A DNA stretch of 64,000 nt, taken from contig JAMKCF010000018.1 of the NCBI GenBank assembly GCA_023634235.1, positions 8,568,768 through 8,632,767 on the forward strand. The letters run 5' to 3'. Positions within the stretch are counted from its first letter, which is position 1; each line of letters starts with the position of its first letter. Under the pieces are notes generated by a model. The model was given only the letters and a program-made list of their open reading frames with translations, made no database searches and had not been told where the DNA came from. Of the stretch, positions 1 to 64,000 are shown in pieces. The stretch is from Pisaster brevispinus. Lineage: Eukaryota; Echinodermata; Asteroidea; Forcipulatida; Asteriidae. The translations under genes were made by a program, and so were the position numbers.

Positions 1-1756
1 ACACCACTGACCCTAACCTGTAATAAGAAAAACGTAGTGTTTGCTTCTGTTTGACAATAACGAAGGCAATCGAATGTTGAGTTGAAACAACAGGCAAGAA
101 AAGAAAGACGACACCGATGATTTAGAAAATTTAACCCAATATAGATGAATGGTGCATAAAGAATATTTTGTCATGTGATCATCACCATCATGGTGACGTA
201 CATCGCACGGGCGTTGCTGCTCAGTGGCTTACATAGAAATTGTTTCTCTTCCATTGTTCTGTATTTTGAGTGGCTTAGTAAAAGCTGATTCAAGACGATA
301 CCAACCAGCCTCTGGTCATCAGAAAGTTACTATTGGTAGGTTTGCATAAGTGTGCCACCTCTACGGTACGGTCATGTGATAGGTTTCAAAAGTTATACAA
401 GTTATGAAAGTCCTTGGTTGTGGACGCTCATGTATTCGCTTTCCTAAGTTATTGAATAATATAGACTGCATCAATAAAGTTTTGTTTATTTGGAAGCTCA
501 AAGTTACGAGTGCGATATTTGTTATTTAATAATATTAAATGCATTTTCAATAACATTGTTTCGTAACAAAATTCAATTTATGTCGAACTTTGGCTCTATT
601 ATACTATTACACACGCAAAATAGTGGCCTGTCGTTTCGACCCTAGCAGAGTCTTTCTCGAAGGACTTCGAGAAAGAGTCTAAACTTCAGGCAACTAACTA
701 TTTCTTTGCATTTACACCATAGGTCCTTTTTGGTTGTCACAGCCAATTCTATTTTCTCACATTATTACATAGTAAAAGTAAGTAAATGTTATGATCATTA
801 ATCTGACGCTGTATTTAAGTATTTCTTGCTTATAATTTAGTGGTTAGCCAGATTATCTACTCAGGCTAGTTGTATTCTTCCATACTTATTAAAAAATGTA
901 ATGTCCTTTTCAATTTGTCTTTCATGAAGAATTGGCAACAATTTAATATCAAAAAGTCACATCTTTAATGAAAAAAAAATTGTGCTGAATTATTAATTGT
1001 GTAAAATATTGCATTTCCTTTTAAATTAGATTTTTTGAACACTTTGTTTGGTTTGGCGTCATTAAGAAAATTCACATAGCATAATAATTATACCTATTAA
1101 AAAGTGGACACTTCATTTATCAACCTTCATTTATATGCATCAAATTAGATGCTGTAAGACCATAATTAAAATCCCGAAATAGAGTTTGCGGAGAAATTGC
1201 AGAGAGCAGACTCTAATTCAGCCACACTTTATGACCTCAATGAAAGTCCTTGATTAAGAACACGCAACTGGTGGTACTGTATGTCCAACCTTTAAAGATC
1301 AATACACGGTTAGAACTGAATCCAAACAGAAATTGTCTCTGTGACTCGTACAGCTTAACTCAGAAAAGAACTTCGGGTAGAATTAACCATGGATATAATA
1401 CAGACATATCAGAAAAGCAAAGGAGGAAAAAACCCAACCAAAAGGCGTGTTTGCTTCAGAATGACCCCGTTATACGTGTGGCCTATTTTGTGCGTGTGCA
1501 TATGTTGCACTAATTGGTTAATGTCACTCAAAGCAATTTCCAATGTGCATGGAACAAGTCGCTTTTCACAATATTGTGAAAAGATAACTGTGATACAATT
1601 AATTGTGATTTGTTGCAATGGCTCACTGCGACGAAATGTTGCTGGAGAACACCATGTTTATATTTCTCTTTAGAATCCTCGTGTCGTTTTGCCCAATATC
1701 CTGCTCCGGGTGCCTCAATCTCACATGTAAGTGTTAACCAAAACTAGGTACAGTGA
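1..1756. other. AT-rich intergenic DNA, no gene seen
   Basis: Open frames here are short, overlap on both strands and carry no recognisable motif. Apart from the hairpin at 625-680 I see only AT-rich sequence. Confidence 0.6.
625..680 (-). repeat. Hairpin beside a hammerhead-like tail motif
   Basis: CTTTCTCGAAG and its complement lie 2 bases apart (652-675), a near-perfect hairpin. Read on the minus strand it is followed by GGTCGAAACGACAGGCC. A GTCGAAAC...AGGCC string resembles the tail of hammerhead-bearing Penelope-like or retrozyme copies. No CUGANGA core is present next to it, so at most this is a decayed fragment. Confidence 0.25.
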
Positions 1757-2066
1757 GGTGTTCTAAAGACGACAAATGTGCGACGCATTGTGCCGTCGTC
1801 CGTCACGTTGAGCCGTCGCGTCGCCCGTCAAAGCTTCTCATTATGTCGGGTGAGAAATTAGTTTCGAAACTGATTCAAAAATGGGCGACGCGATGGGTGA
1901 CGACACGGTGCGACGGACGACGGAGGACGCGACGGACAACGCGACAGAGGACGCGACGGACGACGCGACGGCACGACGGAAGCCAAAGTCGCTATGAAAA
2001 ACAATTGAAAAACAGGCGCCTCGGGTTACGACACGGGCGACGCGACTTTGTCGTCTTTAGAACACC
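1757..2066. mobile_element. 310-bp TIR element (MITE-like), GC-rich core
   Basis: The ends are perfect inverted repeats: GGTGTTCTAAAGACGACAAA at 1757-1776 and its complement at 2047-2066. The interior is rich in GACG/CGACG steps (about 1900-1985), unlike the AT-rich surroundings, and gives an arginine-rich open frame of 105 codons that is a by-product of the repeat. No clear target duplication is visible. The family is not identified. Confidence 0.7.
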
Positions 2067-2698
2067 ATAGTATAGACCCCGACTCGATTGGTGCCAGTAC
2101 AAATTTCTGTGTGTGCTCCAAGATGACGAGACACCATTACGTGTAGTGTTTTACCCACTGAACCGATTTGTGTTTAGCACTGTTCTGAAGCAATTTTTAT
2201 GAAAAAGCAAGAAACACAATCAACAATGGCAAACATTTTTGCGTTAAAACAGTGTTTAAAAAATGTGTATTAATTAACTTGGCCTAAGGGTCATCAATGT
2301 GGTCAGTAATGGTCATTTCACGGTCAGCAATAATTTCTTTTTGACGTTAAAATTTATTTCATATTGCTTGTATATTATCTGCTTTGTGAAGCACATTAGC
2401 TCCTAGTTCTCTGGACTCCTGGTGAATTAATTTGAAACAATTGAGACGTTGACGCAACACTGATATCCGAATAATTATGTCCTTGATGTATCATACTTTC
2501 AGTTTTGAATCTTCGGGAACTGCGAGCCACCCAGGTCTCGACTTTAACACAACGTAGTGTTAGTCTTTCAGCAGATCTAGCGATAGATGGCAAACTTAGC
2601 ACAAGTGTACCTGATTTCAGTTGCTCTCACTCCCGTAAGTGTGTATAATACAATAATCTGACGGTGTGTTTTCAGCATCCATTAATGCATGAGCGGTT
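2067..2698. other. Intergenic, nothing recognised
   Basis: AT-rich sequence without supported genes, repeats or RNA genes. Confidence 0.5.
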
Positions 2699-3092
2699 AT
2701 AGACTGTGAATTTGTGCATAACAGTGTATGCAAGTCTCGCACGTGTTCGAACACACAATTCCTATTTTTGCATCCCTGTGGAGACATCTTTTGTTCTTTC
2801 CTTTGTTCCTGTAGTTAAGAACCTCCCGTAGACTTTGTACACAAAATTCCTTGTGGAGCAACCCAGTCTTTAGAATTTCCCTATGGAGACCCTTTGTTTT
2901 CCCTTTTCTGTTTTGTTCTCGGTCTCCATAAGGTAGTGAATATGAAGGCATTGGGACCCATGGAAGTGTGTGTGTGTGTGAGTTGATGCCTTCACGTGTA
3001 AAAGCAATATTATGTGGGACCAAAGTGGTCCCCCCCAAAAAAAAGAAAAAAGAAAAAAAAAGTTGTATATGCTCGAGACTGGCACGGTCTAT
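2699..3092. mobile_element. TIR element, long copy (ATAGACTGTG family)
   Basis: The left end reads ATAGACTGTG then TGCAAGTCTCGCACGTGTTCG. The right end carries the inverse, ending CACGGTCTAT. An inner GGGACCAAAGTGGTCCC palindrome is shared with the shorter copy at 3986-4130. A (GT)n run lies near 2967-2982. No coding potential is credited, so a non-autonomous DNA element is the best reading. Confidence 0.6.
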
Positions 3093-3985
3093 ATAGAACT
3101 TATAGACATCCCATTGTTTTGTGTTTTAATTGTATCTCTTGTCTTATTGAACCCCGCACTACCCCATACTCCCAAACCTACACCTAGGGCCGATATGATC
3201 TTTGTGAAAAATTCTCCTCAAACTTCTGATATTGTATTTCTAATTATGTGGGAAGAAAGAGAGTTAAACACAGTAATATTAGTTGGAACATTTTTGGTCT
3301 GGTACAGTCGTGCAGAAAATTGGCCTGGAAAAATGTGTTCTTGATTTTTTTTTATAAACACGGCAAATTATAGAAATAACAGAACGATTAAATTAACCCC
3401 AGTATCCTCTATTTTTTAAACAAAACTGTATATCCAAGTTGTAATATAAAGAACATGATTTTCAGTCCACTCAACGTAAAGGCTTACGTTATTGTCGGAT
3501 ACTTTGTGCACATAGACCATAGAGATAACCCCTTGCATTGCCACCATCTTGAACGTAAATCAATAAAAACGTCCACGCGTGTACGCGTTGCGCACGACTC
3601 TCAGCCAATGATTGCTCTTCACGCGTGCACGTTTGCTCAGCGATGGCGGCCAATGCAATGGGTTTATTCAGCATGGGTGTTTGGGAAACATCGACATGAA
3701 GACAGTTTTCAGGGTAATTGATGACGACGTTTAAGATGTTTACCATGTCAAGTCTTGCAAAAGTTGAGGGTTTGAGTGTACGGTCTTCAAAACAACAATG
3801 CTATGAAATCCTTGTAACAATCTTTAATACTATCACTTGGTTTGGGAGTGGCCATTATTATTTTTTGGTTTGGATTCTTTCCTTGCACTGACCGATCCTC
3901 GGCATGGCTGCGTTAATAATTTGAGCGCTTGACACGCCTGCAAGGGGTTAGGCCAACATGCAATATGCCCGTAAAGATGGCGTCT
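3093..3985. other. Intergenic, nothing recognised
   Basis: No supported gene. The open frames at 3455-3746 occur on both strands at once and have no recognisable domain. Confidence 0.45.
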
Positions 3986-4130
3986 ATAGACTGTGCAAGT
4001 CTCGCGCGTATTCGAACACTGGGATCCGTTAGAGCGCGTGAGTTTGTTTCTTTCACGAGTTAAAGGAACGTACGTGGGACCACAGTGGTCCCAAAAATGT
4101 TCGATTACGCGCGAGACTTGCACGGTCTAT
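3986..4130. mobile_element. TIR element, short copy (ATAGACTGTG family)
   Basis: 145 bp. ATAGACTGTGCAAGTCTCGC at the left is matched by its near-perfect inverse at the right end (GCGAGACTTGCACGGTCTAT). The inner GGGACCACAGTGGTCCC palindrome is as in the 2699-3092 copy. A third, 5'-only relative starts near 4141 (ATAGACTGTGTAAG). Confidence 0.7.
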
Positions 4131-4678
4131 TGGGAACTATCTATATAGACTGTGTAAGTTGACCTCGAGAGCGTACGAGTTTCCGCGAGAGTCTGTATTG
4201 CAGCAAATGTTTTTAAAGAGAACTTCTCTGGTGCTATTTTAATACATGTGATTCATTGAATATGGTTTGAAAAACAAAAAACAAAACAAAACAAAACTTG
4301 ATTAAGAAAATGTGTAAACAATTTCTCAAATCTTGGAAATGTACAGTTTATTTTAAAAAGCTGACCATAGTTTCCTTTAGGTTTGACCATACTGCACACG
4401 CAATAAAGTGCAATCGTCTTTCCTTGGTATACACGTATGTAAAGAACAAGCTGCTACATTTACCCGAACTGCGCGAAACTGGGACGCCGTTGTCTCGGCG
4501 ACTCCGTGCAACATCACAAAAAATCCATGCGACAAAAGACTTGTTTCGCACTCAGTAATAAAGCACTTCATTTTCTCATAGGTTTCCAGATTTGTTTCCT
4601 GTTTTATTCCTGTATTGCTTTAGTGGTCTGCTCAACTTCCTATAGGCAGGGATTAATGTTTGTGACCACTAAAGTGGC
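4131..4678. other. Intergenic, nothing recognised
   Basis: AT-rich DNA with a short (AAAAC)n run near 4275-4297. No gene seen. Confidence 0.45.
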
Positions 4679-4900
4679 ATGTCATGGTCGAGCAAAGAGC
4701 ACCGGACTCAAGCTCTGGTGACTCTGATCGGCAGAGTGAGGGTTCGAGTACCATTGATAACAATATGTCCTTGAGCAAGATACTATACCATAATTGCTTT
4801 GTCCTTCGGATGGGACATAAGCCACGTCATGGTTAAACCCAGTGTCTCTGGTTCACGTAATAAGCACCCTTTTTTGGTTTTCTCAGGTTGACGAGCTACA
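4679..4900 (+). mobile_element. tRNA-Leu-derived SINE
   Basis: The head has a tRNA-Leu-like layout: anticodon loop CTCAAGC with CAA at about 4709-4711, an extended variable arm (CTCTGATCGGCAGAG) and a B-box GGTTCGAGTACC at 4741-4752. The A-box is degenerate. The body (TGTCCTTGAGCAAGA... GTCCTTCGGATGGGAC) recurs on the minus strand at about 57140-57215, which supports an interspersed family rather than a tRNA gene. Confidence 0.65.
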
Positions 4901-6699
4901 ATGTTGAAGTTCATCACCAGACATCCTAGGTCTCATTACAAAAAACACACATTAATAACAGCTATGGCTTTGTATTTGACTAGTATAAAAAGGGAACACT
5001 TCAGCCAAACTATTCACTTGTCTAAAGAGGGCGTCCTACATTTTAACTTGTAGAACATCTGTGTCCAGCAGCAGTCGTAGCAGTATACATGTACCCGTAA
5101 TGACAAAGGTTACCCACGAGCTTTATTCCATACGAGACTGAGTTGATACTCAGGGGCTACTTCCACGGGGATGTCGCCATTAATAAACCTTTTCTTTATT
5201 GCAGTCTCCCTTCTGCATCGTATCACTCACGGCCCCTCCCCGCAGTTCCAGTAATAGTACCAAACGCAACTCTCCAAGTTATTAATTCATTAATAATATT
5301 CCAGATTCCACCTCGTGATTATCTTGCAACAATGCCTTTTTATGCATCTAATATGAGTACGTTAAATTTGTATACCTTCGATTTTTTTACACTTTAAATA
5401 CTCCCGGGTCCCGTGGGTCAGTAAAACCCAGAATATGTGTCAAAAACACCTAGAAATGGGTAACAGCCTGGTGGGTCAGGCCTCCTAAGACTTGTGTAAA
5501 TGCCGGTAGTTTATAGAAGGTATTTCAGGTGATGTAAACATAATGTGTTTCGTCATTTTTGCTTTGATGTGCTGTTCTGGATGTTACAGGATCCACGTCC
5601 CTAACAAAACAATAATCTTCCGGCAAAAATCTTTGATCAACCAGTTTTGTGATGCACTCGTTTTTCCAAAAGAAACCTTTTGAAAGTGGGGGAAAATACA
5701 AGTCTCTTACCTCGCGAATTTGAAACCTTGCGTCATTGGATATGGTCTGTACATTCCAAAGAGTAATTTTTGCATCGGCGAAAGTTTAGATTCAATGCCG
5801 TTTTGATTGAACATCGCTGAAATTCAGGATTAACTAAAACATTACTTGTACAAAAACGTATAAACAGTGACCCATATTATTTGAAATGTGTCGTCTTTGG
5901 TTGAATAAAATACAATGCTTTCACACCTTTTAACAGGAGATTACAGAGTGACCTCCAATATTTCCCCACTTGACTTTTTGGAAAATGAGTTTATGACACA
6001 ACTTAATTCGACATTCTTAGAGCCCCTCTCTTAACAGGAACAGACTGTAGTTGCAATTTGTAAGTGAACAGAATTAAACCATCAAAACTTGACCTTTTTT
6101 CCTCCTATACCCTTAACTATTTTTTTATAAACGGTGACCCATAGAACAAAACCCACTAAAGCACCCCATACTGGATACATACTAATTTCCAATCACCCTC
6201 GGCAGTCACCAATGGGTTCCACAACCATTGAACTGATTGAGTTCTCAAATGGCAGTAGTACCTTTTTATCAATGGGCATCCATCTGCACTTCTCACATTG
6301 AAATCAGTGTTACCAAACCGAGGCTGGAAGTAGTCTGGTGCATTTTTGGTACAGATTGGAATCAGTTTATGCATTTAATATATGTAATTAATATTGCAGA
6401 CAGGGTACTAGACAAATTATGAGCTTTTCCCATGGGAAAACTGTTCTGAAACGGGGTCTGCAAAAGGAATGAGAACTAACTTTGTGTTCTTTCTATATAT
6501 TACAAATTAATTCCTGATTTTGTATCATGCATTGCATGTGACGGCACAGAAGGAATCCAGGTATGTCTGTATGTAACCTATTTATTTCGGCGTTCTTGAG
6601 AACTTCTTTTAAAAAGATATAAACCACATAAAGAATACAAGAAGGCATAACATAACAATTTCCATCCGAGTTACTGTTTAATAACTAAAATGTGTAATA
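4901..6699. other. Intergenic, no gene seen
   Basis: No splice-linked coding frame or repeat could be supported. Short frames at 5143-5397 and 6156-6422 lack recognisable motifs. Confidence 0.45.
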
Positions 6700-6776
6700 T
6701 ACGAGTAATATGCTCGGGAAATCGAGTATACAGTGCTAACACACATCGGTGTAGGGGTAAAACCAAAATTAATATT
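6700..6776 (+). mobile_element. 5'-truncated SINE copy
   Basis: Carries the 3' body of the SINE at 6863-7027 (CGAGTATACAGTGCTAACAC... ending AAAACCAAAATTAATA) without the tRNA-like head. It lies about 90 bp upstream in the same orientation. Confidence 0.65.
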
Positions 6777-6862
6777 CTTTATCCCCGATGCAAAATTAAC
6801 ATCTATTAATCGTTGCGGAACCCGCTGCTAAAATAAAGGATTCGAACTGCCTCTAGCTACCG

Positions 6863-7027
6863 GGCAATCTCGGTGGTCTAGTTGGTAAGACACTGCTCTA
6901 GAATTGCAAAGGTCGTGGGTTCAAATCCCACCCGAGTAATATGCCTGTGATTTTTTTCACAGAACTCGGGAAAGTACTGAGTATACAGTGCTAACACACA
7001 TCGGTGTAAGGGTAAAACCAAAATTAA
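6863..7027 (+). mobile_element. tRNA-derived SINE, full-length copy
   Basis: Pol III boxes are intact: A-box TGGTCTAGTTGG at 6874-6885 and B-box GGTTCAAATCC at 6918-6928, with a 5-bp T stem (GTGGG/CCCAC). The acceptor stem pairs only partly and a SINE body follows, shared with 6700-6776. It is therefore a SINE and not a functional tRNA gene. The 3' tail is AATTAATAA. Confidence 0.75.
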
Positions 7028-7997
7028 TAACTAAAAGGTGGTAAACAATATTAATACTATACTTAGTAATTCACCAATCATGTTGAAAATGAACATCACA
7101 ATAGTTACTTTAATGTGCAAGACTTGCATATTTTAAGAACAGTGTGAAGTCCTGCCATGACAAGTAAAATAAGGTTTATTATTTTGGAAAGGCAAATAAA
7201 AAGGAAATGTATTTCCTGAAAAACAAACAGTTGCTGACTGTGTGCAAATGAATGATGGAGCTGCCTACACGTTTTGAAAACTGCCGCTATACGCAACAAC
7301 CTTTATCATAAATTTTCCCAGAATGCCAAGCGAAAACACGGCAGCGTTCGACTAGCCTCGTTTCGAGTGTAAATCTCTGGTACACACGGGAAAGCTAATC
7401 GAACGCACACTGTAATATTAAAGCCGTAACATGCGCCGTCTTGGGTATGAAGTGCGCCGTCTTAAAAACTCGCGGAGGGTGCACCCCGCTGAATAAGGAG
7501 AATACAGGACGTCAACCTCATTAATATTTTGTAGGCCCTCAAAATATTCTCTGTTAGACAAATTTGAGAGCCCACTAAAAGGGAAACACTGTAAAAGTTT
7601 GCTTAGTTGTGACCTGGGGGTTGTTGACTTCCAACTTGAGGTATTTTTGATGACAGAGGCCCTGAAATAAATGGCCCTATGATACTCAGAAGTTTGGAAA
7701 ATTAGACCGGTGTAGGGGTGTTTTTATTTGGAGGGGAAATAACTCGACGGGCCCAAGGACTCCCCATAATAAATTGAGCAGAGGATAAAAGTTCAAGAGT
7801 CAATGGATAATTTCCCCTTTAAAGTAAAAAGCTGTGAGATTCTAAGTATTTTTTTTTTGTATTTTTGAATATTTAGCATTATGCACTGTGTGCTATGGGA
7901 GTTTATTTAGTGGGGTGCACCTTGGATTAGAAGTTCCGCCATCTCGGTTTTGGTATGGCGACTTCACTCTCTCTAAACTCTGTTACTTTTTACTGGG
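7028..7997. other. Intergenic, nothing recognised
   Basis: AT-rich DNA. The string TGCGCCGTCTT occurs twice near 7432-7465. No gene or element boundary is supported. Confidence 0.4.
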
Positions 7998-8105
7998 CCC
8001 TATTTCACGGCTCTGCTTACCGTAAGCAAAGAATCAGCGCTTACGGAAGCAGGAAATTATTTGCTTACGTCAAGCGTGTCACGGGTTAGCAGAGAATTTC
8101 GTTTG
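7998..8105. mobile_element. Partial copy of GGGCCC-ended TIR element
   Basis: GGGCCCTATTTCACGGCTCTGCTTACCGTAAGC... matches the inverse of the right half of the element at 8951-9190, including TTACGGAAGC and a GCTTACGTCAA string. Only about half the element is present. Confidence 0.55.
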
Positions 8106-8334
8106 TGCGCGTGTGTAGTCCAGACGCTACTACCAGAGCCTACTTTTGGAAAAGTGTTTTATCTCTGCGTCTATAGCTATGTACACAAAGTGAGGGCTGA
8201 AGAACAACTGTTAAAACATCCATGCACTTATAATTTGAAATGATATTGTTATTGGTCCAAAACTGCCTAGAAAAATGATTAAAGTCTAGAAAGATATGAG
8301 AAACAGCATTTGTTTATGTGTGTGTGTTTTTTTT

Positions 8335-9430
8335 TTAGTGAGGTACACTCGTAGTGGGAACACCGACGTGGGCGGTCAGGGACTCATTGGTTTAAGGTGC
8401 AGGGGTTGATTTGCCCGAAATTCTACACGGCTGGGTAAAAAGTCTTTCTGGCTTTCTCTATCAAATTGTGTTTTTTCTTTCTGTGCCCGAATTTTCCCTA
8501 CTCTTTTGGCCGCGGGCAGTTCCCCTGCATACCTGGGTCGTCCGCCTATGACAAACACCGTGAGAAAATATACTGGATACAAACGAAATCGTTTTTTTTT
8601 TGTCAAGTTAAGTTCACACGGGTGTGGGACCAAACAAAATAATACTCTGAATGACGTCATATTTTTGAGTAAAAAATAGCTGAACGTGGTTGTTCGAGCG
8701 TTTTGTAGTTGGTTTTAAAAGGAGCTTTTATTAACACAAAGAACCCGCTGGAGTAAAGTCAGACACCGTAATATGAGGACTCTGCCTATTTGACATTGTC
8801 GCCACTCCCTATAGGGGAATGTTTACATAAATAACCCATCCATGGATGACAACAAAACAGCTATGCGCGTGATCCTTAAATAGGTATAGGCCTCACTACG
8901 GACTGGATACTTGCTACGGTTTCGATTAAAAGTGTATAAAACGACACCTGTGCCCAATTTCATGACTCAGCTTGCCGCCGAATTCTGCACTTAGATCACA
9001 ATTCTCTGCTTACTGTGCAGCGGCGCCAAATATCTGCCCTAGCTGTGTTAGCGAAAAATGCAAAATAAGCACGCGCACAAGAAAACATTCCCTGCTAACC
9101 TGTAAAATACGTTTGACGTAAGCGCGGAATTCCAAGCTTCCGTAACCGCCGATTCTTTGCTCACGGTAGCAGAGCCATGAAATTGGGCCCTATTGTGTTA
9201 AAAAAAATCATGTTGTTGCAACTAGAACAACCTGTTTTTCGGGGGGGGGGTGGGTGTAGTTAAGGGCCACTTTGCCAGGGCACTCAGAATATTTTCCCCA
9301 ATTGTGTAACCATAGGACAAGCATTAAATTTTTGATATTTAGTGAAACCTTATAAAGTTCACCAAAAACCAAGGAACCCACAAGAGTGCCTTGTTCTGTA
9401 CATGCATGGGCGTGTTGATCAGTGAAGCTT
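8335..9430. repeat. Diverged third copy of the ~875-bp repeat family
   Basis: Blocks shared with 33162-34043 and 34840-35711 include ACTCTGAATGACGT, CTGCCTATTTGAC, GAATG(C/T)TTACATAAATAACC and AAGTGTATAAAACGA, in the same order. This copy is older and is split by the TIR element at 8951-9190. After that insertion the similarity resumes (CATGTTGTTGCAACTAG) and runs on to GCATGGGCGTG near 9405. No coding frame is shared between copies. Confidence 0.6.
8951..9190. mobile_element. 240-bp TIR element inside the older repeat
   Basis: Ends TGCCCAATTTCATGA and CATGAAATTGGGCCC are inverted repeats. Comparison with the uninterrupted copies at 33162 and 34840 shows that this segment is an insertion after AAACGACACCTG. 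Relatives are at 7998 and 45432 (GGCCCAATTTCATAGAG). Non-autonomous DNA element of unidentified superfamily. Confidence 0.65.
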
Positions 9431-10831
9431 ATGCAGTGAAGTTTTTAACTCCATTACTGATCTGCAAAGTCACAAGAGAACAACATTTCTGGGCCATCGC
9501 TAAACATACCAAAATTATTTGTGCAGACTTGTTCTACCCCAGAACGCACAGCATTATCATTAGATTCACTGACAAACTGTATCCTGTATCCGCCTGTAAT
9601 GGAGATCACCTTGAAGAAGAAGAAAAACAATGTTATCATTATAATCTTGTACTGATCGAACAAGAACTGCAGCTGTATGTATTACTATTAAATCCCTCCA
9701 TCTTAACATTTCCATAACCATTCTGAGAAGAGGAAATTGGCATGGCATCAAAAACTCCCGGGTCAGAATTCAACCGGATCTCAGATTCCAGGGGGCGTGA
9801 CCCATTTCATGGTCAAGCTGGGGAAACCGATTTTTTAAAAGGAGCTTTTAGTCCGGATTCTGCGTAATTGACAAAATTCTGGGTCATTTCGATCTAGATT
9901 CCGAGTCATTGTGAAACAAAAATGGGGACTGGGATTCGGGCGAATTCTGACCGTGAGTTTTTGGAGTATTTATGTTTGCCAAATTCAGGCTAGCGGCAAT
10001 TTTGAAGGGTAAATCATGTTCACTTATTATTACAAGTATTGATGTGTGCATGATGTGGGTTAAAAATTGGAACACTGGAACAATGCGTGCAGTGCAGTAA
10101 TGTTTTATTATTTTATTAAAAAAGGTGTTGTATCCCACAGTAACAGAGATTAATAGAACAACGTTTGTATATATACACATACGTGAACAAATCCTATTTG
10201 ATTTGACGGAAACAAAGAACAAAATCACGATAATAATAAAAAAAGAAGAGAAAATCTCGACGAAAATATTTCGATTTATATGTCAGAACAGTAAAAAAAA
10301 AGACATCAAAATGAATACTTATAGTATTTATTGCATTTTATTTGTTTTAAGGATGTGTCAACAACCCCTATCCCATTGGATTGTCAAAAAAATAAATATA
10401 TATATATATCTCCTACTAGTTTTATATAGAGTCACCTTTCACCTTAAATTGTTATCCCTTTTATACTGTTGGGAGTTGTGGGGTGTGGCGCGAAAACTTG
10501 GCATCATAAAGACTGGTCCCTGTCCTTATCCGCAAGGATAAAGACAGGCACTGGTTTTCATCGGATACAACGATTTCATTGGATAAACGTGCGGTGACGT
10601 AAGCTTTCCGTATCTGTGTTATGATTGGTGTGCTTCGAAGTGAAAATTGTTGTCAGCTACACCATTAGCAGGAACTTTTCGATTGTCTGCTCCTGTGCGC
10701 GTATTTTTTTTCCCAGGACGAACGTGGGCTATTAACATAAAATGGGCGTGTTTGACCGTAAAATACCCTCGCGCATGCGTACTCTTCTCAATAAGTTTTA
10801 CTTTCGGACACATGTCGACGACAACGGAGGC
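9431..10831. other. Intergenic; one GNRA-capped hairpin
   Basis: No gene is supported. At 10520-10547 CTGTC-C-TTATCC closes on GGATAA-A-GACAG around a GCAA tetraloop, a tidy potential RNA hairpin of unknown meaning. The 10.6-10.8 kb stretch is richer in CpG and holds CGCGCATGCGTAC, an NRF-1-like palindrome. Confidence 0.35.
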
Positions 10832-10900
10832 ATGATGGCGAATTGTACAGCTGGGAGCGCTTGCTCTGATCTAAAGCTTGAATCATGTCCACGATTACAG
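10832..10900 (+). CDS. Candidate first coding exon, gene unknown
   Basis: An ATG at 10832 opens 23 codons (MMANCTAGSACSDLKLES...) that end exactly at ATTACAG followed by gtaaat, a plausible 5' splice site in phase 0. Upstream DNA is CpG-bearing with an NRF-1-like GCGCATGCG motif near 10771-10779, as expected of a promoter. I could not find a downstream exon, and the peptide is not recognised. It may be the first exon of a gene whose rest lies in unrecognised DNA, or chance. Confidence 0.25.
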
Positions 10901-11759
10901 GTAAATATATTCTCGTATAGCTCAACAATACCCGTGAGTGTATTTCAACCCACAATTATTACGTCCAAGTACGCATGTGCAAAGGGAAATGTAAAGTTTA
11001 CTACGCCCATTTATGTTAATTGCCGTAGTTCGTCCTGGAAAAAAAAAAGCCTCCTGTGCGCGTGTACATAATGTATATTCGCAATGTAACTCCGACGAAT
11101 CTCCGCCGGGTGGATGGGTTCGAGGTCAAAGGTACATCTGGCGGGATACCGCCATGCACTCAGGCTGGTATCTGGCGTAATTCACGAGCCTCGAATTGTG
11201 ATGTCAGCTGTACGGGCTAAGCATCTTACTGCCCCGTTCTTGGAGGCGCGTTGCCCGGTCCAGGTCTTTTTGCCCTGTGTAATTTGATTACTTTGCTTGA
11301 AGCATGATAAAGGTGGTCTAGGCCTAGGCCTATATTTTTATGATTGATGTAAAAGCGGGTGAACCGAGTGATACAGCGCTATTGAACTATCAGACAGTAT
11401 TCATTGTCACGGAGGCATGCAGAAAGTAAACTACAGAACGTGACTGTGAAAATCCAGACAATTTTTTACCTTTCCAATATAATTGCTTTCCAGACTGATA
11501 AACAAAAATGATATCACATTGCTGTCAATGCACACCGAACCACCCTGTGCGCATGCGCTGACATCATTTTCAAAGCAACAGTATCTAGAAAATAAAGAAA
11601 GATGGATAATTATTTAAATAACCCAGGCTCATGAATGTTGAGGAAAGTGAAAATGTCGATTATAAAAATAGAGTCAAGGACAGTCATTTTGAAGTCAGGG
11701 CTGTGACCCTTGACATAAAATTCTGCACAGTGAGCACAGTTTCACTGAAGGCAGTGTAA
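10901..11759. other. Intergenic or intronic, no exon found
   Basis: Mixed-composition DNA. A second NRF-1-like TGCGCATGCGC sits near 11547-11557. Nothing else recognised. Confidence 0.35.
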
Positions 11760-11905
11760 AGAATAGTGCTAGGGATTACACCGAAAGACCTGATACCTCA
11801 CCAAACAACCAGCGACAAAACAAAAAGTGACCGATTAGAATACATTGTCAACAAAATGAAATGGGAATTGGCAGAACACGTTGCAAGGATGACAGACAGA
11901 CGAGC
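11760..11905 (+). pseudogene. LINE reverse transcriptase C-terminal fragment
   Basis: The frame reads LGITPKD... then YIVNKMKWELAEHVARMTDRR. This matches the recalled C-terminal signature of many non-LTR endonuclease-reverse transcriptases (LGI..RD ... I..KMKW.WAGHVARMTDRRW), just after the thumb. Only about 50 residues survive; the usual GH is EH and the tryptophan after the final RR is lost, so this is a dead 5'-truncated copy. The exact clade cannot be set from so short a piece. Confidence 0.5.
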
Positions 11906-12995
11906 AGTAACAACGGCTCCCTTTGTGTTGTACTTACGTGGATCGTTTTGCTCCGTTGCCGTTGCAGGTGTCCCGAATATTCGACATGGCATCTGCTTTA
12001 TTCCCAGCTCCTTTGCTATTCAACTCTCCGTTGTCAGAGAAGGGCGCAACTCTCACAACCTAAAACGACCATGTACATGCATAAACCATATTGAATGTTT
12101 GATCATTTATAGATGTGTGTAACCAAAATGTAAGGTGTTCTGTTTCCATGGAAAATGGATGTTAATTCATTGCTGTTTGTATATTTAATTGCCCATTTCC
12201 TCAATGCGGTCAAATCGTTTTTCCGCGTTCGACTGAGTTAGATTGAGTTCGATTGAGATATCTAATTCTATAGTGTTCTTTCAATTTTCAAAAAAACTTC
12301 ACGATATATTGTCACATCGGCTGTATTTACCCGACGATATTTCGCTAGTCAAAATGTTTGATATCGTCTAGGCTTATGTGTTACGACAATGGCCCTTATT
12401 CGAAAATGTTTGTTGGACATCCTGTAATCAAACAATTTTAAGACCCCACACCGTAAGGGCCTGGCGTTTCTAGCTCGCATTAACTCTTATATAGTAATCC
12501 GTTTCTTAGATGCGCTTGACCAATGTTTTAAAGCTTCTTACGGGCCATGACCTGAGCACAAAATTATGATACCGACATGAGCGTTGATGGGTGGGGGACG
12601 GTGGGACATGTCTCACACCCGCTTTTTAGACGGGAGGGGGCATATAAGATGCCCCAACTTTTTGATTGACTGTTAGAAATATGCAACAAAATAAATATAA
12701 ATATGCCTTCATTTCGATTTATTATTAAACTGGTTTAAAAATTGTTGATATCGACTTTAACTTCCAGCTAATTAAAAATTGAAGTTATAGTATGCCCGAA
12801 GAACAGTAACACGTACCAATAGAGCTATAATTATAAACCCCGGCTGTGGACAATCAGTTGGGGCCTACCGAGGATTTACGCGCTGCTGAAAACATCCAGA
12901 ACTCTTACGTGACAACTTTACTCTTAAACGAAATCGTCGTTATGCGGGATCAAAACGGATTGTGGTTATGGAACGCCAAAGAGGCAACCAATCCG
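11906..12995. other. Intergenic, nothing recognised
   Basis: No supported gene or repeat. Short frames overlap on both strands at 11.8-12.1 kb. Confidence 0.4.
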
Positions 12996-13160
12996 ATCAA
13001 CACATCGATCGGTCTTTTGCATCGATCGATCGGTCATCTCCATCGACCGATCGGTCCTTTCCATCAATCGATCGATGAAAACAGAGTGATTGGAAAAGAG
13101 CGATTGAAAAAGACCGATTACGAAAGACAGATTGAAAAAGACCAAATGAAAAAGAGCGGT
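12996..13160. repeat. Short tandem repeats: 21-bp GATCGATCGGT units, then GATTGAAAAAGA
   Basis: About four 21-bp units carry CATCGATCGATCGGT-type cores (13000-13075). They give a seven-residue peptide periodicity (HRSIGHL/HRPIGPF) in one frame. They are followed by degenerate 12-bp GATTGAAAAAGA units to about 13155. Each 21-bp unit holds the palindrome CGATCG. No gene is supported. Confidence 0.55.
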
Positions 13161-14335
13161 TTAAGCGGTTAAAGTCCGCCGCTGTGTACGTAGACCGCCG
13201 TGTAGACCCGCGCGTGTAGACCGACAGCAGTTCTTTTCCTCCCCGAAGGACACGGTTCAGCCAATCGTACGTAAGATGCTTATTCATAATTAAGATGTTT
13301 TATTCGCCACAGTTGTACACGAAGCAGCATTTCAAATTTGTCAAGTGGTCAACCACTGTTAATAAAAACCGTACATCTGAAGGTAGTCCCACTGATCAGT
13401 TTTGATAAAGAACGCTGCTCATATTGGGGAAAAGTACCAGTTCTATCGAATGCAACTAATCTGTCTAAAACATAGCTGCATTTTAAAGAAAGTTAGACAC
13501 AACTTGTATTTCGGTGTCATTGATCTGTCATTTCAATTCAATAGCTCCAGTTTGGACACTTTTTTTCCATAAGTGAATACTGTTTTCTAATAGATAGAAT
13601 CTGGGTTTTACGTAAGGGAAAACCGAGACCCAAATCCAATTTACAATAGTGCGTTAGTGCCGCTCGTCGCACAGCGATGCGGGGGGGGGGGGGCAGTTTG
13701 AACTGTTTGGAAAATGAAGGCCAAATTTAAGCAATTTGGTAAATTTTTGCGTTTATTTTAAATTTTGGCGGAATTTGTGTTTATTTATTTATTTATTTTA
13801 AGGGCCCGACAGTACGATAAAAAGTGTTCATGTGTTCCACAATCAGTTGTGCACAAAGATATGATGGCCATGAACGGGACATCGAACATTTTCTCTGGGG
13901 AAGCAGGTGTACTGCAGCTGTGTCAGCAAAACCACCAAGTAGTGCATAAATCTCTCTCTCTCAAAAAAAGCTTACACCATGCTCGAAGATCAGTCCATTC
14001 CATTACATTTCACATTAGTTCAAAGGATCAATTAAGAAAATAATATTCCCAATTTCTTTCAGCCACCATAGCTTTTCATCATGTAGGGCCCTTCTTTATT
14101 GAAATATGTATAATTACCCAAACGCAAAAAAGAAGAAGAAGAAAACAAGTAATTGGATTGACAATTCATATTAAATAAATATTTTTACTAGGACAGTTGT
14201 GAATGTTGTTAACAGTTGCAAGCCTGAAAGAGGTCAATGCCACTGTTTGTTTTCATAAATAAAAAGCAGTCAGTCCTACTGCAGCTGAAGTACACTTGCC
14301 GACTCCCTTGAATTATCTGTGCACCCTTCCCCGGA
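13161..14335. other. Intergenic, no gene seen
   Basis: Contains a 12-base G run at 13681-13692 and AT-rich DNA. Nothing else is supported. Confidence 0.4.
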
Positions 14336-14900
14336 GTATGGGGCGCCGTTTATGACTTTATTACGAAACTCTTGTATACAGAAAGAAACCAATATATATA
14401 GAACGAAACCAATAGAACGAAACCAATATATATATAGACCAAAACAATTATAAAAATATATATAGGCCGGATCAAATATATAGAACAAAACAGTATTATA
14501 TAGATCAAAGCAAAAATATATTGAACTAAACCATTATAGAACGAAACAAAAAATAAATAGAACAAAACAAGTATATATATAACGAAGCGCCTCCCGCGAC
14601 GATTAGGGGCCAGTCAGTTAGACTTGAAATCAAGTCGTTAGATCATAGAGTTGTAGTGTACACTCACTGGTAATCGTCGAATTATCGATCGCTGTAAGGT
14701 TGGCGATTCGAACACTTGGACTCCTTTACCCAATATTTTGTAATTATCACACAGCCTCAAAGAAATGTCCTAATTTTGGAGGAACAAACTGCAAAGTCAT
14801 TAAATTCAGGTTAGTGGACACCATTCAATTCCAAGTGAAGCTGACAAAAAAGATTTAAAAACGGCAGCTTCACTTGCTGAGTTGCAGGGAGCTATGGAAG
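14336..14900 (+). mobile_element. tRNA-Ser-like SINE with internal GAACGAAACC(AT)n array
   Basis: Starting from CGTTTATGACTTTATTACG, a run of AACGAAACCAATATATATA-like units (14385-14585) is followed by a tRNA-Ser-like head. The head has an anticodon stem-loop GACTTGAAATCAAGTC (TGA anticodon in the loop) and a B-box-like GATTCGAAC at 14705-14713. After it come ATTATCACACAGCC and CAAGTGAAGCTG. The same blocks recur inverted at 41540-42160, which defines a mobile family about 0.6 kb long. Confidence 0.6.
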
Positions 14901-15167
14901 CAGCCAGTTTATTTTTTCAGTAGTCCCCACGGCATGCAGAAGACGTTAAGAACACAACTGCGGTGTGAAGGAATCCACCTTTCAAAACATTGTGTAACCC
15001 GTAAAAAATAATTCTAAATAAAACTTAATGCTGGGGGAACCTCATTTTAGCAAGCAAAACTCAATTAATCTAAGGATAGGGTCGAATAGAGTCGCATGGC
15101 GCAAGAAAACGCAAGAAGTGGGAAAGTGACCCAGGCTTTTTTCTATTTACTTTTTCTACATGTACAA

Positions 15168-16205
15168 GTTTTTTTAAGGTTTTGAAATTACCCTTTTTCC
15201 CACAGGTTTTCTTAACTATCCCTCTTTACAGGTTTCTAAATAACCCGTTTTTCCACAGGTTTCTTAACTTGTTTTCTCTACAGGTCTTTAAGTAACCCGT
15301 TCTTTTTTCCACAGGTTTCATAACTTTTCCTCTTTTCAGGTTTTGAAATTACCATTTTTCCCACAGGTTTTGTAACTTTTTCTCTTTTCAGGTTTTGAAA
15401 TAACCCGTTTTTCCACAGTTTTCTTAACTTTTTCTCTCTACAGGTTTCTAAATAACCCGTTCTTTTTTCCACAGGTTTTGTAACTTTTTCTCTTTTCAGG
15501 TTTTGAAATAACCCGTTTTTCCACAGGTTTCTTTAATTGTTCTCTCTACAGGTCTTTAAGTAACCCGTTCTTTTTCCACAGGTTTTGAAACTTTTTCTCT
15601 TTTCAGGTTTTGAAATAACCCGTTTTTCCACAGGCTTTCTTAACTATCCCTCTTTACAGGTTTCTAAATAACCCGTTTTTCCACAGGTTTCTTAACTTGT
15701 TCTCTCTACAGGTCTCTGAATAACCCGTTCTTTTTTCCACAGGTTTTGTAACTTTTTCTCTTTTCAGGTTTCTAAATAACCCGTTTTTCCACAGGTTTCT
15801 TAAAATGTTCTCTCCACAGGTCTTTAAGTAACCCGTTCCTTTTTTCCACAGGTTTTGTATCTTTTCCTCTTTTCAGGTTTATAAATAACCCGTTTTTCCA
15901 CAGGTTTCTTAACTTGTTCTCTCTACAGGTCTTTAAATAACCCGTCCTTTTTTCCCACAGGTTTCATAACTGTTTCTCTTTTCAGGTTTTGAAATTACCC
16001 TTTTCCCCACAGGTTTTCTTAACTATCCCTCTTTACAGGTTTCTAAATAACCCGTTTTTCCACAGGTCTCCTAACTTGTTCTCTCTACAGGTCTCTTATT
16101 AACCCGTTCTTTTTCCACAGGTTTCATAACTTTTTCTCTTTACAGGTTTTCAAATAACCCCTTTTCCCCCACAGGTTTATTTATTTGTCCCTTTTTGTTA
16201 CCCAT
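15168..16205 (+). repeat. 5' tandem array of ~55-bp TTTTCCACAGGTTT units
   Basis: Roughly 18 units of about 55 bp. Each holds two pyrimidine tracts ending in CAGGT: TAACCCGTTTTTCCACAGGT and TTCTCTCTACAGGT. Copies differ by small substitutions. The array abuts the Penelope-like coding frame and a shortened relative occurs near the 3' end, so it belongs to the retroelement. Every half-unit looks like a splice acceptor (polypyrimidine tract plus CAG|G). Confidence 0.75.
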
Positions 16206-16271
16206 ACTTTCCACAGGAATTTTTTATTACAACTTCTCTCTCCATATTCCTAGCTTTCTATGACATAACTC

Positions 16272-17060
16272 ATGGCACTCCCTACTGACACAAAGTCCAT
16301 TTTCCGTAAGCTACGTAAGCTTAAAGAAAAGAACATTCGTTACTCGTCACATCTTGACAACTACCGCTTTTATCGTTTGTCTCGTATTCTGCCTAAAGGA
16401 CTACAGATCAAGTGTGCCCCTTCCTTTGGGGACCTTGATCTCTCCTTTCTTAAGAAATGGAATAAGACACTCACTAACACGTCTTTCCAATTGCTTACAC
16501 TGCTAGAAAGTCAATGTCAACAATACATTGATAACCAGTTACTTGAGATAACAGACACTGAATCTCAACTCAAAGAGTCATGCTCTAATCAAGAGTTTGA
16601 ACATTTACAAGATATCATTCTGTCTAACGTCAATCACCTACGGTCCACCCTATTGGACAAACAGAACAAGAAACGCATGAATGTCCAAGCTAACCATAAG
16701 AAATACATTCATAGGCGTTTCCACAGTAAGAGGCCAACTATTGTTCCTGATACTGACAGGTCACTAGTTGCACCACGTACAGTAGTTAACCTATCTGACA
16801 AAGTTCTAACCGACCCACAGGTTAAACTCCTCTCAAGGGGTCTTAAATTTTGCCCCACACCCAGAGAACCGGACCAATTGTCTTTTCAATAAGACATGGC
16901 CCAATTCAACCGTAGGTTACGCCTACGTGAATATTTTCATGTAGAGCCCTCCACAGATGACGAGTCATCTGTGGACGTCCAACCCACCCGCAACCGCTTC
17001 AGGGAGAAAAGTCGTTGGGTACCCCCTAAGAACCGAGATGTGGCTCTTGATACCTACATC
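16272..17060 (+). pseudogene. Penelope-like element, N-terminal part of the RT protein
   Basis: The frame opens at ATG 16272 and encodes a basic helical region, then the conserved block NLSDKVLT...LLSRGLKFCPTP and RRLRLREYF, typical of the region just before the RT domain. A TAA at 16890-16892 interrupts this conserved block; the same frame continues from 16893 without a shift, so the stop is a point lesion and not a gene boundary. The frame is cut at 17060 by the palindromic insertion in the codons for DTYI and is taken up again at 30475. Confidence 0.75.
17055..17060. repeat. Target-site duplication, left copy (TACATC)
   Basis: TACATC immediately precedes the first base of the palindromic element and is repeated directly after its last base (30469-30474). 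A 6-bp duplication marks insertion as one unit. Confidence 0.85.
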
Positions 17061-17084
17061 AGTAGTAAGGGAGGGGCGTTTCGT

Positions 17085-17225
17085 ACCCCAAAACCTCCCA
17101 AATCCCTCCCAAATCCCTCTTCCCTCCCTGCCCCCTCCCATTTGATCCTCCCTCCAAGACCCTCTGCCTCCCTCTCCATCCTCCCTTCATGCCACTCCCT
17201 CTTTTCCCTCCCTTCCAAGATCCTC
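17085..17225 (-). repeat. C-rich/G-rich terminal tract of the palindromic element (left)
   Basis: The plus strand is a run of CCCTCCC-type blocks, so the minus strand is GGGAGGG-rich for about 140 bp just inside the element end. Such spacing could fold as G-quadruplexes. The mirror tract is at 30304-30444. Confidence 0.6.
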
Positions 17226-20200
17226 TTGTGTAGTGTGGTTATAGCGCGCAGTATAATAGGTGTTTTCGGTTGAGTGATCACAAACGTACAAGTGTGTACA
17301 GGACAGCGTAGGCTGAATGGAAACGAGGAACAAAAGGGTCTGATGCCGTTATTGCTGAGGATCCTTTTTGGAAGGAACGTAAGGTGACCTCCCCTGTATA
17401 TAGTTACCATGAAGTGAGGGAAAGTCACGACAACGCAACGGATCAAGATGTACAAATAAATGCAAGGAACAGTCAAAAAGACAACTGTAAGATTAGGATC
17501 CCTGCGTGTGATTTACCTTCCAAAAACAGGAGTCAACAAGATCAATCTGCAGATAAAGTGACGTCACAGACAAGTCTTGACGAGTCTTGACGTAAACAAA
17601 GATATATGGTAACAACGTAAAGAGGAAAATAAGTAGTTAAGGTAGACTTCCTGGTACACTTTGACCTTTCCCTCAGAGAACAATGAAAGGTCAAACTGTA
17701 CCAGAAATAGGGTGAAAATAGGGAACACTTTGACCTTCCTTGAGAGAGGTCAAAATGTACCAGAAATAGGAGAGGAATATGAAATTACATGCTGTGGTGC
17801 AATGCCTGTGTGTACGTTGGTAGCGGTGCTGGCAGGGATAATCCCCGAACAAAAGGGGCATGTGGGACGGGTTAGGGAGAGGGAGTTAATCTTATTGATC
17901 TATAAAGAGGGGGCAGTGTGTTGGTAGGACCGGTGAGTGCTGGTATAGTGGTAGGGAATATCCTCTGACAAAGAGGGCGTGTGAGAATGACGTTGCAGTT
18001 TTACTGACTAGTTGAAGGAAATAAATCCTATTGATCCGTTATAGATGACGTTGCAGTATTATTAGTTAGGGTTATACATTGTATAAATTCCACCCGCATA
18101 GCCCTTTGATTTACAAATATTATCGTTAAATTATCATAACATCATAACTTTGGTCAGTTGTACGGTCATCATGTCTGCAGGAAAACATTATCGTTCGATA
18201 GCATCTTCGAGGGTTGAGCCAACGTGTAGCGGGTTGCGTTATACGCATCAAGAAAACCAGAAAGAGGACAGTCTTCCACGATAAGTTCATTTATTGACAC
18301 GATTAACCGAAAAACAGTTGGGGAGTTAACGTTTAATCTGTTAAAAGAATACGACGACCCAGAAGTCTGTCAAAAGTCATGGAAAAGGCTTGTTTTAGCA
18401 CTTGGTTCTTCAAATGCTGACATATACACACATCAAATAAACCATATGTATAATCCTTGGTCTATATGCTTTAACGCTTTAGTGCATCGGAGCTTCGTAA
18501 ACGTCTCAGTATACAGGACTAAGTTTATTTTCCGTACATCGGGGGTACCCAATCCACTGGCTAGGCAATGCAATAGGAGTGCAACGCAGATCATAAACAT
18601 GAGGGTGCGTTAGGGGTTTTGTTCGATACACGTCCAACATGACGTTAGTTATTGGTTAATTTTACTGTGAATATTGAGTACTTACTCATTCGATGGACAT
18701 TTGGCGCTGTATGTAAGTCAGAGCGTTTTACGCATGGTCCATGGTAATATTAACTGTTCTCCCAAAACATATTGAAGAAGGTAAATCATCATAATTTGTC
18801 CAACAAATTGGAAGCTCTTTAGGCTACATGTATGTCTACACACATAGGCATACAGTTACCTTGACAAAAAAGTAATACAACCCAATGAACACAATTTGTT
18901 TGTCCTTAAAACATCATTGTAGCGTGCACATAACAAGGAGGCAGGTTCAATACCCTAGGTTTAATGAACTATCGATCGATGCCTCCCCTTTCCGTGAGAG
19001 TTTTGACTAAAGAGTATGAGTGACCCCTTACAAATCACTCAGATAACACATTTGCAAGTGTTTTTTTTTTGTATTTCTAAAAGTTGATGTACATCATGCA
19101 CAATACACGTTAATAAAGAATAAAAAACGATCCCTCCTAGAAATATGTGTTTTTACACGGCAAGGGTTTATTCAATTCGATTCTTTTGAATCGAATATTT
19201 AGACGAAGTGAAATCTTTAAGGTTTCATTCCAAGTTTGTTAAGATAAAAACACTCATCACACACTAACATCGTAGTATACCATTCATTACATCAAACTGC
19301 TTTATTACGACATACCAATGGAAAAACAAGAACATCCCCGCGTTCATTATATAAACACGAACTTAACCCGTGCAAACTTTTAACAATTTAGATTGTTTGT
19401 TTTCCACAAGTTATCGCAAATAGTCTTAACTGTGTACTAAGTCCATCTCAAGACTCGTCTAGTTTGTACATCATTACGATTAACATGAACATAAACTCAC
19501 CGAAATCAGATGACATGCATGACAATCACACGCTTTTGTATTTAATGTTTATTGACGGTATCATAGTATGCTCCTTTATCTCTTTTAAGCCTCTTTCTCG
19601 ATACTTCTTGTCTTCTTAACCAAGTTGTAACAATATGCTTGTTTTCGAAATGAAAATACATTCGAGCATTGAACCATGATTTATACACGCACACAAACTA
19701 TTTAGTTTTCACAAACCTTTACCAGCAACGTGGGACCTTAAAACAAATTAACCATTGCGTCATCATCAAGAGCCCCCTTTTGTCCTTTAAACAAGAAAGA
19801 TACTATGTTGTACACAAACAAGACAAGAGTTTCCAATGTTGGATTGAACCGGCTGTTAAAGTTTATACGAAAACGACTTGTTTTCACTAAATGCAATAGG
19901 CCCCCTTCTTTCTCAGACAAAATTGACTCCGCCTTCGTATTGAGAGACCAAGTCTGGCCGAGTTAATTAATTTAAACGCTGTTTTACACAAAAACCAGAT
20001 ACATAATTGAGTTGGATCTCTGTTTGATGAATGTTGAGACTTCTATGTTTGTGCGTATTAAAGTTTGAGAACAATTTGGTAATAGGTGTCCGGGGTAATA
20101 TTCAAACAGGTTCTTTGGGCACCACATACAATCACGTTAAACGGCACGTCAATAGAACAACAACAAATAAATACAAAGTCAGATCTTGCAAACAATTGTT

Positions 20201-21780
20201 TTAAGTAATAAAACAACCCAAAAGTACAATTAATGAATATCAAAACACATAAATAACAATTTACAAACAAACATATTGATATTAGGGAGCCACAGAGTGA
20301 TTGTGCGTTCACTCTAACTGCCCCCCTTGTCACCACCTTCCTTGTTCATCCCTTGCCTTTTCTGTGCGCTTTAATCTCTTTTCACTTGACTGCTTCTGTC
20401 ACACCACACCTGACTATGTGTGTGTTGTATTGTCATTAGGCCTTCGAGCTAAGGTCAAAACGTCTGGACACTAACTATTTTTTACAAAAATTAAATGATA
20501 AAACGAGAAATTGGAGAGTAAAGGGGAGAAAATGAACAAACACAGCAATTCAATAATGATCAGTGACGTAATGAAGAATCACAATTATTGTCCCGCGCCG
20601 TAGTTTCTGTATAAATGGGACTACATCGTTGCAATACCAAGTGCAGACACTTGGAAACCTCTCAAAAACATAGTCGTTAAAAAAAAAAAAAAAAAAAAAA
20701 AAAAACCATTTAAAAAACACTTTAAAAAGTAAAAAATACAAATTTAAACATAAAATAAACGACTGACAACCTAACTTTTAACATTATGTGAACGATATAC
20801 AAGAACAAAGAAAACGAGCGAAATAGGAAATTACAAAATGTAATAGACTACTACTAGTATTAGTAAGGAAAGCACGCTTTAAAGGAAACTTAATGAACAT
20901 TAATCCTGGTTTATTTCTAAGCTGTGAACTGCTGCACCGTGCATGTCAATAAATAAAAAAACTTAACACTTTAAAACTAAACGTAAACATTTTAAACTAA
21001 AATTCTAAAAAGTTAACAATAAAAAAAATAAATAAATAAATAAATAAATAAAATAAATAAGTAAAATAAATAAAAACCACAAAAAAACCCAAAAACATAA
21101 ACAATTGAAAGCAATAAAAATTACTAATCCACAAGTAAGATGAGGGTTACTCACTAACCTTAAAACCGAAACTGATGTCCTTGCTCTATGGTTTAACTAA
21201 TACAAAACACAATTAAGGAAATGACAACCAACACAAAAACAACATATAAACATAAATGAGTAGGGGCCTACATAAGATCACGTTTGCAACTTACACATAC
21301 TTTACATTAAAGTTATAATAGTAGACAAGCTTGCGTGTTAAAATTTGAAAAGTAACTCTTTAAAAATGTAAAAATACATAATAATGAAGAAAAAAAATAA
21401 TAAAAAAATAACGAAATCAATCAATCAATCAATCGATCAATAAATTTTGTATAAATAAATCAATAATCAACTAAATAAATAAATATAAAAATAGATGGGA
21501 AAATGAGTTCTTCGATCAAAACAAACGAATAATAGTAAAAGTTTTTACGTGTGATGGTGTAATGTTATCAACTTTGTTATTGATTGTATATGACGTAATA
21601 CAACAAACCTAGCATATTTTTTTTAATATTGCGTCACACCTCTGCTTTCGGTGTATTTTTTCATATCCAAACAACAGAAAATGCTGTTGTATAGATCCAG
21701 AGTTTGTATGTGTTTAATATTTGTAGCTAATGTGTGTAAACTTAAAATTGATTGTGTGGTAATTTTTTTTTTATTTACAG

Positions 21781-21894
21781 GTAATTTTACGATTTTTTTG
21801 TTCCTGTGACGAATGTCATGAACTATTTTCGAGACGTAAAAATCGTAACCACCATCTAGCCCACAATACTGATATCAAACAACAACAGTGGTGA
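21781..21894 (+). CDS. C2H2 zinc-finger exon remnant, left arm
   Basis: After a good 3' splice site (TTTATTTACAG at 21770-21780) the frame reads FFCSCDECHELFSRR...HHLAH and stops at TGA 21892-21894. The C-x2-C, central F and paired histidines match a single C2H2 finger. The mirror copy is at 25636-25749. It sits about 180 bp upstream of the domain at 22064, so the two may be parts of one decayed gene. No start codon is evident. Confidence 0.4.
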   Translation, partial: VILRFFCSCDECHELFSRRKNRNHHLAHNTDIKQQQW

Positions 21895-22063
21895 ATGCGG
21901 GAAATTGTTTGCTCAAATCGACATTAAGCCTATGCAGACATATGCAAAGTCAGCATGTGCCTCAATTTGGCCACGGGACTCCAAACTTACACCAAAGAAC
22001 CAAAATATCTTCGGTGGTGATGTTAGAAACCTATATTACGTCACGAAGGTGAATAAAGTTTAA

Positions 22064-22363
22064 GTGCAGAAATTCAACACGAAAGGAACTGACTACACGG
22101 TGAAAGTCAAAGATAACTTGGATATTCACGATCCGTCAGACATCTTGGAAACTTTACACATTGTGTTTGAGAGTCTTTTAGACACACTGACCACTGACCC
22201 TATGCCTAAAGATCCCGTCCGCACTCCGCATAGTGTAATACTAAACTGTTCAGAGTTAAATTACTCCATACAATACATTCTTTGTCAAGGATCATTTGAC
22301 AGATGGGCGTTTTTTTTTTTTTTTTTAGCCAAGTGCAACAACCCTATTACCGATTCTCAATAA
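22064..22363 (+). pseudogene. Decayed domain of a Polinton/PolB-associated type (tentative), left arm
   Basis: From 22070 the frame reads FNTKGTDYTVKVKDNLDIHD, then a helix DILETLHIVFESLLDTL, then KDPVRTPHSVILNCSEL. From memory, this pattern (lh.vFe.ll..l..D.VR..l....L..pI) resembles a short domain found near zinc fingers and type-B DNA polymerases in large invertebrate DNA transposons; this needs a profile search. The nominal start is GTG, so the true start is unknown. A T tract at 22310-22327 shifts the frame; in the mirror copy (25110-25466) the frame continues past it. Confidence 0.4.
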
Positions 22364-23272
22364 ATGACAGTTTGGAAATCAATTTGACCCGCACATTGCT
22401 TTGCCTATGGGGTAAATAATCGTCTGAAACGTTACATTTTGGGAGGTTTTTGAAAGAATGCACAATTCAAATTAAAACAAAGATGACTTATGTTGCTCCC
22501 GTGCTATCGTTACTGCCAAAGCGAATGTTGATCAACACAAACGCTGGGACTAGATAAGACAAGATTATCTACTCCAAAAGGTTCTAGCCTAAAAATTACA
22601 CCAACAAGCGAAAATACCAATAAAATAGTGTGGAATTGACGAACTTAGGGAGTTTTAATATGTTTTACCTGGTTAACAACTTCTTACGGCATCAACAGAT
22701 CATTTAATTCCATCATATTTCGTAGTCCAGCGGCTGAACATTAAACTTGTCTGACAGGTACTTTTACCATGGACATTATGACGTCACAAGTATGCCCACC
22801 TTCTTTGACAGGGGGTTGCAATTATCATTCGCTCGTGCATTTGTTTTAAATCATCTGTAGCGTGTACTAAATAATATTGTTAAAATAAAATGTATTCATG
22901 TAAGTTCAGCAGCTGAACATTGTGGATTCTGAAGCTGTTAAAAAAAAGATTTGGATAAACTGTTTATTAATACTTGTACACAAATAAAATACACACTAAC
23001 GCTCAGAGAGTTAAATTTGAACTATTTCAACTAAAATAAAATACAAAAAACCAGTGGGGCCTAATTCCAAATGTCTTTTCATTTCAAAGTTCTTTACATA
23101 AACTATATAAGCCCCTGAAACAACTACATGGCATAATGAAGTCATAATTTGTAATACTATTGAGTAATTGGTAGACACAAAATCAGGATCCTAATTTGCA
23201 AAAAGTTGTGAAAATTTATTCCAATCGCCCGCTGGAAACTCCCCCTTCATTTTTACGAAAAAATCTTGTCAG

Positions 23273-23345
23273 GATCCTAATTTGCATTAGGATCCTAATT
23301 TGCATATAGTATCAGTATTTAACGCCGAGTATTTTTGGTAAGCGT
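23273..23345 (+). promoter_or_regulatory. Histone H2B promoter with two octamers, left arm
   Basis: Two ATTTGCAT octamers (about 23280-23287 and 23298-23305) lie 76-101 bp upstream of the H2B ATG. The octamer is the hallmark of metazoan H2B promoters. They are embedded in direct repeats of AGGATCCTAATTTGCA; a further repeat is near 23188-23204. A TATTTAA string (about 23317) could serve as a TATA element. The same block is mirrored at 24183-24255. Confidence 0.65.
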
Positions 23346-23380
23346 CATTCTGCAAATTTTGCGAACAACCGAATACAATC

Positions 23381-23734
23381 ATGCCACCAAAGCCAAGTGG
23401 AAAGGGACAGAAGAAGGCCGATAAGGCTAAGGAAGCACCGCACGGCGGCAACAAGAAAAGGCGTAGAAAGAGAAAGGATCTACATCTACAGGATGATGAA
23501 ACCACCCTGACACAGGCATCTCCAGCCGTGCCATAAGCATCATGAACAGCTTCGTCAAGAACATTTTCGAGCGTTTTGCTGCTGAGGCTTCCCGCCTGGC
23601 CCAACAAGAACCCCCCCCCCCCCATAACCAGCCGTGAAGTCCAGACCGCTGTCTGTCTCCTGCCCGGTGAGCTGGCCAAGCACGTTGTCAGCGAGGGAAC
23701 CAATGCTGTTACCAACTACACCACCTCCAAATAG
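23381..23734 (+). pseudogene. Histone H2B pseudogene at the palindrome hub
   Basis: The ATG at 23381 starts MPPKPSGKGQKKADKAKE and KKRRRKRK, the H2B tail. After frame changes the histone fold follows: [57 protein letters not shown] and TNYTTSK with stop TAG at 23732. Lesions seen: a deletion removing the ESYG codons, a ~5-base deletion before HPDTG, a poly-C expansion (23609-23622) in the loop before ITSRE, and loss of one Leu codon before PGEL. Intact H2B is about 122-125 residues. A promoter and 3' stem-loop flank it, so a whole gene was captured, not a processed mRNA. Function in chromatin is lost. Confidence 0.9.
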
Positions 23735-23764
23735 ACGGTGTATTTGTACGCGTCAAAACCAACC

Positions 23765-23780
23765 GGCTCTTTTCAGAGCC
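23765..23780 (+). terminator. Canonical histone mRNA 3' stem-loop
   Basis: GGCTCTTTTCAGAGCC is the textbook replication-dependent histone 3' processing hairpin (6-bp stem, TTTC loop), followed by CCCACC. It lies 31 bp after the H2B stop. A purine-rich GCAAAGGA near 23789 fits the histone downstream element. It proves that a cell-cycle histone gene was the source. Confidence 0.9.
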
Positions 23781-23960
23781 CCCACCTGCAAAGGACTCAA
23801 CAAACACACAAATGAAATCACCAAAGAGAGATATTTGGATGTATTACAATCTCAGAGGGCAGGGGTTGGAACTAACCGTGGGTTTAGAATGAGGAATGGT
23901 GAAATGTATACATATCAACAAACCAAAACTGGTTTCACATACCTTTTAATACCCCAAACG

Positions 23961-24094
23961 AAAAGTTGGGGTTGATGGTATAAGTACAACAACTTTTATC
24001 GCTGTTATACACAATTAATAATATATCAGTGCCAGGTAAATAATATTTCTACAGGTCAATATGTGTTGTACTTATACCATCAACCCCAACTTTT
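23961..24094. repeat. 134-bp hairpin at the centre of the palindrome
   Basis: A perfect 31-bp inverted repeat (AAAAGTTGGGGTTGATGG... at 23961-23991 and its inverse at 24064-24094) encloses a 72-bp loop. One side abuts the truncated H2B of the right arm. It may be a small TIR element or the fold point where the palindrome formed. Confidence 0.75.
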
Positions 24095-24146
24095 CCTTAG
24101 CCTTACCGGCCTTCTTCTGTCCCTTTCCACTTGGCTTTGGTGGCAT
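24072..24146 (-). pseudogene. Truncated H2B 5' end, right arm
   Basis: On the minus strand an ATG at 24146 gives MPPKPSGKGQKKAGKAKE and then runs into the central hairpin, stopping at TAA 24072-24074. Codon 14 is GGT (Gly), the usual H2B residue, while the left arm has GAT (Asp). The right arm thus keeps the ancestral base although it lacks the rest of the gene. Confidence 0.8.
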
Positions 24147-24182
24147 GATTGTATTCGGTTGTTCGCAAAATTTGCAGAATGA

Positions 24183-24255
24183 CGCTTACCAAATATACTC
24201 GGCGTTAAATACTGATACTATATGCAAATTAGGATCCTAATGCAAATTAGGATCC
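24183..24255 (-). promoter_or_regulatory. Histone H2B promoter with two octamers, right arm
   Basis: Mirror of 23273-23345, reading leftwards. Here the downstream string is GAGTATATTTGG, a better TATA match than the left arm's GAGTATTTTTGG. It faces the left-arm promoter across the hub. Confidence 0.6.
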
Positions 24256-25109
24256 TGACAAGATTTTTTCGTAAAAATGAAGGGGGAGTTTCCAGCGGGC
24301 GATTGGAATAAATTTTCACAATTTTTTGCAAATTAGGATCCTGATTTTGTGTCTACCAATTACTCAATAGTATTGCAAATTATGACTTCATTATGCCATG
24401 TAGTTGTTTCAGGGGCTTATATAGTTTATGTAAAGAACTTTGAAATGAAAAGACATTTGGAATTAGGCCCCACTGGTTTTTTTGTATTTTATTTTAGTTG
24501 AAATAGTTCAAATTTAACTCTCTGAGGGTTAGTGTGTATTTTATTTGTGTACAAGTATTAATAAACAGTTTATCCAAATCTTTTTTTTTAACAGCTTCAG
24601 AATCCACAATGTTCAGCTGCTGAACTTACATGAATACATTTTATTTTAACAATATTATTTAGTACACGCTACAGATGATTTAAAACAAATGCACGAGCGA
24701 ATGATAATTGCAACCCCCTGTCAAAGAAGGTGGGCATACTTGTGACGTCATAATGTCCATGGTAAAAGTACCTGTCAGACAAGTTTAATGTTCAGCCGCT
24801 GGACTACGAAATATGATGGAATTAAATGATCTGTTGATGCCGTAAGAAGTTGTTAACCAGGTAAAACATATTAAAACTCCCTAAGTTCGTCAATTCCACA
24901 CTATTTTATTGGTATTTTCGCTTGTTGGTGTAATTTTTAGGCTAGAACCTTTTGGAGTAGATAATCTTGTCTTATCTAGTCCCAGCGTTTGTGTTGATCA
25001 ACATTCGCTTTGGCAGTAACGATAGCACGGGAGCAACATAAGTCATCTTTGTTTTAATTTGAATTGTGCATTCTTTCAAAAACCTCCCAAAATGTAACGT
25101 TTCAGACGA

Positions 25110-25466
25110 TTATTTACCCCATAGGCAAAGCAATGTGCGGGTCAAATTGATTTCCAAACTGTCATTTATTGAGAATCGGTAATAGGGTTGTTGCACTTGG
25201 CTAAAAAAAAAAAAAAAAAACGCCCATCTGTCAAATGATCCTTGACAAAGAATGTATTGTATGGAGTAATTTAACTCTGAACAGTTAAGTATTACACTAT
25301 GCGGAGTGCGGACGGGATCTTTAGGCATAGGGTCAGTGGTCAGTGTGTCTAAAAGACTCTCAAACACAATGTGTAAAGTTTCCAAGATGTCTGACGGATC
25401 GTGAATATCCAAGTTATCTTTGACTTTCACCGTGTAGTCAGTTCCTTTCGTGTTGAATTTCTGCAC
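25110..25466 (-). pseudogene. Decayed Polinton/PolB-associated-type domain (tentative), right arm
   Basis: Same frame as at 22064 for its first ~90 codons. Because the homopolymer is a different length, it continues with SQVQQPYYRFSINDSLEINL before stopping, which looks like the natural end of the domain. The right arm is thus the better guide to the original protein. Confidence 0.4.
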
Positions 25467-25635
25467 TTAAACTTTATTCACCTTCGTGACGTAATATAGG
25501 TTTCTAACATCACCACCGAAGATATTTTGGTTCTTTGGTGTAAGTTTGGAGTCCCGTGGCCAAATTGAGGCACATGCTGACTTTGCATATGTCTGCATAG
25601 GCTTAATGTCGATTTGAGCAAACAATTTCCCGCAT

Positions 25636-25749
25636 TCACCACTGTTGTTGTTTGATATCAGTATTGTGGGCTAGATGGTGGTTACGATTTTTACGTCTCG
25701 AAAATAGTTCATGACATTCGTCACAGGAACAAAAAAATCGTAAAATTAC
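25636..25749 (-). CDS. C2H2 zinc-finger exon remnant, right arm
   Basis: Mirror of 21781-21894 with the same CDECHELF...HHLAH finger and the same 3' splice-like TTTATTTACAG before it. Confidence 0.4.
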   Translation of the reverse strand, partial: VILRFFCSCDECHELFSRRKNRNHHLAHNTDIKQQQW

Positions 25750-28700
25750 CTGTAAATAAAAAAAAATTACCACACAATCAATTTTAAGTTTACACACATT
25801 AGCTACAAATATTAAACACATACAAACTCTGGATCTATACAACAGCATTTTCTGTTGTTTGGATATGAAAAAATACACCGAAAGCAGAGGTGTGACGCAA
25901 TATTAAAAAAAATATGCTAGGTTTGTTGTATTACGTCATATACAATCAATAACAAAGTTGATAACATTACACCATCACACGTAAAAACTTTTACTATTAT
26001 TCGTTTGTTTTGATCGAAGAACTCATTTTCCCATCTATTTTTATATTTATTTATTTAGTTGATTATTGATTTATTTATACAAAATTTATTGATCGATTGA
26101 TTGATTGATTGATTTCGTTATTTTTTATTATTTTTTTCTTCATTATTATGTATTTTTACATTTTTAAAGAGTTACTTTTCAAATTTTAACACGCAAGCTT
26201 GTCTACTATTATAACTTTAATGTAAAGTATGTGTAAGTTGCAAACGTGATCTTATGTAGGCCCCTACTCATTTATGTTTATATGTTGTTTTTGTGTTGGT
26301 TGTCATTTCCTTAATTGTGTTTTGTATTAGTTAAACCATAGAGCAAGGACATCAGTTTCGGTTTTAAGGTTAGTGAGTAACCCTCATCTTACTTGTGGAT
26401 TAGTAATTTTTATTGCTTTCAATTGTTTATGTTTTTGGGTTTTTTTTGTGGTTTTTATTTATTTTACTTATTTATTTTATTTATTTATTTATTTTTTTAT
26501 TTTTTTTATTGTTAACTTTTTAGAATTTTAGTTTAAAATGTTTACGTTTAGTTTTAAAGTGTTAAGTTTTTTTATTTATTGACATGCACGGCGCAGCAGT
26601 TCACAGCTTAGAAATAAACCAGGATTAATGTTCATTAAGTTTCCTTTAAAGCGTGCTTTCCTTACTAATACTAGTAGTAGTCTATTACATTTTGTAATTT
26701 CCTATTTCGCTCGTTTTCTTTGTTCTTGTATATCGTTCACATAATGTTAAAAGTTAGGTTGTCAGTCGTTTATTTTATGTTTAAATTTGTATTTTTTACT
26801 TTTTAAAGTGTTTTTTAAATGGTTTTTTATTTATTTTTTTTTTTTTAACGACTATGTTTTTGAGAGGTTTCCAAGTGTCTGCACTTGGTATTGCAACGAT
26901 GTAGTCCCATTTATACAGAAACTACGGCGCGGGACAATAATTGTGATTCTTCATTACGTCACTGATCATTATTGAATTGCTGTGTTTGTGCATTTTCTCC
27001 CCTTTACTCTCCAATTTCTCGTTTTATCATTTAATTTTTGTAAAAAATAGTTAGTGTCCAGACGTTTTGACCTTAGCTCGAAGGCCTAATGACAATACAA
27101 CACACACATAGTCAGGTGTGGTGTGACAGAAGCAGTCAAGTGAAAAGAGATTAAAGCGCACAGAAAAGGCAAGGGATGAACAAGGAAGGTGGTGACAAGG
27201 GGGGCAGTTAGAGTGAACGAACAATCACTCTGTGGCTCCCTAATATCAATATGTTTGTTTGTAAATTGTTATTTATGTGTTTTGATATTCATTAATTGTA
27301 CTTTTGGGTTGTTTTATTACTTAAAACAATTGTTTGCAAGATCTGACTTTGTATTTATTTGTTGTTGTTCTATTGACGTGCCGTTTAACGTGATTGTATG
27401 TGGTGCCCAAAGAACCTGTTTGAATATTACCCCGGACACCTATTACCAAATTGTTCTCAAACTTTAATACGCACAAACATAGAAGTCTCAACATTCATCA
27501 AACAGAGATCCAACTCAATTATGTATCTGGTTTTTGTGTAAAACAGCGTTTAAATTAATTAACTCGGCCAGACTTGGTCTCTCAATACGAAGGCGGAGTC
27601 AATTTTGTCTGAGAAAGAAGGGGGCCTACTGCATTTAGTGAAAACAAGTCGTTTTCGTATAAACTTTAACAGCCGGTTCAATCCAACATTGGAAACTCTT
27701 GTCTTGTTTGTGTACAACATAGTATCTTTCTTGTTTAAAGGACAAAAGGGGGCTCTTGATGATGACGCAATGGTTAATTTGTTTTAAGGTCCCACGTTGC
27801 TGGTAAAGGTTTGTGAAAACTAAATAGTTTGTGTGCGTGTATAAATCATGGTTCAATGCTCGAATGTATTTTCATTTCGAAAACAAGCATATTGTTACAA
27901 CTTGGTTAAGAAGACAAGAAGTATCGAGAAAGAGGCTTAAAAGAGATAAAGGAGCATACTATGATACCGTCAATAAACATTAAATACAAAAGCGTGTGAT
28001 TGTCATGCATGTCATCTGATTTCGGTGAGTTTATGTTCATGTTAATCGTAATGATGTACAAACTAGACGAGTCTTGAGATGGACTTAGTACACAGTTAAG
28101 ACTATTTGCGATAACTTTTGTGGAAAACAAACAATCTAAATTGTTAAAAGTTTGCACGGGTTAAGTTCGTGTTTATATAATGAACGCGGGGATGTTCTTG
28201 TTTTTCCATTGGTATGTCGTAATAAAGCAGTTTGATGTAATGAATGGTATACTACGATGTTAGTGTGTGATGAGTGTTTTTATCTTAACAAACTTGGAAT
28301 GAAACCTTAAAGATTTCACTTCGTCTAAATATTCGATTCAAAAGAATCGAATTGAATAAACCAATGCCGTGTAAAAACACATATTTGTAGGAGGGATCGT
28401 TTTTTATTCTTTATTAACGTGTATTGTGCATGATGTACATCAACTTTTAGAAATACAAAAAAAAAACCACTTGCAAATGTGTTATCTGAGTGATTTGTAA
28501 GGGGTCACTCATACTCTTTAGTCAAAACTCTCACGGAAAGGGGAGGCATCGATCGATAGTTCATTAAACCTAGGGTATTGAACCTGCCTCCTTGTTATGT
28601 GCACGCTACAATGATGTTTTAAGGACAAACAAATTGTGTTCATTGGGTTGTATTACTTTTTTGTCAAGGTAACTGTATGCCTATGTGTGTAGACATACAT

Positions 28701-30303
28701 GTAGCCTAAAGAGCTTCCAATTTGTTGGACAAATTATGATGATTTACCTTCTTCAATATGTTTTGGGAGAACAGTTAATATTACCATGGACCATGCGTAA
28801 AACGCTCTGACTTACATACAGCGCCAAATGTCCATCGAATGAGTAAGTACTCAATATTCACAGTAAAATTAACCAATAACTAACGTCATGTTGGACGTGT
28901 ATCGAACAAAACCCCTAACGCATCCTCATGTTTATGATCTGCGTTGCACTCCTATTGCATTGCCTAGCCAGTGGATTGGGTACCCCCGATGTACGGAAAA
29001 TAAACTTAGTCCTGTATACTGAGACGTTTACGAAGCTCCGATGCACTAAAGCGTTAAAGCATATAGACCAAGGATTATACATATGGTTTATTTGATGTGT
29101 GTATATGTCAGCATTTGAAGAACCAAGTGCTAAAACAAGCCTTTTCCATGACTTTTGACAGACTTCTGGGTCGTCGTATTCTTTTAACAGATTAAACGTT
29201 AACTCCCCAACTGTTTTTCGGTTAATCGTGTCGATAAATGAACTTATCGTGGAAGACTGTCCTCTTTCTGGTTTTCTTGATGCGTATAACGCAACCCGCT
29301 ACACGTTGGCTCAACCCTCGAAGATGCTATCGAACGATAATGTTTTCCTGCAGACATGATGACCGTACAACTGACCAAAGTTATGATGTTATGATAATTT
29401 AACGATAATATTTGTAAATCAAAGGGCTATGCGGGTGGAATTTATACAATGTATAACCCTAACTAATAATACTGCAACGTCATCTATAACGGATCAATAG
29501 GATTTATTTCCTTCAACTAGTCAGTAAAACTGCAACGTCATTCTCACACGCCCTCTTTGTCAGAGGATATTCCCTACCACTATACCAGCACTCACCGGTC
29601 CTACCAACACACTGCCCCCTCTTTATAGATCAATAAGATTAACTCCCTCTCCCTAACCCGTCCCACATGCCCCTTTTGTTCGGGGATTATCCCTGCCAGC
29701 ACCGCTACCAACGTACACACAGGCATTGCACCACAGCATGTAATTTCATATTCCTCTCCTATTTCTGGTACATTTTGACCTCTCTCAAGGAAGGTCAAAG
29801 TGTTCCCTATTTTCACCCTATTTCTGGTACAGTTTGACCTTTCATTGTTCTCTGAGGGAAAGGTCAAAGTGTACCAGGAAGTCTACCTTAACTACTTATT
29901 TTCCTCTTTACGTTGTAACCATATATCTTTGTTTACGTCAAGACTCGTCAAGACTTGTCTGTGACGTCACTTTATCTGCAGATTGATCTTGTTGACTCCT
30001 GTTTTTGGAAGGTAAATCACACGCAGGGATCCTAATCTTACAGTTGTCTTTTTGACTGTTCCTTGCATTTATTTGTACATCTTGATCCGTTGCGTTGTCG
30101 TGACTTTCCCTCACTTCATGGTAACTATATACAGGGGAGGTCACCTTACGTTCCTTCCAAAAAGGATCCTCAGCAATAACGGCATCAGACCCTTTTGTTC
30201 CTCGTTTCCATTCAGCCTACGCTGTCCTGTACACACTTGTACGTTTGTGATCACTCAACCGAAAACACCTATTATACTGCGCGCTATAACCACACTACAC
30301 AAG

Positions 30304-30444
30304 AGGATCTTGGAAGGGAGGGAAAAGAGGGAGTGGCATGAAGGGAGGATGGAGAGGGAGGCAGAGGGTCTTGGAGGGAGGATCAAATGGGAGGGGGGCA
30401 GGGAGGGAAGAGGGATTTGGGAGGGATTTGGGAGGTTTTGGGGT
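30304..30444 (+). repeat. G-rich terminal tract of the palindromic element (right)
   Basis: GGGAGGG-type blocks occur every 8-20 bp for about 140 bp, ending just inside the element. It differs slightly in length from the left tract, which puts adjoining frames out of register between the arms. Confidence 0.6.
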
Positions 30445-30468
30445 ACGAAACGCCCCTCCCTTACTACT

Positions 30469-30474
30469 TACATC
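30469..30474. repeat. Target-site duplication, right copy (TACATC)
   Basis: Direct repeat of 17055-17060, immediately after ...TTACTACT at the element end. Confidence 0.85.
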
Positions 30475-31980
30475 AATTCAGTCAGCTCCGAGGTTCTTAA
30501 GGTCCCTAACACCTTGGCACCAAACAACCTCCCCCAAGATGAACGTCACGCTCTAACACAGCTCCGCCAATCACCAGACATAGTGATTAAACGTGCTGAC
30601 AAGGGGTCCGCAGTTGTAGTCATGAACACACATGACTACATAGCTGAGGGCCTCAGACAACTCAGCAACACTGATCATTATATTGAATGTGACACTGACC
30701 CTACTCAATTATTTTCCAAACAAATCAGTGACACCTTGGTTAGAATGCACAATGCCAACGGTATCGACAAAGATACCTTCAACTATCTCCTTCCACAGGA
30801 CCCCCGTACAGCACGCTTCTACCTTCTACCTAAGATACACAAGCCCAACAACCCAGGCCGACCCATTGTATCTGGTAATGGTAGCCCTATAGAGTGCATT
30901 TCTGAGTTTGTAGATAGCTTTCTCAACCCCCTAGTCTCCGGCATCCCTTCCTTCATAAAGGACACCACAGACTTCCTCCATAAGCTAGAGGATGTCAAAC
31001 ATCAAATACCTGACTCTGCTTTTTTGGTTACTCTAGATGTTTCATCACTGTATACTAACATACCCCATAATGAAGGCATAAGTGCATGTGTCTCTGCCCT
31101 CAGGGGCAACAAACAATCCCGCCCCTCAGTGATACATGTCAAGGAACTCATCAGCCATATTCTCACTAAGAACAACTTTTCATTCACTGACAGGCATTTT
31201 CTACAGATACAGGGTACCGCCATGGGTACAAAAATGGCGCCCTCATATGCCAACATTTTCATGTCTGACTTAGAGGAAAAACTTCTGTCCTCTGCCCCCA
31301 GCCGCCCACTAGTTTGGTGGAGATTTATTGATGATATTTTCTCTATCTGGTGTGGTAGTCAAGACAGCTTGGTTGAGTTTATCGACCATATAAACTCATT
31401 CCACCCAACCATAAAGTTCACTACTGAATACTCTCTAACAAGTGTTAACTTTCTAGATGTAACTATAAGTAAATCCCCTAGCGGCATTGCCACGGATGTA
31501 TACAGCAAACCCACTGACACCCAACAGTACCTTCTCTCCAACAGTTGCCACCCCAGTCACTGTAAGAAGGCAATAGCTTACAGTCAAGCCTTGCGCATAA
31601 AACGTATCTGCTCCACAGATACCCTATACAAAAGGCGTTCATCGGACCTCAGGAAACACCTTGTTTCTAGAGGTCACAGCGAACGCAGGGTTCAACTTGC
31701 CATCAACAAGGCCCTCAGTATACCACGCCATACTCTTTTGGCCAACAAGGGGTCCAGAAAAGTCCCGACCAATAGAGTTGCCCTGGTCACCACCTACCAC
31801 CCTAAACTACCCAAACTCTCCTCAATCCTCAATGGTAGAATGAATATTCTCCATTCATCTAAGAGGATGCGCTCAGCAATCCCTGATAACCCCATGGTTG
31901 CTTTCCGCTGCCCTAAGAACCTGGGAGACATTCTAGTCAGGGCCAAACTCCCCCAGGTACAGGCCAAACACCACCACTAA
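30469..31980 (+). pseudogene. Penelope-like reverse transcriptase domain
   Basis: The protein resumes at 30475 (NSVSSEVLK...) and carries KRADKGSAVVVM, ARFYLLPKIHKP, motif A LDVSSLYTNIPHNEG (about 31030-31075), motif B GTAMGTKMAPSYANIFM and the catalytic FIDDIF (about 31324-31341), then NFLDVTI. These RT motifs and their wording are those of Penelope-like elements, which are related to telomerase. The open frame running in from 30052 is a chance fusion with the inserted element. The frame ends at TAA 31978, but conserved sequence continues in another frame after a C run near 31952-31956. Confidence 0.85.
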
Positions 31981-32411
31981 CAGAGATACAGGGTTGTCAC
32001 AAGTGTACCCGCTCTAAATGTAGAACCTGTCTCTACATCAAACCTGCACTTAAAGTGAAGAGTCATAGCACTGGCTCTTCTTACAATATCAAGACCGACT
32101 CCCTATGTAGCACACCCAATGTGGTCTATGTTATATCTTGTAAAAGATGTGGACTACAGTATGTGGGAGAGACTAAGACCAAACTCAGTCTTCGCTTTGC
32201 GAACCATGTCTCTTCCATAAAGACCAAGAAACTGTACCCCGTCTCCATCCACTTCAACAGCCTTAATCACAGCGTCAAAGATGTTGAACTCATCGTGATT
32301 GAGGCTTGCAATGGTGACGACACACACCGCAAACTCAGAGAATCACACTGGATTCACCAACTCAAGACAGTCCAACCCTTTGGACTCAACGTAAACACTG
32401 GTGTTAAATAA
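31957..32411 (+). pseudogene. GIY-YIG endonuclease domain of the Penelope-like element
   Basis: In a frame one step off the RT, a Cys pattern GCHKCTRSKCRTC (C-x2-C-x4-C-x2-C) is followed by NVVYVISCKRCGLQYVGET, where VVYVI and YVGET are the GIY and YIG strands, then LRFANHVSSI, the catalytic helix region with R, and an E in KLRESHWI. The nuclease nicks target DNA for priming. The frame mismatch with the RT is explained by a single-base length change in the C run at 31952-31956, so RT and nuclease were one protein. The nuclease alone is open from about 31957 to stop 32409-32411. Confidence 0.85.
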
Positions 32412-33110
32412 ATTCCCATCACACTCCTTCCACCTTTGCTTGTTTTTTTTTCGATATAAAATAAATACAATAAATAACAAGTTCTCTCCACTAGTCTATT
32501 TTTACGCTTTTAATCTTGCTTACTTCATTGATACAAAATAGATACAGTTATTGTCATTTACATGTTCCCTACACTTTTCTCTCTCTCAAAAAGTTTTTAA
32601 AAATCAACCTGTCAATAACCTATTCCCTCAGCAGAGGAATTAATAACCTGCTCTCTCTGCAGGTTCCTCTTGCTTAGTTTTAACTTCTTACACTGATTCT
32701 TTTATTCTATAATTACTTTGATCTTGCCTCCTATTGTTAGTTGCATTTTCTTATGTGGCTTGCCCTCTAATCCTACCTTTTCATGCTTCCCGCATTGTAA
32801 TGCCTACAATGCAGTACCACCTTTATGGTCCAGTGATCCAGCCTTTCACACTGACCATCCTATGTCCTCGCCTCTTCACTCTGATTGGTCCTTAGCCAGT
32901 AAATTTACTATTCTGATTGGCTATATTTTCCCGCTTTTTTCTGGATACTCTCCCTTAATCCTTTGCTCCTCTTTTTGCTATAAATGGATATGTTTGTGTT
33001 TGTTCTTGTTTATGCCTCTGACGAAGGTCCGGTCTGGATCGAAAACTAAGGCCATCTCCCCTACTAATTATATATATATATATATATTTTTATCATTCCC
33101 CTACTCAAGT
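32412..33110 (+). other. 3' region of the Penelope-like element
   Basis: Non-coding. It holds AATAACCTGCTCTCTCTGCAGG near 32640-32663, kin to the 5' array, and ends in a (TA)n run at 33068-33089. Confidence 0.5.
33018..33055 (+). ncRNA. Hammerhead ribozyme-like core
   Basis: CTGACGA, then an inferred helix II (GGTCC...GGATC, one G-U pair, 5-base loop) and GAAA, then GGCCAT. CUGANGA-helix-GAAA is the hammerhead core and such motifs are known in Penelope-like elements. One extra A before helix II and an unclear helix III and cleavage site make this a candidate, possibly decayed. Confidence 0.4.
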
Positions 33111-33161
33111 TTGGATTAACAGAATTTCGAGTTACGGTGTTTGACTACACTTTTGTTAATC

Positions 33162-34043
33162 GTGGCAAACTTGTTGATGTGGGGCCACCCCTTCTATTTT
33201 TCTGCAAACAGACTTTTCGTATAATTGTATGTTTATTTGTTGTTTAAAGGGCAGAACAAATACTAACGTAAAGAGACAAAGTGCGCCCTGAATAGTTAAC
33301 GATTTACGAACCAGTTTTTAAAATTTTTATATGGCATTTTTTACAGTGAGGTAAACTCGCACTGAGAACACCGACGTAGGTGTAGGGAGTCTTTGGTTAA
33401 GGGGCAGGGGGTTGGTTTGTCCTGCACACGTACCAGTCGAACGCCTATAGATAAACACCAAGAGAAAAATATAATGGATACAAAAGATCGTTCGTTTCAA
33501 GTTTCGTTCATGCGGGTGTGGACCAAACAAACTAATACTCTGAATGACGTAATATATTTAGATGAAAAATAAAGCTTACGTATACAAAAGTGTTGTTCAA
33601 CACCTACTCACGGGCGTTCCATTCTGCATGTGTGGCTTTTAATTTTTAGCTGAACGAGGTTGTTGGAGCGTTTTGTATTTGTTTTAAAGGAGCTTTTATT
33701 AACACAAAGAACCATGGAGGTAAAATACCTCCATGAAAGAACCCACTGGAGTAAAGTAAGAGACCGTAACTTAAGGACTCTGCCTATTTGACCTTGTCGC
33801 CACTCCTTATAAGGGAATGCTTACATAAATAACCCATCCATGGATGACAACAAAACAACTACGTTTTTGATCCTTAGGCTTTACCACAGATTGGATAATT
33901 TCTACGGTTTCGATTTGAAGTGTATAAAACGAGACCTGATTGGAAGAACATTTGGAAACAGCATGTTGTTCCAACTAGAAAAAAAATGTTTGTTTGTTTA
34001 ATTATGTTGCACTGTCGAAAAATCCACTTTTCTGGGGCACTCG
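33162..34043. repeat. ~875-bp direct repeat, copy 1
   Basis: Starts GTGGCAAACTTGTTGATGTG and ends CTTTTCTGGGGCACTCG. It is repeated with few differences at 34840-35711, and an old copy is at 8335-9430. No protein, tRNA head or terminal inverted repeat was found, so the family is unassigned. Confidence 0.85.
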
Positions 34044-34839
34044 ACGACCACAAGTAGAACAATTTGCAGCTCATTCCGTTCATAGGTTCGACAAATTTCC
34101 AGATCGTCTGAACATAGTATAACCAACTAGATAGCTTGTCTCCACAGTCAGATTGTTATAGAACACATATTACAGTGCACGTGCCCCCCATTTTTTTTCC
34201 AGTAACCCTCCCCCAATCCCAATGAAAAGAATTGCGATAGTGCTCACAAAAAGAAAAAGAAAAGGAAAAGATAAAAAAGGAAAATTCGTGTTTCGTACAA
34301 ACTAATGTAGTGAACGATCGCAAATCGGGATGGCTACCGGGCCACAGAGCATAAAAGGATGGAGGCCCCATGCAGCGTCCCCTTCCAAAGTAAAAGCATG
34401 ACCCACTACTGACAAACCCATCCCCTGCCCCCCTCCACTTAAAAGCAACGCCCCCTGTGATCCGACCAAAGGGGACTACCAGGATATACAAACCGTAAAT
34501 CAATTGACACCACAAAGACCAAAGGGCAGTTAAATTGTACCAATTTCCGACAACCAAGCAAACTAACGATCAATGCCCTGGGCAACCCGCTACCCAGCTA
34601 ACAGTTTGACGTTCCCACAACGTTGTAATGAAGTCAGACTTTGGTGTAAGTAAGTTATCAATATAACGTTGTAACAATGAAACTTTGTCGACTCCCCTAT
34701 ACGTCTTCTGAACGTTAGGACGCAATGTAACAATCACGTTGTTGGTACGTTTAAGATACGTTTCCAGTGACCTTATGACAACTTATAAACGTTACGACAA
34801 CGTTACCAGAGCGTGCTTGCTTGGTTGTTATAGAGTTAA
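34044..34839. other. Spacer between the direct repeats; AACGTT-rich segment
   Basis: No gene. At 34590-34810 the strings AACGTTGTAA/ACAACGTT recur many times in both orientations, as in simple dispersed repeats. Confidence 0.45.
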
Positions 34840-35711
34840 GTGGCAAACTTGTTGATGTGGGGCCACCCCTTCTATTTTTCTGCAAACAGACTTTTCGTAT
34901 CATTGTATGTTTTATTGTTGTTTAAAGGGCAGAACAAATACTAACGTAAAGAGACAAAGTGCGCCCTGAATAGTTTACGATTTACGAACCCGCTTTTTAA
35001 ATTTTTATGTGGCAATTTTAATAGTGAGGATAACTCGTAATGAGAACACCGACGTAGGTGTAGGGAGTCTTTGGTTAAGGGGCAGGGGGTTGGTTTGCCC
35101 TGCACACGTACCAGTCGAACGCCTATAGATAAACACCAAGAGAAAAATATAATGGATACAAAAGATCGTTCGTTTCAAGTTACGTTCATGCGGGTGTGGA
35201 CCAAACAAACTAATACTCTGAATGACGTAATATATTTAGATGAAAAATAAAGCTTACGTATACAAAAGTGTTGTTCAACACCTACTCACCGGCGTTCCAT
35301 TCTGCATGTGTGGCTTTTATTTTGTAGCTGAACGAGGTTGTTTAAGCGTTTTGTAGTTGGTTTTAAAAGGAAATTTATTAACACAAAGAACCATGGAGGT
35401 AAAATACCTCCATGAAAGATCCCACTGGAGTACGTAACATAAGGACTCTGCCTATTTGACCTTGTCGCCACTCCTTATAAGGGAATGCTTACATAAATAA
35501 CCCATCCATGGATGACAACAAAACAACTACGTTTTTGATCCTTAGGCTTTACCACAGATTGGATAATTTCTACGGTTTCGATTTGAAGTGTATAAAACGA
35601 GACCTGATTGGAAGAACATTTGGAAACAGCATGTTGTTCCAACTAGAAAAAAATTGTTTGTTTGTTTAATTATGTTGCACTGTCGAAAAAGCCACTTTTC
35701 TGGGGCACTCG
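34840..35711. repeat. ~875-bp direct repeat, copy 2
   Basis: Second copy, same orientation as 33162-34043. Its downstream flank (GAATGTTTTCC...GCATGGGCGTG, to about 35837) also matches the copy at 8335-9430, so this copy is closer to full length than copy 1. Confidence 0.85.
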
Positions 35712-37061
35712 GAATGTTTTCCACAATCCTGTGTTACCATATGACAAGCATTTAGCTTTTGATAAAATGTGAGACCTTATACAGTACACAAAATTAAAGA
35801 ACACCAAGAGTGCCTAGTTCTGTTCATGCATGGGCGTGGGGTGATTCTTTGTGGGGGCGGAGGGGTTGATTTCCCAAAATTTTCAAACTGATACAAATGA
35901 TAAGTACCAATTTCCAATACCTGATAAATCCTTTCCCTTTTTGCTTTCTTTTGCCATTTTTGGGTTGCTCTAAAACCCTCTCGACCCCGACGAGCCTCGA
36001 CCCTTTCGACCCCTCGACTTACGCTACAGATACCATTTTGCAATGCCATGCAGATCTCTTGGCCGACCCGAGCCTGAACAAGTTTATACCCCAACTGGGA
36101 ACCTTAGTTCACCCGAGTTTAATTAATATTTGTTGGACTTAAAAAAGCAACTAAAATTACTATGAAACAGGTACAAGAAGATGACAAAAAAGGGAAAAAA
36201 GTAAACATTAGAAAACAAATTAATAAGCAGGCCCTTGATAAATATTTTATTTAAAACATGCATTTAAAAACTATTAAGTAAACAGTACATATATATATAT
36301 ATTAAGTAAATAAAAAAAACAAACATTATTTTATTATTACAAAACACTATTTTAACTCCAAGAACCTAGTTACATCCAAATGTACACATTAAAACCTTGG
36401 AGGGCAAACTACGTAATAACTGATCCAATGAAAAGACCCCTACTTAGTAGTCTGGAAAATCTTATTACACCCAGGGTTTGAAGCTTTTTACACATCATTA
36501 TCTTAGTAGCCTATTACCCCTTAGAGGGGCTAGGGATACTTATCCCCTGTAAGAAGTGGAATATGCTTGATCTGCTTCCCCTCTGGCCGTGTTTATGATT
36601 GGTTGCTGATCAGCAGGATTGTCATGAAGCCCCGCCCATAAGTCTTCCAATTTAAAAACTAGTATGACCTAAAATACACAGACCGTGGCTCCCCCTGTAT
36701 TGCCCAGGCTATTTGTGGTGTCTGCAAGCTAACCAAGCTAAGGTTGATTGATGTCTGTTTATCAAGGCCACAAACCCGAAAAGCAATTCTTGATGACATT
36801 CCCACATAGTGCAATTATAATTCATAAAGCGAGTAATAAAAAAAAATAGCAACCTACTTTAGAATGCAGTTGTGCCCATATTTTGTTAACAAAGTAGAAC
36901 GTCAATTGATTTAAAACTGTCTTGTTAGATATTATATCATCTACGGCTGAGTAAATGTCATGTTTTCAAAAGCAGACATGATCTTCATGCAGCATTTTTA
37001 TAACTTTAACAAATCATGCAATTATAATCGACTGAAAAATGATTTCACAGAATCTTTCAAA
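35712..37061. other. Intergenic; one dispersed-repeat block
   Basis: No gene. The block ACCTTGGAGG...TACGTAATAACTGATC at 36391-36540 has a relative at about 51378-51560. (AT)n run at 36290-36301. Confidence 0.4.
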
Positions 37062-37280
37062 TTACATGCCTGAAAAAGTTTTGGGCTCAACTTTGGCCCA
37101 AATGTTCGATTGTGTTTGCCCAATATTGGTATAATGTTTTAACATACATGGGCCAGATATTGGCCCAATGTTGAGCCAATGTTTATGTTGGGCCAACATT
37201 GGGCCAACTTTTACATTGCAAGGCCGATGAGCAAAAGTGCAATGGGCCAACGTTGACAGCCAATGTGGGTCCGATGAAAC
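37062..37280. repeat. TTGGGCCAA-rich palindromic repeat block
   Basis: ATTGGGCCAACATTGGGCC and variants (TTGGCCCAA, TTGGGCCAA) recur about ten times in 200 bp in both orientations. Low-complexity, non-coding. Confidence 0.55.
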
Positions 37281-38454
37281 TGTTTTGTTACAATGTTGAT
37301 TCTATGTTATAGTCCGGCAGCCAAAAGCCACTTTTTACCTAAACCTTGCAACGGAGGATATATAACAGGTTTTGATTGATCCATGTTCAGTAGACCTTGT
37401 AAAACAGAAACAGAAACAGAAGGTTGGGCATTTTGAGATTTTCCTCCAAATTTATGGCACAGAAAAGTCACGAAAATATGGCAACTTTTACTATTGGCGC
37501 TGTTTGCTTATATGTAACTTTAAAAATACATGAGAAATTTAAAATAAAAATATATTACTTGCTACACTCTAATTCAAAACAAAATCAACTATTGTAATAT
37601 ACAGTTTATACTTTTAAATATACACTTCAATATGTTTTACAACATGCTTTTAAAAGAAAATGGTTTCCAAGTTATTTAAAGTTGTAGAATGAGCCTACAG
37701 TAATTTGACACCTATCAAACTGGTACCATTCTAGTGCATTGTGTGAAACATCACTTGATGAAGTCTGGGTACACGCTGATGTAAACAACATAACACGTGC
37801 AGAGCATTAGCCACATGATATGGCTGCCTCGCTGAACATTCGATTGTCAGGGTAACTTTTGCTTATAGCAGCTACTGCACATTTTAACAAGAACTTCCAA
37901 AGATGTATAGCATTACATTCATATAGTTTACAGGTTTTGTGGCATATAAAACAGATTGTCATGAATATTTGTCGATTTATAATGACCGGTGACATGTCAG
38001 TAACCTGGTCAGAGGTGACAAATGAAATGCTATCGTATTGAAACAAAAATACTGTCAATGAGACCTGCCTCTTGTTATAAGGACTTAGAGAGGAGTTTTG
38101 GTAATTACATTTCCATCTTATGGATCAGGAAACAATTGTATCATTACTTGGGTGTTGCCATTTGCGTTTACGATAAAGTACATCAAGTAGGGCACATTCT
38201 TCTAACTTCTTGTCTGATTATCTGCACTTGTTTTTCTGTATATAATTTGGATTTCTGTTGTCTAAATCAAAGCAACGGACATGAACAGAAGAATGTATTT
38301 TCAGATGATTCAAGCAATTTGCCCAGTGCGATATGAGTAGTGATATGCCCCAGTGGTTTCACGGGATTGGCGATTTCCTTTCTTTTTATGAAGGTGTACA
38401 ATGGAGGCATCTTTGAAGTCCCAAAGTATGACATTTGAATAGCGCCTACATGGA
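37281..38454. other. Intergenic, nothing recognised
   Basis: AT-rich sequence. Frames at 37807-38336 overlap on both strands and lack motifs. Confidence 0.4.
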
Positions 38455-38635
38455 TTAGAAGATGTTCACCAGCTTCTGGATGGGACAGCGCATCCTGACT
38501 TTCACGAGTTCCTGGTTGACTGGAATCTGTGGGAGACATTGGATGGCCTCGTCATTGATGGAGGACGGACTGTTCAAAACTGTACCGAAGTATTCAGTCC
38601 ATCTGCAATGGCCATCCACACAAGACAAGCAGGCC
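38455..38635 (-). pseudogene. Non-LTR retrotransposon fragment, endonuclease-RT linker
   Basis: The minus-strand frame reads RWTEYFGTVLNSPSSINDEA then LPQIPVNQELVKV. This matches the recalled linker of LINE ORF2 proteins (RW.EHF...LN.PS.I...A...LPQ.PV...LD..PT) between endonuclease and RT. Only ~60 residues remain, with no RT motifs, so it is a dead fragment. Confidence 0.5.
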
Positions 38636-38654
38636 TGCCCCAACCCCGACCAAA

Positions 38655-39270
38655 AGGTTTCGTTACCCAACATTTAGTGAGACCCAATTTTACCTTGATT
38701 TCCAGTTCAAACTGGAAGTTGAAATATTCATAAAATTCATATCTCAAGAAAAACTCATATTTTATTCAAAGGTTTTACATCACGTTGTAGGTCATTGGGT
38801 CTTGTCACACTTTTCGCACAGAGATGATAGAAATTTGACCTTATCTTCCTGTCGAATGTAATGACCCGCATTTAAACTGTGTACAATGCAAAATCTCTGG
38901 CTGTTCCACTCCGTTCATCAGAAGGTTCAAAGTCCACGAAGCCATATTTGGCATATCGCTGTGTTAGTCGAATCCAGGCGAACGCTAGATAAGAGCATTT
39001 TTGTCGGCCAACAAAGACCCCTTTTCCAAACTTACACTACCATCAAACTTTTCACACGGTTAGATATCTACTAGAAGAAGACACTGATTCAATGACCTTA
39101 TGGTGACCTCATAAGGTTTTGAAAAAAGTAAATTGAACTTTAATATTTCAAAAAACCCTCATGAACCATGCAATGATCGTATAGAGCTTTAAAATGAACC
39201 AACCTATACAGTGTTACCTCACTTGACCTTGCCTTCCGGTCAAAACCAGTTGAAACCAAGTTGAATTAAA
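38655..39270. repeat. Degenerate CTTCCGG/GGAAG repeat units
   Basis: TTTCCAGTTCAAACTGGAAGTTGAAAT near 38699 and CTTGCCTTCCGGTCAAAACC near 39228 resemble the units at 63395-64000. Heavily diverged. Confidence 0.4.
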
Positions 39271-40689
39271 GAAAACATTCCTGCGCCTCGTTTTGAGGTC
39301 TGGAAGCAAAATCATCTAGACTTTAAACGTGTTGTTTCTGTCTGAAGTAAAGTTGACCCCTGGGCCCTTAAATTTTAAGATAATGACGTCAATGCAGCGC
39401 CCTGTCGTTACAAGTTTAAAAACTCTATTGCCGAATATAGTGTATAAATGTATAAATCAGTTTAACTCGTTTAAAAAAACTCTTAGCACATACTTAAATC
39501 TTAACGTTTGGATAAGAACTATAGCTTTGACGTCACAATGGCGTCATCGGTTTTCAAATCTGGCCCAACCAAAGCTTATTATTTCGAAAATCCACATCTT
39601 GAGAACAATATCTCTTGTAACTTTTAAACTTTACATTGTTTGTGAAAGTTTGATGTTTGAAAGCTCTTTGTATTTGTAAGTCCAAGCCAGAAGTAACAAA
39701 AATATTATAAATAAAACTCTTTTAATTATTTTGCGACAAAGTTTCTCGGCAAACTTTGAGGAACGAGCCTCCAATAAAATACCGTAGTTACAAAAATTTG
39801 TATAACAAACTATTGAGTTTCGTTTCTTGAAACGACCATATGTATTTTCTATCATATGGGAATTTTTTCAGAAAATCATAAATTTCATATTTTCACCTTC
39901 TGCTCGATCCACATGCACTTAAAAGACATTCAGATTCACTTTCTGTTGTAGCTTCGATTTCCAATCGGCTTTGAAAAAATATACAATTAATGGTTTAAAA
40001 AAGGTATAAGATGTTTATAATTTGTTTGAGAAGGCACGCCAACAAGTTAATGAAACAAACAAATAATAGTGTGACAAATAATAGTGTGACATGATATTGC
40101 TTTATTCACCACATTGTCCGTATCTATTTACTGTTTGGGACATCTCCAGGTTGGTCCCGATGGTCTTTAAAACAACATGCTGCACCAAACCCTTGTCACA
40201 ACTCCAAACTCTTGCCCTGATCAAAGGGATGGGACACCCTGGCATGCCTCGTAACGTATGTGCCAATGTAGCGATTAAATTGAGCCTAGTATAATTGCTA
40301 CAGGGCTGACTTTAGAAAACTACCCACGGGCTGTGTTTCACTTTGGTACTTTGAAAATAACATGATTTTTCTGGAGAGTCTCTGGAGAAAAGGTCGGTTG
40401 TTCCATGTTGAGTCTGTTGAGGACTGACACTACCTGCAAGTTGTATATTAAACCATATTTATCATACTTTATAGTTAAGCCGTTTGTTGTAAGCGCAGCT
40501 GCATCCATTTGTTCAAGTGGGGCATTTCCAACCGTAAGTACATGCGGTGGAGACACTCTGTGCACCTTCGGTGATAGTTTGTTAATTAAGTACAGTTTTA
40601 AGGTAAATACAACTTTATATAAAATATTTTAAGGGGACATGGGTTAATATTACAGACCTAATGTTATCATTCTAAATCTAATAGTATAC
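39271..40689. other. Intergenic, no gene supported
   Basis: AT-rich. Frames at 39329-39855 and 40338-40632 overlap on opposite strands and are not recognised. Confidence 0.4.
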
Positions 40690-41500
40690 ACCTGTAGGTA
40701 TGTGTGCCCGGGTTTTGGAGTTGCATCTGTGGGTAGGCGTGCCCGGATTGGCCAGTGCATTTATGTTATTGTTATACTTCAATTCCTGTGGGTAAAATGT
40801 GTGCCCGGGTTTTGGAGTTGCATCTGTAGGTAGGCGTGCCCGGATGCCAGTGCATTTATGATAACTTGTGATACTTCAATTCCTGTGGGTATTTGTGCCC
40901 GGGTTTTGGAGTTGCATCTGTGGGTAGGCGTGCCCGGATGCCAGTGCATTTATGATATTGTTATACTTCAGTTCCTGTGGGTATGTGCCTGGGTTTTGGA
41001 GTTGCATCTGTAGGTAGGCGTGCCCGGATGCCAGTGCATTTATGATAACTTGTGACACTTCAATTCCCGTGGGTATGTGTGCCCGGTTTTGGAGTTGCAT
41101 CTGTATGTAGGCGTGCCCGGATGCCAGTGCATTTATGATAACTTGTGACACTTCAATTCCTGTGGGTATGTGTGCCCGGTTTTGGAGTTGCATCTGTGGG
41201 TAGGCGTGCCCGGATGCCAGTGCATTTATGATATTGTTATACTTCAGTTCCTGTGGGTATGTGTGCCCAGGTTTTGGAGTTGCATCTGTAGGTAGGCGTG
41301 CCCGGATGCCAGTGCATTTATGATAACTTGTGACACTTCAATTCCTGTGGGTATGTGTGCCCGGTTTTGGAGTTGCATCTGTGGGTAGGCGTGCCTGGAT
41401 GCCAGTGCATTTATGATATTGTTATACTTCAGTTCCTGTGGGTATGTGTGTCCGGGTTTTGGAGTTGCATCTGTAGGTAGGCGTGCCCGGATGCCTTAGT
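40690..41500. repeat. Minisatellite, about nine 93-bp units
   Basis: GTTTTGGAGTTGCATCTGT recurs at 40721, 40818, 40912, 41002, 41095, 41188, 41280, 41373 and 41465 (TTGCATCT positions), spacing 90-97 bp. Two unit variants alternate: one with GATATTGTTATACTTCA, the other with GATAACTTGTGACACTTCA. As 93 is a multiple of three, the minus strand is open as a 31-residue repeat (QMQLQNRAHIP...) over 105 codons, which is a by-product. Confidence 0.85.
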
Positions 41501-41539
41501 TTTAATTTTGAGTATTAGTATTATTTAAGTGAAGCTGCC

Positions 41540-42160
41540 GGTTTTTTTTTCTTTCTTTTTTTCAGCTTCACTTGGAATTGAATGGTGTCAACTAGCCTCA
41601 ATTTACTGACTTTGCAGCCTGTTCCTCCAAACTTAGGACAATTCTCTGTGGCTGTGTGATTATCACAAAACATTGAAATTGGAGTCCACGTGTTCGAATC
41701 ACAAACCTTAAAGCAACCGATAATTCGACACTTATTAGTGAATGTTCACTACAACTCTATGATCTCACGACTTGATTTCAAGTCTAGCAGACTTCGCTTC
41801 GTTCTATGTATTTTAGTTTTTGTTCTATATATGTTTGGCTTTCGTTCTATATATTGCAGCCTGGCCCTTAATCGTCGTATTCGGCGCTTCGTTCAATATA
41901 TTTTGGTTTTGATCCATATAATATTGTTTCGTTCTATGTATTTGATTCGGCCTATATATATCTTTGTTTTCGGTCTATATATATTTGTTTCATTCTATAT
42001 ATTTGATTCAGTCGATATAAATTCATGTTTTCGTTCTACATATATTTGTTTCGATTTATATAATTTAGTTTCGTTTTATATATATTGGTTTCGTTCTGTT
42101 GTATCGGGTTCTTTCTGTATATAAGAGTTTCGTAATAAAGTCATAAACGACGCGCCATAC
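41540..42160 (-). mobile_element. tRNA-Ser-like SINE, inverted partner of 14336-14900
   Basis: Reading leftwards it shows the same order: GTTTATGACTTTATTACG, ATATATA/GAACGAAAC units, the anticodon-type hairpin GACTTGAAATCAAGTC, GATTCGAAC, GTGATAATCACACAGCC and AAGTGAAGCTG. Confidence 0.6.
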
Positions 42161-42459
42161 ATTGCGGTTGTACATTTTGCGTAACTAATTTCGTAAGTAT
42201 TCAAGTTTTGTTGGTCTAAATAGCAACATTTCACGTAAATGTTTACGTAAACATTTAAGATTATTGCCCGTGTCGAGAGTATATACGTAATATTCACGAT
42301 TTGTACCCATAATCCAGTTACGTAAATATTTGGGTAAAAATTCACTTCAATATGTACGTTAGATATCCGTTCAGGGTCACCACAAAAAACACATCTAAAA
42401 TGTCGTGAAGTTTTTTTCATCTTGCGTCCATCATCTCTCATTTAATAATTGACACTCAC

Positions 42460-42523
42460 CTTGATTGGCATCAATTCCTATTGCTGTTGTCAGATACAGA
42501 ATGATTGTGACTATCAGAATCAT
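42460..42523 (-). CDS. Candidate signal-peptide first exon, gene unknown
   Basis: On the minus strand an ATG at 42523 opens MILIVTIILYLTTAIGIDA, a short hydrophobic leader with an Ala-x-Gly-type end, then NQ and a split codon at CAAG|gtgagt, a consensus 5' splice site in phase 1. This looks like the first exon of a secreted or membrane protein transcribed leftwards. I found no second exon at lower coordinates; DNA to the left is mostly repeats. Confidence 0.4.
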
Positions 42524-43918
42524 GTTGCAGCTTTTTTTCGTGTCAGGTGGCAGCAGTTGAGTTCAATCCAACAACTTAGGTTATATCAGTATGTAACAGT
42601 TTGACCAAAGTTACACTTTCATATTAGTCTCTGCAGCTAGGCCCTACGTTTTTTCTCCTGTATTGACCTTTGCAACCGGTCAACTTGGCTGTTTGGTTGG
42701 TTGGTTTTGTATAAAGGAGTTAGCATAGTACAATGCGCATTCAACAATAGGCTTTCTATCTAATGTCATACATTTAATTATAAGGTTGGTCGACTGAATC
42801 GCATTTCAGAAGACACTTGTAACCTAAAAAACCTAGCATTGCTTTAACTGAAATTTGTAAAGCATTTATTCACACCGTATGAATATAAATCACGCTGTCA
42901 AAGAAACTATATTTGCACAACTCTAAATGTATTTAGTTTTTACGTTTTAGCTTTTGCTAGAGTTTAAGCGTTTACTTCTTTTGGTAAATATGCAAAGGAG
43001 TAAATTCTACATCAGATGAGTATTTACGAGTCAATCCTCAATGCTGGTTCAAGACAACCTTGAAAAAGGTAAACAAAACACTTGTATGAACAATGGCAAC
43101 GTTTGTGCAGGACGTTCGGCAGCAAAAAGTTCATGCACTGCAGAGAAAGGAATGCCGAGGATCAAAATACAATCAGCCGTATACAGGCCCACTGGTTTGA
43201 TGAGTTTAATGCTCGTTTGGGACTCATACCAACTATAATGTTCTTGAGTGCACACTCTTACTCTGTATATATATATATATATTTATGGACCTACGGGACC
43301 AAAACGCATGAATGAAACTCTGTTGTTTTACACCATTACTTCTTCTGGGTTTAGGAGTCATGTTTATTTATTTGTTTATATTTCTATATATATTTATTTA
43401 TTTATTTATTCTTGTAAAATTAATTCTAAACTGAAAACTTTCAAATGTTTTGTCCGTACAAATGTTTACACCAAATGCATCTCCTTTAAGTATAAAATGT
43501 ACATTGAAACACAGTTATTGAACATGTACATGTATGCTTGTCCCAAACAAATGTTGACCACATTTGCGGGGAACTGTATTCCTTTAACTAAAATAGACTG
43601 GTTAGCAACCACTAAATGCATATTCATCTGAATAAATTAAATGTAAATTCTGGTGTGAGCCTTGATCTCCCAAAACCACTCTAAATATGAAATAAACACA
43701 TTTTCATAACAATAACAATAATTATAAACATCAATTTAAACAAGTGGCTACACTGAATTACTTATATAAATAAATCTACTCTTTTTGAGGGGAAAACACG
43801 CCACAAGTCGTCCCAGGATGGGCGGCTCCCCACAAAAACAAACGTAGGCAAAAGGAAAGAGGAACACACACAGACCAGGCATAGCAGCGCTCAGTACGAG
43901 TTTAAACCACTTCGCTCA
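42524..43918. other. Intergenic, no gene supported
   Basis: AT-rich with (TA)n at 43265-43282 and (TTTA)n at 43390-43408. Frames at 43041-43631 are not recognised. Confidence 0.4.
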
Positions 43919-44277
43919 TTAAAGACGGATGTACTTCTTGAATGCATCGGATTTCCATCTTCCCATTTCACGTATCTGAGCATCAGAGAAACCTAATTCG
44001 ATGTCGCATGACACGCCGCTCCAGTTCTAAAACTCTGCCCTGTGTACAGAGCCGGATCAAGCCCAATAAAATTGAGTGTTGAGCGGAGAATCTGAGCAAA
44101 TTCTGTTCTTGTGACCGGATTGCCACTCGGCCAGCAGAACAGATAGACTGACTGAAAAGATTGTCTGCTGTCTAAATAATCTCGCAATGCTTTAACTGGA
44201 CAGGACTCGCTATTCTGCCTAGCAATGTGCGACAATATTCGAGATGTTATCCTGATGTTAAGCAGAATTTGTGTGAA
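43919..44277 (-). pseudogene. Tyrosine recombinase C-terminal fragment
   Basis: The minus strand encodes CPVKALRDYL, FAQILRSTLNFIGLDP, SFRTGAACHA and, after a one-base frame change near 43994, GFSDAQIREMGRWKSDAFKKYIRL with stop at 43919. These are the R-containing box and the W...Y nucleophile box of DIRS/Ngaro- or Crypton-like recombinases. The histidine usual before SFR is Gln here. Only the C-terminal ~120 residues are left, and the upstream side ends in the palindrome at 44272. Confidence 0.65.
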
Positions 44278-44321
44278 ACGGGAGGATCCTGTCCTATAGG
44301 ACAGGATCCTCCCGTTTCACA
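44272..44321. repeat. Perfect 50-bp palindrome
   Basis: TGTGAAACGGGAGGATCCTG... is perfectly self-complementary about the centre CCTA|TAGG (44296/44297). A further inverted pair, ATGTGCGACAAT at 44225-44236 and ATTGTCGCACAT at 44331-44342, flanks it. The left flank lies inside the recombinase fragment and the right flank repeats part of it, so this is a folded-back end of that element, 64 bp before the SAM-domain ATG. Confidence 0.9.
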
Positions 44322-44385
44322 GTTTAACGCATTGTCGCACATCTGAATATAAGCATACGTCCACACGATCGACAACAACCCAACA

Positions 44386-44488
44386 ATGGCGGCCAAGCTT
44401 GAAGATCTGTCTTCTCTTTCGACTTTGGAACTTGTCTCTTTTTTGAGAGATCACGGGATCGATGATGACATCTTAGCTAGATTCGAAG
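44386..44488 (+). CDS. SAM-domain gene, exon 1
   Basis: ATG at 44386 (AACAATGGCGG context) encodes MAAKLEDLSSLSTLELVSFL, RDHGIDDDILARFE and ends at CGAAG|gtaaga in phase 1. It forms the first three helices of a SAM-like fold and joins in frame to 45107. SAM domains mediate protein-protein assembly. It could be the recruitment domain of the NLR gene downstream. Confidence 0.65.
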
Positions 44489-45106
44489 GTAAGACTATGT
44501 ATGCGTAAATCAATGAGTAATGTGTACAAATGTAATAGATTTCGTTGTTGTTTGATCTATAATAATTATGATGATGGATCATGTCATGAAATACATGTTG
44601 CTGAATTCTGTACTGGCATGAATGGACTCACTCCGTATCCAGTCTTTGACTTTGGCCCCAGCACCACATAGGCCTACACAATGAAGCTATTTTTAATTTG
44701 TTTCATTTTTTAGTCTGTTAATCATACACTACTACATTAAACCTACTTATTAGGTAACCTTGTCCATGCCCATACAAGCAGACACTTTTGGCATAAAAAC
44801 CATTATTCTTGGAGATTTTACTTTCATGAAATGTTCGAAACATTTGTATGTTAACCCTGAGCTGATGAGTGCACAATCAGGATAGCTGCAATAATCGTAG
44901 CTCTTCGTCACGTCCCTTAGACCTAAGACTATATAAAGAGTTATGATCAGAGTGCCAAATAAACTGTGGCATGAAGGATATTATACATGAAAAAAACTAT
45001 TAACATCTGACATCAAAATTCTTTAAGTTCACCATTTCATTTTTTTCTAACCATTTTTGGCGTAAGCCTATAGTATTTAAATTTCTTCCATTGTTGGTTA
45101 TTGCAG

Positions 45107-45240
45107 GTGAAGGCATATGTGGTGAAATACTACCCCTGTCGATGGCTGATCTGATGCAGTTAGCACCCAAGATAGGACCAAGAAGAATTTTCTGTAGGGC
45201 CTTAATCACTCTGATATGTGTTTATGTTAAACTGTGTTAA
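45107..45240 (+). CDS. SAM-domain gene, exon 2
   Basis: After acceptor TTATTGCAG the phase-1 frame gives EGICGEILPLSMADLMQL and APKIGPRRIFCRALITL, the rest of a SAM domain (I.G..LL.L...DL..L....G.R). It runs to TAA at 45238-45240, giving a 78-residue SAM-only protein. Alternative phase-1 donors in the exon (TTTTCT|gtaggg, GATAT|gtgttt) would instead link it to any of the phase-1 exons of the NLR from 54749 on. The sequence cannot decide which. Confidence 0.6.
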
Positions 45241-46247
45241 AGTTTGTTTTCCCATATAAAGACCAACTATATTATACTGTTTATGTTAATTTTGCAAGGA
45301 CATCTCATATACGACTATATTGTTGATGTACCCTAACCCCCTCCCGACAAAAAAACCCCAAAACAAACAACAAAGAAAGTTGTTACTATGGACAGGAGTG
45401 AATTTGGAAAAGGTTGTCCATTTTTTGTCTAAAGGTATTGGCCCAATTTCATAGAGATAAGCTAAAACAAAATAAGCCTCGAAGAATTTCTGATTAGCAA
45501 AATCACTTTACCATGGGAAATATAATGTACAGAACATGAATACGATGTGTGAATGAATACTGTTTGTAAAGCGAGTAAATAGGTTAAGGTTTGTTTTTCT
45601 CTCTGATTAGCTGCAGATCTAAGAAATTGGGTCCTTGTTTTGAGTTTGGAAAATATATATATATATATTTGTTTAAACAAATGCAACGTTCGTGCTCATA
45701 TCATTATTGGTTTAATAATCTTTCAAATAATTTGTCCAGAACATTATATTTTATTGGATTGAGTTGTCAGCATTAACATCATGAGTTGTATTTTTACAGT
45801 TTTGGTGATATAGCAGAATACCAAAGTCATCTAAATTTAGTTGGTTCTTCAGTGAATGTATGTCCTTAAAAGATGCCGTCCATATTTACTTGTTTTACAG
45901 ATTTCCTGTGCAAAATAATTTACTAAAAACAAGAAAACTGATATATCTTTCAGCTTTGGGTAATACCCACGCAGTTCTTGCCATTAAATCAAAAAGATTG
46001 TTAAATTTTGTAAAATTCTATTTTTATGTTTTTAAAAACATGATAAATAAAAGATGATAAAAAGAAGATTTCATTTAAAAGAATTCTAACCGTGCATTCC
46101 AGTTTTTTCTGTGCCTTTTCTCCAGAGCAAGCACCTAAGGTACCTGAGGTATTATAAAACAACTGCACACCGAGTTGTGACATCTTAGTGATAGAGGTAG
46201 CTGAGCTGCAGGTCATTTGTTATGATAGGACATGATCACCTGCCTCT
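45241..46247. other. Intronic or intergenic; one partial TIR element
   Basis: GGCCCAATTTCATAGAGATAAG at about 45440 is a 5' fragment of the 8951-9190 family. (TA)n at 45652-45668. No exon found. Confidence 0.4.
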
Positions 46248-47030
46248 GAAGTGCAAAAGCACCTCATGTGTTCATAGTCTTGGCACAGGTGCTAGTCGCC
46301 ATGTATTTCCACCAGCACTTACTAGCCACTAGCACTTACTGGCCACTAGAACCATTTTGTCCCAAAATCATGAACACATGAGGTGTAATTCCACTTCAAC
46401 AGCAGAGGTGTTTGTCATGCAGCTCCACCACTAACACATGAACTGCAAGATGTGCATAATGCCTCAGATACCAGTGATAATTTGGCACTTGAAGTGCAAT
46501 CCGATACGCAGCTGAAGTGAAAGCAGTCATGCAGTCATGTGCAAGTAACATCACATGAAAAACACTGCATGCGGTTGAGTAGTCTTGAAATCAAGTCGGT
46601 AATTGTGGTGCGGTCTAGTTGCAGGGACGGTACACACATCCTCGATCCCAATATATGTGTGCGAGTCAGTCGCAGCTGACGAACCTTGCCACGCGCTACC
46701 TACGACCGTTGCATGAATGTATAATCGCACTGTGACTGTTGCATGAACGGCGGGATGTGTGTTTGTAATAGGCAGTGCTGGCAGACAAATAGACACTGAC
46801 TAACGACTTGTCATCAAGTCTAGCGGTTGAGGTGCAAACGCACCTCATGTGTTCATGATTCTGGGACAAAAAGGTGCTAGTGGGTCTATGTGCTAGTGAT
46901 CATGTGCTAGTGACCTGTTCGGGTGTTCACTCGCATGATCTACTTCATGTGCATTCATGTACATGCATGTATGTGCCTCAAGTGTTCATGATTCTGGGAC
47001 AAATACGTGTCAGTGGAGAGGTGCATGATG
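46248..47030. repeat. Cluster of CACCTCATGTGTTCATGA foldback repeats
   Basis: An inverted pair (GCACCTCATGTGTTCAT at 46258 and its inverse at 46370-46386) encloses GTGCTAGT/AGCACTTACT units. The same core recurs directly at 46843-46860 and, diverged, at 46978-46997, followed each time by TTCTGGGACAAA. A tRNA-Ser-like GTCTTGAAATCAAGTC occurs at 46582-46597. Non-coding, probably nested small elements. Confidence 0.5.
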
Positions 47031-47190
47031 TGCATTTGGTTTTTACAGTGTAGGGGCTTACTGGCAGGAATGTCTTTCTTTGAAAAGTGGCGACTTAGCT
47101 ACTGAACAATACAATCTCACGTGATTCCTCATTTCGGTAATGGATCAGTAGAATCTCAATCAAACTTCATTTTATTCGTTTAATTGGTTG

Positions 47191-47984
47191 ATTTTACGGG
47201 AAACTAAGGACTGAGTAAAACTCAACGTTGGTGGCGCATGTTCAATTTGCTCGAAACTTTATGTGCGCCTGTGCCATCAAAAAGTTCTACACGTGCACAG
47301 AGACTATGCGCTCTTAGTCTTAGCTCTCCTCATGCTCTTTTGCTACCAGCTAGCTGTGCTTCGACCGTTTTGGGGAATTTTTATTTTAATTATTACATTG
47401 TTACTATCATATAATATCAATCGTTACACACATCAAGTCGACAAATCCTGTCACCGAGGAAACTGCAAGGCACTTACTCGGGTGCCTTGCAGAGAGTTAT
47501 AGAAGCTCTGCCAGCTGCTGCTGCTGCACGTCATGCTGGTGCTAGTACTAGCACCAGTAGCAGTGGGCATACTACTAGTCACTACTCACACTGCTGGAAT
47601 TAGCCGTAACGTTCTGCCTTCCACAATACCAGTCACAGCAGTGTCGATAGTTTGCTTCGCTAAAAGCAGATTGTTTGAGACATCTTCATAATTACAAAGA
47701 TATTCCCGATACTGGAGAATTTCCCTGCACTAGAGATTATCAAGCCTGTACTGAATATTATCTGAACCATTATCGCCGTTTTCAATAGCTGTGTATAGTC
47801 TTACTACCCTGCTTCGTATATTTCTTACGACTAAGTGGGCGTCCATTGACTAGAATGGCAACAACATGTATCTGTTTTTTTTTTACGCGTACGGACGGGA
47901 GGTACGGGGAGTAAGGGTAACAGTCACAATTGAACATGCGCCACCAACGTTGAGTTTTACTCAGTCCTTAGTTTCCCGTAAAAT
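47191..47984. mobile_element. 794-bp TIR element with perfect 57-bp ends
   Basis: ATTTTACGGGAAACTAAGGA... (47191-47247) is exactly inverted at 47928-47984. The interior has a CTGGTGCTAGTACTAGCACCAG palindrome near 47540. The 79-codon hydrophobic frame at 47263-47502 has no recognised motif. Young non-autonomous DNA element. No target duplication is clear. Confidence 0.8.
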
Positions 47985-49548
47985 GTGATAGTTTGCTTTG
48001 TCATTGATAGTTGTTGCAGTTTGTCTTTAGCTTCAGATATCCGCCCTCAATCTTTTTGTTACAGTTAGTTTGATTTCGTTTTTAACGATAGTTCAGTGGA
48101 TTTGTCTTTATTTCGATTCTGTTAGTCATCCGTCTCTGTTTGTGTTTGGTTTTATGTGTGTTCTTTTACAAGAATGATTCTTTGATTGTTTTTGCTGTTT
48201 TCTTTATTATTATGTTTTTAATTGATTACGGGTTTTTGGATTAGTTTGATTCAGAGATCCTTGTTTAAAAACAACTTTCTTTGATTGTTGTTGAGTTTTT
48301 AAAGTTATTTTTGACTTTGTCTTTATTTTAACAACTCTTTTCTTTGATTTTTATGTTGTCCTTTAGTTTATATCTATTTATGTTGGCCCTTTTGCTAATC
48401 ATTCTAATAATGATCACCACACAACACCTGCCAATGCTACTGTACGTACCTTCCGAATTCCACGACCCCAAGATCTGAGCATGATGAATGTTGCGACACG
48501 AATCGGGGAGTTCCCGTAAAAGAAAGCATAATGGACGGCCGAAGCGGAAAAGCAGGCTCAGCGATCGCGCTGTATTCTACATCCATGCTACAACTAAAAC
48601 AATGACAGAAAATAATCGTCACGAGAAATTCTTTAAAAACTATACTTGTTGACCAGCCAACGAAAATATCTGATAATTCTTTTACTAATTTATTGAATAA
48701 TACTGAAGAACTGGATTTTTGAAATTAATTTATTATGTTTACATTATTTGGCCGCCCATAAAAATAGAGTGCGTGACGTCACACAAAGATGACAAACTTG
48801 TCACGTGTGTCCCCACCGCTGCTGTTTAATTCTGTACACACCAGACGAGATAACATCAGCTCAAACCACTTCCGCTTTCTGCAAAATGCTACCACCATTC
48901 GAAAGTAAAACTAAAAAAGTACAGTGAAATACAATGATGCAATGATTCGTGAACGATCAGGCAAGTATTTTGGAAAGGTTGCCGAAATTGCCCACCATTT
49001 TTTTTTCATTCATCTGTTGGCGTTGCAATGGTCTGTAGGCATGGCCATGGTAGGAAGACCCGTCACCAAGGCCATGTAGAGTAGGCTACGTTTAGCTACG
49101 TACAATAAGGTAAAGTACCAAATAACTAATGTAGATACTGTACTCAGACTACTGTACTTAGACTGTAGTCAGTACTACTACAGTAAACTCATGAACCAGC
49201 GTACGTAGTTACAGCGGACTCTGGTGGTGTAGTTAATAGCCCTGGTGTGGGAAGTCATCAGTATCTGTTGAACATGCATTATTATGATGCAACGGAGGAG
49301 TCCAACCTGGGCAAAGTGATCTGATAGAGCGATGATTTTTTTTATGATGTATTATTTAGTAATATGCCTATGCACTAGAGAGTAATACGTAGTACTCCTG
49401 AGTGCTTTACTAATGTTACAGTACAGGTTGTGAGGAAATTCCTGCCCTGGGGAATTTTTACTCGTATATACTATAGAACTTAGAATATAAGTAGAACAGA
49501 CATGATGAAATTTGTTCCGATAGCCTCGAACTAGACATAGTTATATAT
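47985..49548. other. Intergenic or intronic apart from a candidate exon
   Basis: T-rich DNA, then more balanced sequence from 48.4 kb. Only the exon at 48450-48586 is worth noting. Confidence 0.35.
48450..48586 (-). CDS. Candidate first exon on the minus strand, gene unknown
   Basis: The minus strand has ATG at 48586 followed by 45 codons (MDVEYSAIAEPAFPLRPS...) with balanced codon use and CpGs, ending at CGGAAG|gtacgt, a good 5' splice site. The peptide is not recognised and no downstream exon was found. If real, a gene runs leftwards inside the possible large intron between the SAM exons and the NLR exons, which would argue for two separate plus-strand genes. Confidence 0.3.
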
Positions 49549-49550
49549 TA

Positions 49551-50605
49551 CAGTCATTTGACCAGTTCGGGATCATTGACCAGTTCGGGATCACTTCAAC
49601 TTTGCAACAACCCCATAATTAAGTTACTTCTCACATTACCAATTTCTGTTGATACATGTGAAGAATAACATGCAATAAACCAACAAACCCAAAATAAGGT
49701 TCCAAACTTCATCAACAAATAAATTATGGCCATTTTCTTGAAGTTTGTCTGCGATTTTGATCATTATTTTAAACAAAAATGTTGGTTGAAAAACGCTGTT
49801 AAAACTTCTCACCTTTAAAATTTGAACGCCAGGGCGAATAAAATTTATGTTAAATGCTTAGAATGTGTTAAAAATATTTCAGGTAAATACTGAGCAGTCG
49901 TCTTGTTTTTTTGAGGACACGAAATTACCGAAATCGTCTTTTGGGGGGCATCGTACCCTTGACCAGTTCGGGATCACTCACTACTCAGCATCTCTCATTG
50001 CGTCAAATGGTGCCGCACTCAGTGAGGTAAAATCTTACTGCTGCAGTCGAAAGTTTATTTGTTGCTTTTAAGATACATTTCTTCAACAAATTCTTGTAGG
50101 AATATTGTTTTTTTGTGAGAAAATGAAACTTGGAGGAGGAAATTGCGACTGTAAGAATAGATATTTGGGTCAATGTTGCTTTTAGGCGTGCATCACCTTT
50201 TCATTTGCCTTTGCTGTTGTTTTGTGTTTTTGTTGCTGGATTTTTGCGCTGCTGTTGAATACACTTGCATGAAATTCTCTGGAGAAAGGAAGTCCATGTC
50301 CATGCCAACACACTTGTGAAGTTTGTGTCCTTGAGAGACAGTTTTATGAATGGGAGTATTGGTTTGCAATAGAGGGCAAGCTACTGATTCAGAATAGAAT
50401 CAACTGATCCTGAACTGGTCAAACAGGTGACAATACTTTTCTCAAAGCCTCTTCAAAAGTACTAATCTTTTTTTGTCAGTGGATACTTGGTGAGTTTTAT
50501 AACATGTTTAGGTAAACTGATAAACTTTTTGTTTAAAATGTCAAAGAGATTGCAACCAAAAACAATGTGAATTCAAAAAGTGATCCCGAACTGGTCAAAT
50601 GACTG
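49551..50605. mobile_element. Mariner-like non-autonomous element with TA duplications
   Basis: Ends are perfect 25-bp inverted repeats starting CAGTCATTTGACCAGTTCGG, flanked on both sides by TA (49549-49550, 50606-50607), as for Tc1/mariner. TTGACCAGTTCGGGATCA is repeated directly next to the left end and again at 49959, with an imperfect inverse at 50399. No transposase catalytic frame is visible in the 1055 bp. Confidence 0.75.
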
Positions 50606-50607
50606 TA

Positions 50608-53504
50608 CTTAGCCTCTCTAGTCTTAGTCTTAGTGGAAATCGGCTGTTTTGTTTATTATTTTGTGCTAGATAAATAGGCTATATCACTATCATTAGTTTG
50701 TTTGGGCTCCTTTTCAAGCGTCCACACACAGACATTAATGTGAATTGCCATCACAAACTGCACTCGGAGTAATTTTTTGTACACAACTCAAAAGACAAGC
50801 ATCGCTTTGAGGAAGACAACATAATTCTACATCACCTGGTATAAAATATTGAATTTCTATTCAAGAAAAAGAGGGCATTGGTTACATACACTTAGTCTGG
50901 TGCTTGAGATCTCTATTGTCAAGTCCGAATCCAATTCCAAGTCATCAGTGTAAAATCCAAGTCAATGCAGGTGTCTCTGGGCATGCAGACCTGTACATAA
51001 TGTCTGAGTCACAAAGGTCGAATCAGAGTCAAAGCCACAAGTCAGTTTGAAACTTAAAGAAAACAAAACAAAAAACAAAAACAGAACTTACAGATCTGTA
51101 TTACGAACATGAACAAGATTAAAGCTAGCTCAACCAATGCTAACATTAAAGAAGACTGTTGTTAGAATTTGAATTCGTTTTTTTATGAATTCGTCATGTT
51201 AAAACTCTGACTCGCAAATAAAGCTTAAACACATAACGCATAAAAATTTCCCCCACCAAAATCAGTGGGAGAAAGTAAAGAAAAACATAACGTCCTGAAA
51301 CCCAGTTTACAATATTACCAGTGGTTCATGTTTTTGTATTAAAAGCCACTAGTTCCTTGACTAAAGGAACCTCCCCCTTTTAACCTTGGAGGACACGAAT
51401 TACGTAATAACTGATCGTATGACAAGCGCGCTACTACAGTTTGTAGTAGGTTTGGTGAAATCTTACCACATCCAGGGATAAAGCTATAAACCCATTATTA
51501 TCAATCCCAAGACCTTTCAGAGGGTTTGTAGATGTTTTCAGTCATAATAATTGTAAAATAAATAATTTCCAATGTTATTTTGGTAAATTATTTTGGTAAA
51601 TTATTTTGCTAAATACAGGCCTAATGCATACTTCCGAATGCATACTGTATTTCGTGACACTAACTATAGTTTATAGACAAAATGATAGAAGGTTTTTGGG
51701 AAAGCTACTACCCCTCCCCACCAGACACACTTGTGAATGTTTGTGTTAGCATGGTGTCTGTTACCTTGATAAAGGTCAACCAGTCTCACACAGGCTTCCT
51801 CTGATAGCTACAATACAGAATATCAAGTAGGCCCTACCCTATCCCTTGAGACTTTGCCAAGATTTATGTGTACAAACAAATGGCAGCCCTCCTGACCACT
51901 GCAGGATTTGTAATGAGATTTTCAAGGTGAATGAACTCTACCCTGTGCAAATAACACATGCCATATGTTTCTGCATGGTTTGATGGTGGACTGCCCAAAA
52001 GTTTAATTTTTTTAAAATTTCCTGGGCGAAATTATGGAGAAAAAAGGCAAAAACCTACTACAGAATATAGTATTGCCCACTCCCTAGGATGAAAAAAAGT
52101 ACCAGAAACAATTTAAGGCAGGTTTTTGTTATCAACTCTAATCCTTGTGTTTCTAAACCTTTCCAATGCAGACTCGGCTGAATGCTTTGTTTGCTTTAGG
52201 AATGTTTGGTTGCCGTGTTGTCATAGTTGAGCATGATTCAAAATGTGGTACAAGGAACATGGAGTAGAGAGGGTTAACCTGAACTTCATGTACATAGGAG
52301 AATGGCAGAGGTAAGTTTTCACTTAAAAAGTCATACATATGTAAAACATTATACACTTTGGCATATGAGTGTTTTCTACACTTTATGGATCCCCAAGTTT
52401 CAAGTCATAAAACATCTTAGTAGTTTCTTAATTAATTGCACTAATTAGCACTTAGGATAATATTTCCAGTTTTACAGTTTTAGGTTTTCATGAACAGCGA
52501 ATCTTCGATTGCCATTTTTTACGGTGATGTACATAGTGCTAGCACGGTGCCAAAAATGAGTAACTTACCCCGCGTTAAAAATTTTTTTTCTCAAAGAGAC
52601 AATTAATAGTATTTAACCTTCTACATAGTTGTTTGAGTTTTCAGGCGCAGACAATTTCGTTTATATGCATTGGTTTACACAACGCGCTGCACACAGACCT
52701 CGTTCGTACAGTTTTCACCAAGAGACAGTTGTATTAATTACTCATTAATTAAACTTACAATGCTAGAATAACAAACAATTTGCATAATTTATGATCTCTA
52801 CTTCATGGCTGGTAAAATGTCAAAATTTCATTTGCAAACCGAAAATTTGTCTCTTTAAAAATTTCAAAAAAAGTTTGACTTCAATGCGTTTTTTTTTAGA
52901 AACATGAAAGTTTGGCTTTAGGGGCTAGATTGAGGAGATCTCTTCATAAAAACTAAAGATTTTAAGGGAATCATAAGTTTTAAAGGACTTAAATACTTTG
53001 ATCTTTTGGTTTGAAATAACACTGTACAATTTACAACTAACCTGCGGAAATGGCAACAAGTTTGAAGGTAACATTTTAGTAAAAACAAATCAAATCAGTG
53101 TGTGTTTTGTAAATTTTCCATGGATTTTTTACACAGTCGAATACTTGTTTCAATAACTGAAGTTGGTAGATTGCATCAGTGATTTGGTGGATATTAAGTG
53201 CCGTTTGCTTGACTCTAGTTTTACAGGCATGCACATTTTCATCCGATCAGCTGATTTCCTTTTTTCTTTAATAACAGATACCATTGTCACAGGAAACTGA
53301 AAGCCACTGCACAAAGTTTAGTCTGCTTGGCCATTTCCTCTTTTTTTTCTTTTTGCAACAACGTTTGCAACTGCTTTACTAGTAATTTTTAATAAGCGGA
53401 TCCTGGAATTTTGAAAGTTTGGTCGGTATTCTGCCATTCATAAACATGTCGTTGGGGTAATTCTAGCGAGAAAAATGAACATTAATACCATATTTTTTTG
53501 TCAG
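50608..53504. other. Probable intron or intergenic DNA
   Basis: No supported exon. A dispersed-repeat block at 51378-51560 is related to 36391-36540. One frame at 52172-52267 follows an acceptor-like site but meets a stop before a usable donor. Confidence 0.4.
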
Positions 53505-53612
53505 GAGCCATTATTGCTTACGACTTTGTTTGAAGGTCCTTCTGTTTCTGGGACAAAATACTTTGTGTGCCTGAAAGAAGCTCCTGGGCACATGGCGATA
53601 CATCTATTTCTC
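53505..53612 (+). CDS. Weak candidate exon upstream of the NLR exons
   Basis: After TTTTTTTGTCAG the frame gives 36 codons (EPLLLTTLFEGPSVSGTKYF...) ending before gtgagg, phase 0 to phase 0. That would fit the phase-0 start of the exon at 53881. The peptide is not recognised and the donor is only fair, so it may be chance. Confidence 0.25.
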
Positions 53613-53880
53613 GTGAGGATTGGCAACAACCTCGCTGAGGTTGTTGCTAAGGACGTCCTACATACTTCAATGCATGAAAATGCGCGATCTAGCCATAGCC
53701 ATAGCCGTAGCTGTAGCTGCCAATTCAGACACAGCCTTATATGTCAGCTACTTGTGTACCCATCAAAGAGGGCGTTGTGCGACTCTTCTTGCTTAACATA
53801 GTTTACTAGAATTATTATACTGTTATTATAACTGTACTGTTAGTATAAAATATTAATAACAAGCTCATTCCCTTTGTCAG

Positions 53881-53968
53881 TCTTGTGGCAGTTCACAGCC
53901 TGATGGGCCTGGTGGTGATGTTGGCGAGGTTAATCCCCTTGCTGGCTTGAAAGATGGAGGACCAAAAA
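53881..53968 (+). CDS. NLR gene, short Gly/Pro-rich exon
   Basis: Between acceptor CCCTTTGTCAG and donor AAAA|gtgagt lie 29 codons, SCGSSQPDGPGGDVGEVNPL... ending GGPK, plus one base. The other two frames have stops. The end phase (1) joins the next exon to form a Lys codon. It looks like a flexible linker. Its start phase (0) means that a further upstream exon exists; which one is not settled. Confidence 0.55.
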
Positions 53969-54299
53969 GTGAGTACTTTGTCTATTTGATTTCTTTGGTT
54001 ATTGGGAAATGATTGCAGGTGCGAGCGTGACAATGGGGAATTTGTCAATTCAACCATCCCATTAACAGTTTTGAAAAATAGTCACACTATTTATCACATC
54101 CAAGAACAACACGGTGTCTCAAAGCTCTCATTAATTCATTGTCAGATCCATCAGCGCCTTGCATCCTTTGGTAATTTGGCGCTATATAAATCCAGTTGTT
54201 ATAATTATTATTCTTATACTATGTTTGAATTGTCAGACCTGTTTTACATGGTGATGGGACGCAATCACCTTGAAAAATACCTTTAAAATCAGAAATCGA

Positions 54300-54600
54300 A
54301 CCCACACTCTGATGATAATAGAATTTTAGTCTGGTGCACTAGACTTGTCGTCAACGACAGTCCACATACAGCGTAACAGCAGCGTAGGTCTTCTCTCTTG
54401 TAAATTTACATTGAACTCAATTAGTTCTGATGGATGAGTCATCAGAGTGTGGGTTTGAACCCCTGTCCCGACACTTAGTGTTCATGGGCACACTATGGGT
54501 ACCTTCGAGGGTAGGGATTGTTGATATGAAGGTTTAGCAACCTGTGCTGCATACGCCATTGGAGGTGAGATAGTTTCAGGAATGCTAAAGCATGATGAAC
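54300..54600. mobile_element. SINE-related sequences in an NLR intron
   Basis: Two facing fragments: AATCGAACCCACACTCTGATGA (54293-54314) and ATCAGAGTGTGGGTTTGAACCC (54441-54462), each a tRNA B-box region with the TCTGATGA variable arm, in inverse orientation. The second continues with a SINE body (CCGACACTTAGTG...TTCAGGAATGCTAAA) whose end matches the one at 57800-58040. Confidence 0.45.
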
Positions 54601-54748
54601 AGGGGTAGTAATAGTGTAAGGCACTTTGCGACTATGGATGAGCTAGCTGGATGTGTGACATGTGCATCATCACGCTTTTCTGTGCACCAAACATTATGAT
54701 GCTTTTTCAAATTGTTAAAAAAGCGCTGTTGAATTCTTGTCTTTACAG

Positions 54749-54892
54749 AACGTCGTAACAGGAGGAAGAAAAGCAAAATGAAGGAACTGTCTGAGGATGG
54801 AACAAGAAACCTGGAGGAAAAACCGAAGGTTAGAGATGAACTTCCTGCTGATAGAAGAGAGGATCATCAACAAGGTTCCCCATTCACTGCAG
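54749..54892 (+). CDS. NLR gene, basic linker exon A
   Basis: Phase 1 at both ends (acceptor TCTTTACAG, donor CTGCAG|gtaaca). It encodes RRNRRKKSKMKELSED... then many charged residues. The opening RRNRRKKSK cluster resembles a nuclear localisation or nucleic-acid/lipid-contacting patch. Exon B (56653) has nearly the same opening (CRHRRKKNKKK), so the two arose by exon duplication. Confidence 0.65.
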
Positions 54893-54938
54893 GTAACACA
54901 CTAGCCTAAACAGTATTCCCTTAGGGATTGTCAGTGGC

Positions 54939-54956
54939 GGGGGGGGGGGGGGGGGG
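54939..54956. repeat. 18-base G run, with a C run 300 bp downstream
   Basis: A G homopolymer at 54939-54956 and a C homopolymer at about 55258-55272 lie in one intron and could pair with each other. They may also cause assembly errors. Confidence 0.6.
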
Positions 54957-56652
54957 CGCAACCAAGAGTATTGTGATTATGAGTAGATGTCTTACCACTA
55001 GACCACCAAGTGTGCCAGGTGAAGAGACTCTACTCAATCTTATTATGTTATCAGCGCAATTAGTTTCATTAATAAATGTCATTAATTTCACTCTCATTTA
55101 CCATTTTACAGACAAATTGTCTTAATATGAAAGAAGAATTGGATGACACTTTCACTTTCAAATTATAATCAGGAATGAATCAATTTATTATCAATGTTTT
55201 TGTTTTTCTTTATTTGTAGTTTATTGTACTCTTTAATAATGTATGTTTTCCATGTGACCCCCCCCCCCCCCCTCCCGGACAAACAGTTTTATGATAACTG
55301 ATGGGGCTACCCTGGTCAAACAAGACAAAATAAATGAACAAATAAAAAAAAAATGCTTCACACACAATAGAATCTATTCTGTGAAATAAAAAACAAACAG
55401 GAAACAGGAAATAGACCTTTAACCTATAATATTGTTCAGAGTAGAACACATGTCGCTCGAAGCAAAAAAACCTCTTGATGGTCTTGGTACGCATGGCTGG
55501 AGACATCAACTTGACCTAGGATTTGTTTCAATATTTTCTTTTTGTTTTACAAATGTTTTAGGATGATATCCACCTTGAAATGTAAATTCCCCTTGGGATT
55601 GTGACTAATATCTCAGCTTTATGGTTATTACTTATATCTGAAAATAGTGCAAAGCGTTTCAAACTTGAAGAGACACCATATGCTAATCTCTCCGAGTAAA
55701 TTTTGCTTCATGAGTTTGAAATCTCAAAAGATTGTCCGCAGGCATTTTTTAAAGTTTCCGTTGTGTCCATTTGAATGCTGCCCTCATTACAGCCAGAAAT
55801 GCGGTTGGTACCTGCTGTCACCTGACTATGCATGGATAGATTCAATGTTTTTGTTGAAAATACCAGGAAAATCTTGTTGCCAACAAGTAGGTGCTGTATT
55901 CAACTGAAACTTTCACAGTTGACTTTTATTGTATCTTTCTTGATAATAATGCCAGTAATCAACATTACATTGACAAAACCAAACCATGACCCCACCTTTA
56001 AAGTTGATGTCACAGAAAACTAAAAAAAAACCAACCACTGGACATAGTTTTGTATTCCAGGAGCTTTCCTTTTATTAAAGTATGAGAGTGTAACTGTAAC
56101 AGGAAGATATTTTTTCAATGTCAAGTTTCTTCTTGACCTGGAAACATGAATTCTCACCCAGTTGCTATTGTACATGCGCAGGCATTGACTGTTGCATCAC
56201 AAACAAAAGCTTATAAGGGGACCGTCATTATTATTGTGCATGTGCAGTAACTGGGGGAGATTTCAGAAGTTAGATGTCTGTCCACAGACTTGCTGTATTA
56301 TGACGACAGTGCCCTTTTAATTTGAAAGAAGAATTGGATGACATTCCGGTTTGGTTTCAATGTTTCACACATAATCAAATCTATTTTGTGTAAATGAGAA
56401 ACAGATAGGGAACAGGAAATATACTTTCTGCACTCTGGATGCCAATATTTTGAGTAGCAAATCGTGATGTTTGAGTAGCAACAGTTTGCTCTGCTATACA
56501 AGGGAAATCGTTCACTGCATCTGCCGATAAGTTTGTTCAGAGAAGAACATGTGTTGCTCAAAACTGAAATCTGATCTTGGTTTCAGTTGTTGTTTTTCCT
56601 GGTTTGAATTACTGTGGTTTTTCAAATATTTGTTTTGTTAATTCTATACTAG

Positions 56653-56802
56653 GATGTCGTCACAGGCGAAAGAAGAACAAAAAGAAGTCTCAAGCTAATC
56701 AAGATTTAAGGGGACCGCAGGATGATGCACAAAAAGTAAAAGATAGAACTCTTGGAAGTAAACAAGGGCAAGATGACCCTGCTGTCTTCTTTCCCTCATT
56801 AG
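56653..56802 (+). CDS. NLR gene, basic linker exon B
   Basis: Phase 1 at both ends (acceptor TATACTAG, donor CATTAG|gtattt). It encodes CRHRRKKNKKKSQANQD... to DPAVFFPSL. Paralogous to exon A by its N-terminal basic cluster, length and phase. With symmetric phase 1, either exon can be skipped without changing the frame. Confidence 0.65.
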
Positions 56803-57139
56803 GTATTTTTTTGAATCCTTCTTTCTATTCAGATACATCATAGTTCTTTATTTAATGCTTGTAGGGTTTTAAATACTTTTAATATCAATATAATAATATA
56901 TAGTCTTATAGCATACATTTAGCCTACCAATAAGGCACTACAACAAACAGAAACATTAGTACAGGCTTTTGAATTTCTTTGAGCTATCAACCCAATTTAT
57001 GTAGCACCTATAGGGTTTACAAGGTGCTACAGCGCATTCAGCAGCCACTTCTAGAAACACTGGGGCAAACCCTCTTGCTTAGTGATAAGTGTACTTGGGT
57101 TCATTTACGTGCTTTCAAAACAAACGGAACCCAGGGCTT

Positions 57140-57215
57140 TATAACGTCTCATCCGAAGGACGGAGCAATAATGGCTAAGTGTCATGCTTAATAAGGACAC
57201 AAGTGTCCCGACAAC
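57140..57215 (-). mobile_element. SINE body fragment in an NLR intron
   Basis: The inverse reads GGACACTTGTGTCCTTATTAAGC...GCTCCGTCCTTCGGATGAGAC, kin to the body of the tRNA-Leu-type SINE at 4740-4820. Confidence 0.45.
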
Positions 57216-57575
57216 TAGCACTGCCTCCCCCACCCATCCACCTAAAGCCATATAAAGATCATGTTGATTACCAAGCAGAAAGATGTATGACTCGACCAAC
57301 TTCTGCAGGGCATGTTGTCCCAGCAGGGATCTGCAAGCAATGACAATGCCTACTTTGAATATACAATAGGACATACATTTGTATGTGTTTATTACAGCTA
57401 GAATTACTCCTAAGACACGATATTCCATTTCCCGAGTGAATTAAACTTTCCTATACTGACATAAGACTTATGGTAAAATGATCACACGTTTACACTGGGT
57501 CTTCTTGAAACACAAGTTAGCCCATTAATTGCTTTGCCAGGCACATGATAATGTGATTATGTTTTGATTACACAG

Positions 57576-57740
57576 AGACAAGATTAGTTCATGCATCAGG
57601 CGAAGCTACAAGTGCACCACAAGCTTCATTACAACATGCATTAGAGAATAACAAGCCAGCGATTATTCAAATACAGGGTAGCAACATGCCAGTATTTATG
57701 GCCCCGGTCACTGGATCTACTTTCAATTTCTACCACAATG
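57576..57740 (+). CDS. NLR gene, exon before the NACHT exon
   Basis: Phase 1 at both ends (acceptor GATTACACAG, donor CACAATG|gtgagt). It encodes TRLVHASGEATSAPQASLQ... then PAIIQIQGSNMPVFMAP and GSTFNFYHN. The closing TFNFYHNG-type motif just before the NACHT exon looks like a conserved pre-NACHT linker. It joins the 58666 exon with a split Gly codon. Confidence 0.7.
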
Positions 57741-57799
57741 GTGAGTTCGCTGAAAATTATCTCTCAATAAAAATATTAGATTAATTTTCATATTTTATA

Positions 57800-58040
57800 G
57801 CACGTTGTGGCATGGCTCATGATGAGCCGTGTTTTCAAGTCAAGTTCTGTTGGCTGAGTCTTTGGAGTGTGAGTTCAATCAAATCAGTCAAGACACTAAT
57901 GCCTTGCCATCACCCAGAAGTAAATGGGTACCCGTGATGTGAGGGTAAAGATTGTTGATGCAAATGATTTCCTCGCCCATTTGGGTGTGAGTGCTGATTA
58001 CCCATGAGGTCTTGAGATAGATTCAGGAATGCTAAATAGT
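57800..58040 (+). mobile_element. SINE-like sequence in an NLR intron
   Basis: Contains CTTGCCATCACCCAGAAGTAAATGGGTACC and TTCAGGAATGCTAAA, shared in part with 54480-54590. A degenerate tRNA-like head (GTGTGAGTTCAATCAA) precedes it. Confidence 0.4.
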
Positions 58041-58665
58041 CCGATGAGTTATAATTGATTCCAATGTAAACAATTAAAATTGCACTTTTTAAGCTGTTTA
58101 TGCAAATTTTTTCCAAGTTTATTGGAGATATACATTGCAGCCCCCCCAAAGAAAAATAAAATAAATAAATAACAAGAATAAGAAAACATGTTTTGTGTTA
58201 TGAGGTTCTTTAAGGTGTGATAGTGAAACAATGTGGCAGGTACTATTGGTGTAATGGTTGAAAGACTGAAAGTGGAAAGTTACTTGTGATGTTTACTTCT
58301 ACTTCTACTTTGTTACTAAGTTAGTACATAAACGCAGACATGTTTCATCATGTATAAAATGTATAAACTAATGGAAATGAAGAAGCTACCAGTGACTTGC
58401 ATATGCAATCACGGAGAGTTCTGACATATATCACCTTATCACCTTACAACTTTTCAGTTTCAAAACATTCCCCAGAGACTTCCTCACTTCTCAAGAAGAA
58501 AACACATCTCCCAGTACAACAAAAATAAAGCAATCTACTTAATTTTTTGACGTGTCATCCTCAATAAAAATCAGGTGAAAAGCTGAAATTATTTTCTATA
58601 TGTCAGTAGTTACCCAAAAAGGATCACTTCTAAAAGGATTTCATGTTTATTGTTGATAATTACAG

Positions 58666-61600
58666 GAAGACAACACCAGGGGGATCAACCGTCAAGTCAG
58701 ACTCCTCCAGAAAATCATCAATCTGTAAGTGCTCATGGCAGGGACACGGTAGGCTTTCAACCAGTAGGAGACATCAGTAGGCAATCTGATGTGCACACAC
58801 AAGTAGGAGGTACCTCTGGACACTCTGATGTGCACACACAAATAGGAGACACCTGTCGGGGCTCTGATGTTCACACACAAGTAGGGGACACCTGTAAACC
58901 ATCTGACGTTCACACACAAGGAGGGGTAATCTGTCGACACTCTGATGTGCACAAAATAGTAGGAGACTCTTACAGGAATTCGGCTGACCAATGCAGGGTT
59001 AAATTAACCAAACACTATAAGCGAACGGGTAGTTATGTTAAACTTATACCCTGGGTTAATGATGATAAGATGCATATCATGGACATCTATGTGAAATTAA
59101 ATCTGCAAAGAACTGAAGGGTGTGCCGTACCCAGAAAGAAAGCAGAAACTGTAATTGATTATGAAAAGATATTCCAGATGAAAACAAGAGAGGGTGATCT
59201 TATCAATCGTGTTATTTTCTGTGGTATGGCTGGACTAGGGAAGTCAACACTATTTGAAAAGATTGCATATGACTGGGCTGTAGGCTCAAATGCGGTGTTG
59301 AAAAATTACAAACTTGTCTTTCTCTTGAAGATGTGTGCTTTAGACCAAAGGTCTGATCTCATTGAGTCCATTTTCGATCAACTTCTTGGGGACAATTCGG
59401 GTATTTCCAAAGAAGAATTGAAATTATTTATCTGGAATAACTCTGATGAAGTTTTGATTTTAATGGATGGATTTGATGAGTTGGTCACTACTTCTCTTTC
59501 AGAAACTTGCTTTGGATCTGTCCTTCGATCCCTTCAAACAATAAACTACGAAGGTTGTTTAGCTGTAACAACTCGTCCTTCTCACCTTGAGAAGTTAATG
59601 GGGCCATCCCTTGTTCAGAATCCTTGCACGCATGTTAAAGTGCTGGGATTCACCCAGAATGATGTGAAAATCTATATCAGTAAATTCTACCACGATGATC
59701 TTGTCAGTGCAGAGTCACTAGTTGAGAAGATTAAAAGTTCGGACACGCTTTCTGATCTGGCCAAAAGTCCCATGATGCTACTTCTAATATGCCTGATATG
59801 GAGGGAGAAATCGGGATTACCAGAAACAATATCACAGCTGTACACTGAGGCACTGACTTACATATTCAAACGAAAGGATCCAGGGTTGGAGGACAGCATG
59901 TCCACAGTGCTGGTATCAATTGGAAAGGTTGCGCTGAAGGGTCTCCTTGCTGGTGACCAAAAGCTTTCATTCACTGAATCTGATTTTGACAAGAAGGAAT
60001 TTTCCACCGCTTTGAAAGTAGGCATTTTGAGTGGTCAAAGGGTATTGAAGAATCTCACTTCGCATCAGTGTATTCAATTTATTCATAAGACAGTGCAGGA
60101 GTTCTGTGCTGCCAAATACTGGCAGAGTCTCCTAAGGAAATCTGGAGAGTTCCAGGAGATTCTTGATATCATATGTCAAGAAGGGAAGAACATTTATCAC
60201 TTTGAATATCTACTGCGCTTTTGTTGTGGAAATAACCAAAGGTGTCTTGGGAGAATTTTAGATAATCTAAGTAGTCGATTACTAGATGGAGATGGGGCTT
60301 TACATCACCTGTTGATTCATTGCTTTTTTGAAGCTCAGTTGATTGAAGGAGCAACAGGTTCACATATCAAGTCTTTAGCTATCCCACAGATATGTGTGCA
60401 GAAGTACCATACTGAATACTTCAAAGCTTTGTTGCATTTTCTTACACATATTTGTAAGTTGGAGGAAAGAAAGAAACATCTGGTTAATATTCAGTCACTT
60501 CACATTTCAGGCATTTGTTTAGGAGGGTCTCCGTCAGTGGATTCACTTGCTGATGCTCTGGGGAACATGAGTAACCTTACCTTTCTATACCTCACTGAGT
60601 GCTCATTAGCTTACAGAGATATCAAACTCTTGACTTATTACTTGGTAGGTGACAATCAGTTGACCCAGCTAGACTTGTCTGGTAATGATGCTCTGGGAGG
60701 TAATGCCAAATTATGGGCAGCGTGTTTGAAGAATACCTTAGCAAGTCTCAAAGTGATCAAACTGCGTAAATGTAAGCTACAAAGTAAAGACTTTGAACAT
60801 ATTTTGATGGCTATTTCTAAGATCACCAGTTTGACTGAATTGGATCTTTCAGGAAATCATTCTCTGGGGGGAACAGCAAATGTCTGGTCGTCGTTCTTGG
60901 TGATGACACACTTGAAGTGCTTACGACTGAGTGACTGTTGTCTAAGAGGTGAAGACTTGGAACACGTTGCCGCTGCCTTGTCCATTATGGTTGATTTAGC
61001 CCACTTAGATATCTCTAATAACAGTGCTTTAGGTGGCTCGGCAGAGCTGTGGGCACACCATTTATGCCTCTTGCATCATCTTCACAAGTTGGACCTAGGA
61101 TTTTGCACACTGAAAAGTGAGGATATTGGAAGCATTGCATTGTCCATGACTGACTTGACCAACCTGAAGGTGATTGTTTTGGCAGGTAATAGGGCATTAG
61201 GTGGGAAGGTTCGTCTGTGGGTAGGTCATTTGCATCACATGCAGCATGTAGAGGAGCTGAACTTAAGCAAATGTTCATTCAAAGGTTCAGATATCGAGTA
61301 CCTTGCTTTGTGCTTGAGTAAAAGGCATCATGTGACTGAGCTTGACCTCTCGAACAACAGCGCCCTGGTTGGCTCTGCAGAGGGTTGGTCCAAACACTTA
61401 TGCCTCATGTCACACGTCCAGAAGCTAGACGTGAGTGGCTGCTTGTTGATACTTAAGGATGTTAAACATGTGGCCCTGTCATTGTCTGGCATGACTAATT
61501 TGAGCAGACTTGTCCTATCTATGAATTCCAAATGGCAAGGGTCGGCAGCAATGTGGTCTGGCCACCTACAGCATTTGAAGTACCTCCAGGAGCTCTGCTT

Positions 61601-62021
61601 GAGGTGTTGCTACTTGACTGCTACAGACATTGAGCATGTTGCTGTATTGTTGAGTGAAATGATGAAGCTCACTCACTTGGATCTCTCCGCTAACAATACT
61701 TTGGGTGGATCAGCACACCTTTGGTCCCGTCACCTCCATCTCATGAGATACCTCCAGAATCTCGATCTAAGTGATTGCTCACTGACAGGTACAGACGTCG
61801 AGCATATTGCTTCGTCTTTAAGGGATATGGCAAAGATGTCGGAGTTAACACTCAGCAGGAACTCTGCTCTGGGTGGGTCAGCAGATTTGTGGGCCCATCA
61901 TTTGCCGCATCTCATATACCTGCAACAGATTAAACTCGGCTGTTGTTTCATGACTTGTACAGACAAGAGTAAGATTTCACAAGCACTACTGATGACAAAC
62001 ACTCTTTGTGTCACGTTTTGA
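58666..62021 (+). CDS. NLR immune receptor, NACHT-LRR exon
   Basis: One large exon after acceptor ATAATTACAG; the frame is open from 58650 but that start is intronic TTG. Numbering from 58650, residues 39-103 are a 13-residue tandem repeat. NACHT follows, with Walker A GMAGLGKST (192-200), Walker B LILMDGFDEL (269-278), a TTRPS sensor-like motif near 309 and the QFIHKTVQEFCAAKYW motif (476-491). From 671 to the end run eight ~56-residue LRR modules (L..LDLSGN.ALGGSA.LW...). The stop is TGA 62019. NLRs bind ATP, oligomerise in the cytosol and signal on sensing microbial or stress ligands. No lesion is seen. Confidence 0.9.
58764..58958 (+). repeat. In-frame 39-bp minisatellite in the NLR
   Basis: Five units encode VGDISRQSDVHTQ, VGGTSGHSDVHTQ, IGDTCRGSDVHTQ, VGDTCKPSDVHTQ and GGVICRHSDVHKI. 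SDVHT is invariant in the first four. It lies between the linker and the NACHT domain and is likely to vary in copy number. Confidence 0.85.
60660..61995 (+). repeat. Eight 168-bp LRR modules
   Basis: Each unit of 55-57 codons holds two leucine-rich repeats, one reading L.HLDLSNNSALGGSAELW and one L..L.LS.C.L...D.EH. The regular length in DNA suggests growth by tandem duplication of a double repeat within the exon. Confidence 0.8.
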
Positions 62022-62110
62022 TGTTGTCTTCTGCTTGGGTGTCGAAATCTTCTCCACCCAGCCATCACACACAGGTCTGATGGGGGTCTCTGCCTGTGCA
62101 TTAGCTTAAC

Positions 62111-62336
62111 CAGTACGACATAAGGTCGATTTAATTAGCGCTAATATAAGACTGTGTTCACTATTTTACACCGATAACGCACCCTTGGGTTATGTGTGAG
62201 CAAGGCAGGCTGGATACATACGGCGTTGCTAAATCGATGGGAACTAGGTTGAGTTGTAATGTTCCAGAAATTGCATGTAAAATAGTTAACACAGTCTTAT
62301 ATTAGCGCTAATTAAATCGACCCTATGTCATACTGG
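62111..62336. mobile_element. 226-bp TIR element in the NLR 3' flank
   Basis: CCAGTACGACATAAGGTCGA... (about 60 bp) is inverted, with few mismatches, at the right end (...TATGTCATACTGG). An outer inverted pair CATTAGCTTAA / TTAAGCTAATG (62099, 62364) encloses it. It lies 90 bp after the stop and so is probably in the 3' UTR, where it could form a strong RNA hairpin. Confidence 0.75.
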
Positions 62337-63394
62337 TCCCGAAGAGGATTAGTTAAGTCAGATTAAGCTAATGAAACATCATAAATAACCTGTGACATCA
62401 CGTGTTTACGAAAGAGGCACAGAGCCTCGACTTCCAGGCAGCACGATTTGTACACAGCTCAATGGAAGAAAACATAAAAGTCTTACTGTCTACTTAGTGG
62501 CGATTATAATCAACGTTTGGTGTGAAGAAAGGGGGCACATCTCAAAACTTGTTCAGCTGTATTTTTATAACTGTAGAGTTTATGTGTAAAATTGCGACAC
62601 AAAACGTATACATGTAATTTCCATACTACCAGTGCATTATCTCGCCTGCCAGAAAGGCCCTGGAATGTAGGACAATATTTTTGTAAACAAAGATTACAAG
62701 GTCTCTAAAGGGGGTGTATGCTCCTCAGGAAGGGGAGAAAGTTTGAGGAATGGTCCGAACATGTCTGATGAACAGGGTTAAGAATGTTGGATAACGCCTA
62801 CATCAGTAACTAACGGTTTAATACAGTGTGTAAGCGATATAGTTGCTGCTTCGTTTTCGTATGATGGGTGACACTACATGGAGGATTTTGTATTCATTTT
62901 TGATGTGGAATTAAGATGCAATATACACCGTGTACAAACATGGAACGCTCCGCACAATGTGCTTCTACCATTTCCACCATTTTGGGAGTCAATTCTTTTG
63001 TGTAACGGGGGACAGGATAGGCGCGTGTACGTGCGCTGCGTTTTGTGCAAGGAGTCGATGGCCACGTACATGTATTTTTAAGTGCAATGATCAATGTTTT
63101 ATAAGTTTGTTTTCTTGAAGTTTGGATTTCTGGTTTATTGGTAATATCAGGCAACAGTAATTTTGCTGTTCTTTTTGCACCTTTACTGCTTTCAGTCAGT
63201 ACTATACCAGGAATAAGCATGGTGCCAATCAATTACCATAAGGTGAACAGATATACCGTCACAAAAAGAAAGATTATTAACTTGCTCACTCCGTAGAAAA
63301 GTTGTCAATCTTCCAGCATGTCTAATGATTACAAAATAAATATCAATTTTAAAAATTTAACCTCACTTTTGGATTTTTATTATCTATACGTCTT
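62337..63394. other. 3' flank of the NLR, no gene seen
   Basis: Possible 3' UTR and intergenic DNA. An AATAAA lies near 63337, far from the stop. Small frames at 62874-63232 overlap on both strands. Confidence 0.4.
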
Positions 63395-64000
63395 CAGAAT
63401 AGGAATCCAAGGACTTTGAGAAACGCTACAGAGTTTGACCTCAATTGATTTTGACTTCCGGTTCAAGCCGGAAGTTGAAATTAAGAGTTTCAAAAAATCA
63501 TAACTTCTGAACCACACATTTGTTTTTGTTAAAGTTAATTTGTTTTTGAAAGACTAACTTTGAACTTCCGGTTTGAACCAAAAATCAAAGCAAAAGACAT
63601 CACACTGTTTAGCGTTTAATAAATATTGAATTTCATCCTCCGGTTTTAGCCTGAAGTCTAGGTCAAATGGGGTCACACTCTGAGTTTTGTTTCTGAAGTT
63701 GCTACATAATTTTCGATTAATGTATAGATTGTAAAAGTACCAAATTGCACAGAATGTAACAAAATTTGACTTTGACTTCCGATCCAAACCGAAAGTTGAA
63801 GTTTAGTATTTGAAACAATCATAACTCCCGTACGTGCCACACAAAGGATTTTCATAATCTTTACGTTATAACACAGGTCTTCAAAATCTTAACAAGCACT
63901 TCACGAAATGTGACTCACTTGACTTTGAATTCTGGCTCAAGTCGGAAGTTGAAGGTCTTGTAAAAGTCAACAAACGCTACATAAAGTGTGAACCCATTCG
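63395..64000. repeat. Degenerate satellite with CTTCCGGTTCAAGCCGGAAG core
   Basis: Units at about 63451, 63565, 63637, 63769 and 63925 share GACTTCCGGTTCAA(G/A)CCGGAAGTTGAA, then TTCAAAAAATCATAAC and CACAC. Spacing is irregular, 70-155 bp. The core is itself an inverted repeat. The array runs off the window end; relatives are at 38655-39270. Confidence 0.6.

Follow-up and report, generated by a model that had tools for sequence, protein, structure and literature searches.

A palindromic, Maverick-ended insert within a Penelope-like element of Pisaster brevispinus

Described systems close to the insert

The symmetric recombinants of adenovirus 12 (SYREC) are palindromic linear DNAs in which one viral end stands at both termini and cellular DNA lies inside, and they derive from a protein-primed replicon. 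A protein-primed linear replicon requires its own end sequence to start replication. SYREC was DNA from virus preparations, whereas the sequence described here is an integrated element with a target-site duplication (TSD), and no adenoviral sequence is claimed for it. Long inverted repeats are difficult both to clone and to assemble; therefore, palindromic elements may have escaped notice before long reads. For the adenoviral precedent, no paper was found among those listed from the open literature, and the available parts of PMC9147251 and PMC13035915 contained no usable matter.

The Maverick/Polinton elements provide the second point of comparison. According to the parts of the sources used here, the commonest terminus of vertebrate Mavericks is 5'-(AGT)2//(ACT)2-3', accompanied by perfect 6-bp TSDs (PMC8097293), and 6 bp is also the TSD length of Polintons (PMC10045372). 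Intact vertebrate Mavericks are 12.7-24.6 kb long and have terminal inverted repeats (TIRs) of 46-1447 bp (PMC8097293). Maverick end motifs are interpreted as signals for a protein-primed, adenovirus-like mode of replication; in PMC8097293, this role is an expectation from the motif itself, whose repeats would support the jumping-back step. The insert resembled Maverick/Polinton elements in its (AGT)2//(ACT)2 ends, 6-bp TSD, inverted ends, and a size within the range of 12.7-24.6 kb given in that source (PMC8097293). It differed from them in consisting almost entirely of inverted repeat, in having no recognised Maverick gene, and in carrying a histone H2B pseudogene together with a gene piece related to the protein P0001. 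Judging by titles and the openings of abstracts, none of the papers listed from the open literature, to which subscription papers do not belong, describes a palindromic or H2B-bearing Maverick/Polinton of this kind.

Foldback elements are a third comparison. Galileo, a member of the P superfamily, shares with the insert its non-autonomous state, a composition of mostly inverted repeat, and, in the portion of the source used here, the growth of TIRs by inner inverted duplication (PMC3573991). In contrast to the 6-bp TSD and Maverick ends of the insert, Galileo has TIRs of up to ~1.3 kb and 7-bp TSDs (PMC3573991). The combination typical of foldback-like/Galileo elements, namely long internally repetitive TIRs, a 7-bp TSD, and a P-superfamily transposase, was not observed here.

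Arms, ends, and target site

The window, i.e., the whole stretch of 64,000 nucleotides that was analysed, contained one dominant inverted repeat in a self-comparison (17061-23434 against 30468-24093). The initial annotation had described two arms mirrored almost base for base and had proposed counting their identity. Alignment of 17061-23434 with the reverse complement of 24093-30468 gave 99.48% identity over 6382 columns with 19 substitutions, in agreement with that description. A base-by-base alignment also returned 19 substitutions, and the remainder consisted of small indels, chiefly in homopolymer A or T runs. The substitutions were spread along the arm, with 1, 2, 4, 6, 0, 2, and 4 of them in successive 1-kb bins. 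The outer ends, which had been annotated as exact inverted repeats, matched without a break over their outermost 75 bases.

The mirror symmetry ended at two copies of TACATC, which had also been noted initially and were read directly at 17055-17060 and 30469-30474 (neither assigned a strand). Beyond these duplications, the outer flanks were 26% identical when 1054 bases per side were compared without gaps. The element boundary could shift by one base, because the next base after each copy of TACATC is an A; the 6-bp duplication was the only reading of the boundary in which both ends were exact inverted copies. Within these limits, alignment placed the left arm of 6931 bp at 17061-23991 (forward strand) and the right arm of 6405 bp at 24064-30468 (reverse strand). 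The insert measured 13.4 kb, or ~13.9 kb when the 528 bp missing from the right arm (see below) were added back.

The left arm began with AGTAGT at 17061, which is the Maverick end motif (PMC8097293), and the right arm closed with ACTACT, running to 30468. Thus, of the two terminal motifs considered, (AGT)2//(ACT)2 and (AG)3//(CT)3, both of which derive from vertebrate elements, the former was present. On both strands of the window, AGTAGT occurred 29 times in ~128,000 positions, the element ends included (2.3e-4); at this frequency, its occurrence exactly at the element ends is unlikely to be due to chance. The duplication, with TACATC on both sides and a frame that reads across the empty site, had the 6-bp length of Maverick/Polinton TSDs. 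The earlier statement that no named family is known with this structure was not supported, since the ends and the duplication length fit Maverick/Polinton, as these are characterised in the portions used of PMC8097293 and PMC10045372.

In a six-frame Pfam scan of 17061-24092, with stops written as X and a threshold of E <=0.1, none of the Maverick families (polymerase, integrase, ATPase, protease, and capsid) was recognised, nor was any credible transposase. The Maverick core genes (protein-primed polymerase B, integrase, ATPase, protease, and capsid proteins) were accordingly missing from the recognised content of the element, and its arms of 6.4-6.9 kb exceeded the 46-1447 bp of TIRs in intact vertebrate elements. 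For these two reasons, we file the insert not as a complete Maverick; by its sequence, it is a non-autonomous, Maverick-ended element.

Several candidate traces of Maverick or viral origin were discarded. The ORF at 22064-22363, considered as a possible polymerase remnant, was dropped after it matched neither Pfam nor PHROGs. Six stretches of viral contigs fitted its pattern and none was confirmed, and in a large protein collection (stops as X, full-length candidates allowed) none of the 170 candidates reached E <=10. A match of the terminal 18-mer in viral contig L001 was attributed to chance, the 13.8-kb stretch of that contig having no wider similarity to the window. A longer terminal pattern had no match among the viral contigs, and the frame 23793-23972 had no relative among them.

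The flanks of the insert belonged to one Penelope-like element. The 5' part of its ORF lay at 16272-17060 (forward strand), and the 3' part, the RT ORF, at 30475-31977 (forward strand), where it was recognised by an RVT_1 match (E 5.4e-10) and by alignment with P0002. This relative, which is uninterrupted and is listed with PF00078 and PF01541, was 91% identical over 98% of the 501 downstream residues. When the flanks were joined with one TACATC retained, the frame read ..ALDTYI-NSVSSEV.. and remained open and gap-free against P0002 over 549 residues. One in-frame stop (codon 16890-16892, Q in P0002) was located just upstream of this open alignment. The element had the properties of a Penelope-like element, i.e., an RT with GIY-YIG relatives and, in a related protein, no break at the insertion site. 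Among the matches listed (120 of 3698), the named RT relatives came from echinoderms, molluscs, lancelets, corals, a tick, and a newt. The initial proposals that the host RT frame resumes once the insert is removed, and that the insert entered a Penelope-like element as a single unit, are both supported by the ungapped 549-residue frame across the empty site and by the 6-bp duplication.

Centre of the palindrome and cargo of the arms

The symmetry extended inward beyond the aligned arms. The final 32 bases of the left arm, 23960-23991 (forward strand), returned inverted at 24064-24095 (reverse strand) as a perfect match, and these two copies of an inner stem, identified by the fold and by exact repetition, enclosed 72 bases at 23992-24063 (no strand). 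In 60 mononucleotide shuffles of the inner-stem stretch, the longest exact inverted repeat was 14 bases, compared with the 32 observed. In addition, the single strand 23930-24110 folded better than its shuffles (z -8.4), none of 200 being as good. On the evidence of the fold and the flanking stems, the arms of the palindrome are properly ~6.93 kb long and face each other across a centre of 72 bases.

The two arms were unequal near this centre. A stretch of 528 bp at 23435-23962 (forward strand), bounded by GAA microhomology, was present in the left arm and absent from the right. Read inward, the right arm ran ..CTAAG-GAA-AAGTTGGGG..; the left arm gives this sequence when 23435-23962 is removed between the two GAA copies. 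The net difference in arm length was 526 rather than 528 because of small indels elsewhere.

The missing stretch overlapped a histone H2B pseudogene at 23381-23734 (forward strand), whose pieces lie in two frames; the 3' part was identified by solved H2B chains, and the 5' part by sequence reading and position. The 3' piece (23546-23731) matched 174 distinct sequences of solved H2B chains at E <=0.01; among the best 60 of the 174 chains, the typical E value was near 1e-11, and one chain that matched in two stretches gave E 3.4e-25. In the six-frame Pfam scan of 17061-24092, core histones were the only family, with a weak E value of 0.017 below the cut-off, and neither the 5' nor the 3' piece, when compared with Pfam alone, had a histone match. 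Upstream of H2B, at 23271-23305 (forward strand), sequence reading revealed two octamer motifs, ATTTGCAT, within an 18-bp tandem repeat; the octamer is known as an H2B promoter motif. Downstream, a candidate histone 3' stem-loop was located at 23760-23804 (forward strand) with all stem pairs standard, and its score of 22.9 bits (E 0.014) was below the Rfam gathering score of 34. Matches to snoRNA and microRNA families were weak and were set aside.

The two octamers, the H2B start, and its first codons were present in both arms, and the rest of H2B was found only in the left arm. The remnant in the right arm, mapped through the arm alignment, comprised the 5' end at 24093-24146 (reverse strand). 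Since the 32-bp inner stem continues the arms past the histone, H2B is part of the arm rather than of the core. The "histone core" of the initial annotation was therefore revised: H2B sits in the arm, the right copy is without its body, and the true centre lies at 23992-24063. This position of the histone and the Maverick/Polinton end signature are what the present analysis adds to the earlier description. Presumably, two H2B copies once stood face to face, and the right one would have lost its body through a microhomology deletion.

A second piece of cargo was found nearer the outer ends. At 18171-18472 (forward strand) lies a gene piece related to P0001, possibly a death domain, with a stop and a frame change relative to P0001; its copy in the right arm, mapped through the arm alignment, is at 29056-29357 (reverse strand). 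The frame that opens at 18171 resembled P0001, and the next frame was 65% identical over 57 residues. In the protein search, P0001 was the sole match among 7 candidates (E 1.2e-18). The comparison of the window frame with CRADD gave E 0.057, that of P0001 with the CRADD death domain gave E 0.0012 over 33 residues, and the death-domain comparison of a two-row profile gave E 0.0023. In Pfam, DDE_Tnp_1_4 (E 0.074) was slightly ahead of Death (E 0.13) for P0001, both far below the cut-offs; the label "death domain" is thus not a firm one, as Pfam leaves the choice between these families undecided. The piece may nevertheless represent a death domain. The fold prediction of P0001 was poor (pLDDT 53.5), and in the comparison with viral contigs 13 stretches matched, none of which was confirmed.

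Both pieces of cargo, H2B and the P0001-related one, look host-derived. They were probably already broken on arrival: the split RT gene is no younger at this site than the insertion, and its joined frame is still open over 549 residues, whereas H2B and the P0001-related piece are frame-broken and none of the listed differences between the arms falls on the stop of the latter.

Origin of the palindrome

We give roughly an even chance to a fold-back origin. In the course of protein-primed replication, a linear Maverick-type replicon with host-like DNA would have doubled back and been copied into its own mirror image, and a Maverick integrase acting in trans would afterwards have inserted the product. 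A Maverick end would have been joined to host-like DNA that included the H2B and P0001-related pieces. A 3' end near 24027 would then have turned back at an inverted match of short length and served as the primer for a copy of its own strand, which extended to the AGTAGT terminus and so gave the same end twice. The palindrome would have been replicated and inserted whole into the Penelope-like element, with duplication of TACATC; replication and insertion as one unit would be possible because both ends carry replication and integration signals. The loss of 528 bp of H2B from the right arm may have preceded or followed insertion, and the arms would have diverged since, to ~0.3% substitutions. 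The protein-primed step in this scheme is read solely from the end motif.

Such a fold-back fits the short centre with its perfect stem, the size of the insert, its identical ends, and a duplication of 6 bp, as well as the fact that the halves share one end sequence and that the mirror halts at the TSDs. Against it speak the lack of a recognised Maverick gene in the element and of a relative among the viral contigs, and the derivation of the motif from vertebrate elements. The same ends, duplication, and centre would be expected if a conventional, non-autonomous element with Maverick ends and short TIRs had inserted first and the palindrome had formed in situ, with a break repaired by copying of the opposite arm via the TIR and by end joining. 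That the 528-bp loss is bordered by GAA microhomology suggests end joining on the element, and in the parts used of the source, the TIRs of Galileo grew by inverted duplication, with 441 bp duplicated and inverted, and the longest TIRs belong to non-autonomous copies (PMC3573991). However, a copy tract of almost 7 kb would be required, compared with TIRs of up to ~1.3 kb in Galileo (PMC3573991), and nothing left over from a separate second half was recognised in the six-frame Pfam scan; neither point is decisive, and we regard formation in situ as less probable than fold-back before insertion, but as its main and serious competitor. A foldback-type element of another superfamily that makes 6-bp duplications, with a coincidental AGTAGT, appears improbable, since the end motif and the TSD, each of 6 bp, both fit Mavericks as given in the portions used of PMC8097293 and PMC10045372, and the duplications of Galileo are 7 bp (PMC3573991). 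The six-frame scan recognised neither a Maverick integrase nor a credible transposase that would decide between these superfamilies.

The symmetry could also have been produced by the assembly or library, if a read was a fold-back chimera or haplotypes were joined wrongly. Fold-back chimeras are known from long-read and amplified libraries. However, 19 substitutions, several indels, and the 528-bp deletion distinguish the arms, the mirror stops on both sides at the 6-bp duplication and the Maverick motif, and the flanks are two halves of one RT gene. Arms that differ and a mirror that respects the element ends are unexpected of a read artefact, which makes this explanation very improbable.

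With a somewhat less than even chance, the locus preserves a palindromic hybrid replicon in the germline, i.e., a protein-primed Maverick fold-back with captured host genes that was replicated with two identical viral ends and integrated whole. We propose, equally tentatively, that this hybrid replicon could be the natural counterpart of palindromic genomes that combine adenoviral and cellular DNA, and that Mavericks could in this way spread host DNA in mirrored form. A Maverick-ended palindrome would be the residue expected of fold-back replication errors, and could thereby serve as a fossil test of the protein-primed mechanism. Should further palindromes of this kind exist in the genome, they would also offer a path for the capture of host genes and would give rise to long inverted repeats, which destabilise chromosomes.

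Tandem arrays inside the element were only short, with units of <=21 bp (15 entries). The terminal sequence of the element end was AGTAGTAAGGGAGG, and base counts revealed a C-rich terminal stretch at 17061-17260 (forward strand), with 81 C and 29 G in 200 bases.

Open frames and motifs within the palindrome arm

The arm, that is, half of the near-perfect palindromic insert with Maverick-type ends, contained an open frame of 99 aa (22064-22363), which was preceded in the same frame by a 67-aa stretch (21860-22063), with one stop between the two. Relatives of the 99-aa frame were sought in viral contigs and in a large protein collection, and none were found there. Close to the outer end of the arm, short repeated motifs (GGTCAAA.. 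units) were located at 17650-17775; these gave secondary matches in the arm-versus-arm comparison.

The Penelope-like copy and adjacent repeats

Comparison of the interrupted Penelope-like copy with its uninterrupted relative P0002 revealed an in-frame stop at 16890-16892, where P0002 carries Q. In addition, the frame of the copy stops at approximately 31980, and P0002 extends further. The window self-comparison showed a repeat pair in opposite orientation, 14336-16196 and 40691-42160, with about 74-76% similarity. A separate tandem array was present near each repeat, and one of these arrays was located immediately upstream of the Penelope-like ORF.

Other features of the window

The same self-comparison detected a 0.9-kb direct duplication (33155-34043 and 34835-35711; 95%), partial and more distant relatives of which were contained in 8329-9414. 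The tRNA-Ser (AGA) gene at 6867-6939 was flanked on both sides by copies of a 62-65 bp repeat. One long ORF on the plus strand (58650-62021) encoded an NLR-type protein, which is 1123 aa in length and contains NACHT and leucine-rich repeats.
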